Positions 1-64,000 of a DNA stretch of 64,000 nucleotides are shown piece after piece. The stretch's first letter is position 1; each line of letters opens with the position of its first letter. Both the position numbers and the translations under genes were made by a program. The notes beneath the pieces were generated by a model. That model was not told the DNA's origin. It did not search any database and saw only the letters and a list, made by a program, of their open reading frames with translations. The stretch lies in assembly GCA_963971285.1 (NCBI GenBank), contig OZ020262.1, forward strand, positions 11,511,308-11,575,307, written 5' to 3'. The stretch comes from Astropecten irregularis. Taxonomy: Eukaryota; Echinodermata; Asteroidea; Paxillosida; Astropectinidae.

Positions 1-180
1 ATGAAAAAGGGAAAAAGATTCGGCAATCAAGTTTATATAAACAGCAAAAGGGGGCATACTGCTTTAGTTACCCTCATAGTTTTGATGAGTGGCACAGATC
101 CCTAATTATACAAATTTGCGAGCACATTATGTCTCATCAATTATACCCATTTCCGTACCTATTATTCAACCAACCAAACA

Positions 181-395
181 GGGGCTAATTTCATAGAACT
201 GCTTAGGACAAAAATAGCAAAAATAACCACCATTGAAAATTTCATTTGATATTCATGGTCAGCGAACAACAAACAAAGAACAATTGCAAGTGATACAAAA
301 CACGTGGAAATGTGGTTGTTAATCCTGTTTTTACTAAGACAGAGATGTCATGCTTAGTGAATTGTTGTGCTAAGCAGTTCTGTGAAATTGGCCCC
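181..395. mobile_element. Inverted-repeat element, family C
   Basis: It starts GGGGCTAATTTCATAGAACTG and ends complementarily in TGTGAAATTGGCCCC. The interior has CATTTGATATTCATGGTCAGC and CTTAGCACA-type segments shared by five copies in the window. Confidence 0.85.
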
Positions 396-1078
396 GGACA
401 AACAGGCAGACAAGCCTCCTATCAGACAGACACACAGACAACTAACAAACAAACAAACAAATCATCAAATGTAATGTTTGCACTGTCACTTTTGATAGGC
501 ACTTGCTGTTTTTACTGATTTTAGGATAATTATTTTAGGTCAATTTTACTAGCATCTTTTTTTATACAGTATATAAGGTATAACATTTCAATCATTATAG
601 TTTTAATTAAGATAGCCTATAATTATTCGTGTTTTATTTGATGTAATTAGCTGTTTATAATTTTTAATTTATTTATCGATAATGTGTTTTTTGGTGTTTA
701 ATGAGCTGTCCAATTACAATGAAATTGCCTTTTTTAAGGATGAAGTATTTTGGATCGAAACGCGTCAGGCCCTCTTAACTCCAAGCATTTGATAACGTAT
801 TTTGAATTGAATTGAAATTCACAGTAAAGCAAAGAAGAGGTACCAAAAAACTTCTCCCACAAAGTCCACATCAGAGTGTACAGAGTGATTTACTTTGTCA
901 TATCCAGTCGCTTTAATTTCGATCAAAAGTTTGATCCCCAAAATAAAAGAAAACTCACAATGTTAATTTTGTTTGGCGTTTGGCGCACGGGATCGAGCCC
1001 GCAAGGGCCAAGAGCCGCGTTGGTCGCCCGAGAACCCAAACCCCACAACAAGAGATCGGTGTAAATATGAAGTTATTC

Positions 1079-1323
1079 TGGAGCTAATTTCATTAAAACT
1101 GTTAAGCACAAAAAATTTACTTAGCACAAACATGTCTCGCCCAATAAAACAAACCACCATTGAACATTCCATTTGATATTCATGGTCAGCGAACAACAGC
1201 CAAAGAACAATCACAAGTGATACGCAACACATGGACATTTGGTTGTTAACCCTGTTTTTATTAAGACAGAAATGTCATGCTAAGCAAATGTTTGTGCTTA
1301 ACAGTTATATGAAATTGGCCCCA
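1079..1323. mobile_element. Inverted-repeat element, family C
   Basis: It starts GGAGCTAATTTCATTAAAAC and ends ATATGAAATTGGCCCC. The interior is collinear with 181-395. Confidence 0.83.
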
Positions 1324-1595
1324 GGATATAAAGGGGTTGGTGTGTGTGTGATTTCCTTCCTGTTTTGGAGTGAGTGTTAAGCGATAAGATTGATGGAGGG
1401 TTTGTGTGGATCAATAGCGATGCTGTTGAGCTTATGATTGGATTAAACGGCCCAAGCTCAGACTTGGCAGTTCCCCCATCTACCCTCGGGCCAGGCAACT
1501 CCTTGTAACAATGTCTGCCATTATTTTTGTTTTGCAAGTCAGTGGTGTTTTTCTACGAAGCTGAAATAAGGACATGCTGAAAAAATGTATTCTCT

Positions 1596-2304
1596 CTGAC
1601 CGAACTCGTACGTACGAGTTATATGTCGTACGTACGAGTTATATGTCATGCGTACGAGATATATGTCGTGCGTACGAGATATAAGTCGTACGTACGACTT
1701 ATATGTCATACGTACGACTTAAGCCCACCGCACACTATACGATCCGAATACGACCCGACTGGTTTTTGGAAGGATCGCAAAGCATTCTGGGAGTCTTAAC
1801 CGTGATTCGACAGTCGAATCTTGTCGACTGGCCATCAGAGTGGGTCTGCGACTGGGAACAATCATGGTTAAGACTCCCAGAATGCTTTGCGATCCTTCCA
1901 AAAACCAGTCGGGTCCTAGTCGGAATGTCGGATCGTATAGTGTGCGGTGGGCTTTATGAAAAATATATCATCTTGTGCGTATGAGATTTATCTCGTACGT
2001 ACGACTTACATCTCGTACGTACGATTTACATCTCGTGCGTACGACATACAACTCGTACGTACGACTTATACGTACAAGATACATCTCGTACGTACGACGT
2101 ATATGTCGTGCGTACGAGATATGATTCATAAGTCGTACGTACGAGACATAAGTCGTACGTACGAGTTGTACGTCGCACCTACGAGATGTAAGTCGTACGT
2201 ACGAGATGTATCTCGTACGTACGAGATATGATTCATAAGTCGTAAATACGAGATATAAGTCGTACGTACGAGATATAAGTCGTACGTACGAGTTAGGTCG
2301 GAGA
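1596..2304. repeat. CGTACGTACGA tandem array (interrupted)
   Basis: Degenerate ~20-bp units of the form TCGTACGTACGAG-TTATATG occupy 1596-1720 and about 1976-2304, split by the foldback element. Each unit contains the palindrome CGTACG. The open frames in it are a by-product of the repeat. Confidence 0.88.
1722..1953. mobile_element. Foldback element with TTA target duplication
   Basis: This is 232 bp with arms of about 85 bp that are near-perfect inverted repeats, starting AGCCCACCGCACACTATACG and ending in the complement. TTA lies on both sides (1719-1721 and 1954-1956), a 3-bp duplication like that of PIF/Harbinger transposons. The loop is about 50 bp. It sits within the CGTACG array. Confidence 0.83.
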
Positions 2305-2959
2305 GAGGCAAATTTATTTTTTCAGCATGTCCCTCATACAGCTCCGTATTTTTCTTTTCAAGGGAACCAGAGATTGACTAACGAACGTCATGTGGTATAG
2401 GCCACTCTGTTTGGGACAAAAACTAATTGGCCCTGCAGTGTCCATGGCAATGGGGTTCTTGGAACTCGCACCACATGTTGGACTTATATAGAGTTTGTCC
2501 GTGATCGATCTGCGTCAATTCTCAGCGATATACCTTAGAGCCGATGCGCTCTTTTACTTTTCGTGATAATGATTAACCCAGAGCCTTTATATCTTGAATT
2601 CGTCATTGATTTTTCAGGAAGAAAGAAGAGAAATTGCTCACATTCACATACCGTGTTTACCTTCTATGAGTGAGTAAACACATACCAGGTAAAGGCGATT
2701 TATACCAATGAAATAATTATCATTTCGACTTGTATTGAAGACTTCTTGCACATATGAGTGGAGAGTCGCCAAATTTACCCCAGGATAAAGACAGTCACTC
2801 CTATACCCATACTGCAAATATACGTTTACCTGGCCCATATACCGTTATAAAGGTCCCGGTTTAATATCGGAGAAAAGGCTCAGTGGATGTATTCATATAA
2901 TCATTTCACAGATTATGAATAAATTATGAAGGAAGTTATATTCCCTAAACTGTAGCCTT

Positions 2960-3075
2960 TGACAATATCGTGGTATAGGATCGCAACGTCAAACCCTCCT
3001 AACTAAGTTTATATAATCAGGTCATTATACTGGCCGATGAGCAATTTGCAGCAGTTCATTAAATTGTATAGACCT
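2960..3075 (+). repeat. Dispersed repeat J (GATCGAAACGTC ... GATGAGCAGTTTGCAGCAG)
   Basis: It contains ATAGGATCGCAACGTCAAAC, CCTCCTAACTAAG, TCAGGTCATTATACTGGCCG and GATGAGCAATTTGCAGCAGT, collinear with the copies listed at 18508, 33413 and 50510. Shorter relics are at 751-805, 6610-6690 and 36293-36345. Confidence 0.8.
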
Positions 3076-3161
3076 AATGTAGTTAAAAACAAACAGACAA
3101 GCAAACACCCCAACAAACAAACAAACAAACAACCAAACGACAGGAAACTTGTCATACTTAC

Positions 3162-3358
3162 AACCACAGTGGGATTGCCACCAGACAGGGAATGGAGATT
3201 GCCAGTTGCATCTTCCTCCAGTCACGGAGGAAGTAAGCGATGGGAGCTAGGAGGGTGACCCCAACGCCCCAGGAGATGTTGTTGATACAGCCAGCCACGG
3301 AACGCATCCTAGGTGAGAACATCTCCATAATGAGCACGTACTCGGTCAGATTCATGCC
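3162..3358 (-). CDS. SLC22-like exon 3 (TM5-TM6 region)
   Basis: This 197-bp exon runs from the acceptor ttgctttccag to the donor gtaagt. It reads GMNLTEYVLIMEM, then a central stretch including MRSVAGCINNISWGVG and LRDWRKMQLAIS, ending IPLW. This is the conserved YVxxxE / RDWR part of SLC22 transporters just before the large cytoplasmic loop. It ends in phase 2, so the next exon, not in this window, completes a codon. Confidence 0.92.
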
Positions 3359-5474
3359 CTGGAAAGCAAGGTACAAGAATACAGAATCTGGGGGTCAATT
3401 TTACCAACCTCGTCGTAACTTACGATCAATCGTTGTAGGACTCGTGAAGCATTGCAACCCTACGTAGGGTATGATGGGTTTATTGTGGGGTTAGAGTTAG
3501 AAGGACCTGATGTTTCGATCCTAGAGGGTCTTTCTCAAAGGCTGCTTAGAGTTTATGTCCTGGGGTTTCGATCCTAGCATGATATTTCTCAAAGGCTGCT
3601 TAGAGTTAAGAGGGCCTGATATTTGGACCCTAGCAGGATCTTTCTCAAAGGCAAAAGGGGTGCTGTGGCCTGGTGATCTGGCGTGTTGAACTCAAAGTCT
3701 TGTGGTCAATTAACAGATTGTGGGTTCGAATCCAGCCATGGGTTAATGGTGTTTGTGTCCTTGGGCAAGACGCTTTGTCACATATATTGCTCCTCTTCAC
3801 TTAAGAGCAAATGGGTACCTGCGAGGGTAGAGATGGCTTTGTGTGCTTGATTAGCTTTTGTGCACTGAATACGATAGCACGGGCTGTATACTCCCCAGGG
3901 AGTTGAGATGGTTTCAGAAATGTAAATTATGGCCCGATGATCAGGGCTAATAATTAAGTTGTAATGCGCAGAATGTCCTATATCATTACATGTATTATTG
4001 TCCTTCGTAACTCGATTTACGATCGATCGTTGGAATTCGTGAAATCGACCCTAGTACACGGAGAAGAGATTTCTGAACCAACTGACAATGTATTCAAAGG
4101 AAAGAACACGCCAATAAACAAAAAGAGTCACATAATTAAAAACTCAGATCCAATTGAATATTGAAGATTGAGTTTCCTCGGCAGCTGAACTGAATACTAA
4201 ACAGGCAAGAAACAACAGCAAGACCAGGGGTCGATTTCACGCAGCCCTACGATCGATCGTAACTCGAGTTACGAAGGATAACCCATCGTAGGAGTCATAC
4301 GATTGATAGTAAGTTACGATGAGTTTGGTGAAATCGACCCCAACTGATGGAATTCTATCGTGAAACAAACTTTAACAGACCTACCTGCTCGCACATACCA
4401 ATGAAGAACCACAGCATAGCGAACCAGTGGTACTCATACACGAAATAGATGGCTATTCCCACCACGGCTTGCAAGAGTACGGAGATTAGTAGTACCGTCT
4501 TGCGACCGATGAGGTCCGAGAGCTGGCCGAAGACGAAGGCTCCGGCCAGCACTCCGAAGAACAGAATGGACTGGGCAGTGCTGGCTAAGAGGTTCCGGTC
4601 ACACACGAGGTCCAGCTGGTCATTTTGAAGAAAAGGGAATGGCAGAAAAAACTTCGTTTCAATCCTTACAATCAAATGAATTTTTGTTAAAGTTAATATC
4701 ATACTTTGGTTTTTGTCAAAGAAATGCAGATTCATATGGGCACAAATATCAACTTAAGGAATATACAGTAAAAGTCATCTGTGAAAATTTCAGTCCCATA
4801 CGGCGCCCACTTTTTGAGAAAACAGTGAAAACGGCCACGGTATTTCTTAAGTCTTTTCTCTTTTATTTTTGATCGTTAAAAGATCAAAAATCATTTTGGT
4901 CACTGGTTTTACTAATTTCTTGATGTATACACCATTTCAGGCGGAAACATTTTTATCGGTAGGTTTCTAACAGCACTATCCTTATAAAGATATACGTAAA
5001 TCTGTGAACATTTCTGTTTTGGTTTCTTACCAAAGTATGATACTACCTTTAAGAAAGGCCGTTTTGTCTTCGTCGTCTAAAGTAGTGACGATAGAGAAAA
5101 TAATGATCTACAAGACTCACCTCCATGACGATGGTGTTTTCACCGTATATTGGCGTGTAGTTGAAGCCGTTGGTGCAGGGTACCGGATGGCTGGCATTGA
5201 CCACCGACGTGCCGTTCTCGTCGCTGTCCAGCACGGCGTACATCTCACACTGCGAGTACGCCGTGCCGTTGCTGCCACCGTCCAACGGCACGCTTTCCTC
5301 CAGGGACAGACCGGGGCTGGGACGGCAGTGGAACGGCGGCCGGCCGGCGGTGAAGATGATCCCGAAGATCTGCCAGGCCGGCAGCCAGGTACCGACCAGG
5401 GTGATCAGGATGAAGGCTACGGTCTGGTACCGGCCAAAATCGCCCAGGTATACCCATACATCATCCAGTTCCAT
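3162..5474 (-). CDS. SLC22-family transporter gene, 5' part (three exons, 3' end outside window)
   Basis: This is the N-terminal half of a major-facilitator organic cation/anion/carnitine transporter of the SLC22 type, a plasma-membrane protein. Exons 5474-5121, 4615-4385 and 3358-3162 join in phase with consensus GT/AG sites, giving about 260 residues. The reading contains an N-terminal FDD-like MELDDVW start, TM1, a large extracellular loop with four N-glycosylation sequons and cysteines, the family stretch LDLVCDR, and the MFS loop motif GQLSDLIGRK. TM2-TM6 follow, ending in the LRDWR-type segment. Known SLC22 proteins are about 550 residues with 12 TM segments, so the C-terminal half (the large cytoplasmic loop and TM7-12) must lie left of position 1; I found no further exon in 1-3160. 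The substrate cannot be told from this part. Confidence 0.9.
3493..3652 (-). repeat. Tandem trimer of GATCGAAAC hairpin units
   Basis: There are three units of about 58 bp. On the minus strand each reads CTTTGAGAAAGAxCCTxCTAGGATCGAAAC, with a short stem around the loop before GAAAC. The units are spaced evenly (TTCTCAAAGGC at 3533, 3591 and 3642 on plus). Confidence 0.75.
3661..3963 (+). mobile_element. tRNA-derived SINE
   Basis: The 5' part resembles a tRNA, with an A-box-like TGGCCTGGTGATCTGG and a perfect B box GGTTCGAATCC at 3723-3733. It is followed by the segment TCCTTGGGCAAGACGCTTT, similar to the conserved core seen in several deuterostome SINEs. The body ends near TAATTAAGTTGTAATG. 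It lies inside a split family E element in transporter intron 2. Confidence 0.78.
4227..4341. mobile_element. Inverted-repeat element, family E (115 bp)
   Basis: It starts GGGGTCGATTTCACGCAGCC and ends GTTTGGTGAAATCGACCCC. The interior has ACGATCGATCGTAACTCGAG and GGATAACCCATCGTAGGA. It is compact, nearly all palindrome, and sits 44 bp from the transporter exon 2 donor. Confidence 0.86.
4385..4615 (-). CDS. SLC22-like exon 2 (MFS motif A, TM2-TM4 region)
   Basis: This is a 231-bp, 77-codon in-phase exon with a CAG acceptor and a gtaggt donor. It begins LDLVCDRNLLASTAQS, the SLC22 hallmark at the end of the extracellular loop, then gives a membrane helix and GQLSDLIGRK, the MFS motif A between TM2 and TM3. 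Further hydrophobic helices follow, ending FIGMCEQ. The upstream intron is only 505 bp and is largely filled by an inverted-repeat element. Confidence 0.93.
4687..5052. mobile_element. Inverted-repeat element, family A (intron 1 of transporter)
   Basis: This is a 366-bp element with ends TTAAAGTTAATATCATACTTTGG and the complement CCAAAGTATGATACTACCTTTAA. It occupies most of the 505-bp intron between transporter exons 1 and 2. Non-coding, it is read as a non-autonomous terminal-inverted-repeat element (MITE) bounded by TTAA. Confidence 0.85.
5121..5474 (-). CDS. SLC22-like exon 1 (start codon, TM1, extracellular loop)
   Basis: This is a 354-bp, 118-codon coding exon. The ATG at 5474 is the first ATG in the open frame and has a strong context (A at -3, G at +4). 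The protein begins MELDDVWVYLGDFGRYQ, matching the usual SLC22 N-terminus. TM1 covers roughly residues 19-42. The following loop carries NGT, NGT, NAS and NYT sequons plus several Cys, as is typical of the family's large extracellular loop. The exon ends ...NTIVME at a consensus donor (gtgagt) and joins LDLVCDR of the next exon. An open frame continues about 17 codons upstream of the ATG without another ATG. Confidence 0.92.
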
Positions 5475-6088
5475 GGTGTCTATCTCCAGGACTAAAAAAC
5501 TTCCAAAAACTTGAATACTCGGCACTCAAAGAGTTCTTAAATCAAAGATTCTCCCTCGTTTCTTGTCTTTTCTCCCACGACAAAACCACTTCTTCCAAAC
5601 CTGTTTCTCACAGATCAGGATCTTTGGCGATATTCCAAATGTTCCTGCGCATAAAAGAAGAAAATAATTCATTGCAGATTGGTTGTAAACTCCTCCCAAC
5701 TATTTCATGTTCTTATTAATCTTTCTTTTCAATTTTGCTATTATCATATTTTGAATCGCAAATTCGGTTGTTGTTAGTAACAATCATGACACTGTGTTTT
5801 AATGGCAAACTTCTGCAACCTGGGAGGTGCCTTGCGTTATTACATGAACCATAAAACAGGTAAGCAGTACAATAAATAACGATATTTATCTTAGAACGAA
5901 CAAAGTACAACTGCATCCACCAAACAGTTACAGAAAATAAATGACTGGAGATAGAAAATGACACGTTTGTGTGAGCCTCGGGTATGATATACCATGGGGG
6001 TTTAAGGAAGGAGTGGCAGGCCTTTGATATCTACTGTCCGTGTCACGGAAAAGCGACCGAGGTGAAGCGGGGACAAGGCAGCTAGCTA

Positions 6089-6112
6089 GGGGGGGGGGGG
6101 GGGGGGGGGGGG
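6089..6112 (+). repeat. Uninterrupted G24 tract
   Basis: Twenty-four consecutive G bases lie between CTAGCTA and CGAACG, in the intergenic stretch upstream of the transporter. Confidence 0.95.
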
Positions 6113-6253
6113 CGAACGCTCCTTAAGACCGGCGGGATGTGCTGAGCGCTCGCCCGAGTCCAGGCTCTCCAGATCGGTACCTGTCACATCAAAGTGGGTG
6201 TACGACATGGAGTCAAAGCTACCAGACCGAAAGCCATTGTTTGATGGAGATCA

Positions 6254-6493
6254 GGGGCCAATTTCATAGAGATGCTTAGCAAAAAAAAATGCTTAGCACA
6301 AAAATGGCTTGCCCAATGAAACAAATCACCATTGAAAATTCCATTTGATATTCATGGTCGGTGAACAACAGTCAAAGAACAATTTGCACGTGATACACAA
6401 CACATGGAAATTTGGTAGTTAATCCTGTTTTTATTGAGACTGAAATGTCATGCTTAGCGATTTTTTCAAAAGCAACTCTATGAAATTGGCCCT
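6254..6493. mobile_element. Inverted-repeat element, family C
   Basis: It starts GGGGCCAATTTCATAGAG and ends CTATGAAATTGGCCC. The interior is collinear with the other copies. Confidence 0.85.
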
Positions 6494-6912
6494 AGAGATG
6501 CCCCAAGACAATGTCAACATCACATAACGATTTAAGCTATCCATTCATTTTGAAATATTTGAAGTGGTCATTTAATTTGCTCAGAGTCAAGATAGCCAGC
6601 GTCATAGCTTTTGAGAAGGAGCTTGCTATAGGATCGAAACGTCGAAACTGGTGCAGTCATTTTAATTGATGGGCATTTTTATTACTTGTATAGATTTTCT
6701 AATCTAAATTTGTAAACATTTGTTTATCTTAAGCATGATTCATGTGATTGGTTTTCTCCAGACATGATTCCCCAAAGATGGCGCCCTATATAGCGCCCTC
6801 ACAAGACCAATAATAAGATCGACAAAATGACTGGAATATCCAAAGCGAGACTGAGAGAAGGGGCGGGTCAACATTTGGTCACCAAGAGAAAATATTCCAG
6901 GCCCTTAATCCA

Positions 6913-7060
6913 GGGGTCGATTTCACGAAGCCCAACGATCGATCGTAACTCGACTTACGACGGATAAATAACCCATCGTATCCTACGTAGGGCTGCAATG
7001 TATCATACAAGTCCTTCAATTGATAGTTACATGTAGTTACGATGAGTTGAAATCGGCCCC
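6913..7060. mobile_element. Inverted-repeat element, family E
   Basis: It starts GGGGTCGATTTCACGAAGCC and ends GATGAGTTGAAATCGGCCCC. It has the same ACGATCGATCGTAACTCGAC interior as the other family E copies. Confidence 0.85.
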
Positions 7061-7580
7061 AGGCCCTGCAATAGTCCAACCCGTGACCCCACGGGTGCAC
7101 TTTTCACCCAGCGAGCCAACCCAAATAATAGTACGCCATGCATGCATTTAATACAAAGTAAACCTAAGCACAAAAAGACTAAGTTTCCATTCAATTATGA
7201 AAAAACTCGTCAAGCAAACAGCATGACATCTTTACTGACATGTGCAGTTGATTTATTATCGGTCTCGTTTCATCTTGTTGCCATTATACATCCGTTGGAC
7301 AATGACATATTGGCCCCCAACAAAATATCTTTGAAACAGATTTCAAAGTTTGCTGAGCCATTTTTCATTTGTGAATCGGTAAAATGGATTTTGTAATCTG
7401 GCAAAACTTGTTTTCATAGCCAGTATGTCGCCATGTCATAGTTACTGTGTGTTCGTTGCAAGTATGTCCGTTTTGGTATTACAACGGTGACGTTGCATTC
7501 AAACTGAACAACAGAGAAAAACAGACTGGAATTTTTTCATCAATTTTTTTGTTGTCATTCCTACTTTCATAAACTGGATC

Positions 7581-7935
7581 TTAAAGGAAGTATCATACTT
7601 TGGTAAGAAACCAAAACAGAAATGTTCACAGATTAACCTATAACTTACAGGGAATGAAGATGGTGTTGATAGAAACCTACCGTTAAAATTTGTCTGCCTG
7701 AAATGATGTAACATTTTATCCAGAAATTAGTAAAACCAGTGACCAAAATAATTTTTGAAATTTAAAAACCAAAAATTAAAAGAGAAACACTGCTGCTGTT
7801 TTTCACTGTTTTCCCCAAAAGTGGGCACGTATGGGACTGAAATTTTCACAGATGACTTTGACTGTATCTTCCTTGATATTTTTGCCCATGAATCTGTATT
7901 TCGTTGACAAAAACCAAAGTATGATATTACCATTA
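7581..7935. mobile_element. Inverted-repeat element, family A
   Basis: It starts TTAAAGGAAGTATCATACTT and ends in the complementary GTATGATATTACCATTAA. The interior matches the copy at 10557 (opposite in sense to 4687). It is non-coding. Confidence 0.85.
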
Positions 7936-9789
7936 AGGGTGAAACATCTATACTATTTGGCGTCAAACAATTCGTCTGCATTTGATATCACTTATGGAAA
8001 GACCTTGATGTAAGCAATCGGTCAAGGTATATAAGGAGCCCATTAGTTCAACACTGCACAGGGTGAAATATCGGTGTCAAAATAAAGTCTGAGTTCATGG
8101 GACGCCACCAGGTTTATCAATTTCATAGGTCTACCAAGGTCAAAGTCAGCTCAAAGGTGAAAGGTTTGGAGAAATCCGTGAAAAATAGCAGAGAAACGCA
8201 GTCATGATTTTATAAAAAGATTTTGAGGGTATGCAAAATATTAATGAGCTCGGTGGACTGATTTGGACCTATTTACCGGGGTGCACCCAGCAACTGCCTC
8301 CATAAAATGCAGCAAATATAGACGGCATACCGTTGACTAAATGCAACACCGTAGATTAGGAAGATAATCCCATAGCTTTGTGTGATGGACATAAACTCCA
8401 AACTGAATTGCTATCAACCATGGAGGTTACTTAGTCGAATAATGGCGAATAAGTTCTCAATATACCTTCACTAATTCCTCGTTTCTATACATACACCGCT
8501 ACCGAGACCTGGCAAGGTTTTCACGTCATGGGCAGATGATACGCAGTTTCCAACATTGATTATTTCTAAGTCAGTTCCCTTCAGAAGAAAACGCAAATAT
8601 GTGTAAAGGGATTGAAGGGTTTTATTTATTATGTTTGTCCAAGTTCGTTTGTTTGGCAAACATACCTAGGACGCTCTATAAGGCACTCGGTGCATATGTA
8701 CACTCGGTGCAAGTCGATACGTATAGGCCTAGCTGGCTTGGCCCTCGCGTGCACGCCAAAACGCCTGGCGTTTCAAACTTCAAATTAAGACTGGATATTA
8801 GCCCTATATTTCATCCGTTGTCGTGTTTGATTTTGATTAAGCTATCGATGGAAGTATAAACCCAATACAAACAAATGATTATAGTCCAGCCAGGAGGCAA
8901 GTCTTATTGGAAACTGCAGTTCTTCACACTAAATCAATTCTGTGCGTTTCTTCGCATAATAAGAGACAGGGGACTGGAAGGGAGGGATACCTAGTCCACA
9001 GCAAGTTAATTAATTAATGTGGTTTTTTTCAGTCAGGTTATTTTATTGCCTTCATACAGAGAATATACTGACAAATAATGAATGGCAAGTCTTATTTTGC
9101 TTTCAAACTAGCATTTGGTTTTCATTTGAATGGCTTTGCCGAAATGGGGGATTTTCATGCATGCTCATGTGGGGAACCAACAGCAAAAGTATAATAAAAA
9201 AAAAAACATAAAAAATTAAGAGGCAAAATTGCCGCCACAGAAATGGTTTGGCAAAGAAATTACACCACCAGTTGAGTGAAAGGAACATATTCGGCACAAT
9301 AAAACCCATTGAGGAGGCAAAGGTCTGTCAGAATTTTCAGAAAACCATCATACCCCAACTTTTCGTGTATAAATCAATGGGATAACTGCTCTCAGTTACC
9401 CAGATGACATCACAGTTTTGCTCATGAATATGGAAATTCGAATTAGCATACAAACCAAAAAAACTTTTTCTTAACCCTGAAATAGTGTGAGGAAGTGGGT
9501 AAAATTACAGGACCCATAAAACAGTTGCTTTTTGGCACATATTCAAGCCATAATATTCCTATTGCAGAGACTCTTTAACTTCGGTCATCATATCAACGTA
9601 TAGCCCACCGAGGTATTGCACTAGTACTGCTATCAGTGAGAGTTATTTATGATAAAAGCGTAAGTTATCTCAATCATGTGCATAACATATGGGGAGATCG
9701 AGACGAACATTATTAACAAGGGAAACTATTGAAACAGAGTTGAACTTTTGACATTCCCCAACAGTGAACTTAAAACCATCCCGTCAAGT

Positions 9790-10165
9790 TTAAAGGGATG
9801 GTACAGAATTGGTAAGACAAAATACACTTCAAAATCACAGATTCACATAAAACTTACACAGTATAATGGTGATGATAGGAGAAAACATCCCATGAAATGT
9901 TTTTGTCTGAAATGCCATATTTGTTGAGAAATAAATGAAACTAATTTCTCATAGGAATAAATCGCTTCGAAGCGTTTTATTATGAACGCATAATATCGTT
10001 GAAATGTGAAAACGGGTTTTCACTATTTTCTCGTGACCCAGATGGCTGATTGACCTCAAACTTCTACAGGTTTGTCAGTTAAAAAGGTAAATGATGGATT
10101 ATATAATGTGCTTTCACTGTAAGCAACGGTTTTGTCGCAAAAAAAGTTCTGTAACATCCCTTTAA
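9790..10165. mobile_element. Inverted-repeat element, family B
   Basis: The ends are TTAAAGGGATGGTACAGAATT and complementary GTTCTGTAACATCCCTTTAA. The interior contains GACCCAGATGGCTGATTGACC, shared with copies at 14961 and 22492. It is non-coding and TTAA-bounded. Confidence 0.85.
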
Positions 10166-10556
10166 GGGCAGTTTATTTATTTCTTCTTTCTTATTTCGAG
10201 GACAAAAGTTTGCAATTTATCATAGGTGACCTTGCCCGTGGTTGACATGGCAGCGTGTATTATTTTGGGCACAGTTGACAAGGCCTGTATATGTATGGCA
10301 GGTCTTGGGTCATATCCTGCTGAACCGAAATGGTTCTCTTCAATCAAAATGGAACCTCATGATCCACAAAATAAAATCTTCACAAAGATTTCCTGCGTCC
10401 GAATTCTTCCCCAAACTGAGCACAGAAACCGCAATTATAGTAAATCCCATCCATCATTGCAAATAGTTTTTCAAAATTTTTCCCCATATCATGTTGGGCA
10501 TGTGCTAAAAAGCCTGCTGTCCTGTAATCCTGGGGTCGATTTCAACTCTTCGTGAC

Positions 10557-10929
10557 TTAAAGGTAGTATCATACTTTGGTAAGAAACCAAAACAGAAATG
10601 TTCACAGATTTACGTATAACTTGATATGGAATGGTATGAAGATGGTGGTGGTAGAAACCTACTTTTAAAATATTTCCGCCTGAAATGGTGTATTTATACA
10701 GAAATTAGTAAAACAACGACCGGAAATATTTTGATCTTTTAAAAGATCAAAAATAAAAGAGAAAAGACTTACGAAAAACTGTGGCCGTTTTTCACTGTTT
10801 TCTTGAAAAGTAGGCACCGTATGGGACTGAAATTTTCACAGATGACTGTTACTGTATCTGTCTTGATATGTTTGCCCATGAATCTGTATTTCTTTGATAA
10901 AAACCAAAATATGATGATATTACCTTTAA
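10557..10929. mobile_element. Inverted-repeat element, family A
   Basis: This near full-length copy is flanked by TTAA and has ends AGGTAGTATCATACTTTGG and its complement (the right end has a small insertion). Inside is the hairpin TTGATCTTTTAAAAGATCAA, shared by other copies. Confidence 0.87.
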
Positions 10930-12086
10930 GAGATTAATCGAAAGCTTACCCAATGGTTGCAATAATTGGTACAGTGTTAAGTCTACTACACAGGACACAT
11001 TCTATCACTAGGATCGGAGCTCTCATACCCTGAATGTTCAGTTACCATTAAGTGTTATAGTCTAGTAGTAGATCATGGTTATAGTTTGAAATTCCAGGGT
11101 AAAGTTTGTTGAAAGTTCTGAGGATGTTTCGCGTATTATAATAATGCGTCGTTCTCGGTTATTTCTCTGTGACATCACAGTGGTATACGCGCCGTATAGC
11201 GCCAGCGCGTGTATAGGCCTACCTTTGGTATACACTCGAGCGCTATATCACTGATCGCTAGCTACCGAATTACAAGATAACGTAACGTCACCAATAATGA
11301 CCCTTTATCTATGAGTGTTGCACTTGTAATGGTACAACCAGCTTTTTATGACCCAATAATGCTCTTATCTTTGTTTCAAGTACTAATCCAAAAACTTATC
11401 GACTTACCGTTAGTTCTTGCGAGTCCCCTATTACGGCAACCGCACACGGGGCAATGAGTGTGATTATCAGGGAATATCAAGTGGACTACTTCAGAGGCGG
11501 GTCCAAAGAACTCCAGAGTTCGCTACTTAATGCACCAACAGGCGCGCAAACGAGGTATGGAACAATCGAACTTCGTTTGGTAGAGGAACTGCTAACGCAA
11601 CATCAAACACGACTGGTAACAAGGTTAACCTTGAATTTTCAAGGTTAGTGTCCTGTAGTTCCGTATGGGCATTTCATCACTGTCATTCTGCACACCATAT
11701 GTACTCCCAACGCACTTTACAATAAGACTTACCCCGTGCCTAGTAGTCGTAAATCAAACGCATATTAACTACGATTGAATCCATAGGCCCTATGACTTGT
11801 GTACAACACAAAATCGTACTTGCGCGCATGCGTGCTTGAGCCATCACGTGCATAATTTATTATGGAAACAAACTACCGGTTCCTGTGTATGTTCGACATG
11901 AAACTGACTTCTTATAAGCGCCTAATTTTGCCTTCAACTATAAAATGTTTGCCCACACTTTGAAACCGTAACCTCAGTCCTCCCACGACTAGACCCTAAC
12001 CATCATTGCTCAAGATTGTCTATACCGCTATAAAACCAGTCAGCAGAATTCCATATCTATCCATGAATCAGCACCACCAACATAGG

Positions 12087-12165
12087 GCTTGATAAGCTCA
12101 GTTGGTAGAGCGCCTGTACGGTATTCAAAAGGTCGCTGGTGCGTATCCCGCTCCAGTCAAGTTGT
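12087..12165 (+). pseudogene. tRNA-like relic (probably an old SINE head)
   Basis: It has a good A-box region TAAGCTCAGTTGGTAGAGCG, but the B-box equivalent GGTGCGTATCC is damaged and the arms do not pair well. It is not a functional tRNA gene by eye. Confidence 0.5.
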
Positions 12166-12684
12166 CTTTGGCACTTTTCAATAACCACGACAAATTTCCG
12201 TCGTATGCTGTAAATTTACGCACCGCGCGCCTCGCTAAAGGCCCCCGGGCCCAAGCTTCCCGGGCAGGCCAACATTTACACTCGCGTTGGGTTTATCTTC
12301 GTATCGATGCATTATTAACTATACTCGGGGAACAAATTATTCACCTGTTGTTTAGTCTGGTTTTGAGATTAATGAGAACTTATAGCCTTGACGTTTGCAC
12401 AGTTGGCTGAAACCCGACCACGTTTTTTCATCAACCAAATTGCCTGCTTATTCAAAATTCAGCCTTATTATTTTACACCACACCTGAGAATGCATGCGAA
12501 ATGTGACTGCTATACTTAACGTGTTATCGTTAACTTCTCACCCACTTGCAAGTGAAGCAAGTTCGAAATACATGAAGTAAATTACACAATGTTTTGTAAC
12601 TTGAAAATTTTTATGGAGTCCGAAGAACCTATATAGCAGGAAAATAGCAGGGTTTCAACTCCAAGCGAAAAATGAAAATACAAA

Positions 12685-12912
12685 AGGCCATTACGAAATG
12701 GGGCTTGAGGCTAGGCTTGGCATTTGTTTTTCTACTGCCATTTTGTGTCCTAAATGAAATGAAGGGCTTGAGATACCATGGCGAAGCTGGAGCCTTTCCC
12801 CATAGCTTGTGGCCCAATCCCTTCGTTTCATTTTGTTGGCTTCAAAATTTGGCGGTAGTGAAATAAGTCCCAAGCCTATAGCCTCAAGCCTAGTTTCGTA
12901 AACTTCGGGCCC
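12685..12912. mobile_element. Inverted-repeat element, family G
   Basis: It starts AGGCCATTACGAAATGGGGC TTGAGGC and ends complementarily CCTAGTTTCGTAAACTTCGGGCC. The inner part contains GAAGGGCTTGAGATACCATG. A fragment also occurs near 14232-14303. Confidence 0.75.
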
Positions 12913-13661
12913 TAAGACATTCCAAACTGTTTCCATAGTTATATTTCAGTGTCTCTCAAAGACGCGCTCTGAACAAATGAGGAATATCCAATCAAAGGTA
13001 GGCCTACTCAAGTAGGTTCGTATATAATGCATAAAGAAAGTAACTCACGTCTTCAGAGTGTCGAAGCCGCTTGAATGAGTTCCAGTGTCAAAGACAGTGA
13101 CTCCCCACCGAATCAGATCGTGCTTTATAACTGACTGCATTAACATATCGCGACCCAGCTCATCAGTTTGCGTACAGCCCATGTATACCGTGCTATAGCG
13201 TCACAGGGTCGGTAAATGGTCTGGCGGCCGCCGACTGCCTAGTGAGACCAGGATATTGCCGTAAAAAGAGATGCACACTTGTTCGTGCTACATCACGCAC
13301 ACACGCCGAACTTCGAGGCCCGTGAGCTGACCTAACCATGGTCCCCCCGTAATTGCATATCGACAAGTTTTTTTTTATTAACTTGTAGGCCTATACCAAC
13401 ACGCGCGCAGTTCCACTGCTAGATATACCGGGTGCTGTTTTTAGCAGACTAAAAATATTCTGTTCAAGGTTGCAAGGTACAAAAGTTAACATTTTCACGC
13501 TCAAGTTCTTTAATTGTTATTCCCTGATGTGATTCTGACAATTTAAGGGACGGAAATTTGGCAAAACAAGATGTATGCTGGAGCTTTCGTTTATTTTACC
13601 TGTACTATACTGGCACAAATGGGTGTTTGGTACAAAAGTTAGCATTTTACCCTCAAGTTCA

Positions 13662-13819
13662 TTAAAGGTAGTATCATACTCTGGATTTTGTCAAAGAAAT
13701 ACAGATTCATTCATATTAACGGTATATTTCTACCAGCACCATCTTCATACCCTGTAAGTTATACGTAAATCTGAACATTTCTGTTTTGGTGTCTTGCCAA
13801 AGTATGATACTACCTTTAA
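13662..13819. mobile_element. Inverted-repeat element, family A (internally deleted)
   Basis: This 158-bp copy keeps both ends (TTAAAGGTAGTATCATACT and GTATGATACTACCTTTAA) but lacks most of the interior. Confidence 0.82.
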
Positions 13820-14960
13820 CTGAGTCTTGATATACAATCACGTATTATCGGTTTTTGACAAGCAACCATGCAAACGAAAGTAAGGCAACCATCAACAATT
13901 TTGAATGATCTATTATTATAGTAGGCCCCTACGATATGCTGTGCCTTAACAAGTTGAGCCCTGTATCATTATAATGCGAGTTTACCAAGCGAAGCAAAGT
14001 GCTTTTGCTTCAAAAATTTTAAATGATGGAATAATGTGCTTGGTAAGCAATCATTGGTTCCGCATCGCTATTCGCAGGAATTCTATAATAATCATTTGGA
14101 AGTAGGAATTGACACGCATAAGTTAGAACTCTATTTCACCCCGTGGAATATAAAGGCCATGTTCGTGTATTGGAGGAGGCTGATTTTGCAAATGAATATA
14201 AATGTATCGGCTATATGGTGTGGGAATCAGCTATAGCTACCGCCATTTTGTGTTCTAAATTAAATGAAGGGCTTGAGATGCATAATGAACAATGTTGGAG
14301 CCTTTTCTTCTGTGATACAGCTATGTCTTGGCTATCACCATGTAGAATTTGAGCAAAATTTGACTGAAATTGAGTGAAAAAACTAAGACTGAATTACCCA
14401 ACCTCAAAACCCGATTTTTCATCTTTCTTTCATACACATTGTGTGTGTATTGACCATTTTGAGTGTTATCCTTGCAAAATTGTTTTTTTAAGGAGTACTC
14501 TTTCAATGGGTCGTATATTTTCGCCAATTTCAGCCCGATTTTGCTCACATTCTTCATGGTGATAGCCAAGACATGGCTGCATCACATATCTGAATCTTGA
14601 AGTGATATATAACAGTTAAATTTCAACATAATGGGTCCCGACACAGTGTTGCGTTTTCTGGGACACCCTATATAGCTTAAGGTCCGGGATTTCTCTTCTT
14701 TTTAACCGATTCTTGGTACATATTACATAGCCACGGGGTGGTTTCATGGTTTTTGACAAGCAAACAAACGACAGTACAAGCCATAAACAACAATACGAAT
14801 GACCTATTATTAGTACGATAATGCTCTGTGTACTTTAACGACTTAAGCCAAGAGTTTGCAAAGCCAAGCTAAGTGTTTCGCTTCATAGCCTCACTGTGGA
14901 GGCTGTGTAATGTTATAACAGCCGGACGTCTTGTGTGGTAAGTATATAGAGGGTTAGGGT

Positions 14961-15336
14961 TACAGTGATGGTACAGAATTGGTAAGACAAAATACACTTC
15001 AAGATCACAGATTCACATAAAACTTAAACAGTATAATGGTGAAGATAGGAGAAAACATCCCATGAAATGTTTTTTGTCTGAAATGCCATATTCGTTGAGA
15101 AATAAATGAAACTATTTTCCGATTGGAATAAATCGCTTCGAAGCGTTTTATTATGATGGCATATAATATCGTTGAAAAGTGTAAACGGGTTTTCAATATT
15201 TTCTCGTGACCCAGATGGCTGATTGACCTTAAACTTCTACAGGTTTGTCAGTTAAGGTATATGATGGATTACATAATGTGATTTCACTGTCAGCAACGGT
15301 TTTGTCGCAAAAACCAGTTCTGTACCATCCCTTTAA
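14961..15336. mobile_element. Inverted-repeat element, family B
   Basis: It is collinear with 9790-10165. The left end is degraded to ACAGTGATGGTACAGAATT; the right end CAGTTCTGTACCATCCCTTTAA is intact. Confidence 0.84.
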
Positions 15337-15380
15337 CACAGAAGATACTCTCTAATAATGCCAAAGAGTGAAAAACCACA

Positions 15381-15600
15381 CTTTGAAGAGCCATAATGAA
15401 GGACAACTCTTTTTCGAGCTGTCTTCCACTCTTTTAGACTGACGTTTGCATCGTTTTGAGTGATTTTTCACTCTGGCCCAGAGTGAAAACCACTCCAAAA
15501 GAGTGAAATATCCACCACTCTTTTTCAAGAGCCATATGAAGGACAACTTGATTTTTAGTGGTATTTTTCACTCTTTTGCATTTAGAGAGTAAATAAATAT
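15381..15600. repeat. Direct/inverted repeat cluster (GAGTGAAAA)
   Basis: GAAGAGCCATAATGAAGGAC (15386) recurs as CAAGAGCCATATGAAGGAC (15527), and GAGTGAAA/TTTCACTC words occur in both senses. It looks like a partly duplicated foldback element. Boundaries are uncertain. Confidence 0.5.
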
Positions 15601-17749
15601 TACGGCCTATAACGGAATGACAACATTTTTTGGTGACATCGTCATCTTTTCTTTCCATCTTAATCTGTTTTATTGTAAAGCAGGTTAGTCATCGTGAAGC
15701 CCAAATCATTTCATCATCATTTGGCTCGATTACTTTTTAAGATTATTTTATCATTATAATAATTATGCCTCAATAAACACCACTCTTTTAAGTAGAATTT
15801 ACACACTCTTCTCGATCCGCTCCGATCAAATTCATTGCACAAAATTAGTAAGAGATTAAAAAAGATAAACCTACAAAAGTTAATATCTTATGCGCGTGAC
15901 GTCATCAGAGAGGGCGCCCTCTGTTGATCGACATTCAAAGGTTTTGTCCCGTCATCAACTGTGCTGGTTCTTATTTAAATTCAAAGGCATCTGGGCATGA
16001 CGTCATCCGCATAAATTATATTATTTTAACTAAAGGTGTCCCAAATAGGGGCGGGGAATTAGGGAGGGGGCGTTAAAAACGGCCATAGTATAGCACAGAA
16101 CTAGGTAATAGGCCTAAGTCTGGTTCCCAGGCGTTTTGTGCAGCTAATAATATGGAACATAGAAACGCACCTGGGCTAGCTAGACATTCAAATAAAACAA
16201 CAGATAACATCTGTTTTACAATTCTTTCTTTTTTCTTACTGTACTACAAAATATATTTTTAAAAATAATAACAAGTAAATATCAGCTGAGTACCAGGCAC
16301 GAGTACAAACACAATATGTGCAGTTTTAGCTGGTAACCCGTAAGCTGCATTTTGACAAGAAAAATCGTTAATGCTCAATGCTGATCAATGGAGGTGTACG
16401 CACTTGAAACAATTGCCATTTGTAAACCAAATTCTGGTACTAAGCTTGAGCCGAAAAAAGTTTGATAAATCAAGGAATAAAGATATGATAAAAATGAGTG
16501 AGAATCGCTTGGTATCTAATGCTATTTGTACGACTGGAATCCGCTAAAATGTATCAGGATTCGACAGATGGAAGGGTACAGTTACACAGTTCCCTTCCAG
16601 TTCGTTCTTGGCAAGGTATAGTTCGTTCTTCTTCTTTTATTACAATTTCTCATCATATTTTTCTAAATGCATGCCTCATGTTTGATAAAGTGTCAGGCCA
16701 CCTGTATCACGTGACGTTATTGTTTTTTGGTTCAATTTAGAATATATTGTTTCATTGTTTCGTGAGATGTGAGCGAATTTCGATGTGATATGCATTGCAA
16801 GAACTGCAAAGTGCAAACAAGGTTGTATTACGCGCAAAACGGTTTTAAAGTTGCAATTTTACCGTACCATTAATTTTTAGCAATGTAGGTCGGCTGTTTG
16901 TTTCAAGCTGAGCACATAATCAGAGTACCAGTTGCCAGTAACACACACCACATGTGATTCTGGCTGGTAACCTGCTTATCAGTGTAAGGCAGAGCTTGTC
17001 CGTGCGCCAGCTGTGAAATGGGGCCATGCATACCGTGGTATCATAAGTTCTCCCCGTTTGAGAGCGTAGTTCTATGATGATATTTTTTTGGTATGGTGGT
17101 ACAATTTTTGGCAAACTGTACTCTATTTACCATAATGAGCAACACTCAGAAAGAACAAAAGGTGATAGTCAATATAAATATATATATAATTAATATGTTA
17201 ATATCATGTATACATATATCATAATCATGGAAGTGGTGGTATACATATTCATGAGATGAATTATTCATGAATATATACATTTACATTTCAATAAAATGCA
17301 TCATGATATGTATATACATAAATACACGTGATATAATTATTATTATTATTAATTTGTTTTTGTTTTTTACATAATTACAATTTGCATAAATCTAAGTGTA
17401 TATATACAAACAAAATTTTAATATATTATTATTTTGTGTTTTTGTTTTTACTTAAAGTTTGGCGTACAACTATGGTTTTGATATTGGCCACTAAAAATTG
17501 TAAAATAAACGACGGAAGTGAAATATTTCCGACCATGATATAATTTCTTTTCTTTGGAAATAAAATGTCCCAAGAACAATTTAATTTGCTGAAAGTTCTT
17601 GATATAATTATTCATAGCCCATCTCAGAGGGCAGACTAAAATGGCGACTTGTTGGCTGACAAACAACGAGGAGACTATAAAGAGAAAATAAAGACCCAGG
17701 ATATTGACAGAGGACATTTTCATATTGCAGCTTACAAGCACACAGCTAA

Positions 17750-17970
17750 GGGCCTTTACGAAACCTGGCTTGAGGCTAGGCTTGGGGCTTATTACGCTGT
17801 CGCTGTTTGAGACCCACGGCAAGAAACGAAGGGATTGGGCCACACGACGAAGCCAAAGAAAGGCTCCAGCTTCGCCATGTATCTCAAGCCCTTCATTTCA
17901 TTCGGGACACAACCTTCGCGATAGAAAAATCAATCCCGAGTCTACCCTCAAGCCTCATTTCGTAAAGGCT
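17750..17970. mobile_element. Inverted-repeat element, family G
   Basis: It starts GGGCCTTTACGAAACCTGGC and ends AAGCCTCATTTCGTAAAGGCT. It shares the GGCTTGAGGCTAGGCTTGG arm with 12685-12912. Confidence 0.78.
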
Positions 17971-18232
17971 AAGTCTTGCCAAAGTCTGACAAAACACCTC
18001 GTGAAAGTTCTGCCAAGCAATTAGGATAGCAGAATAAAGGTAAACAGAGACGAAGGTCTTGTCAAAATCTGGTTAGCAATCTTGTTTGGAAGGCTTTTCA
18101 GCTAAGTTGGTAAAAGCACGTGCTCGTCAAGTTGCTCGATGAAATTAGCCCCTGACCGGAAAGTGGGCCACTTGACCATTATACATGTACCTGCACATTG
18201 TATTGTTTAATGTACAATGTATATTGGACTTT

Positions 18233-18486
18233 AGGGCGTTTTCGAAACGGAGGCTCAGGCTCTGTTTTAGGCTCCGGCTCCATTTCGTGAATCCATTCTT
18301 ATTTTTTCTAAAACAACGGGCATCAAAATAGAGACTTTTGGCTGCGGTTCTGAAGTATAATCCCTAGTATGAAAAGGAAAACAGAGCTTCAGCTTCAATG
18401 AAAAACCACAACCTATATTTTCAGCATGTGGATGTCAGAGCTGGAGCCTGAGCCTGAGCCTAAGCCTCCGTTTCGAAAAGGCCCTT
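18233..18486. mobile_element. Inverted-repeat element, family G (GGCTC-rich arms)
   Basis: It starts AGGGCGTTTTCGAAACGGAG and ends CTCCGTTTCGAAAAGGCCC. The arms carry repeated GGCTC/GAGCC hexamers. Confidence 0.78.
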
Positions 18487-18507
18487 AGACTTGGATAAAG
18501 ATCCTGC

Positions 18508-18625
18508 CATGATCGAAATGCGTCGCTCAGGCTCTGCGCAGTCTTAAATCCAAGTATTTTATAAATTTTAGGTCATTATTTTGGCTGATGAGCAGTTTGC
18601 AGCAGTTTATAACTTGTATAATATG
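18508..18625 (+). repeat. Dispersed repeat J
   Basis: It reads CATGATCGAAATGCGTC..., then CCAAGTATTTTATAAATTTT and GGCTGATGAGCAGTTTGCAG. It is collinear with the other J copies. Confidence 0.8.
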
Positions 18626-18806
18626 TGTATACCAAACTGTGAAATGATAGAATGAAAGACCAAGTCTCCCAACTTCTAAACTTCTCAGCTGACGTGAAAT
18701 AAATAGCTTTACAAATCTTCTATGATACAAAGCCTCTTAAAGCCAACAGTGCCCCAACAGCTAGTCATCGGTTATGTTTGTCCATTTATCTCTTTGTTTT
18801 GTAACC

Positions 18807-19149
18807 TTAAAGGTAGTATCCTACTTTGGTAAGAAACCAAAACAGAAATGTTCACAGATTTACGTATACAAGTATGAAGATGGTGGTGGTAGAAACATAC
18901 TGTTAAAATTTTCCGCCTGAAATGGTGTATTTATCCAGAAATTAGTAAAACATTTGATCTTTTAAAAGATCAACAATTTAAATGAAAAGACTTAAGAAAT
19001 ACTGTGGCTGTTTTTCACTATTTTCTCGAAAAGTGGGCACCAAATGGGACTGAAATTTTCACAGATGACTGTTACTGTATCTATCTTGACATTTTTGCCC
19101 ATAAACCTGTATTTCTTTGATAAAAACCAAAGTATGATACTACCTTTAA
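18807..19149. mobile_element. Inverted-repeat element, family A
   Basis: It is flanked by TTAA, with ends AGGTAGTATCCTACTTTGG and complementary CCAAAGTATGATACTACCT. The interior is collinear with the 10557 copy. Confidence 0.87.
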
Positions 19150-19560
19150 ACCTGTTTACCACACAACAAAATCATGAAAAAATATCTTGATTTGGTACGG
19201 CAGACTTAGTAAACAAAGTACAAACTGTGTGAGAAATCTCCGTTCGTTGCTCTGTAGTATTATACCACCTACAATTGTATTGCAAATACAAATAATTATT
19301 TGATTTTTATCAATGTCAGCCCCATTTCCCTGAACAATAGCCCATTGTAGTCAGCTGTCAGATACAATCTTTCAACGAACAATAGAAGCAAGGTACTTTG
19401 AGCCATTTCTGGTCATAATGATTATTGCTCGCTTTAATAAACAGAAGGGGAATGGCTTTGAGGTGGAAGTGCTGATTTTATTTCGTTTTCGTTTTTACTC
19501 CCTTTTTCTGTTGTGTTTTTTAATGTTTTTTTTGTTGTATTCCAACAAACAATATACTCC

Positions 19561-19858
19561 TTAAAGGTAGAATCATACTAGAATCAAATCTTCACAGATT
19601 TACCTATAACTTTACAGGGTATAAAGATGGTGACGGTAGAAACATACCGTTACAATGTTTCTGCCTGAAATGGTGTATTTATCCAGAAAAGAGTCAATCC
19701 AGTGACCACATTTATTTTTGATCTTTTACAGACCAAAAATAAAAGATAAAACACTTAGGAAATACCGTGGCCATTTTTGACCGTTTTTTTTTCAAAAAGT
19801 TTTTTGCTCATGAATCTGTATTTCTTTGACAGAAACCAAAGTATGATATTACCTTTAT
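19561..19858. mobile_element. Inverted-repeat element, family A (diverged)
   Basis: The left end TTAAAGGTAGAATCATACTA has lost part of the inner repeat. The right end is CCAAAGTATGATATTACCTT. The interior is shortened. Confidence 0.8.
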
Positions 19859-20389
19859 ATAATTGTGTGGGGTTTTGTTTGGTGCTGAAATTGACATTTT
19901 AACATTTAGGGATTTGTTTGGGTAGAAGTGACTTAGAATGTTCATAACCATGACATATTCACGGCCAACTTTCCAAATTTTTTTTCTTGAATGTTAAGCT
20001 ACATGCTTAAAACTCTTTATGAACTGCCGACTACAAATGGGGTATACATGTACATATTTTTAAGAGGTTGAACATTAATGTAATTATGTTGCATGAGAGA
20101 CGTCTAGACGTATAGTATGTAAGAGGGTACAACGGGTCACGTTATACAGACGTCATAGTCGGCGATACAGACAAAAAACCAGAAGTGCAGTGCACCCATA
20201 TAGACTGTTACAACAGACAGAATGGTTTACAAGTTCACATGGTGTCTACGTACATCTTTCCAACACTGAGTGTGCAGCAAGGATCCAGCTATAGGATCCT
20301 TGGTGTGCATTCTTTACACTGCTTTTAAATTTCAACAAGCTGTAAACTTAAATAAATTGATTAGTGGAAACTATAAACAAAAGGAAATG

Positions 20390-20541
20390 TTTATTTACTG
20401 GCCAACGCTTAAATAACTTAAGATTCATTTTTACCAATTTATGTTTATTTATGTTTTGTACATGATTGAACACCGTTTTATTGATGTTTTTAAGATGGAT
20501 TTTTTGGTTTTTTGAAAACAAATTTCTCGATTGTTTTTATT
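20390..20541 (-). terminator. Candidate polyadenylation signals
   Basis: Three AATAAA hexamers on the minus strand (20541-20536, 20449-20444, 20395-20390) lie within 165 nt after the stop codon at 20551. The first is only 9 nt after the stop, so one of the later two is more likely. There is no other evidence. Confidence 0.4.
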
Positions 20542-20550
20542 TACTGCTGT

Positions 20551-21324
20551 TTAATCTGTGGGATGTGACGGTAGCTCTCCCCCATCGTGGATGAGGGATG
20601 TGGTCGTTGTCATGGTAACGGGCAGATCAAAGGGTGTCTGTGATAGTGTGGTGCCGGTCTTGTCTCCCGTCTCTTCAGCTGTGTTTGTCTCTGGGAGCGT
20701 GTTGGGTTGTATGACTATCTCGATCATGTGATTCCCACCTTCCAGGGCCAGCGTGGTCACCTCGACGGTCGGCAGGGCCACTTTGGCCGTGTCTAGTCCA
20801 TCTTGACCGGAGTTGATGTCGATGACCGCCGGTGGTGATTCCTCATCACTGCCCACCTGAATCACAGTCTGGGTAACGAAGGTGGGATCCTGGGCCTCCA
20901 CGGGTTGGTCGATTGGTTTGGCCGGTTCAGACAGTTTGACCAGCTCCGCTGGTTTGACCTGTTCGGCCAGTTTGGCCGGTTCTGCTGGCTTGACCTGTTC
21001 AGTTGGCTTGACCTGTTCGGCCAATTTGGCCGGTCCTGCTGGCTTGACCTGTTCGATTGGTTTGACTGGTTCGGCCAGTTTGGCTGATTCTGCTGGCTTG
21101 ACCTGTCCGGTTGGCTTGACCTGTTCGGCCAGTTTGGCCGGTTCTGCTGGCTTGACCTGTTCAGTTGGCTTGACCAGTTCGGCTGGTTTGACCGGTTCGG
21201 CCAGTTTAGCCAGTTCGACCAGTTTAGCCGGTTCAGTAGGTTTGGTGGTAGGGGGCATCTCCGCGGTCAGCTGGGGCTTCGACTCTGGCGTAGGGGTCAT
21301 CACGGTGTCACATGTCTCCTCCAC
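20551..21324 (-). CDS. Large C-terminal exon with Lys/Pro hexapeptide repeats
   Basis: This is an open frame of 257 codons plus TAA, entered by acceptor atcttttag in phase 0; an in-frame TAG directly precedes it. After VEETCDTVMTPTPE it has about 19 tandem hexapeptides of the form A/T-E-Q/P-V/A-K-P/L (18-bp units, roughly 21250-20900), with an 18-residue higher order. An acidic, Thr-rich tail follows, ending LPSHPTD. The low-complexity repeat resembles proline/lysine-rich spacer regions; no domain is recognised. It is assigned to the RhoGEF by strand, position and phase only, and could belong to a separate small gene. AATAAA signals follow at 20541, 20449 and 20395. Confidence 0.55.
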   Translation of the reverse strand: MEETCDTVMTPTPESKPQLTAEMPPTTKPTEPAKLVELAKLAEPVKPAELVKPTEQVKPAEPAKLAEQVKPTGQVKPAESAKLAEPVKPIEQVKPAGPAKLAEQVKPTEQVKPAEPAKLAEQVKPAELVKLSEPAKPIDQPVEAQDPTFVTQTVIQVGSDEESPPAVIDINSGQDGLDTAKVALPTVEVTTLALEGGNHMIEIVIQPNTLPETNTAEETGDKTGTTLSQTPFDLPVTMTTTTSLIHDGGELPSHPTD

Positions 21325-24300
21325 CTAAAAGATAAAAACCAGAAATTGTCCAAATTGGGCTCTTCTTTGTGCAACGGCTTGCTGTTTTCACACACTGCAT
21401 GCCGCATAAAAATGGCCATAGGTATAAAGACCTGGCCAATGGCTAAATCATTGTCTGGTACCTAGAGGTTAGTGTAATAGCATGGTACTGCTAACTGAAC
21501 CTGCTGGATGAGTACCAGCCTACTAGGCCTATCTAGCTTCCACTTCTTTTGCTATTAAGCTGGCTGCACTCTTTGATATAGCTCTACAGAAATGGCTTTG
21601 CATGAGCTTCTGCAATGGATTATGATTCTGCATCGAAAATATTGAAATCATCATCAAACTATGAAAATTCAGCAAATAATGGAGTTAGTGGCAGCGAGGA
21701 GCAAGTCTGCGATAATGGACCCTGGATTGAATTCAATCTGCGGAAGGAATTCAAAACAGGAATAATTTGAGGAAAAACCCAAGTAAGGTACTAGCTGGAG
21801 GAGGAGGAGGAAGATGGGCGATGGAGTTTGTGGCAGCAAGGAACAAGTCTGGGATAAGGGACCCTGGATTGAAGGGGACCTGCCTGCCGGAGGCATTCAA
21901 ATCAGGAATCATTTGAAGCAGCAGAATCCTGAGGGAAAAGCCAAGTGAAGTAAGGTACTAGCTGGAGGAGGGGGAAAGATGGGGCGATGGAGTTAGTAGC
22001 AGCGAGAAGCAAGACTAGGATAAGGGACCCTGGATTGAAGGGGACCTGCCTGCGGGAGGCATTCAAATCAGGAATCATTTGAAGCAGCAGAATCCTGAGG
22101 GGAAATGTGAGTAAGGTACTGCATGTAGCTGGAGGAGGAAGATGGGGAGATGGATTTAATGGCAGCAGAGAGGAGGTCTTGGGGATGGATGACAGATTCC
22201 AGGACAACATCTGGAGGTGATGTACATGGATGCAAGTCCATTGATTCACACGGTTTGTGTCTCTGTTCCCACTAACACCTGTGGATGTGGATAGATTTTA
22301 GAGAATTGCTCTCATGGAAGCTGTTACTTTATCTTTAGACTTGAGCAGCCAAGGTACTAGACACACATGTACAACCACGACAAGATGAACAACAAACATT
22401 CAACAGTGACAGCATTCACAGCAATGTTTGGTTCATTCAATGTTCTGTACTAGCACGAGAGAAAAGTAGGAAAGAGAAACGATTCTTTTACTTAAAGGGA
22501 TGGTACAGAATTGGTAATACACTTCAAGATCACAGATTCACATAAAACTTACCACAATGGTGATGATAGGAAAAAACATCCCGTGGAAAATGTTTTTGTC
22601 TGAAATGCCATATTTGTTGAGAAATAAATGAAACTATTTTCCGATTGAAATAAATCGCTTTTATTCATTCGTTAAAATGTGTAAACGAGTTTTCACTATT
22701 TTCTCGTGACCCAGATGGCTGATTGACCTCAAACTTCTACAGGTTTGTCAGTTAAGGTATATGATGATTACATAATGTGCTTTCACTGTCAACAATGGGT
22801 TTGATGCAAAAACCAGTTCTGTACCATCCCTTTTAGCTGTGAACAGGAAGGAGTGCTCTAATTAACGGAAGCATGTGACTGTGGAATGGTGAAGAGCAGC
22901 ATGGTTGAAAGGGGACTGAGAGAAGGAACACTGGGTTGAAGGGGTCTAGGGGCACATGCAGGGGACTGAGACTAGGTGTGACAAGGGGAACTAGGATAAA
23001 AGGTATCAGATCAAAAGCTCAGACGAAGGGATAAGGAATTGCACGTCAGCAGGGCTTTTTATAAATGGAAGACTGAGAAAATTGCCATTCTCGTCACTGA
23101 GCACGATTTGCATAAAATGGAAAGCACACACAATCACCGCAACAAACTGACCAATATCTTACCTCAAATGATAATGGTAGCGGACTAATGACAGGCTCAA
23201 ACAAAGAAAAATCCTGCAGGGTTCGTTGGATTGGGGAAGGTAACAGGGGTGGGAATGGTTGACGAGAAAAGGAAAAATGAGGGTGAACAATGTTGAGTGA
23301 CAATGACATGCTTAACGTCGGCCATGCAATCCCAAATAATATCATAATGAACGATCCCAATGCATCTTTCCAGTTTTTGAACATTTGGAAACTTCATTTT
23401 TTTCTTTCCAGTTTACGGGTGCTCGAGACTTTCCGAGACAAATTAACTCCCTAGACACAAACCATCACGGATATTTCAAGATTCGTCACACGTGGAAAAC
23501 AATTTTTAATTTTTATTTCGAATTCGCAACATCGTTTCAAGCCAGGGTTTCTTACCAATTCTTTCCATTGGTCATCCGAATTCTGAACAAAAAACTTTAT
23601 AGTTTTAAAGTCAAACTTTACCAAAATCTTCCCTAAATCTACAGTGATGCCATTCCGATGAAAACATGATCCAGTAAACTTTTTTATGGCAAATTTCCAT
23701 GCTTATTCTATCTCTGGATGACCCCCAAAACATCCAAATTGTGAACAAATTTCATAAAACAGCAACAATTGATAATTTTAGTTGAGAACCATCCTGAGCC
23801 TATTAGGATGCATGTGGATCGGTTTGCAGAAACACCATGTAAGAATCATTCGTACTTTCACAATCCTATTCATTCGCACTTCTCGTAAGGTCTCAACGTT
23901 TCGACTAGCCTGCTCTAGTCATCATCAGGATGTTCAAGGAGAAAGAAGATTCCGTCCGATTTTAACTGACGGCATTTAAGGTACGTGGACTTAATTGCTT
24001 CAGGATGCTCTATGCTCGCATGCACACTAGCAGTGCAAGACAACAAAAACAGATGCAAGATGCAAATCAAGTAAAAGGAAATCTCGAATACATGCCTCCA
24101 TTTCGTGCCTAAAACTACATGCTAACAAAAAAAACATGCTACGTATAAATTTACATGGAATATATCATTCAAACATAAAACAAAAATAATAATAATTTTT
24201 CATACAAAAAAAAATAAAACGAAAATGAAAATAAAAATTGACCACAGTGCAACAACAAACCTTGACTGCTCAGACCAGGACTGCATCGTGCAAGGTGATT

Positions 24301-27300
24301 GGATAATGGCTCCAGGTAGCCGCCCGGTACCCAGCCTTGTAGGCCGGTATCCGGGCGACTGACCAGCCACCAGCCTTCTTTACCGACCTTCTGAACGTTG
24401 ACGATGTCGCCGACTTTGACAGCCATCTCGCCCTCCTCAACGACGTTGTACTCCGCGAGGACCACGTACTGATTGACGGTGACAGGCTGAAAGGAACCAT
24501 AGCGACCCATGATTAGTTGAGGGTCAAAGGTCATAGGCTATTAAACAGGGGATCATTCTCTATACAAAATATTTTAGCACAAACAATGATAGACAGGTTG
24601 AGTTTTATAACAATACAGATGTATTTAACTTCATATGAGTTTGGATTACAGTTAACCTTTAACGCCTCAGGTAAGGCCTTGTGTGCAACACTGGGTGGGT
24701 GTAGTCTAGTGACTCCATATCCACAAACTCTCACCTGTGGTGATGGGGCTTCTCTCCGGTCCTCCAGTGTGTCGTCATCCGACTCGCTGAACTCACCGCT
24801 ACCCCAGCCTTCTTCATTATCATCCTCCTCGCATTCCAGGGACTGCTCGCTGGCCAGCGAGGGGTTAGCACTCCCATAGCCCGTCGACGAGGTATCGCTG
24901 GCCGTGGGCGAAGGAAGGGGTCCTCCATTTGAGGTGGAGTTTTCACTCGCTGGGCTGCTTGAGATAAAGAAACAAGATTCAGAAACTTTCACAACCAACT
25001 CTTTTGTCGAGACAAAGTGTTCCTTATGACCAATAACAAACTTTCAATAAAGAAAATAATATATGCCAGCTGATTCTTACCTGTTTTCCGAGTTGGTTGT
25101 TTTTTGGAACATTTTACCTGTGGAAGTAAAAAAAAAAAAAAATTAGAACAGAAAAATTTATATGATACAATGACAAGCAAACAAATTGTTGATCTTATAA
25201 AGCCCGGTTCACAATTAGCCACAGTGATTGCCACTGGGAACCAGCCGTGGTGAGAAGTGATCTCGACGTTCCGGCCAGTGTTCTCTTATCATCCTCAGGA
25301 GAGTGTGTGCCCTGAAGCAAGAAGTCCTTGAGTTTGCATAAAAGAATCCGGATGCGATGGAGCGTGGAGTTGGGATTCTGGGTGAGTGTATAAGGTCCGG
25401 TTCACACTTGATTGCCACAGGGGACAAGCCGTACCTGAAGTCAAATGTCACACTGTGTTGGAATTTGCAGGAAATATCAATTGATCCTGTGAGTTGAGAT
25501 GAGGTTCTTACCTGCAACCTCCAGTTGTTGGCTCTGCAGAAGGGCCTGTCTGGTGGCTTTCACCCACGACGTCTTCTCACTCTCAGTAGGAGCCTGGAGA
25601 CAGAACAAGAGAGAAAGAGAGACAAGAGGTTTCATCAAAATGACATTCTGCCTTCAAAGAATCAAACACGCATTTACAATAATAAAAAGCATTTATCAGA
25701 CATTATATATCTGTAGGACAATTGAAGGAGTCTAATATGGTAGACAGTACGAGAGAAAAGATGGCCGAGATGGAAGAGCAAAACTAAATTGATGTGAGAC
25801 GTTGCCGAGATGTTGCTGATAAACCTAGTAAACCTAGGTTGGAAATAGGTACAATTTCAGTTTGCATTTGAACTGGTGAAGAGAGGAATTACGAATGTTG
25901 TGAGGTTGTGAGTTTCAGCATCTAGGTCCAGCAACAGAGAATGCCTTGTCACCTGTATATTTGAATGTGTGGTGTATTCTAAGTCATGTCTTGAGCGGAG
26001 GCCACTTCTGTTGGGCATGCTAAGATCCAGTGTCTCAAGCAACATATATCACAGGACAGGGATTCGTCGATCAACCGTACCTGGAATGTGTAGACGTCTA
26101 CCCTTCCACCAGACCACATCTCAAACTTCCTCTTGTCACCCTTGACGTGCTCCGTCAGTCCGATCCCGGCGGTCTGTCACATAAAGATCATGAAATACAG
26201 TAAGCACACATTTAAGACTGGGGCCAATTTCACGGCGCTGCTTAGCACAAAAATTTGCTAAGCATGACATTTCTGTCTTAATAAAAACAGGATTAACAGC
26301 CAAATTTCCATGTGTTGTGTATCGCTTGTGATTGTTCTTTGGCTTTTGTTCACGGACCATGAAAATCAAATGAAATTTTTAACGGTGGTTTGTTTTATTG
26401 GGCAAGACATTTTTGTGCTTAGCAATTTTTTGTGCTTAGCAGCGCCATGAAATTGGCCCCAGTAGTGGTGGAAGGAGTTTTATTTCCCTGGTAACCCTCA
26501 AGAAGAGTCACACAACATCAACTAACTATTTTCACCCTCCTGAGGACGGCCAGAGTACACTGGCCGGAATGTCGAGACTTTTCTCACCGGTTCTTTTCAG
26601 AACCACTTACACAAAAGAGATGTTTACATGGTGTCTCCGCAAACTCACTTTGTAACTATTTTCTATCATTCCTGCCAACCCTCACATCAACCCTTACCTT
26701 TAGCGAGCTCTTGAAGCCGTAGCATGTCTTCTCCTTGATGTCGCCGCGCTTCTTGCAGAACAGCACCATCCGCTCGTACAAGAAGACATGCCGCTGCATC
26801 TTGCGCTGCCGGATGTCGTTCAGGTTGCGCTTCTTGTGGTCCACCCACATGTAGAGGGCGCCCTGCATCAGGAGCTTGCCCAGATCCGACAGCTTACCCT
26901 AGGAAGGAGAAAAGTTGAGCCACATGACAGAAATCACAATAAGGGCATAGGATTGAGCACCCTCTAGTGTTAAAAATGGAAAGAGGAAGGATATGGTCCA
27001 GCACACCTTCCTCTGAATGTCAACTGGAGACAATGGTAATTGGTTAGAGGCACAACCTCCTCTCCATGCATCTTACCTTAAGACCTGGTGGTGAGGAGAG
27101 TGGACAGGGAACACTATAGAGGTACCTTTGCCCTAGAGAAAGAATCTGGTTTTGTAATGTTTCTGAAAGGGTCCAAGTAGCACAGTCCCCTGATGGAGCC
27201 AGCTGGACACGGATCTCCTGGGATAACTATTTAGATGTCTAGTTGTCTACCCTACCACCAGACAGAATCTGGTTATGTAACGTCTCTGGAGGGGTCCAAG

Positions 27301-30300
27301 AAGCTGTCCCCTGATGGGGCAAGCTGGACATGGAACTCCTGGGATGACTATGGACGTCTACTCTGCCACCAGAAAGAATCTGGTTATGTTATGTCTCCAG
27401 GAAGTGCCTGAATAGCACCATCGTCTGCCGAAGTCTGCTGGTCACGGACCTCCTGGGATGACTGGAAGATGGCTGGCTTGGCTGGACACTCTCCTCCAGA
27501 GAGCTGGTGGATTGCGAAACACCTGGATCACCACTCTGCCCTGGGGAGGAGAAGCCCTAATCACTAAACCCTCAGGGAAGCAATGCCTGGTCTGAGCTCG
27601 AATTCCTTTGGGGTGACCTTCCAGGACACAGCTAGGCTTCTCTTCATGTCACCACCACCTGTGGAGGACAAAGGCTTGTCTGCATCTTACCATTACCCTA
27701 AGTTAACCCAGAATGCCAGAGGACTTACCTCGAACCCTGTTATTGCCACTTGATGCATGGTGTCGTTGACGTACTTGATGACAGTCAGCATACAGTCCAG
27801 GGCGGTCTTCAGATCCTCGGCACCGGGCTCCAGGGAAGAGTACTTCAACATTTCCTGCGTAGGTCAGAAATCAGAAACAATGACTCGGGTTTCCTTAATG
27901 GCTGACAGAATCTGTACCTAGTGGGTGCAGTGGAGCACTGGGATGCCAACCTAGATTCTTAGTTTCCATTAAAAAATGTTGTCTAAGATTCTTTCTTTGT
28001 TCAGAGAAGAAAACTTGCCCGAGTCCCTTGAAGCTCTACTCCTGGAAGTGTTTGAGTTTGAGGAACAAGGAATCCAGGTACTGGTACTGCATTTTGAAGG
28101 TCTCTGGTTCAAATCCTAGTTCCCTCTTATTGCCTTGGCTCAAACTTCTTTGCCCAAAAGTACTTCGATGAGATCAAATCACGAGTCTCTTCAGGCTCTA
28201 CTCCTGGAAAGATGAGGTTGAGGAACAAGGAATCCAGCACTTACCCTCAGGAGCAGCTGGTACTTGGTGATTCTCTGGACCGGCTTCAGCAAGTACGCAC
28301 TCAACGGCAGCTTGTGACCCAGTAATCTTTGGCACTCCTGCGACAAAAAATGAAATTTTAATCAATAAAAACATGACTTAAGGAAAGCAAGAGTCCTAAT
28401 GCTCTAAACTCCAGAAGGTAAGCTGAATTCATACCTGGAAGAATGGATTGTCGTTGCCGCACTCTCTCCTGAGGATCTCTGACCGTGGCTTGTTCTGACA
28501 GTAGGTGCTGTATAAACTATCCAACTCATCTTTCTGCAGATGTGAATCAAACGTAAAAAGACAGGCAAGTGAAAATTGGTGACACATTGGTTGTTTTTCC
28601 ACAAATGCAACTTTATAGAAACACGAACTTTCCACATCAGGGTGATATTTAGGATATCTTACTCATGGAGGTGTTATGACAAAAATGTGATGATTACAGC
28701 AATCAAGTTCCATCAAAACTCACCCTTTTTACAAAGCACTTTCCGATCAACGTTGGTGTGTTCATGTAGCTCTCCAGTTCAACCAGGAATGTTCTGAAAA
28801 AGAGACAATATGAAATGTTCAGGATATTAACTGTGGGCATTAAAATCATAAACATTCGAAACAGTGTGCTATAAAGGTCATCTTCGGGAGAATGCCTGAT
28901 TCAACAGCTGGGAGTGGTTCTTTAAAGGAACCACTGATTCTTCTCAGAACATCCTCGTCAAAGAGGGTCTCTTCAGAGTTGCAGCAAATCTCCATCCCAG
29001 ATTGTTTGATGCTTACCTGCTGTGGAACTGATAGATCTCATTCCAGTTGGAAAAGAGGACATCCTGATGTCCCTGCAGAGCATCCGGGATGAAGGGCATG
29101 AGATCAGGGTTGTCCATCTCCTGAATGTAGCCCGTCAACACGGCGTGGAGCTCATTGACGTACAGCTTTTCCGTCTCTATTAACTCCTTCATCACATGTC
29201 TGGTGGACGATAATAATAATAATGATAACTTTTCTAAATTGCATATTAGGGAGACGGGTTAGCATCTGAAAGTGAACATTTGGGAGACATTGTTTAATAA
29301 GGAGACTTAATAAGAGCTTTTAACACTGCTAAAACGCCCCGATGGAATGTACCTTCTCTTCGCCGAGAGTGAGTTGAGGTCGCCGTTCTCCGTGTTGATG
29401 ACGACTCCGATATCAGGACTGTCTCCTCGTAGGACCTCTATCCTTTTATCCGTCTGCCAATGAAACAAATCAAAATTAACAAAGACATTGTTAGTCATCG
29501 AATATTAATAGAGAAATCATCCTTCACCAAAATTGTAAAAGAAACAGCAACCCAAAAAAATGATAATGAGGCTAAAATCTATTATTTTGGAGATGAAACC
29601 ACAAATTGTGAAACCAGGTCGCGATCATTGTGATTTGCTTCTTCGACCACTTATTTTTTGTTTCATTTCTAAACAACACTGTGCTCTTTCGATAGTTTAA
29701 CTTTGCAGTTGATCTCGCTCCGTTCAAAAGTATTTAGGACCAAATTCTGGAATTTTTTTTTTTTTTTAATATTGTGGAGTGAAAGAGGACGAGCGGTTGA
29801 TTTCACGAAGCCCTGCGATTGATCGTAACTCGAGTTACAAAGGATAACCCATCGTAAGGGACCTATCCCACGTAGGGCTTCAATGCTTCCAATGTCCTAC
29901 GATTGATAGTAAGTTACGAAGAGTTTGGTGAAATCAACCCCAGTGGATTGGTCGACTGCTCAACGGGAGAAACAAAGCAATGGAATGCTCAGGCCAGGAC
30001 ATTAGGGAGCTTTAGATTTTCACGTTGACTACGTCGACTGATATGTGATTGCATCATGCCGAGTCTTTGCACATGCGTCACGTCGTCACCAACGTTGTCT
30101 GAGTGAGTTGAGAATGCACAAAGTATGGTTTTGAGGTTCAGAACCACGTTGTGGTCGACGTGAACGAGGTCCACGTTCACACCAATCTTAAGCTCCCTAA
30201 TGCATCATGTGCACTCTCTGCGATGTCAGACCCAAGAGGCCTGCATTGTCTGGCCCCTCATGTCCCTCCTCATTACATAGGTGTCATGTGCCCAGCGTCT

Positions 30301-33300
30301 ACTTCTGAAAATAGCCATCGGCCGAGGACGGCGGTTTAATTAATGGTTTCCTGTTGATTAGCGAGGGTTTTCAGTTGACGATGACGATGTGGTCCCACTT
30401 CCAATATCTGACCATAACATACATGTACATGAAGTCCCTGTCTATTAGTCATGTACAATGCACTTACTGAATTCTACTCGAGTTTACTAAGCACAAATCT
30501 TAGGCAATTGAAAAAAAAATGAAATTTAGGAAAAGACCCTATGATTATAGCTTTATTTATTTATTTCTTGTTTACCCTGGGGTTACCTCTCAGTGAGACA
30601 CTGTTTTCCAGAGGTGCCCAGCAATGTACAGTGCTGAATTACAAAGGACGCAGCTACAATGTGATCGAGTTGCTGGAATTCATGGGTACACTTGGCTGCC
30701 AGCACACTTCAACCCATATATGATCACAGAGCACCGCTTGAGTTTAAAAGAAATTTTTGTGGAGGGAGGAAAACCGGAGAACCAGGAGAAAAGCCCTCGT
30801 AGCATAGGAGAGAACCAACACACAACTCTACTCACATATATGACCCAAGCCAGGATCGAACCCGGGCCACATTGGTAAGAGGCGAGTGCCTGACGCACTT
30901 GCCACCTATGCCCCCCTTTTAAGATACCGGGTAATTGAAATTTTGATGATCGTAACAGTTCTGTTTATGAGGGGGAACTGGCTTGAAATAAAATTTTATT
31001 TGACTTCAAACATGATTCCAATCAATTTCCAATAATTAGTGCTAGATAACAATAACCACAGAATAGTAACCATGGGAGCATTTTCCAATCAACACCGCCC
31101 TCTTGTGGCAAACAGTGAAACACAGTCTACATCCAGCTCTTCAAGAGCCGCCAGCAAAACCATTACCCGATTTGATCTTGGAATTTTTAATTTTTAAAAA
31201 TGTTTCTAGGCATGTGGTTAATATACAATCATAACGTGACGATCTTATTTTCCACATTTCATAAGCGAGGGAAATCTCAAATTATCAATGTGGAAACCTC
31301 CTCAACTCCCCGAGGATTATCCTAGCCTACGATGCTATTTTTAAATACAGTGGCCATGAATGACCACACACAGGGAGGCATTTGTACTCCAGGGTGGCAA
31401 GAGCCTATGAGTGGCAAACTATATGGCCAGATCCAGACTAGCGGCTATGGCTGTTGCTATGGGTAACCTGTCAGCACTGATGTTATGCTATGCATACCAA
31501 CATGCTTCAGCCATAGCCATAGCCGGTGATCCATACAGCTGGATTCAAGGTTCAACGTCTACAAGATCTTGAGTCTGACACACGAGACTATTAACAGCCA
31601 ATGCTCCTGATATTATAAGTTTTACCGGTCATTTTCGGCCGAAAATTTTCATTTACCAAAAATGACCATGAAAACCTATGATATTATCCCATTTATCAGC
31701 CCTCCACATTTCAATATTGCACTATTATTTGCACAAACTGTGACAGAAAAACTGTTTTTCATACAAAATCATGGCAAACTTTCACTTTCCCTTGTTTTAT
31801 TTTGCTCCGATTTAATTTTAGCATCCAGCATAAAGAGTTTTGATTAGCAAAACACTGACAACCTCAAAACAGGATTTTCTTTTTGTTTCGTCGTGTATGA
31901 GACTGCCACACAAAATGGATGGTTTTTATTCTATTTGCTGGTGGTAATACATCATATCTAATAAAAACTGACAATTCTCCAGAGAAGCTGGTCAATGTTT
32001 GCTCCATCAAACAAACGGACCCAGCATTAAATACGGAGAAAGTTGAAAACAGACAAAAATATTCCTTGGAAGAGAAAAAAAGCCTAGTTGGTGTGCTCTG
32101 ACTATTCTCAAACCTGGGTGTATGTTCTAGAAATGCTCGACGTGGAAATGAGAGATTTCCAGCATGTCCAGCAAGTTGTTTTTCGGTAGGTTAGCAAGGT
32201 CAGTGACATAGTTCTATATGTGAGGTACATATGTAGCGACTAGAAATTGGTGACAAGTGTCACAAATCCAAAAACGTGACTTTGTGACCGATGAAATGAG
32301 CTTGTTGTAAAGAGCTTTCAAGTCAGTAAAACCAAATTTCCATAGCAACCATGAGCTTCCTTCATTAAGAAAGATCTATTAATGCGGCAATATAAACCTA
32401 ATCCACAGTAAAAAAAAAAATGAAAATGAAAATGTATTTTCAAACACAATACTTGAATTTAACTAAATACATAATTAGTTCTCATTATCATTCAGAACTA
32501 CTTTTGTCTAGTTTGCATTGTGGTTTCCACAAAGATTTAAACAATTACAAAAAATACAGAGCATTGTGGAAGATAATCCTCTCTTAGATACTGAATTACT
32601 TCAATAAGCCTCTAAGTTAAAATTCAAATAGAATTTGTTTCAATGTTGACGTATAAAAAAACGTTACATTAAAAAGAAAACGGTTATATCAAAAAGGTGA
32701 TATCATAAAAAATGATGGATATATCAAAAAGTAGAAAATAAACCCAAACAACTCTTTATCATGCAGGAGTTATATGCTGTTTCATGCGGCAACAGACTTC
32801 GTCGAACAACCCACTGGATTTAGAAGGGCAAAGGTGCTATTTCTGACCAGACTCCTACATGCAAGGAACACACAGACAAAACAAGAAAAAGAAAGAAGAA
32901 GAAAACAAAGGAAAAAGAAGAGCCCACCATGAGACAAAGTAGGAAAAAACACCCTACTGGCAATGGAACAGCACAGGAGTGAGTTTGCTGATGATAGATG
33001 AGATTACAACAAGTTTACCTACACCCTCTGATCTCAAGTACATGTATCATGTTTCATGCAATTTCTTAGAATGCCCCAAAAGACACCTGCTATAAAATGG
33101 AGTGAACAGGTGAATTGTGAAAAATACCCGTATAGTAGAGTTAGAGAGTAAAACATCTGAACTTGGATAAACTCTGTATCCCGTGCAATGACCTTAAGAT
33201 GTGGCCATGAAGTCAGGTGACTTCTAGGAAGGTCAGGTGATCTTGGGAATAAAAATATCGTAGTATTTCGGGGGAATACAGTACAAAAAAATACAATAAA

Positions 33301-36300
33301 TGTCTGATTAAAAATGCCTTTTACATATGAATACATTAAAATATTTTTAGATGACATTTTGTTTTTCTGTTTCTTTCTTCATTTTTTTTTTGGCCTTCGA
33401 GAAACGGAGAACCTGCCAAGATCGAAACGTCAGGCCTTCCTAACTCCAAGCATTTTATGAATTTCAGGTCATTATTTTGGCAGATGACCAGTTTGCACCA
33501 GTTAATTACTTTATTAATTTTTTTTAAACAGTATGCAGAAAGAAAGGCATATCTGAAGCAAGCAATGAGGAAGATACGTTTATTGGAGGGTGGGGCCACA
33601 AATGGTTAAGTTTGAACCTTTCAAAAACCCATCACAAACAGACTGTAAAGACCCAAGGGACCATAATATCATATACCGGTATGTTTGGGTGGGATCGGTT
33701 GGATATTGGTGGACTTGGAGATGGGATTCAGTGGATATTGGTGGACTTGGAGATGGGATTCAGTGGATATTGGTGGACTTGGAGATGGGATGCAGTGGAT
33801 ATTGGTGGACTTGGAGATGGGATTCAGTGGATATTGGTGGACTTGGAGATGGGATTCAGTGGATATTGGTGGACTTGGAGAGATGGGATTCAGTGGATAT
33901 TGGTGGACTTGGAGATGGGATTCAGTGGATATTGGTGGACTTGGAGATGGGATTCAGTGGATATTGGTGGGCTTGGAGATGGGATTCAGTGGATACTGGT
34001 GGGCTTGGAGATGGGATTCAGTGGATATTGGTGGACTAGGAGATGGGATGCAGTGGATATTGGTGGACTTGGAGAGATGGGATGCAGTGGATATTGGTGG
34101 ACTTGGAGATGGGATTCAGTGGATATTGGTGGACTTGGAGATGGAATTTAGTGGATATTGGTAGAATTGGTTGGAATCTGGTGGATTTCCAGTGGGCTTT
34201 AGTGGATTGGGTTGAAATCTGAAGAAACCGGAACCAAGGAAGAGTCAAAACAATAATGCAGGCAAAAACAATCAATAACTGGGACTAATTGCAAACCTGA
34301 TGTGGCATGGGTACATAGAACTTGTGAGATGGAAACGAGGCAACCTCCAATTCGAATCAATCAAACAAACGAACAAAAAAGACAAATAAATACAGTCAAA
34401 CAAAATGGATTAAATATACAATGAATGACAAAATAATGCAGAATATGGTGCTGTGATGACATCCACACATCGGGACTATTAAATCATACTGCAATGTATA
34501 CACCAGGAAATCCTGACAGCAGATATCGTGGAAAGAAAGCGAAACTCGCTCTATTTTTTGCAGTCAACACAAGAAAACAGATCAATGACAGAATTGCTAG
34601 GAACAAAAACAGTTTCTAGAAAGTTAATGAAATGCACAGTGTGCATGGTTTAAAGGTACAAAACATTGATTGGTAAAGGTCACAGGACTGCACTGCACTC
34701 AAACTGTCTGATCAAACATGTAACATGAAATAATAAACCTGTGAAAATTTGAGCTCAATTGGACATAGATCTGAGTCACGAGAAAATAGCGAAAACACGA
34801 CTCAATTTTTCTGATAAAACATGAAGAATAGTTTACTTTATGTTTGTTCCAAAAATCTTTCGGACGAACGATCTTTGGAAAAAGACACTAAATCTTGATT
34901 AGCTTGAAAAACCCAGCATCTGATGAACCAAGATTTCCCATGGTGACTGTTTGCACTGTTTACGAACTGTTGAGTCCATTTTCAAACTCAATAATTTTTA
35001 TTTTTGAGGCCTTGCAAATCCTATATATGCTTCTTTTAAGGCAGATTGCTTGGTGAATGCACGATGTACTTCTTCTTCTTCTAGCTACTGGCCTTTTGAA
35101 TCCTTTAGAACTGCAAAAATGTATCTTCACAAAGAACAAATTCTTGCTTGGTTAAAAATTTCCCTAGCTGACGCTGTACTACAATAGAACAAATATTGCG
35201 GCTATTTTGAGCTCTCTTATAACATGCTTAGCACCAACATAACATACGAGTCCACGAGCTGTCAAAAACAATGTACTTGTTATTTACTCAGCCCTAAATG
35301 CAACACATTTTCGCACAGAGACTTCCTCAACCAGCCAAAGTCCAACATTCCAATGGTACACTCCTCTAATGCAAACACTTGAATGTCAAGTTCAGTATTA
35401 AGCAAGCCACAAATGATGTCGTCACAAAAAGGATACGTTATGTATATGACAAAAAAATTGAATATGGATACTGCAGCGCTCCAATTTCATGAAAAAAAAA
35501 CACTGGACAGCAGGTCTAGTACATGTAACTGAAGAATTTTACTTAGACCTGGGGCCGATTTCATAAAACTTACGACGCGTCGCAGAGTTAAGACCCATCC
35601 TTTCTCTATGGACTCACTGCATAGATGCGACTCTGCGATCATTGCTATCAAATTTGATATGAGATGGCTACTTAACGATCGATTCTCCATTAAACGATGG
35701 ATTTGGGCTTTAGCGATGACCGTAAAGCGTTAGCGAAATCAGCCCCTGAACCTTTTCACTAGACCTGTGGCATGCATGTACAGTACATAGGAAAACTGTA
35801 ATTTTATGCAATGTTTTGTCAAAAATCATCAATTTAGGAACCATTTTATATGTGCAAGGAGAAGAAAATCACTAGACAGCCGGACTGAACAGTACACACT
35901 TTACTAGACCGACACTGAAATCACTAGACAGCCGGACAAGTGCAGTACACACTTTTCTAGACCGACACTGAAATCACTAGACTCGGTCCACTGTCTGGTG
36001 GCTATTTCGAGCCCTGTACAGTAGAAAACTTGGTTCAATCTCGTTAAATAATGGCCGATGTGCATCATATTGCCACAGCCAGGCCACACTAACAAGGAAG
36101 TACCGAAACCCAACATAGCAACAAGTCATTCGGTATTCTGCCACACTGACACTCTATCCACAGCATCATGCCACATATCACTCGATATGTGCAGATTCAC
36201 CTTCTAAATATAAAAATGTGTCCTGACCTATTTACGTGATTCCAACCGTTCAAACCATGCCGTTAATCGCACAAATCTGGTGAAATATCATTCCTAGATC

Positions 36301-39300
36301 CTACTAGGATCGAAACGCGCCGGGCCCTCCTTACTCCAAGCATACACAAAATTATTCCCTTTAAAAGACAAGAATCTGGTGAAAAATTATTCCTAATTTA
36401 TAAAATATAATTTCACAATCACTGAGCAAATTTGAGTGCAGGTTACGACTCCAACAAATGAATAGGAGATGAAAACATGTACCGATGTAAATAACGAAAC
36501 AAATTCCACTACAACAGAGTGAGTATGTGCTTAATTATCGACCGCAGATACAAATTAGACTCACTTGCTCGGCAAACTCAGACGGATTTTCCCTGGACTC
36601 TTGTGACCCGTACTTTCTCCACGACAGCTTGCGTATCATGTTTAGATCGGTACCCACCATGACTGACTGCCAGGACTAGATTCGGACCTACTACAGACTC
36701 CCCACAACCCACGGCTGAGTATTAACATGACAGGACGATGTTCTAAGTGTTGTCGGAGGTGCGTGCAGTTCAGGACTCCGCAGAGATTTTGTTTTTAAGC
36801 TGCTTTCATTTCCCCTGTGATGATCCGAATCACTCGCCTAGATTCTCAAAAAACAGGGCGACCCCTCGGTGACCTGTTTCTATGGAACGGGGCTCCGCTC
36901 GGCGGCTTCTCTGATTGGTCGGAGGTCTGACCTTCTAGCATTGTGCATAATCAACGATTTCCTTTCCTCTCTGTTAATTAGTCGACTTGCATTCCAAAGG
37001 AGCGATCTGATTGGCTGATTGGTGACCTCAATAGACATATAATCTAATTGCTATTGCTCACCTTGTGACACAGTATTATAGGAATACTGTACGGACAAGT
37101 GTCTACATTTCTGTACAAATAACAGCCACAAGTTTACAGTAGAAAAGCATACACAGTGACAGTGTATGATAATTGCTAATAATTACCCACCAAAATGGAC
37201 AGAATTTAGCACTGTGTTGTTTCTATTTGAAATGTAAATGTTGAAACTTTAGTTAAAAAAATCACACAAAATGTTTACTACTTTACTTTGAGTGTAATTA
37301 CAGTGGAACACCACTATAACGAACACCGTTATACCATGGAGCTATTAAACTGTTTAATAGCTCCATGGCTATACCGAAAGTTTGGCGATAGCGAACATAA
37401 TAATAATAAGCATTTATATTTAGCGGTATCTATCTAGAAAACTATTCCAAAGCGCTGGAGAGGGAAAATAATTGATACAAAGAAATGATACAGAAAATCA
37501 TCCTTGGCTTCCAATTTTTGTATAAGATACATGCCGAATCTTGTTCTTACATGTAAATTCACTATAATGAACGACAACTATCGCGGACAATATCTGAGCA
37601 TCCCGCCGTGTTCGTTATACATGTTCATGTAGCTGTACTAAACACTGTACTAAACATCAATTCCTTTTACAGCCACAAATTGACAAAAGTTTTCAAAAAA
37701 ATAATTGAAAGTTTTTATGGCTTTCCCATAAAAAAAATCCTAGGGGCAAGTTGGGCCACTCCATGCACTGAATGTAGGTACATTTTGAGAAGGTGAGAAC
37801 TTCATGATTTGTATTATGAAGTGGGAAGGAGAAGGAGTCATCAACATTGATAAAATATACAGAATACGATTTTTACAAATCTACAGGAAAAGTACTATTT
37901 TCACGATGCGAAAATCAGTGGTCCTCAAATTTATATTTTAGTGCCTCAAAAAAAGAAAGGAAGATTTTGGTTCTTTATAAAGGGAGAAAAAGGCGAAAAA
38001 AAAACTTTCTTTGACAAAAGCGCCCTCTTGTGACTTGGTTCGAAGATTCTTGCATGCTCTTCGACAGCCATGAAATATTTTGAAATATTTCAAAACCAAA
38101 ATGTCGATGCCAGAAGTAACAGAAACCGGATGTGAACGGGAGAACTAGTTAATGCTTATGGACCCGGGCTGAAGTGGTCTGAAATTCTATCCGAGTTCAA
38201 GTGATTTACTGTCCCTTTAAACAGTGGCCACGAAGTTGGATCTTGGCCAGCTCATTTCCCGTTAATGCTTTCATCACACACTTTCCCAAAATTCCCCTAA
38301 AAAAACTCTGGCAGAGTTTTTTACGACCCCAAAACAAGAAAGTGGTAACCTTCGTGGAAATAGCGAGAAAACAAATATCTGTCATTGGCTGTGTGGCATA
38401 TATTGTTTAAAATCCGAAAATGTTGCTAGACTCGTAAAAATCGATCCTGCAATTAACAACAGAATGATACATGCTACAAATTTGCTTGGGTGTCAACATC
38501 CATATTTGATTCAAAACCTGAAATACATGTATTTCAACCGTTTTTTCAACCGAATTTCAGCTTTATTTTTAAGAAATTATGAATTATGAAAATACAATGA
38601 TGATGAAAGTGAACACACAAAAAATGAAATTCAGAGGAATAAATATGACTAATCTTTCAAGCAAAGATGAGAAAATAAAACTGTAAATGATGAATTTTGA
38701 ATCAAAAGGAGTGAAGAGAGAGGTATAATGTTGAGCAGCTGGAAAAAGCATACATGGATAAAGATTGGATGAATTTGAGCAGGGTCCAATTTCATGGAAT
38801 CCGTTACCATTAGAAAGAATTCTTCGCTTACGGTAGCAGAATTGTTTGGTTACAGTTAGGGTATTTCTTGCTAATGGTAAACAAGGAATTTGTGCAGGAT
38901 GCATACGACAGCCCGTTAGCAGAAAATGATCACGATTACTCTAGAAATTCTTCGCTAACCGAGAGTCTTGCTTACAGATGCCATGAAATAGATTTCATGC
39001 GTAGCAGTGCCCGTAAGCTCAAAAATAGGCCGTGACGGATTCCATGAAATTGGCCCAGATGCTATTGCCGCGGCAACGGTTTCACCGGTACTCACCTTGG
39101 TATTGTAACCTTTGACCTTCTTGTTCTTTGGCTTGCGTGTTTCATTGGGCGACCCGTTGGCTGCGGACATCAGCGACAGCCCGGGGGAGCGTGACCTCGG
39201 CGGGGTGGGCACCGGAGTCGCCGGGACAATTTGAACCGGCCGGTCGCACTTGGCGATGACCTTCTGAAGAGACTCCTGCCGCTTCTCAAACATCATCTTG

Positions 39301-42300
39301 ACGTCCTCCATCTTGGTGACGGCCTCGGTGACGATAGCCTGCGTGACGGACCAATCAGAAGCGAGCGTTAATGGTGGCTGACCAATTGGAAATGACAATG
39401 CTCTACGGTTTAATAAGAATAATGACTACTGATTAACATGCAAATTAGGTTTGCCCTTCACCGACGTGGATGAGCACTGTATACTAAGTGCTTGTGAGAG
39501 CACGCAAAAAAATCACATGCTGGCTCCACGTCGGTGAAAGGCAAGCCTAATTTGCATGTTACATATCTCCCGACCAAAATCATTCAATATTCATGAATAC
39601 TAATTACTTACGAACCAATGCCTGAGACTCAACATTCCTGTAAACCAATCAGAAATGCTGTCACTTGATTAAAATTTAAATCTCGACTAATCAAATCTGA
39701 CGTTACTTTCCAAACTGACCAAGCTGAAATTGTTAGACATCGTGTGGCACATGGGAGCTCTGTGTCATCAATGCCAGCGATTGATGCCAGCGAATCAAAA
39801 CACCAGCAAATCAAAACAAGCTGAAGTAGCACTGGGATTTGAAATTCTTGGAACCAAAAGCATCATCATGACCACAGAAAAGCAATTTAAATCTCTCACA
39901 TGCTTTCCAAAAATCCTTCCCAGTGGCCTCTAACTTTGACTCTAAGACCCACTGAGAGCCAATGTGAAATCTAAGTCCTGTTTAGTTAGTAATAAATGAC
40001 TATACATGGATATTTGTATGTTTGTCCCAACATATACATACATGTACATAAATCATTCAAAACTTTGCCATGTACTAGCCACGGGACTGCATTTTTAACA
40101 TTCTACCTTGGCTGGGTGTCAAATGTTTTGGGATTTATATCGGCCTGCAGGTACGTTCATTAATTTGTCATGGTAACGGCCAAGAACACCAGTTTGAGTG
40201 ACTTTGATCGATCCATAGATTACAGGACATGTAACTGAATGAACTATGATTGTGATCAGATACAGGTTGCCATTTTGCCAAACATTATTTTCTTTTTCTC
40301 TGCAGGATTGTTAACAAAAAAACTGACAAATTGCTCAAATTTATTTGATCTTTTAAAAACCACATCCCTGAAACAGAAACTAAAAATAACAAGGTAAATT
40401 TGGAATGCATGCACTCTCAAAGGCAAGTCTAGTTTATCATAAGACGTGCAATGGAGCTTTTGCAGAGGATTTGTGGCAATTTGGGAGTCCAGTCCCGGCA
40501 TTCTAGTTTGTCAAAGTTCACTAATATAAATCTGAGTGAGCTTTAAAAAAAAATGTCCTAATGGGAAAATGGCCCAAAGTGTCCAGCAATAAATAATTTT
40601 TTTTACACAGGATGCTTTTAGAACCAAGGAATAATTATGCCAATAAAAAAAATAATAATAAAACATGCCTTAATATGGTTTAACAGGTTAATATACAACC
40701 AATCTACATGCCATGAAAACATGTCAGTATAATGCATAAGATAAAAAAAAAAAAATAATAATAATAATTCAACCATTTTGTAGCTGCTGGCCGAGATGTA
40801 AATATTAAGCTTACTCATGCCAGTTAGCCCAAGGGGGTGCTTAAACCAGGATTTGGTGGAGGGGAAGGGGGTAGGGTGGGAGTCTACTGAGGGGGAAGAG
40901 GGGGAGGAGGGGAGGGCCAGGGGGAAAGGGTGGGTCTGGAGAATTGAGGGATAACATGCTCCCCAGACCAGTAAAATAGGGGTTCAGGGTACATGTACAT
41001 GTATGTAGAGACAAGATATCCCCGGGATTGGGGGAAAAAATCCAAAAAATTACACCACTATTTACAATTGGCAAATTCTTCATTCTTAAAAACTCTACTT
41101 TCTCCCTAAAATAAAATTGATTTACATTTCTTTCTTTGTCAATAGACTTTCTTAACAAAATATTCTGTCTTGAGTATCTTTCACTTAAATTTGCAAGAAC
41201 ACTGCACAGAGCCCGTCTTTTTCTATAACTCTGGCCATCAAAAATAACACACCAAAAATAAAAATACAAAAACATTAAAAAAAACTTCCAGGGAAGTCCC
41301 AACAGGAAGGAATACTTCATAAGATCCCCAAACTGTGCTGGAAGATTAGAACAGGGTCGGAAACCAGGCCTTCCACCGTGAAACAAGAGGGGAACATTAA
41401 AGGAGGTTTTGAGGGGTGTGGCTTGAGGATGGCGGGGGGGGGGGGCAGAGGTTTTACTTCACGTACAAGCCAAAAAGGTCATGATATGTCAGGATATATG
41501 GCTTAACATAGGTCCACCATCACAGATTTAGAGAGCAGAGAAATTTGCGGAACATGATTTAGAGACAATTTCTTCGCTTTTCTGAAAGTCCCACACTGTT
41601 GTTGCAAACGCCACCCGCATCAACCAGAGTCAACTCGGACGTGGAAAATGCCTGAGAAGGATACTGGCCTTACATTTTGGATCCCGGCAGGATCTTTCTC
41701 AAAGGCTCAAAGTCCTTTAAAGCTTTTCAGGAAAGAGATTCTGCTGGGATTGAAACGTTAGACTTTCCTAAAAACTCTTAGCTCAAAACGTTCACACAAA
41801 ATACTTGTTTGATTTTGGAGTCTGTTGTATTGCAGATGAACAAAAACAATAAGGTTTCTCCTAATTTGTCTTCGAAAATGAAGTATATCGGGGGTGTGAT
41901 TAGCTTTTCAGGAAAAATCCTGAAAGTTATAAAAAATATCCTAAAAAAAAATAACTCTAAATTTAGTCAGTTACCTTTGTGGTTATTTGATAAAAAAAAA
42001 TTCTGAAAAATAGTGTAAAATTGGGCTAAAAACACAAAATCGGGCTGAAAATTGATAAAACTGCACAAGTTTTGGTCACAAAAAATCCTGAAATCAGGAA
42101 AAATCCTGATAAATGACACCCGTGGTATATTTTAGGGATTTTGCAGGGTGTATATAATATTACTTGTGAACAATTTGAAAATGAAAACCACTTTTAATCC
42201 GACTGTATTCTCCCAACTCAATCAAGTTTAAATCAGTTAGACTCTACATATAAAACATATAATTCCAATCCCATTCTGCCATCACAAAAGCCAAATTCTC

Positions 42301-45300
42301 ACCAATTTCACCACCTATCTCTGTCATCTTGAAAACATACGAGTGAAAAGATTCCGTCCGACTCGTGGAACTCCAAAAAATGGCTCCGCCACTAAACAAC
42401 AAATCCTCCGAGCCACAGAAATATAAACTCCCTCTCGTACTTCCAACCGTTAACCATCAAACACACTCCATAGGGGGTGACATGAAGATCTGACACGTTC
42501 TTTATTCATAACCAAAGTTGTCCAGTCTACCACACAGTACTTCCTATTCGTCTCTTCTTCCCTGACAATGAACTGTGTTGCCTATTGAACTCGGCAACAA
42601 AAGATCGTATTGGATGGATTGTTTGGTTTGTGTAGAGGACACTGATGACGATCAGTGATCGTACTTGGTACAACTTTTGGGGTTGTGTTTTTTTTAGCTG
42701 CTGCTATACACAACATGTATGGGGAGGTATGATGTACTGCATATAGTACTGGCTGACAACACTGTGTGGTTTTTGGTTTTTGGTTGTTTTTTTTTTCTAC
42801 TTTTTTGTCTGATCATGCTGATCAGTGGTTTTGGAACTGGCTATTGGGAAACGAATCCTAACAATTGCTAACCTTGCGCAAATGATCTCAGTTACTGACG
42901 ACAACTTCTACTATTATTATTTAAATTACAAGGACAACAGACAAACAAAATGCTTTGTCATGGACAACAAAGGGGCAAAGATGTTGTACCCTCAGATGTG
43001 TGCCCTCTATTGTTAGAGAAGTGACATTCTGAGCCAAAGGTTGAAGGACAATCTATTTTTAGGGTCTCGACAAACAGAGATTAACCTCTGTGCTATTTTA
43101 TGCTGACAACAAGTCTGTCCATACTTTTATTATTTCATGGGATTTCAAAGTGAACATGGCCTGAAGGCCATATCATGGCCATATCGAGCAAATCATACAC
43201 AATGTATTTCAGTCAAGTTTGTGAAACTTTGAAGACGGAGTGGATATTTTGATCGGGGTCCAGGAGAAAATAAGTCACTGAAACCTCTCCAACCCTGACC
43301 CTTGGGCATTATGGCTGGAAATCTTTCCTGAATCCAACCAAATCTATTCCATTGCAGTTTGATAACTATGACCATGATGACAAACAGGACAAGTTGAACC
43401 AGTATAAGCCTAATAAACCTAACCCTTGTAACCTAGGGCCTTTCTCAAAGCTCGGCTCCGGCTACAGCTCCGGCTCCAGCTCGTGAATCCATTTCAAAAT
43501 TACAGGTATCAAAATAGAGGCTTGTGGCTGCGGTTCTGAAGTAGATTCTCTGGTTTGAACAAGAAAACAGAGCTTCAGCTTCAATGGAAAACCACAACTT
43601 TTTTCAGCCGGAGCCGGAGCCAGAGCCGGAGCCAGAGCCGGAGCCAGAGCCGGAGCCGGAGCCAGAGCTGGAGCCGGAGCCAGAGCCGAACCTGAGCTTT
43701 GAGAAAGGCCCTTTATGTCCAAACTTTTTCAAATCCTAAAAAACTCAACATTGATTTGTTTGAAGTTTTAAACTATGGGATAGTTCCATATGATTGTGAA
43801 TGAGTTTAATGTATCAGTCAAATACCTTATTTCTATCCATTTTTATGAACCGTTGGAAACTGTCATGAGGATGAAACTTGAGCTGTCAAACACCACTCCC
43901 ACCAATAATACTGGACTAGTCCCACACCACTATCACAACACGACAGCCGTGACGGGTTTATGCAGAATGAATCCATGCAGTTCATGTGACTGAACATCAT
44001 ACATGTATGTGCATCCCAATAACCTGCGATTTATTTATGCAATTGTTAGGCTGTTACATACATGTACATGTACATGTATGTGCTATTGCATAATCGGAAA
44101 CCATTGCGTGGAATGTTCCATTATTCTCAAGGGTATCCAACAAGCCAGGGAGGGGCGCATTAGTATGTTGAACAAAACCAATAAAAAGAAATGAAAAAAG
44201 AGGAAGGGCAATCCAAAATATCCCTTTACGAAAAAAAAAGGGGAGAGGTTAGGATCAGGCTGGGACTATTAAATGGGGGGAAGGGGCTATCATGTTATTA
44301 AACCAAAATGCACTACAATTACATATTCATATCATATCCATGCAAAAGAACAAAGCTAAAATTTTAAGTTTGCTGTCACCTAACAATAGAGGGCCCTTCT
44401 GAGTAAATGGCAACCACCCAATCACACATGTGGAGTGTTTTGTAAGAAATCACCAAGGAGATACAGTGATGTGATTTCACAAACTGCAACATTGACAATC
44501 CGAGCTGCCAAAATTTTGCTCTTGAAGATAAACAAATTCAATAGTTGACAAAATTTGAATAAAATAGCCCATTAACAATTGTTAAGTTATCAATATCAAA
44601 AAAATTGATTTCCGTGGGGAAAAAGCAAAGTAATCAGGTTCACTTTTTTCTCCGTTATCCCAAGGTATCCATCACTACACCCTCAACCATTCGGTTACTG
44701 ACCAAAATTCCATGGAATGCATATTGCAAGTGACCGGTTCTCGGCAGGTTTTTGGCTATTAAGCAACATTTGTCCTGTAATACAACTCTGTAAAATCGGT
44801 TTGAGGTTATCACACACAATACTTGATTTCTAATTCAATTTTTTTCTAATTTCACGACAATCATGAAAAAGTACCAAAGACAGTGTAAGCTGAATAGATT
44901 TCAATGATGTGAGGAAAAAAACTTTCATACTGGGAGACTTTGGAGAACCGGTCTTCAAGTCAACAGTGCACGTGCACGCAATTGTGATCATGTTTTGTTG
45001 ACTAGAAGATCGGTTTTTCCAAAGACTCCTATTGTCATTGTTCTGCTTACCAAGCGAAGGATCTACTGAATAAATATGTAGCACAGTATTCAGCGCTAAG
45101 CATATTTAGTATTTTGCAAAGCAAGTACAGGACACCAGTTTCAGAATGACGATTACATGTACTTATAAATACACGACACAGACACTGGGACCAGTCTTAC
45201 AGAGCTGCTAAACAAATAATAAAATGCTAAGCAAAATATAAGTACGCTAAGCTTAAAAAATAACCCACAGAGAACCAGTTACCGGCAATGGACATACAAG

Positions 45301-48300
45301 TGAAAACCATGAAACATGTACCCAGTTTAAAATGCAGGAATTTCAGCGAGAACTTCACCAGAAAATTGAATTAATGGTTACACCTTTATATGACACCTGC
45401 TACAAACATTCATGATATATAGCGCCCTCTAAAGTCAGCAAACCACACCTCAAACTGAATTATTTGCTTCATACCACAAAATGCATGTTTTTATTAATAA
45501 GAGCATTCAGGTAAATCAATTTGAGTAAATGATTTTGATTTTGGCCTACAAACCTCAAAAGCAGAATCCTGAAAAAGGGGACACAACAAACAAGGCAAAT
45601 TGTGTCAACAACAACAACAACAACAAACAACAACATCTACACGTATCATGCTGGGAATAATAAACAAATTTAACCAAACAAAAATCACAGGAATTATAAA
45701 ATGCAGAATGTTTTCAAAAGTAAACAGTCATATCACATGATCATTGAGGAAAGGATTTTTTTTCTCAAAAATATGTTACCATGGTTATAGATAATTCATA
45801 AATATTCATAAATATTCATAAAACAGCACAATAATGGATAAGTTGTGGAGAAGTTATGATTGGGACTGGATGAAACCTTTTAGAGATTTTGAATTTTTTT
45901 TTTTTCGCTGTGCAGTGTGCACCAAGAATGATTTGAAGACAATAACATAATTATGTACAACACGGATGCAGCAGTGTGCTTGTATTGTGTGAATAACTCT
46001 TCTGGACAAATTCAAGATTGCTTTGAAAATCCTGAAAGAACCATAAACTGTATTAACTCAACATTTCAACCCTTTCCAGTGCTCATCTTCATTAAAGGTA
46101 TAATACATGATTGGTAAAGGTGACAGAACAGCACTTAATAAATTTTGTCTGATCCAGCATGTTCATGAAATAACACACCTTTGAAAATTTGAGTCACGAG
46201 AAAACGGCAAAAACCCGACTCAATTTGTTCTCATACATGTAAAACATAAAGAATGGTTTTGATCTCACCCCGAGATCAAAACTGTTTTCGGTCTTTGTTT
46301 GACTAATTTCTGAATAAATACACCATTTCAGGTGGAAAAATTTCAACGGTATGTTTCTACCAGCACCATCTTCATACCCTAAAAAAACCGGGAGCATTTC
46401 TGTTTGGGTATATTACCGATCCTGTACTGTACCTTTAAAAGAAGCACTCAATGTGAAAGCACCCCAAAATCAAACGAAATCAGCAACCTTCCCCAATAAA
46501 ACCCCCAAATACAACAAGGAATCACGCCTACCTTGCTCTCGGATGTGAGTATATCGGAGAACATGGCCCGAAACTCCTGGGGATCGCTGAGCTTGAGGTC
46601 CCGGGCCCCTTGCAGGCAGTTCCGGATGGACTGTAAGTACTGTTCCGCGCCTTCTTTGGATTGGGCCATGTCCATCTCCTGAGATGCCAGGAGTTTCATG
46701 CCTTCAGAGCACCACGTCTGCGCCTGGGAAAAAATCAAGAAAAAAAATTTTCATTTCGGCTCGGAACTTTTGCTCACAGCACCAAAGTCCAGCAATGTGC
46801 TTCGGTATCCCTATGTCACATTCATTGGACTGAACCAGGTTAGGCCATCATGCACTGGTTTGAGTTTAGTTGCCTGGGTTCTATGATACTTTGTTGTACA
46901 AAATACCAAACTGTGCAGTATCCCTATGGCACATTCTTTACACTTTGACCAAATTGGACCTTTCGTTTTCGTTTTCGTTGACATTTTATAGTACCTGGGC
47001 TCAGTAGTCTCTTGACCTTCGACAATACTATAGACCGATCCAACGGCACGATATACTGTCCACCATTACTGCAGTGTCCCCGCCTGCCTTTTGTCTGGCA
47101 ACAAAAAAATTTACGCTCCGCCGCACTCTATAAATGCAGGGTGTATTTCTGCTAATCATGGGACATAAACCCTACAGTATAGAGTGCGGTGGAGCGTAAA
47201 TTCCTTTGTTGCAGAACAAAAGGCGGGCGGGGACACTACAGTAATTGCTGGTGTTTCCTAACTTCATGGTCGCGCCGTCAGATCGGTGTGTAAGAGACTT
47301 TTAGCAGATACTGTAGTAATGAGGCCAGATCTGATTTATTGGCTTTGAATAAGCGTAGACACCAGCTTCACAATAGCCCTAGCCCTATCTGTAGCCCTTC
47401 ATTCCAATCTAGACTAAGAATACGATGGCTCTCTAGCTATCACAGCTGTATAGCAGACTCACTTTATCAATTCTCTCATGGAGTTCCAAGGAGCGTTGCA
47501 GCGCCACGTTCCGGGCGTCCAGTCGCTGGGTTAGGTCCTCCATGATCCTCTTCAGCTCAAGGCACTTCGGCCGGATGCTGTCCTCTCCGTACTCCTGCTC
47601 CTCCATCAGCTCCAGGCCTATGGCGTGGACCTTCTGACCGTTCTCCAAGGAATTCTGCACAGCGCAAAGACACGACATTAGTCAAGGGAAAAAAAGGTGA
47701 TCAATGTAGTGCGATGTCGTGTTGCTGGTAGCTGCTGGAATTGCTATCCTTCATCAGACAACTGAAGAACTGCATGCTGTGGTGTCCGTTCCTTATCTGT
47801 ATCTACCGCGATGAATAAGAAACTAGTTCTTTAAGACCCCACGACAATTCAAGATGGTGTCATGTTTAGCGACACCATCTTGTCTAGGCCCAAAATCCAA
47901 ATTTTTATTCTTAACAAAAATGAATATCTTGTCAGTCCTAACAGAAGGCTATACATGTATGTTTTCAATTTTGATTTCTGACCAGAAACTAGGGCAATCC
48001 AGTTTGGACAACACAACTTCATGTGCAGAATAAAACTGAATAATTGTAAAAACTAGGATTAAAAACTAACAAACAAACAAGCAAACTAAAATACAAAATC
48101 AAAATTGAAAGTCGGTCGTCTGACAAGGGAGTAGACCTACCTGGCTGTCTGCGGTGAATTCGTTGTGAATCTTCATGAGGCTCTGGACTAGCAGCATTGA
48201 GCTTCCCTGATCCGTCATTCCAGCCAACTTCTCCGACAAATTCTCCAGTAGAACCATGGCCTGTTGATTAATTGAACGAGCAAATAAAACAAGACTCAGA

Positions 48301-51300
48301 ACCAGGATCAAGTGAAATATTTTCTGGGGATTTTCCTCAACTGCCATCTTTTCAAATGTTTATAAAAAAAATCACATATCACGTCACAATTCTATGACAG
48401 AACTCAAATTTTGTGAAAAAAAAAACTGGACAGCAGGTCTAGTAATCGAAGCATTTAAAAAACATGTACTAGACCTGAACTTTTTTTTACAAGACCTGTG
48501 CAGCTGTGGCATTCATGTACTGTAGGATAACGCTACCTCCATGATTGTTTGCAATATTTTGTCAAAAATCATCAATTTTAATAGGCACCATTTTAATTGT
48601 ACACAAAATCACTAGACAGCCAGACTAGTGCAGTACACTCCTTACTAGACCAACACTGATAAAATCACAAGATTCGGTCCAAGGTCTAGTGGATATTTCG
48701 ACCCCTGTATGAGGGTTTCTCGCTTACTTGGCTACGCGTAAAAATTTGGCGCTGACCCTCTGGACTAATATCTATTAGGGCCTACATGTATGTACTGTTA
48801 TATTGTATTTAACCCACAATGGCACATTTAAGGTGCTATAGTTCTGTATTTGACAGTTTGCTGCAAATTACGCCAGCTCAGAAGAACTACATGTACCTGG
48901 GCTGGATGACGAGGACGTAAAGAAGCTCCAACCTCGGAGCAGCAACTTACCTCTCTGAAGTCATCCTCAAACCTCCTGAGTTTCAGACATTGCACTAGTT
49001 TGACTTCATGGTCCACCCACATTGCTTCAAACCTTCCCTCGGTCTCTTCCATCTGCACCAGCAGCCTGAGTGAGGAGAGGACAGAAAGGATATGAACTCA
49101 ACTTGCATCGCCTCGTTGTCATCTTGCGATAGGACGAAGAGTGCATCAAACTCAGCGTATTTACGATCCGGCAAAATAAGGGCCCTTTTTTTTCAACAAT
49201 TGACGATCACCGAAATTGCGCGTAACAATGTGAGAGTTATCAAATGGTAAATTTATTGGTCTACCATCCAAATTTTGGGGGAAAATTTTGGAAATGGCTT
49301 GTCTGAGAGTTTGTATAATAAATAATGGGCATATCAGTTTGATTATTAATTATTCTTAATTAAGGAAATTAAGTAAAAATTAAGTTTGTCACTTCGTAAA
49401 ATCAAAAATTATATGATTCTTGAAAAAAAAAACAGAAGAGATTACATGGTGTCACCACAAACCTATCTTCCTTTTCGAAACAATTTTGTTCCTCTGCCAA
49501 TCAACAAATGCAATAACCTCAAGTATCTCTATCTATATCCAGTTTGTTAACCATGTACCTTAATTTTCCTAATGTTGCTTTAGATGTTTTTTCCTAAATG
49601 TTGATTATTATTCTGCATTTTGTTGTATTTGTAAACTTTTGTAAGCCACCAAAGCAAATTTCCTGAATTGGAGGAATGAAAAGAATGAATGAATGAATGA
49701 ATTTTACCTCTCAATTCCGCAAAGCGTAGCCACCTTGTGCGGGTTCTGGTCAGGGCTCTCATCCAGTGGCCGTCGCATACAGCGCAGCAGCGTCTCGCCG
49801 TACTTCATGGCGCTCTGCAGGTCATCCTTGATGTCCATGCGCTTCTTACGGTGTTCCATCAGCAGCGTGTTGGCCGACTCAACGTCATTGGGCAGCTCCG
49901 TCTGGACAAACTCGTCCGTCAGGACCTGGACGGCCGTGGAACGCTCCCGGCAGTTGTTGGCAAACCTCTCGATTGCCTGGAAGGGGAATAAGAAGTTCGA
50001 GTATTAAAAGAGGCACATACTTGAATCCCAAACATTGACAAATAAAAATACATTTAACTATACATAACAACACACATTTCCACAAACTAAAGCCCAATTT
50101 ATGCAAGTGAATTGCAATACGAATACAACCCAAGAAAACTAGCTCTGTATCTTTATCAAAGGCTAAATTACAAGAGAACAAGAACATGCTATCTTTTCAT
50201 TTAGTCTTTAACCCTTCTGGTGTTTTGGAGGATTTCGGAGGATTCAGGATATAATGTCATTCTCAAGTGAGGACCACTTGAGGAGTTGCAAGGATTCAGG
50301 ATAAACGCATTTTTTGAGGTATGGCCACCGAAGGATTTTGAAGGATTCAGGATTCAGGGTCCTCTCATTTTGAGTATAAGTGAGATCACTGGAGGACTGT
50401 GGAGGATTCAGGATGAACGCAGTTTTTAAAGTGTGACCATTGGAGGATTGTGGAGGATTCAGGATGGTACTCAGTAAAATGCCCCTAGGGGGTTAGGGTT
50501 AAGAAGGATCACACTAGGATCGAAATGCATAAGCCCTCCTACATGTACATGCAACTCCAAGCATTTTATAAATTTCAGGTCATTCTTTTGGTTGATGAGC
50601 AGTTTGCAGCAGTTTATTACTTGTAATCAATACAAATTTTACTGCAAGTTATTTGAGATGACAAAATTAGTATGAGAAATAAATATTATTCATTTTTTCA
50701 TACGTGTCTTAGATTAGTAGAAATTCTAAGCTTTCGATTGAAATATCGCGTGCCAAGTTCCACCAACAAATGGTTCTATGCATACAAAAACAACCAATAT
50801 ATCTTTTCAGCTGACAAATTAAATCTAAATTAATCTTGACATGAAGCATCGTATCAAGTTGTTTTTCTCTCCTACTTTCTTCGTACTGATGTGTGTTTCG
50901 ATCTCAGTATAAATGTAGAAATAGGACGAAGCTGGTGCCGATGAAAAAAGGCACGAGTGTAAAAAACACGTCAGTCAGTTGACATGGCTTCCAAATTAAT
51001 CTGGACACCTCGCAACATCAACAAAATTATAGGCAAATCCCTAAGACGACGACAACTCTACTTTAGCCCGAGCAGGGGGGCGGGGGGTAAAGGTAGGGGG
51101 AAGGGGGAGGGAGGTTGGGGCGGTAAGTTGCCGTTAGGTTGTGCTGGTGACTGAGTCTCTAGCCGGTAACCGGCACTGTTCTAAGTGATATATCCTGTGG
51201 TCTAGACAAGTTAAAGGCCACCTTGCAGGGCACCGGCTAGAATTTCCCCACGTCATATTTCAATAATAGACACATGCATGTACTGTAAATGTTTCCTGCA

Positions 51301-54300
51301 TTTTACACTGTATACATGTATGTACAATGTACGAACATGTATACGTGTTATATGTTTTTCCATTGCTGGGGCCGATTTCTCTTACATATTGCAATCATCG
51401 CTAAAGCCAAAATCCATCGCTAAACGGAAAATCGCAAATTGCTGTTCAGCAATGGATTTCGCAAAACATTTATTTATAGTGGAATTCGCCCCTGGTATTA
51501 AAATTGACCATTGAACCTGTTGCCGTAAACATCAGATGCACGGGTACAATTTGGGATGCACATACATTGTGCACAAGAAGAAAACTTGCTACGACAATAT
51601 CACCAGCACATTACAGCAGTGTGACTGACAGTGTAAACACATTTTCAGTCTTTCTGCTTATAAAATTGCATCAGACAGATATCATATGGGGCCAAATTTC
51701 ATAAAACTGTTAAGCACACAAATTTGCTAAGCATGACATTTCTGTCTTTTTAATAAAAACAGGGTTAACAACCACTAATGTCCACGTGTTGTGTATCACT
51801 TGTGATTGTTCTTTGGCTGTTGTTTGCTGACCATGAATATCAAATGGAATTTTCAATGGTGGTTTAATTGTTTTATTGCGCGAGACATTTTTGTGCTAAG
51901 CAAATTTTGGTGCTAAACAGTTTTATGAAATTGGCCCCTGTACACAAGTCATCTGGTAGGGCCAGTATATAACACTCTTCGACAAGCCCTATCATGCATA
52001 TCTGTTGTCAGTTTGAAAACCGTCTCTGTGTAGACCTATACATTTCATCTGTCATTATTAATTTCCAAGTGATGGGCAAGTGGGAGCCACGTTAGGTAAA
52101 AGGTAGTATCATACTTTGGTAAGAGACCAAAACAGAAATTTGTTCACAGATTTACGTATAATTTTCAGGGTATGAAGATGATGCTGGTAAAAACCTACTG
52201 TTAAAATGTTTCCGCCTGGAATGGTGTATTTATCCAGAAATTAGTAAAACAACGACCGAAAATCTTTTTGATCTTTTAAAAGATCAAAAATAAAAGAGAA
52301 AAGACTCTTTGACAAAAACCAAAGTATGATACTACCTAGGCAAGGAGGGTAGCGTTACATGCATATCTACACATAGATAATGTACATGGATGAATCATAA
52401 TTCTGTGTACTGGCAACATTTTTTTTTTAGGGGGTTGGGGAAGGGTCGTAAGGCAAGGGTCGTAAAGGGAGGGGTCGTAAGGGCAGGGATGTTGGGGAGG
52501 GGTGATCAGGGAGGGGTCGTAGGGAGGGGTCGTTAGTGGAGGGTTCTTCAGGGAGGGGTCGCAGGGGAAGGGTCGCAGGGGAGGGTCGTAGGGGAGGGGT
52601 CGTTAGGGAGAGGTACATGTACACTGTAGTCAGTGAGGGTCGTTGGTGAAGGGTTTATCAGGGAGGGGTCGTAGGGGAGGGGTCGCAGGGGAGGGGTCGT
52701 ATGGGAGGGGTCATAGGGGAGGGGTCCGGGAGTGGAGAGATGCTTGATTCTGATCCTACAGACCACACACTATGGTCATTCAGGGATGAGATCCCCTTGA
52801 CGACGGCGGCTCATCGGAAAACGAAGGCCGATTCATTTTTGCAGTTGCACACCACGTTATTTATTAAGGCAAACCATTTAACTGACTAAATACGGTGCCA
52901 ACAATTGAACTTTATAATATCAAATTTCCTATCAAAGTTTAAAAATAGATTCAAACTGAATTTTAATGAGGTGCGTAACCTTGGTGATGACGTCATAGTG
53001 ACCAAAGGCTACATTCTGTCATAATCCTTTGTAATCATAGACTGCTTTGGCATCCCATTAACTGGGAACCAAACAATCAACGGTATCAGTAACCAGAGCT
53101 CAAAGTTCTGCTTACCACAGAATTTGGCGGTAATCATTCTCATTCTAAGCTGACTGACTTAGCATCAAATTTCTATGCTAGCAAAGTATTACAAGAAATC
53201 CTTAGTTACACGAACTACGACAGTCGAACGTTCATAATCGAAAATTCCTTGCTAATCCATAAAACAGGATCTCGTAAGCACATAATTTCCTGATTCCGTA
53301 AGCGCCGATTCTACCCTGGCATGTGTTGTGTTTGACTATATCCAACACGTAGTTGACGATAGAACTTCCCCCATCCTGCCAAGCTATTTTTAAAACAACC
53401 TATAAAATTGATGGTCATTATTCATGGGGTTATTAGCGCCATATTGGACTTCCTCATCAATTTCCTGCCAATCACCTGTTATCATCTCGTAATCTCATTA
53501 TCTTGTAATCTTGTTTTTTAAACAGTACACGGGAGATGCTGTAATCTAAGCCTAACTCCCAAGCATGTCGTCACTACACACAGGGTCAGAATAAGCGAGT
53601 TTAATGCTCAATCTTTTACCAGCGCGACATTGACCCTGTCCGCCCGGGTTGTACCAAGCTGGTTAATTTTAAACCAACTTCCAATCTTAAATGAAAAGCA
53701 GAAATCACTTTGGAGCATAGATACACGGCATTACGCAGAGTACATTTGAGTCTTAAGGCCTTTTCACACGACGCTAAAAAAAACCTCAACCATTGAGAAA
53801 TTCTCTAACAGTTGCGAAATCTTACAAAAGTGTCATCGTGTGAAAGGACACCAATGCTTGAGAGTGAGTGACCCACGTCCCTGGTGAATCCTTGAGAGAT
53901 TTTGACCGAGGTCCAGACCTACGACAAAATTTCTCAAGGGACCCTTGTGAATTAGTGCTTTGCACTGCGCATGCTTGTGTTTTCTATGTTTTTCAAATCC
54001 AAGAAAAAAACATTTCAACTGGGGTTTTCCTTCGACGCTGCTATCCCGATCCGAAATTGACCCCCAACCTCATGTCCGACTGAAATCTGCCCGGACAAGC
54101 GTATTAACAAAAACTCACCATTCTGTCTTCTATCCAGGAGGTAAGGTCGAAGCATATAGTTCCGTCAAACTCCTTTGTCAGTTGCGTGGGATGTATGGCG
54201 GCATTGAGATCCTTTGGCGAGTCGAGCAGGAGAATCTAGAAACAGTCCCATTCGAGAAATTATTTTAGACGGATAAAAACCATCCACAACAAGAAAAACA

Positions 54301-57300
54301 CCGAGTATTTTACATCCACACAGATCAAGGACATAGATTTCACGCAATAACCCAGGGAATATACAGCAGCGAACAGACTCCTAGTATACTGTATGTGCGC
54401 GAGGGGTTTTAACCAGAAACAAAAAGAAAACAAAAAGGACATGAAACGGCGCTCGTCCTGTGTGGATCACCCGAGCAGGGGATCACCTCTACTTCTACAA
54501 GAGGGCAGGAAGTCCTACTTATACAACACGGCAGAAGCTGGTCTGTGTGGCTAGGGTAGACGGCTACTTTAGCAAGGGGGCTGGTAAACGAACAGGTTTT
54601 TCCTTTAGGCTTGGCTTGGGACAGGATAAAAAGCAAAAGGGGTAGGCTAAGATGAAGAAAGGGGTGATGGAAAAAAGAATATTTTTCAGGGGGCCCCTCG
54701 ATGTTGATGAGTCATACCAGCCGAGGATTATCGTCAACAACTCGGAGGAGGGGAAGGGGAGGAATCCAAAAGCAGTTCATGCCAAAAAAGGTTGAGGGGC
54801 AGGGTGAGAAAATACAGCAGTTAGCGTAAATGTCAAGCTTTTTTCTTTCATTTTTTCTTGAGAGGCAGAAAAAAAAGTACGACCCCTACAATAAAAAGAA
54901 CAAGTAGGCTTAAGAGTTGGCCAATTTTTGGCCTAAAATAACAATTTACAAGACGGTTTACTAAATTTACTATTATTTTTAATTAATTTAATTAATTGAA
55001 TTACTTAATTAAAAAGCCGTATCCTCTTTGAGTGATCCGCCATGTACTGTTTCTCAGGTTGCAGCATTGCTGTGTGTATCGGTGAAATGATCCTTGGGAT
55101 ATGGCGGCATGTGAGTGGTTTTATGGCTTCTGACTTGAACTACTGGACCAAGTTGGGCAATCAAGTCCAACGAGTATACTCCTGAGCGCTCGAACGGCTG
55201 GAGTTCGACACTCGGGACAGCGAGAGTATACTCTCAACATATAGGGAGTATACTCCTGCACCGGAGAGTACTGCGCACCCATCATACTCGTATTACCGGG
55301 AGTAACCGCTCGAACAAAGCCTATGCATCCTCTAAAGTCTAAAAGTTCAACTTCCGAGATGGAATTTGTAAATTTGGGAGAGGCAAAGGTTACTGAGAAT
55401 ACATGGGTGTGTTTTTTTAAGGTAGTGAAACTGACAACAGGAATGACGCTCACCTGGAACTTGAACTCTTCCTTGGAGAACCGGAACCGGAAGTCAGAGA
55501 GTTTCTTCTGGAAGAAGCTCCTGGGTTTCAGGACGTAGACACCCTGGATGACCCCGGGGAAATATCCCTGCTACAGGAAGGCCAAGGTAGAGATGATGGG
55601 CCAGTCAGAACAGGAAGGAGAACCACCCAGGAAGGTATGATGTACGCCACAAGGTGCCACGATGACAGGGGTACAGATCAAGGAGAGAGGGGGCAGGGGG
55701 TAAGGGTTGGAGACAGTCACACATGCGGGTACGGAGGAAGGTTTTAGAAGGTGCAAGCCACGATTAGCAGAAGAGGTGTTACGGGAGCCATGCAAGATAC
55801 ATAATGCCACGAGTAGCCAGGCAGCATCACAAAGAGTACACATAGAGTTGAGATTCACAAGATGAGGGTGGCAAGGAAGCAGACAGGATGGATTACGAAT
55901 GGCAAAAAGAAGCAAGATCAGAGAGAAGACGTCCGTTCAACATTGAAGACGGAGATTGTTGGGATGGAGGAAGGAAAGAAAGACAGAGAAAACAAAATGA
56001 CCGTCAAAAGAGGCGAAGAAGAAAGTCCGGTCGAAAAAGGAGAATTCATGTAAGTTCTCAAAGCAAGAGAGAGGGAGTGTATGGTTAGAGAGCAAGTTGA
56101 CAGAAAGTTGAGGCATCGGGCACAAAAACCAAATAATGATTTGATTGATGGAGCCCATCCCGAAAAAAGGAAAGCAGCATTTATTGCGTTTAGAAATTTC
56201 AAGAGTTAGACAGGGTAAATTTGAAAAGTCGGAAGCGTTATAGAGAAAGATGGTTCACAACAAGCAATTGGAACATAGAGACGAAAATACGAAGCACAGC
56301 ATGCAAGGGGATTTGTACAAGCAAAACAAGCACGCAACAAACCACCAAATACATATGTAGAAAGGAATACAATTTGCAAAGATGGGAAGAGGGAGAGGGG
56401 AAAAAAACAGAACAAAAGCAAAACAAATTAAGAATAATTTCACAAATGCTTGATGACTATCACGTTCGCATGCTTACAAATTACATTTGAAACGTGCAGT
56501 TCGGTCAGGTGACTACAAACAGGTATCATCTACATGTTCATACACACAGTCCACAGAGTAGAGATGGTCATTATTCGGGGCAAATGACCAACTTTTCTAC
56601 TTCTAGAGACTTTCTACTTCAAGCGACATGGATTTCTGTGTTCAGATTAAAAACAGATCCCTTTTCACTGTTACCCACCGAATTGAATAAGAATTGAATC
56701 TGTTTTTGAATCTGAAAATGGAAATTTTACATGTAGGAATGCTTGTAAAATTAACCTGTTTATTGAGGAATGAAAAAATAAATGGCACTTATCATGTAAA
56801 ATGAACATTCTTTTTTTTTTTTTGCAATGAAAAAGTCACAACGTAGGGAAATGCATCTTTATTGCATGTAATATACAGTACATGTACACATATCTTTGCC
56901 ATCACTACAATTCAACATGCTGCATGATACGCAAGAGCCTATGAAAACTTACAAGCACTATAAGCCCTTTTCCAAACCCAGGCTTTGGCTCTGGCTCTGG
57001 CTCTGGCTCTGGCTCTATACTAGCTGGCTCTGGCTTTGGCTCCATTATGTCATTTTAATGTGAGGTGTACAGTCTGAAAATAGAGGCTATTGGATACAGT
57101 CTGACAGCAGAAACGTGTACTCTTTGTTTTTATACACAAGAGAACAGAGCTTGGCAACTTTGGCCAAAAAAGTCAGAAACCTGAACTGTTCAGTTTTTTG
57201 GATGACAGCGACGATACCTGAGCCAGATCCCGAGCCAAAACTCGATCCAAGGTTTGGAAAGGGGCCAAAAAGGCAAAAACCACAAGATGTGACCTGGTAG

Positions 57301-60300
57301 GCTGGTGACCCGGTAGTAATAACACGGTAATTGGGTCAAAATGCTTAGGGTGCTATACTTTTGAGTGCTACACTTTGGCTACATTGTCACAAGAGGGAGC
57401 TCTCCTTGGCAACAAATAATACACATAGCTTCATTTCACCATGTTCACAGACCGGGTTTTATCATAGGTAGATGGCCATATTTGGTTTTTATTTGCAGTC
57501 CACTCACAGCAAGCACCTGTTGTTTGCAAGGTCATTTCTGCGCACTCGCCCCAATGACATTTCACAATTTACCAAGAGTTAAGCTCTTAATTATTTACAC
57601 CATGTAGGAAATTAAATTAGCAAAAATTGGGTCTGCCATGAGTGGCTGAGTGCACAATGAGGTCTGATGACATGTGTGCAGCATACCTGGTCACATTTTG
57701 TGGCACCCAAGGGAGACTAGGGGTGGGGAGAGTGGGTGGGGGATAAGGAGAAGGGGGCCAATGAGAGAGGGTAAGGGTAAAAAACTAACAATGGGTCGAT
57801 GGAGGACTTTAAAGGGCCTTTCACACTATCCAAAATCTCGGGGTTGGAACCGGATCGAACCCCGAGATTTTTTTCAAACCTTTTCACACTTGAATATTTT
57901 CAACCCCGAGCCAACCCGGGTAGGACGGCCTAGCCGGATCGAAATCAACCCTGGTAGGGAGCAAGGTTTTGTGAAAATTTCAACCCGATTCCAAACTGCA
58001 TTTCTTGCCGTGATGCGCGTCATATGAACCGGTTCACTATAAACGTAGTGTGAACGTTGTGGCTGTTCGATCCGGTTCAGAAACTTGCCGGGCTGAACCG
58101 GGGCAGATCCGGGTTGGTTTCAACAAGGATCGAAAAGGAGATAGTGTGAAAAGGCTTTAAGAAGGGGGTAGCTCGCCCGAAACTTACCGCTATTCGGACC
58201 AGGGTGGACTTGACTTCATTCCACGTATCGCTCCGCCGATCCACAAGGATTGCGAATCCCTTGTCCATATCCAGCATACTGTGCGAGAAAACAAATGCAG
58301 ATTACCGTCAAATTCTCCCTAAGTATTTCCATCTATTCCGACTTATTTCTATTGGGTTTGAGGGAACTGGAAGCACAAACTGAAGAAATATATTTTGGAG
58401 ATTTTGCTGCAAACCAAACAAGAAAAGTGAAGTAATGATTTTAACAAACAAAGTAGCACCATCACAATTTGATAAATCAAAGGGATTTCTTTGCATTAAT
58501 GCAGCTTTTGAATATAGTGAACTTCCAAATTGTAAAGGGAATAAGTTTTGCGAGTTTGCATGGTAAAAGGATTCATGAAAAAAAAAACTTTGTGGAGAGA
58601 CTCTTGTTTTGAGAGAGTGAGTGGTTTTGCAAAGGACATTTCAGACTTTCAGGCCTGGAATTAAGTTCTGAAAAGGGCAAGACCACTTTTCCATTGCAAG
58701 GGGCACTTCCATTGGAAAATGTCTATGGAAATATTTGAAGGGGCACAAAGGCCAAGAACCAGGGAAATGAAGGCCATGGCCTCCGTAGCCTTCATTTGAT
58801 TCCAGGCTTGGATTTTACCAAGTCATCTCACTCAGTAATTTCTAACTGTCTTTATGACTGCATGAAGCTGAGGATTGTCGAAGCATCCTGACAAAAACTT
58901 TGACAAGCAAGTCTTTTACGAACCAATGACACTCTTTCAGCATGTTCAGAGCTAATTCACAAAGTGAGAGGAATACCCAAAACAAGCGACAAACAATATT
59001 TCCACATTCCCATGATAAACACAAATTGTGATAAAGTCCCACCAGAGGTGATGCCTTAGCAGTAATATGACAAGATTCTGATGGCAAATATTAGTCTAAT
59101 TCAGTGACAATAAAAAATAAACATTCACTTCAGATCAGTATCAAACAAGACCAAACTTAGTATTGCACTTGTGAGAGAAATTAGGTTTGAGTTTAGAAAT
59201 CCCATTCTTTTGTTTGTATCCCCTGTTGAGTTACATGTTAACTGGGTACATACTGTATTGGAGAATTAGTTAAATCAAGGAAGGATGCCCCTTTTTAGAA
59301 CTAGGAGGATGCACGTTTTAGTGATTTTTGATTTGTTTTCTGGGCAAGATGTTACGAAGATCAACAAAGAGGCATTCAAGACATTAGGATTAGATCTTGG
59401 TCAAAAAGTTGTATTTTAACAGAAGTTAGGATCAAACATTTGAAGTAGATGTACAATAGTTATGTAGCCAGATTTCATTTTAGACTGAATTAATTCATTG
59501 ATTTTGTTATAACTCAGTGGTGTATTGGAGAAGAATTTTGAATGTTTCTCGTCGACAAATCCTGGTCATTGAACAGACAGCCAATGACTGTAACTTGATC
59601 TGCTGACCCAACAATATGGATCCGATGTCATTCATTATGGGGATCATCCCCATAAGGCCTACAAAAAATTGTTGTGTTGCCCTCAGCGATCGACCGTAAA
59701 ATGCCAAAACTTTGGGTCGGGATTTTTTTTTTTTTTTTTTTCTCTGAGTCCTAAAGTATAAAAACTCACAATTTTTGACAGAAAATGTCAGATTTAGCAG
59801 TAAAAAAGCGTGTCCCCTCAAAACGACCCAAGACCGTTGATTTATAAGTACATTTTTGAAAGTCTGCCCCAAAAAAAAAAAATTATAAAAAAATCGACCG
59901 ACCGACCCAAAATTTTAATTTTTCCACTTGAGGGCAACACAACAATTTTTTTTAGGCCTAATGAATGTACAATGACATACAAATAATGTAACCCATGAGA
60001 AAAAACCAAAATGGCCACAGGGAAGAATCATGAAGGTGGAATGCCATACTTCACCGAGGTTTTATGTTGCGGGAGGGGTTGGTAATGTTGGTAGACAGGG
60101 AAAAGTGATAATCCCAAACAGAACCCAAGTGAGAATTTAACAAAAGTGAGGCAATTCTTATTGAATTCAAGGTTTGAAGTCGTGCCCGGCAATAGTTTTT
60201 GTCATCTATGGATTATCTCATGACTCAACGTATCTCAAAACTTCACCAAGGCACCAGCATTTAATAGCAAATTTAACAAGAATTGGGTAAATTAAAGGGT

Positions 60301-62940
60301 GTGAGATTTGATGATTCGTCCATGTTTGAAAGGTCCAACTGAATCCATGACCACTCTGGGAAGAGAGGAAGATGCTTTTGTATGAAGGGCAAGGTACATC
60401 TAAGTGGGAGGGGGAGGGGGTAGGTGATGGGTTGCCTTACCAACCAACATCTTTCAAATTACAAGTTTGATGGTGGTGGGCTATACTCTCTGTAAGTGCC
60501 TTTGTAGGTGGGACCAAAAATACATTCAGGAACAATGGTGCCATTTGTGCTGCCACACATGCTCTCTACATTACAAACAGCCAGAAGTTCAAGCCACTTA
60601 CAAAGAGACAAAAACCATCCAAAATGCACGTGAGGAGGGAATTTGGGTTCAAATAAGCCCCACCCACATGGAGGTATACCATGGGATATGAATAAAAAGT
60701 AAACAAACATTTGAACAAAGCAATTGAACTTTTTACAACAAAAATAGGAGAAAAAATATATCTGCTGCCACCACAAGTCTTAAAATGTCCAGCTTCACAG
60801 CAAAACACTGTGTGGAAAAAACTCAAGATAAGATTTGACACACAGTTTGAGTCTGTTCCTTGCTCCATGGTTTGAGATACTGATGGTCCTCATGCTAGCT
60901 GGAAGCTTTCAGTAGAGGGCGCTATATACATCTTACACATGTTCCAAAAAGCTTAATTCAACAACATTGCATTTTGCAGAATGTGTTTCTTCAAAATAGA
61001 AATAGCTTGCAATGTACAAAAAAAACCTTTAAAGCTTAGAAATTTATGACCAAAAAATGCAAAAAAGATACAAATGAAATGTACATATGTAATAATGATT
61101 TTACTCATTCACAGAAAAACGAACAAAAGCATTTCAATGCTTTTTTTTGACAATGGCAAACACTCTGAAGTCTCTAATTTGCAAAACTTCAGAAAAATGT
61201 TTTTAAAAATCACTGAAGCATAAAATTTATGGTTATTTAACGCAAATTAAAAATCACAATCCAACTAAAATCGGCATTTCAATTTTTAAAATCTTAAAAA
61301 ATAAGAACACGTGCACAAGCACACCCAGGAAACTACCAGTGCAAAAGACAGTCAAAAGTGATTTTTCTTTTTTTTAAATCATTTTAGAGTTTACAGAGAA
61401 AGTTTGGAAATGTGAATAACAATTATAAGAGTGCGGCACCACAGAGTGTTGAGATAACATTAAAAATTATGAGTGTGCGGCGATAGAAACAGTAAAAACT
61501 GTACCTTGCATTTTTCAAGCCCTTTAAATAGCTGCATGTAATACAAAAAATGCAAACAAACAAACAAACAGACAAACAAACAAACGAAGGAGAGAAAAAC
61601 AATGTTAGTTCATGCATAGCTCGATGGGTTAATATTCGGCCGGCAAGACAAGATTAAGAACTAGACGTACAAAAGTTAGAACTGTGAGTGGGTTGATCAC
61701 TCCACTAGATTGAGTCCTGAACGATTTTCAATTTCCCTCAACAGAATGACACTGCCAAAAACGAGGCATGCTGATTAACCTTTGACCTTCCGCTCCCAAA
61801 CCCTCAAATCGTCTTTTGCCCAACTTCAACCCAGACTAATTCATGTGGCCGAAATGAATTACATTCTGCAACAGCTCATTGAGAAAAGATGAAATCAGTG
61901 AAAACTGAAAGTGCCCAGACTGCAATTCTTTGAGATTCTGAAACAGCGCCCTCTTGTGGGCTGATAATGCCATGCTCCACCCAACTAGGTCCAAACAGTG
62001 CTATTAAAAATGTATGCATACAATGTCATTATCATTTATGTAAAGTGTATGCTCTGGCATCCATAGATCGGTGTACACATGAACAGTACACAGGGGATCA
62101 CATTTTATGGATTTATATCATATGCCATCCACACTGCCAGCAATTGTTATTTCTTTTATGGTTTTCTTCTGACTGTAAAAATAACTTGTGATATTATCAA
62201 AACATTTTAACGTAGCAACGAGGCCTGTACCGATGCAGTAAATATATTTTTCCAAGTAAAAAACATTTGACGGAATTTAGGATGAAATTATTCTATCATC
62301 TGAATAATTAAAGCATTTCTTAAAGGTAGTATCATACATGTACTTTGGTAGCATACCGAAACAGAAATTTTCACAGATTTACTATTTATAACCAACTTAC
62401 AGGGTATAAAGATGGTGATGATAGAAACATACCATTAAGATTTTTCTGCATGAAATGCTGTGTATATCCAGAAAAGAGTAAAAGCAGTGACCACAATCAT
62501 TTTTGATCTTTTAAAGATCAAAAATAAAAGAGAAACTTAGATTTAAAAAATACTGTGGCCGTTTTTCACTGTTTTCTAAAAAAGTGGGCACCGCATGGGA
62601 CTGAAATTTTCACAGATGACTGTTAGTGTTACTGTATCTGTAGACCTTGATATTTTTGTCCATGAATCAGTATTTCTTTGACAAAAACCAAAGTATGATA
62701 TTACCTTTAAAAAACGGCATCTCAAAAAAGTTAACACCATGTGCAGCTCTTTTTGAAAGCTGAGGAAAAGTGCGAATGATTCGAAATTGGAGCAATTTTG
62801 ACCGGGGAACGTCGGAGGGTCTTACCTTGGAATTCGGATTAAATACGTGAGGAGACGAATAAACTCCTCGTCTGTGACGACGTCAAACTTGGGACAGTCC
62901 GGCATCGTGATAATCGGAAACCCGTCATTTGTCTTGCCTC
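20551..62940 (-). CDS. MCF2L: MCF2L/DBS-like RhoGEF gene (SEC14-spectrin-DH-PH-SH3), 5' end outside window
   Basis: This gene encodes a Dbl-family guanine-nucleotide exchange factor. In this family the DH domain catalyses GDP release from Rho GTPases, PH assists and binds membrane lipids, SEC14 binds phosphoinositide-type lipids and autoinhibits, and SH3 binds partners. I traced 21 shared exons plus alternative ends, each with GT/AG borders and matching phases, giving about 960 residues from SEC14 to the pre-SH3 linker. Approximate order, numbered from the first visible residue: SEC14 1-146, helical spectrin-like region 147-475, Pro/Ser linker 476-535, DH 536-735, PH 750-870, acidic linker 885-958, SH3 960-1020. 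Domain order and short motifs such as YCQNKPRSE and LLKPVQRITKYQLLL match MCF2/MCF2L/MCF2L2. Invertebrates usually have one gene for all three, so the symbol means the family ortholog. The N-terminal exons lie beyond 64000. Confidence 0.92.
20900..21250 (-). repeat. 18-bp coding minisatellite (hexapeptide repeat)
   Basis: These are tandem 18-bp units inside the large C-terminal exon encoding E-Q-V-K-P-A / E-P-A-K-L-A hexapeptides. Units group into 54-bp triplets such as TEQVKP-AEPAKL-AEQVKP, which suggests growth by unequal exchange of the larger block. Confidence 0.85.
21680..22140. repeat. Tandem duplication (~160-170 bp unit, about three copies) at the candidate terminal exon
   Basis: The block containing GTAAGGTACTAGCTGGAGGA recurs near 21782, 21949 and 22111, with the intervening GGACCCTGGATTGAA and GAATCATTTGAAGCAGCAG segments also repeated. 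Copies differ by small indels, so frames diverge. The rightmost copy overlaps the candidate terminal exon after SH3. Confidence 0.8.
22068..22210 (-). CDS. MCF2L: Candidate terminal exon after SH3
   Basis: The acceptor catcacctccag is followed by a phase-1 frame that joins the SH3 exon: VVLESVIHPQDLLSAAIKSI, then YMQYLTHISPQDSAASNDS and a TGA at 22070-22068. The length is 46 residues after the junction. Downstream copies of the same DNA (21680-22060) are tandem duplicates with diverged frames and further stops. No clear AATAAA was found close by. It is the best in-frame end I can find for the SH3 form, but this is unproven. Confidence 0.4.
22492..22834. mobile_element. Inverted-repeat element, family B
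   Basis: The left end is TTAAAGGGATGGTACAGAATT, the right end TTCTGTACCATCCCTTTTAG. It lies between the candidate terminal exons of the RhoGEF. Confidence 0.84.
23163..23213 (-). CDS. Candidate 51-bp alternative exon (SH3-skipping route)
   Basis: This is 17 codons, phase 0/0, with acceptor gaaccctgcag and a strong donor gtaagata. It reads DFSLFEPVISPLPLSFE. It cannot follow the SH3 exon in frame (phase 1), but it fits after the acidic-linker exon (ends phase 0) and before the exon at 21324 (starts phase 0). It was found by splice-site reading only and has no recognised homology. Confidence 0.42.
23893..23935 (-). ncRNA. Hammerhead-ribozyme-like core
   Basis: On minus, CTGATGA (23928-23922), one T, stem GACTAG/CTAGTC with loop AGCAGG, then GAAACGTT (23902-23895). 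The universally conserved CUGAUGA and GAAA are intact; the extra T before stem II and a poor stem I are departures. Such minimal type I motifs are known from Penelope-like and retrozyme elements. It is probably a relic of one. Confidence 0.42.
24261..24486 (-). CDS. MCF2L: RhoGEF exon: SH3 domain
   Basis: This 226-bp exon has acceptor cctttcag. The donor gtttgt at 24260 is weaker than elsewhere in the gene. It reads PVTVNQYVVLAEYNVVEEGE, then KVGDIVNVQKVGKEGWWLVS and GWVPGGYLEPL. The ALYDY-like AEYN, the GWW pair and GWVPxxYLE define a complete SH3 peptide-binding fold. It ends in phase 1. If the donor were not used, the frame would run 30 hydrophobic residues to a stop at 24169, which is unlikely. 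Confidence 0.93.
24735..24957 (-). CDS. MCF2L: RhoGEF exon: acidic Ser-rich linker before SH3
   Basis: This exon is 223 or 220 bp, depending on which AG of a tandem acceptor (aagcag) is used; both keep the frame, adding or omitting one codon. It reads SPASENSTSNGGPLPSP, then EDDNEEGWGSGEFSESDDDT and REAPSPQ. The W-rich acidic part resembles the GGWSSxEE/DDEE linker before SH3 in MCF2L. The donor is gtgaga in phase 0, so it can join either the SH3 exon or the 51-bp exon at 23213. Confidence 0.88.
25081..25117 (-). CDS. MCF2L: RhoGEF micro-exon after PH domain
   Basis: This 37-bp exon has acceptor cttccacag and donor gtaaga. It reads GKMFQKTTNSEN plus a split codon. Phases fit both neighbours (1 in, 2 out). 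The acceptor polypyrimidine tract is followed by a poly-T run when read on the minus strand. It is supported only by splice sites and phase, so it could be a cassette exon. Confidence 0.68.
25512..25593 (-). CDS. MCF2L: RhoGEF exon: PH domain C-terminal helix
   Basis: This 82-bp exon has acceptor tgtctccag and donor gtaaga. It reads APTESEKTSWVKATRQALLQ, then SQQLEVA, the closing amphipathic helix with the invariant Trp of PH domains. It ends in phase 1. Confidence 0.93.
26081..26173 (-). CDS. MCF2L: RhoGEF exon: PH domain, second part
   Basis: This exon has 93 bp, 31 codons and phase 0/0, with acceptor atgtgacag and donor gtacgg. It reads TAGIGLTEHVKGDKRKFEMW, then RVDVYTFQ. GLTExVKGDxxKFEIW is the middle of the DBS-type PH domain. 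A family C inverted-repeat element begins 47 bp upstream, within the intron. Confidence 0.95.
26220..26460. mobile_element. Inverted-repeat element, family C (intron of PH region)
   Basis: It starts GGGGCCAATTTCACGGCGCTG and ends AGCGCCATGAAATTGGCCCC. It lies 47 bp from the 5' edge of the PH exon at 26173. Confidence 0.87.
26539..26610 (+). ncRNA. Hammerhead-like core plus histone-type stem-loop motif (repeat relic)
   Basis: CTGAGGA (26540-26546) is followed by a perfect 7-bp stem CGGCCAG/CTGGCCG with a 6-nt loop, then GAATGTC. This layout is that of a hammerhead core (CUGANGA, stem II, GAA, GUC), except that the base after GAA is T, not A. Downstream, GGTTCTTTTCAGAACCAC (26589-26606) matches the consensus of the histone mRNA 3' stem-loop, with AAAAGAGA after it. 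It is intronic and antisense to the gene. Activity is unknown. Confidence 0.4.
26698..26898 (-). CDS. MCF2L: RhoGEF exon: PH domain, first part
   Basis: This exon has 201 bp, 67 codons and phase 0/0, with acceptor ccttcctag and donor gtaagg. It reads GKLSDLGKLLMQGALYMWVD, then MQRHVFLYERMVLFCKKRGD and SSLK. The G-x-L-L-M-Q-G start, Trp and (R)HVFLxExxVLFCKK strands identify the PH domain next to DH. The exon is GC-rich. Confidence 0.96.
27729..27854 (-). CDS. MCF2L: RhoGEF exon: end of DH domain
   Basis: This exon has 126 bp, 42 codons and phase 0/0, with acceptor ctacgcag and donor gtaagt. It reads EMLKYSSLEPGAEDLKTALD, then VNDTMHQVAITGFE. This is the last DH helix, with the N-D-xMHxxAIxG(F/Y) link to PH seen in DBS. 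Confidence 0.95.
28245..28337 (-). CDS. MCF2L: RhoGEF exon: DH domain conserved region 3
   Basis: This exon has 93 bp, 31 codons and phase 0/0, with acceptor ttgtcgcag and donor gtaagt. It reads ECQRLLGHKLPLSAYLLKPV, then QRITKYQLLLR. This is the LLKPVQRxxKYxLLL helix (CR3), the most conserved DH element and part of the GTPase-binding face. Confidence 0.97.
28435..28533 (-). CDS. MCF2L: RhoGEF exon: DH domain conserved region 2
   Basis: This exon has 99 bp, 33 codons and phase 0/0, with acceptor acatctgcag and donor gtatga. It reads KDELDSLYSTYCQNKPRSEI, then ECGNDNPFFQ. The YCxNKPRSE core is nearly diagnostic of MCF2/MCF2L. Confidence 0.96.
28724..28793 (-). CDS. MCF2L: RhoGEF exon: DH domain
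   Basis: This 70-bp exon has acceptor ctttttcag and donor gtgagt. It reads RTFLVELESYMNTPTLIGKC, then FVKR. It is the F-L-x-E-L-E ... G-x-C-F helix that follows CR1 in DBS-type DH domains. It ends in phase 0. Confidence 0.94.
29017..29199 (-). CDS. MCF2L: RhoGEF exon: DH domain conserved region 1
   Basis: This 183-bp exon has acceptor gtccaccag and donor gtaagc. It reads RHVMKELIETEKLYVNELHA, then VLTGYIQEMDNP and later FSNWNEIYQFHSR. This is DH CR1: the ETExxYVxEL helix contacts switch I of Rho GTPases, and the invariant Glu is present. The N-x-x-E-I-Y-x-F-H element also matches DBS. Confidence 0.96.
29353..29453 (-). CDS. MCF2L: RhoGEF exon: linker into DH domain
   Basis: This 101-bp exon has acceptor cattggcag and donor gtacat. 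It reads TDKRIEVLRGDSPDIGVVIN, then TENGDLNSLSAKRR. It starts in phase 0, compatible with both the long-form exon (39096) and the alternative first exon (36565). The RR lies directly before the first DH helix. Confidence 0.88.
29794..29941. mobile_element. Inverted-repeat element, family E
   Basis: The left end GCGGTTGATTTCACGAAGCC is decayed; the right end is GTTTGGTGAAATCAACCCC. The interior is collinear with 6913-7060. Confidence 0.82.
30541..30917 (-). mobile_element. tRNA-derived SINE
   Basis: Read on the minus strand, the tRNA-like head has A-box-like TGGCAAGTGCG and B box GGGTTCGATCC (30863-30853). A GTTCTCCGGTTTTCCTCC core follows (also common in invertebrate SINEs), then an A/T-rich end near 30541. 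It lies in the intron between the alternative first exon and the DH exons. Confidence 0.72.
33413..33520 (+). repeat. Dispersed repeat J
   Basis: It reads GCCAAGATCGAAACGTCAGG, then AACTCCAAGCATTTTATGAA and GATGACCAGTTTGCACCAGT. Confidence 0.8.
33697..34165 (+). repeat. 32-bp minisatellite, about 14 copies
   Basis: The unit is GGATATTGGTGGACTTGGAG plus ATGGGATTCAGT, repeated with few changes; two units carry a 2-bp insertion. Because 32 is not a multiple of 3 and the unit has no stop in any sense frame, all three frames stay open. It lies in an intron of the RhoGEF. Confidence 0.93.
34650..34850. mobile_element. Inverted-repeat element, family D (left part)
   Basis: It begins TTAAAGGTACAAAACATTGA and carries GGTAAAGGTCACAGGACTGC and CACGAGAAAATAGCGAAAAC, shared with 46092-46438. 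No right terminus was found, so the end is approximate. Confidence 0.55.
35498..36020. repeat. Dispersed repeat N, copy interrupted by family F element
   Basis: Segments CTGGACAGCAGGTCTAGTA, ATGTTTTGTCAAAAATCATC, AAATCACTAGACAGCCGGAC and CACTGTCTGGTGGCTATTTCGA match 48425-48712 in order. This copy has a ~51-bp internal duplication and the 196-bp insertion at 35551-35746. Confidence 0.8.
35551..35746. mobile_element. Inverted-repeat element, family F, nested in another repeat
   Basis: It starts GGGGCCGATTTCATAAAACT and ends GCGTTAGCGAAATCAGCCCC. It interrupts a dispersed repeat whose uninterrupted copy is at 48425-48712. Confidence 0.82.
36565..36660 (-). CDS. MCF2L: Alternative first coding exon of the RhoGEF (short isoform start)
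   Basis: This is 96 bp of coding sequence. The ATG at 36660 (G at -3, G at +4) reads MVGTDLNMIRKLSWRKYGSQ, then ESRENPSEFAEQ, up to a strong donor gtgagt in phase 0. That matches the phase of the first DH exon (29453). An in-frame TAG lies 18 nt upstream of the ATG, with no convincing acceptor between, so this is a first exon rather than an internal one. A protein from here would lack SEC14 and spectrin regions and keep DH-PH and the C-terminus. An 87-nt upstream frame (36728-36642) overlaps the start. I do not recognise these 32 residues from a known family. Confidence 0.72.
36661..37030 (-). promoter_or_regulatory. Probable internal promoter of the RhoGEF gene
   Basis: This is a GC-richer island upstream (minus sense) of the ATG-bearing exon at 36660. 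Three CCAAT boxes are present on the minus strand, at 37022-37018, 37014-37010 and 36918-36914; the first two are 8 bp apart. A weak AT-rich TTAAAAA box lies at about 36798-36792, which would put a start near 36765. It is inferred from composition and motifs only. Confidence 0.5.
37334..37368. repeat. Perfect 16-bp inverted repeat with 3-nt loop
   Basis: CCATGGAGCTATTAAA, then CTG, then its exact complement. It would form a stable cruciform or hairpin. The surroundings (about 37300-37620) carry CACTATAACGAAC / GTTCGTTATA inverted segments, suggesting a larger decayed foldback element. Confidence 0.8.
38782..39056. mobile_element. Inverted-repeat element, family I, beside RhoGEF exon
   Basis: It starts GGGTCCAATTTCATGGAATCC and ends GGATTCCATGAAATTGGCCC, with inner complementary segments CGTTACCATTAGA / CTTGCTAATGGTAA. 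It ends 39 bp from the linker exon at 39096, on the donor side. Confidence 0.78.
39096..39338 (-). CDS. MCF2L: RhoGEF exon: coiled coil and Pro/Ser linker before DH
   Basis: This exon has 243 bp, 81 codons and phase 0/0, with acceptor gtcacgcag and donor gtgagt. It begins AIVTEAVTKMEDVKMMFEKR, then QESLQKVIAKCDRPVQ, and turns into a Pro/Ser-rich linker (PPRSRSPGLSL) and a Lys-rich end. It corresponds to the RQxSLKKL...RPVQ segment before DH in MCF2L. It is markedly GC-rich against its AT-rich introns. The short form from 36660 would bypass it. Confidence 0.92.
39434..39561. repeat. Hairpin element (128 bp)
   Basis: The left arm TAACATGCAAATTAGGTTTG CCC... is matched by the right arm ...GGCAAGCCTAATTTGCATGTTA; arms of about 37 bp flank a loop of about 55 bp. 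It lies in the intron about 95 bp upstream (minus sense) of the exon at 39338. Confidence 0.8.
40856..40938 (+). repeat. Polypurine G-rich tract
   Basis: About 80 bp, almost entirely G and A, with many G4-G5 runs (GGGGGAAGAGGGGGAGGAGG). It is capable of triplex or quadruplex formation. A similar tract is at 51066-51122. Confidence 0.8.
41665..41785. repeat. Inverted pair of GATCGAAAC-type repeats
   Basis: On plus, TTTTGGATCCCGGCAGGATC TTTCTCAAAGG is followed by AGGAAAGAGATTCTGCTGGGATTGAAACGTT in the opposite sense. It is a head-to-head pair of the unit seen in tandem at 3493-3652. Confidence 0.65.
43436..43711. mobile_element. Inverted-repeat element, family G with expanded GAGCCN repeat
   Basis: It starts GGGCCTTTCTCAAAGCTCGG and ends GAGCTTTGAGAAAGGCCC. 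The right arm has about 14 tandem CCGGAG/CCAGAG hexamers, while the left arm has only a few. Confidence 0.8.
46092..46438. mobile_element. Inverted-repeat element, family D (related to A)
   Basis: TTAA-flanked, it starts AGGTATAATACATGATTGG and ends CCGATCCTGTACTGTACCT. Its right half resembles family A (CACCATTTCAGGTGGAAAAA, ACCAGCACCATCTTCATACC). It ends 94 bp from the exon at 46532. Confidence 0.75.
46532..46723 (-). CDS. MCF2L: RhoGEF exon: end of spectrin repeat region
   Basis: This exon has 192 bp, 64 codons and phase 0/0, with acceptor tttcccag and donor gtaggc. It reads AQTWCSEGMKLLASQEMDMA, then GAEQYLQSIRNCL and ends TSESK. WCxEGxxLLASQ followed by EGAE is the diagnostic last spectrin segment of DBS-like proteins. 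Confidence 0.94.
47065..47245. mobile_element. Foldback element (181 bp)
   Basis: It starts ATTACTGCAGTGTCCCCGCC and ends GGCGGGGACACTACAGTAAT. Inner arms TTTACGCTCCGCCGCACTCT and the complement follow an imperfect segment; the loop is about 55 bp. It lies between spectrin exons of the RhoGEF. Confidence 0.78.
47463..47654 (-). CDS. MCF2L: RhoGEF exon: spectrin repeat helices
   Basis: This exon has 192 bp, 64 codons and phase 0/0, with acceptor gctgtgcag and donor gtgagt. It includes EQEYGEDSIRPKCLELKRIM and LQRSLELHERIDK. The DSIRPKCxEL and SLELHxR motifs match MCF2L spectrin-like repeats. It has the same length as the next exon. Confidence 0.94.
48141..48260 (-). CDS. MCF2L: RhoGEF exon: spectrin repeat helix
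   Basis: This exon has 120 bp, 40 codons and phase 0/0, with acceptor atcaacag and donor gtaggt. It reads AMVLLENLSEKLAGMTDQGS, then MKIHNEFTADSQ. It is amphipathic and helical, and its place in the series agrees with the spectrin region. The family match of this exon taken alone is weak. Confidence 0.87.
48425..48712. repeat. Dispersed repeat N, uninterrupted copy
   Basis: It starts CTGGACAGCAGGTCTAGTAA and runs to GTCTAGTGGATATTTCGACC. It lies between spectrin exons. Confidence 0.8.
48951..49065 (-). CDS. MCF2L: RhoGEF exon: spectrin repeat helix
   Basis: This 115-bp exon has acceptor ctcactcag and donor gtaagt. With the split Arg codon it reads RLLVQMEETEGRFEAMWVDH, then LVQCLKLRRFEDDFRE. 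This is the spectrin-repeat segment with the W(x)xH and QCLxLRxFE signature of Dbl proteins. Confidence 0.93.
49708..49976 (-). CDS. MCF2L: RhoGEF exon: start of spectrin-like helical region
   Basis: This 269-bp exon has acceptor ccccttccag and donor gtaaaa. It begins AIERFANNCRERSTAVQVLT, then ELPNDVESANTLLMEH, and continues as a Leu/Lys/Glu-rich helix. The ELPNDV core is characteristic of MCF2L just after SEC14. It ends in phase 2. Confidence 0.93.
50510..50630 (+). repeat. Dispersed repeat J
   Basis: It reads ACTAGGATCGAAATGCATAA, then CAACTCCAAGCATTTTATAA and TTGATGAGCAGTTTGCAGCA, interrupted by a TACATGTACATG insertion. Confidence 0.8.
51368..51493. mobile_element. Inverted-repeat element, family F
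   Basis: It starts GGGGCCGATTTCTCTTACAT and ends ATAGTGGAATTCGCCCC. The inner part ATCGCTAAAGCCAAAATCCA resembles the right half of 35551-35746. Confidence 0.72.
51688..51938. mobile_element. Inverted-repeat element, family C
   Basis: It starts GGGGCCAAATTTCATAAAAC and ends AGTTTTATGAAATTGGCCCC. It is about 195 bp from a family F element, in the same intron. Confidence 0.86.
52097..52338. mobile_element. Inverted-repeat element, family A (internally deleted)
   Basis: The ends are AGGTAGTATCATACTTTGG and CCAAAGTATGATACTACCT. The interior is truncated after the AAAAGATCAAAAATAAAAG segment. The flanking TTAA is eroded on both sides. Confidence 0.83.
52430..52735 (+). repeat. G-rich minisatellite (GGGGTCGTA-type units)
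   Basis: These are imperfect 14-17 bp units such as GGAGGGGTCGTAGGG, around 18 copies. Many runs of four Gs on the plus strand could form G-quadruplexes in the template strand of the RhoGEF gene. Confidence 0.88.
53753..53852. mobile_element. Inverted-repeat element, family H-like
   Basis: It begins TTAAGGCCTTTTCACACGACG and has the complement CGTGTGAAAGGAC near 53840. It is shorter than 57809-58160 and the right boundary is uncertain. Confidence 0.6.
54119..54235 (-). CDS. MCF2L: RhoGEF exon: SEC14 domain, last part
   Basis: This exon has 117 bp, 39 codons and phase 0/0, with acceptor gtttctag and donor gtgagt. It reads ILLLDSPKDLNAAI, then HPTQLTKEFDGTI and WIEDRM. The QLTxEFxGTL element closes SEC14 domains in Dbl and Trio proteins. 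It has no internal start codon, so it is invisible to a simple ORF search. Confidence 0.9.
55454..55567 (-). CDS. MCF2L: RhoGEF exon: SEC14 domain, third part
   Basis: This exon has 114 bp, 38 codons and phase 0 at both ends, with acceptor tgtagcag and donor gtgagc. It reads GYFPGVIQGVYVLKPRSFFQ then LSDFRFRFSKEEFKFQ. This matches the SEC14 strand with (V)LRPxGFFQ and the following basic helix. Confidence 0.9.
56963..57266. mobile_element. Inverted-repeat element, family G with GGCTCT repeat
   Basis: It starts AGCCCTTTTCCAAACCCAGG and ends GGTTTGGAAAGGGGCC. Tandem GGCTCTs lie in the left arm and GAGCCAGATCCCGAGCC in the right. Confidence 0.76.
57809..58160. mobile_element. Inverted-repeat element, family H, next to SEC14 exon
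   Basis: TTAA-flanked, it starts AGGGCCTTTCACACTATCC and ends GATAGTGTGAAAAGGCTT. Inner arms have CCGGATCGAACC-type repeats (AACCCCGAGATT and complements). Its edge is 21 bp from the donor GT of the exon 58188-58278. Confidence 0.8.
58188..58278 (-). CDS. MCF2L: RhoGEF exon: SEC14 domain, second part
   Basis: This 91-bp exon has acceptor gcacag and donor gtaagt. It completes the Ser codon and reads MLDMDKGFAILVDRRSDTW then KSTLVRIA, the central strand of SEC14 with the characteristic DRRxDxW. It ends in phase 0. An inverted-repeat element begins only 21 bp beyond the donor GT. Confidence 0.92.
58651..58811. repeat. Dispersed repeat P
   Basis: It shares TTTCCATTGCAAGGGGCACT, TTTGAAGGGGCACAAAGGCC and AAGAACCAGGG with 63290-63466. 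The ends CAGGCCTGGAATT and ATTCCAGGCTTG are roughly inverted. Confidence 0.78.
62320..62710. mobile_element. Inverted-repeat element, family A
   Basis: This full-length copy is flanked by TTAA, with a 6-bp insertion in the left terminal repeat. It ends about 115 bp from the SEC14 exon at 62826. Confidence 0.85.
62826..62940 (-). CDS. MCF2L: RhoGEF exon: SEC14 domain, first part
   Basis: This 115-bp exon has acceptor ctcgcag and donor gtaaga. It starts with the last two bases of a codon and reads GKTNDGFPIITMPDCPKF, then DEEFIRLLTYLIRIP. This is the start of the CRAL-TRIO/SEC14 fold of MCF2L proteins. It is the most 5' exon visible in the window and ends on a split AG/T Ser codon. Confidence 0.88.
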
Positions 62941-64000
62941 CTGCGAGATGGGAAACAGCGAAACCAAAACAAGAAAAAATTATAAAATGAAAGACTATGA
63001 CAAGTCTAATTAACGTCTAGTGTCCTGACTCAATTTGTGATTTGTCATTTGTATTCCCTTGAAGTTTAAAAACATGACATCAGGCACCAGCTCAGGAGGC
63101 ATCATGTCACTGTCTTCTGAAAGCTGGAAATTCAAGTTGCGGTTTCTTTAGGGGACTTTTTTTGTTTCCTTGTTTAAAGCAGAGTGCGCATCATTCTGTA
63201 CTTCAGATTGAGAGCCGTAGCCATAAGCCTCTCTTTTTGAGTACATTATGACTATACTGCTGGAGCGAAAAGCCAAGGTTTGACAAAGGTTCCTGGGCTG
63301 GAAATACGGTTTGGTGAGGGCAAGGCCAATTTTCCATTGCAAGGGGCACTTCCGTTGGAAAATCATGGAAACATTTGAAGGGGGCACAAAGGCCAAGAAC
63401 CAGGGCAACAAAGGCCGTGGCCTCCGTGGCCTCCGGGGCCTCCGTTTATTTCCAGGCTTGAGGTTCTACTGCTTTTGACACCGTTGCTGTGTCACAAAAC
63501 GAGATCATTAGGCCCTATTGCATTAAAAAAAAATGCAAACAAGATGCCCAAATTTGGCTTGCACTTGAAAAAACAAGGAGTTTGAACAAGCAATTCTGCA
63601 ATTTTTTGTTGAATTCATATTTTGGGGTGGCACTCATAATACCATAAATAATATTACTACAAGTTAATCAATTTTGATCGATGTTACGTACAAATATTTT
63701 AAATGTCCCTTGATCTGCAAGCTCCATAATTTCCATCAAACACAAATAATCCTTTCAATTCTCTTCCTGCGTCCAAATTATGGGATAGCTTATAAAAACA
63801 ACATTCAGAGATTTATTATTGAAAGCGCTATAAAGCATGCTCTCTGTATACAGTACGTGTGTAGTATTGTTTCATACACTATTTACACAAGGAAGGTACA
63901 GCATTCAAGTTGACGTCATTACGTCGTAACGTTTTCATGAAAATCAAGCCATTGTCATCTGCCGCAATGCGCTGTGTGTACCCAAGGCATGGGCTTATTG
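62941..64000. other. Upstream intron of the RhoGEF
   Basis: Apart from repeat P, nothing is recognised. The exons encoding the N-terminus must lie beyond 64000. Confidence 0.5.
63290..63466. repeat. Dispersed repeat P
   Basis: This second copy has an expanded GGCCTCCGTGGCCTCCGG segment near 63420. The ends are GGGCTGGAAATA and TTTCCAGGCTTG. Confidence 0.78.

Follow-up and report, generated by a model that had tools for sequence, protein, structure and literature searches.

We propose that a site within a 9,642-bp intron of the minus-strand DBS/MCF2L gene in the window (the whole 64,000-nucleotide stretch of DNA that was analyzed, on contig C27) is an internal promoter with an alternative first exon, giving a short RhoGEF without the SEC14 domain and spectrin repeats; judging from the sequence, we put the probability of this reading at roughly 0.7. 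In the proposed mechanism, NF-Y-type CCAAT boxes at 36911-37022 would drive transcription, transcripts would start at about 36700-36850, translation would begin at the ATG at 36660, and the exon would be spliced from 36565 to 29453. The predicted product, by its frame and domains, consists of 32 new residues followed by the shared linker and the DH, PH, and SH3 domains, without SEC14 and spectrin repeats, and would probably have a higher exchange activity and be controlled separately at the level of transcription. A preliminary description of this DNA had already claimed such a promoter and first exon. As a reading of the anatomy (CCAAT cluster, codons coding-like in one frame, donor, and matching phase), this remains the best one; the promoter itself stays unproven, given the lack of a TATAWA or YY1 word, the ordinary CpG density, and the two further ATGs that lie within the putative 5' UTR.

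By its sequence, the minus-strand gene in the window is a DBS/MCF2L RhoGEF gene, with the following exons.

62826 to 62940, minus strand: exon, start of the SEC14 domain, needing a preceding exon that ends in phase 1 (joined-exon match)
58188 to 58278, minus strand: exon, SEC14 domain (joined-exon match)
55454 to 55567, minus strand: exon, SEC14 domain (joined-exon match)
54119 to 54235, minus strand: exon, end of the SEC14 domain (joined SEC14 exons, CRAL_TRIO_2, E 5e-10)
49708 to 49976, minus strand: exon, start of the spectrin region (weak Pfam match, E 0.11, below the cut-off)
47463 to 47654, minus strand: exon, spectrin repeat region (weak Pfam match, E 0.031, below the cut-off)
46532 to 46723, minus strand: exon, DBS-like spectrin repeat (PF23289, E 1.2e-10)
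39096 to 39338, minus strand: last long-form-specific exon, end of the spectrin region, donor in phase 0
29353 to 29453, minus strand: first shared exon (TDKRIEVLRGDSPD...), phase-0 acceptor at 29453
29017 to 29199, minus strand: exon, start of the RhoGEF (DH) domain
28724 to 28793, minus strand: exon, DH domain
28435 to 28533, minus strand: exon, DH domain
28245 to 28337, minus strand: exon, DH domain
27729 to 27854, minus strand: exon, end of the DH domain
26698 to 26898, minus strand: exon, first part of the PH domain
26081 to 26173, minus strand: exon, PH domain
25512 to 25593, minus strand: exon, end of the PH domain
24735 to 24949, minus strand: exon, acidic linker between PH and SH3, joining in frame
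24325 to 24465, minus strand: SH3 domain (Pfam SH3_1, E 7.3e-9), exon start at 24468, in-frame join

The predicted short form matched Pfam RhoGEF (6.1e-39) and PH (5.9e-30), and its best solved relative was Dbs (1kz7, E 1.4e-109, residues 59-375 of the predicted short form), the next protein being Trio (4.4e-58). The Dbs-matched stretch starts only at residue 59, so that the new peptide is separated from the matched module by 26 residues of shared linker. The DBS-like spectrin family had two matches in the 475.7-Mb genome searched, both in this gene, and the gene thus appears to be single copy. The SEC14 domain was found when five exons (62940-49708) were joined, the CRAL_TRIO_2 match (E 5e-10) lying within the first four. 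Searched by single pieces, it was missed: the genome search with the family gave five matches, none of them in this gene, and 10 upstream frames gave none, the domain being split over four exons. One of the exons in the SEC14 region was located by short word patterns and the others by eye in open frames. The long-form model is partial between 49708 and 47654, and two exons with uncertain acceptors (R1 and R3) were used only for their donors.

It is likely that the long form begins with an ATG exon at 66744-66669 (same coordinates, outside the window), the phase-1 donor of which fits the exon at 62940. This exon lies 30 kb upstream of the 36660 exon, and its peptide matches only itself in the genome. 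The likely long-form start is without a similar CCAAT cluster, as only two CCAAT[CG][AG] words (68519 and 66457) occur in the 9 kb upstream of 62940. At the other end, a 256-codon open frame at 20557-21324 on the minus strand, with imperfect repeats (KPAEPAKLAEQV...) and a plausible acceptor before it, may represent the final exon of the DBS gene.

Within the intron between 39096 and 29453, which is in phase 0 at both ends, the proposed promoter and exon comprise the following features.

37007 to 37022, minus strand: two CCAAT boxes as a tandem, CCAATCAGCCAATCAG (word search)
36911 to 36918, minus strand: CCAAT box, CCAATCAG (word search)
36661 to 36910, minus strand: putative 5' UTR and transcription start zone, the start site being placed by inference, without a TATAWA or YY1 word
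36676 to 36678, minus strand: in-frame stop TAG 5' of the ATG (sequence)
36565 to 36660, minus strand: proposed alternative first coding exon of 32 codons, ending in phase 0 (sequence and codon log-odds)
36559 to 36564, minus strand: splice donor GTGAGT (CAA/GTGAGT), phase 0 (PWM 8.23)

The ATG (36660-36658, context GTCATGG) was read directly from the minus strand, and the 15 bases between it and the in-frame TAG are open. The 32 codons encode MVGTDLNMIRKLSWRKYGSQESRENPSEFAEQ and end at base 36565, which is followed by GTGAGT. The score of this donor is within the range of the gene, 7 of the 19 donors of the same gene scoring lower when left out of the matrix, and only three GTs on the minus strand of the intron (37061, 36564, and 36200) score at least as high. 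The upstream long-form exon (39338-39096) ends in AAG/GTGAGT in phase 0, and the shared exon at 29453 is preceded by ...TTCATTGGCAG, also in phase 0. When 36565 was joined to 29453, the frame was unbroken through the DH and PH domains, the acidic linker, and SH3. Thus, the predicted short isoform has both an initiation codon and a frame-compatible donor of its own. These results agree with the preliminary description, which had reported an ATG exon behind an in-frame stop (now ATG 36660 and TAG 36678-36676, read directly), a strong phase-0 donor (CAA/GTGAGT at 36565/36564), and an intron of 9.6 kb, and had inferred a short RhoGEF without SEC14 and spectrin regions. A second good donor-like GT is found at 37061 on the minus strand (AAG/GTGAGC), just 5' of the CCAAT boxes, but we recognized no exon that would end there.

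The three minus-strand CCAAT boxes and the GC enrichment given in the same description were both recovered, each with a reservation. The boxes have their first bases at 37022, 37014, and 36918, which are 251-362 bases upstream of the ATG, and account for all three minus-strand copies of CCAATCAG in the 64-kb window; two plus-strand copies are present at 39351 and 39645. Two of the boxes form one 8-base tandem duplication (CCAATCAGCCAATCAG), and hence the cluster is better counted as two sites than as three. Boxes spaced 8 bases apart are too close for two NF-Y complexes to bind simultaneously. The total of five CCAATCAG copies in the window is not unusual (2.62 expected; 13 of 100 shuffles reach five). 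Clustering within 110 bp was rare in simulated DNA: three copies occurred in none and two copies in one of 300 strands (150 order-3 Markov sequences, both strands). In the real background, such a CCAATCAG cluster was present in 1 of 24 ten-kb strands, where it belonged to a satellite-like array (L026). Clusters of three of the bare word CCAAT are commoner and also occur in background regions L022 and L023, in a tandem repeat at 33773-34210, and at 31018 on the plus strand. At 33700-34170 of the same intron, a 32-base unit is repeated in tandem about 14.6 times (95% matches), and the minus strand of this array is rich in CCAAT words.

The G+C content of the stretch is 50% versus 39%, a real but modest enrichment. 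Its CpG density is ordinary, equally rich stretches making up 10.6% of the window and 9.1% of the background. The most CpG-rich stretch of the window overlaps tandem arrays at 1606-2292, which are built of units of about 20 bases with the palindrome TCGTACGTACGA. No TATAWA, YY1, Sp1, E-box, CRE, ETS, NRF1, X-box, or octamer word was found in 36560-37100, and the looser TATAAN was found twice, once 5' of the CCAAT boxes (37080) and once on the opposite strand (37043). The putative 5' UTR contains upstream ATGs at 36809 and 36728, the latter opening a frame that overlaps the proposed start at 36660. In a genome search that skipped simple repeats and very common words, the 561-bp stretch had a single match, itself; accordingly, no repeat family was detected, and a repeat-derived promoter is unlikely.

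We then considered the signature of exon and promoter jointly. First-exon signatures in any phase with at least two CCAATC words in the 500 bases upstream numbered 1 of 24 in the window, namely, the 36660 exon, and 0 of 31 in the background, the 24 of the window including real exons. With at least one CCAATC within 500 bases upstream, the looser test gave 3 of 24 and 2 of 31 signatures, respectively. The 32 codons scored a log-odds of 0.287 per codon in the proposed frame, the two remaining frames giving -0.441 and -0.151, and thus are coding-like in one frame only. The coding model was trained on the 789 codons contained in 17 exons of the gene and the noncoding model on the sense strand of the same intron; under this codon model, left-out exons of the gene scored -0.00 to 0.87 per codon. 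Elsewhere in the intron, none of 3,589 open segments of 32 codons, taken with overlap, scored as high as the exon, a figure that is flattering because the noncoding model was trained on that intron. The fairer figure comes from the background, in which 2.1% of 6,846 open segments, possibly including real exons, were as coding-like as the exon. The 32 residues had no second match in the one genome searched, their own, and a paralogous first exon was therefore rejected.

These data bear on a different reading, in which the stretch is a regulatory element with NF-Y sites (an enhancer, or the promoter of a noncoding or antisense transcript) and the ATG, frame, and donor are coincidental. In its favor, an ATG with an open frame and a donor is by itself at chance level: 17 phase-0 signatures were counted per 240 kb of background strand, and 0.68 would be expected in an intron this long. 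Nevertheless, the codons are coding-like in precisely the one right frame, and both orientation and phase are right for the ATG and donor, which lie 3' of the CCAAT boxes, so that we consider a regulatory element without an exon to be unlikely. It is more improbable still that the long form includes the 36660 exon as a cassette, by way of an acceptor on its 5' side. The 15 open bases 5' of the ATG, the presence of AG dinucleotides, and phase 0 at both flanking junctions would permit this, but the acceptors after the TAG that keep the frame (exon starts 36675 and 36666) score only -2.0 and -1.61, against 2.41 to 13.43 for 16 of the 17 real acceptors of the gene (the other scores -4.87), and the best acceptor nearby (36687, 6.86) would read the in-frame TAG. 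That neither promoter nor exon is in use and everything arose by chance, as the 8-base duplication behind two of the three boxes, the modest G+C rise, the ordinary CpG, and the chance-level ATG and donor might suggest, is very improbable in view of the joint signature (1 of 24 versus 0 of 31) and the single coding-like frame.

Several other observations were made in the window and the genome. At 4358-4753 on the minus strand lies what may be a piece of a major facilitator (MFS) transporter gene (Pfam E 1.5e-8, just over the cut-off), and Rfam gave no matches in the 64-kb window. When the genome was searched for RhoGEF domains, the highest-scoring matches were three in tandem (L001-L003, C29:1781697-1783883), each in a 929-codon open frame. 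In the mitochondrial COX1, all five AAA codons fall at asparagine positions, and AGA, ATA, and TGA fall at serine, isoleucine, and tryptophan positions, which corresponds to NCBI code 9, the code of echinoderms and flatworms; this reading presumes that the residues at those positions are conserved. Of these two groups, echinoderms are the likelier source of the gene, and amphioxus, considered at first, was rejected on account of the AAA codons. Of two further COX1 matches, one (L013, C131:32162-33484) is open under the standard code and possibly belongs to a foreign contig, and the other (L015, C25:9951047-9952018) has seven TGA codons, lies on a long contig, and is perhaps a mitochondrial insertion.

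Returning to the internal promoter and alternative first exon, we compared the predicted short form with known systems. Loss of SEC14 and the spectrin repeats is stated to raise exchange activity for MCF2, MCF2L, and Kalirin in the passages available from PMC9823006. In onco-Dbl, the N-terminal 497 residues are lost and the DH-PH half is left and activated, as the excerpt of PMC5839386 has it; onco-Dbl is, however, a truncated oncogene product and does not arise from a natural start. The short form described here is probably a more active exchange factor than the long form, by analogy with vertebrate Dbl and Dbs, which are freed from autoinhibition by loss of SEC14 and the spectrin repeats. 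The constitutive activity proposed in the preliminary description is an extrapolation from vertebrate Dbl, Dbs, and Kalirin (PMC9823006). How much of the N terminus is lost matters for activity, and the predicted short form would lose all of SEC14 and the spectrin repeats.

Internal promoters are known in relatives of this gene. According to the portion of PMC3048553 used here, internal promoters of Kalirin give delta forms without SEC14 and the first four spectrin repeats and Duet transcripts without all of Kal7; Kalirin differs from the present gene in being a relative that carries two GEF modules, and promoter use was measured there for delta, not for Duet. In human MCF2L, of the same family, alternative promoter choice alters the polypeptide, the positions of the promoters within the gene not being stated in that excerpt (PMC10885033). 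For the Caenorhabditis elegans Dbl homologue cgef-1, four or more isoforms are predicted (the other paper gives three), with the last four exons (DH-PH) in common and differing N termini, a and c being the shortest and b the longest, and 2.5-kb regions upstream of cgef-1a,c and of cgef-1d were assayed as separate reporters (PMC10617605, PMC5839386). The two genes are likened by their DH-PH end and N termini, the passages seen of these papers mentioning no SH3 and stating no SEC14 or spectrin content per isoform (PMC10617605, PMC5839386). A point of difference comes from larval P cells, where activity was seen with the cgef-1d reporter but was not detected above background with the a,c reporter, as given in part of PMC10617605. 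Our literature search on MCF2L, which covered amphioxus and sea urchin, found nothing; a search on an alternative first exon in Branchiostoma gave papers that, by title and the start of the abstract, were on other subjects only. The internal promoter and second start suggested by our sequence analysis are a plausible case of an already known strategy.

It is conceivable, albeit doubtful, that braked long and unbraked short Dbl/Dbs forms made by way of an internal promoter are an ancient animal device, common to the nematode cgef-1 and the echinoderm-type gene, in which autoinhibition would be bypassed by transcription and not by signaling. If the exon is used, this invertebrate would make a natural counterpart of onco-Dbl from its own promoter. 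It could then be asked when in development promoter choice, as opposed to release from autoinhibition, sets Rho or Cdc42 activation, and whether the arrangement was inherited in worms and this lineage or arose in each independently.
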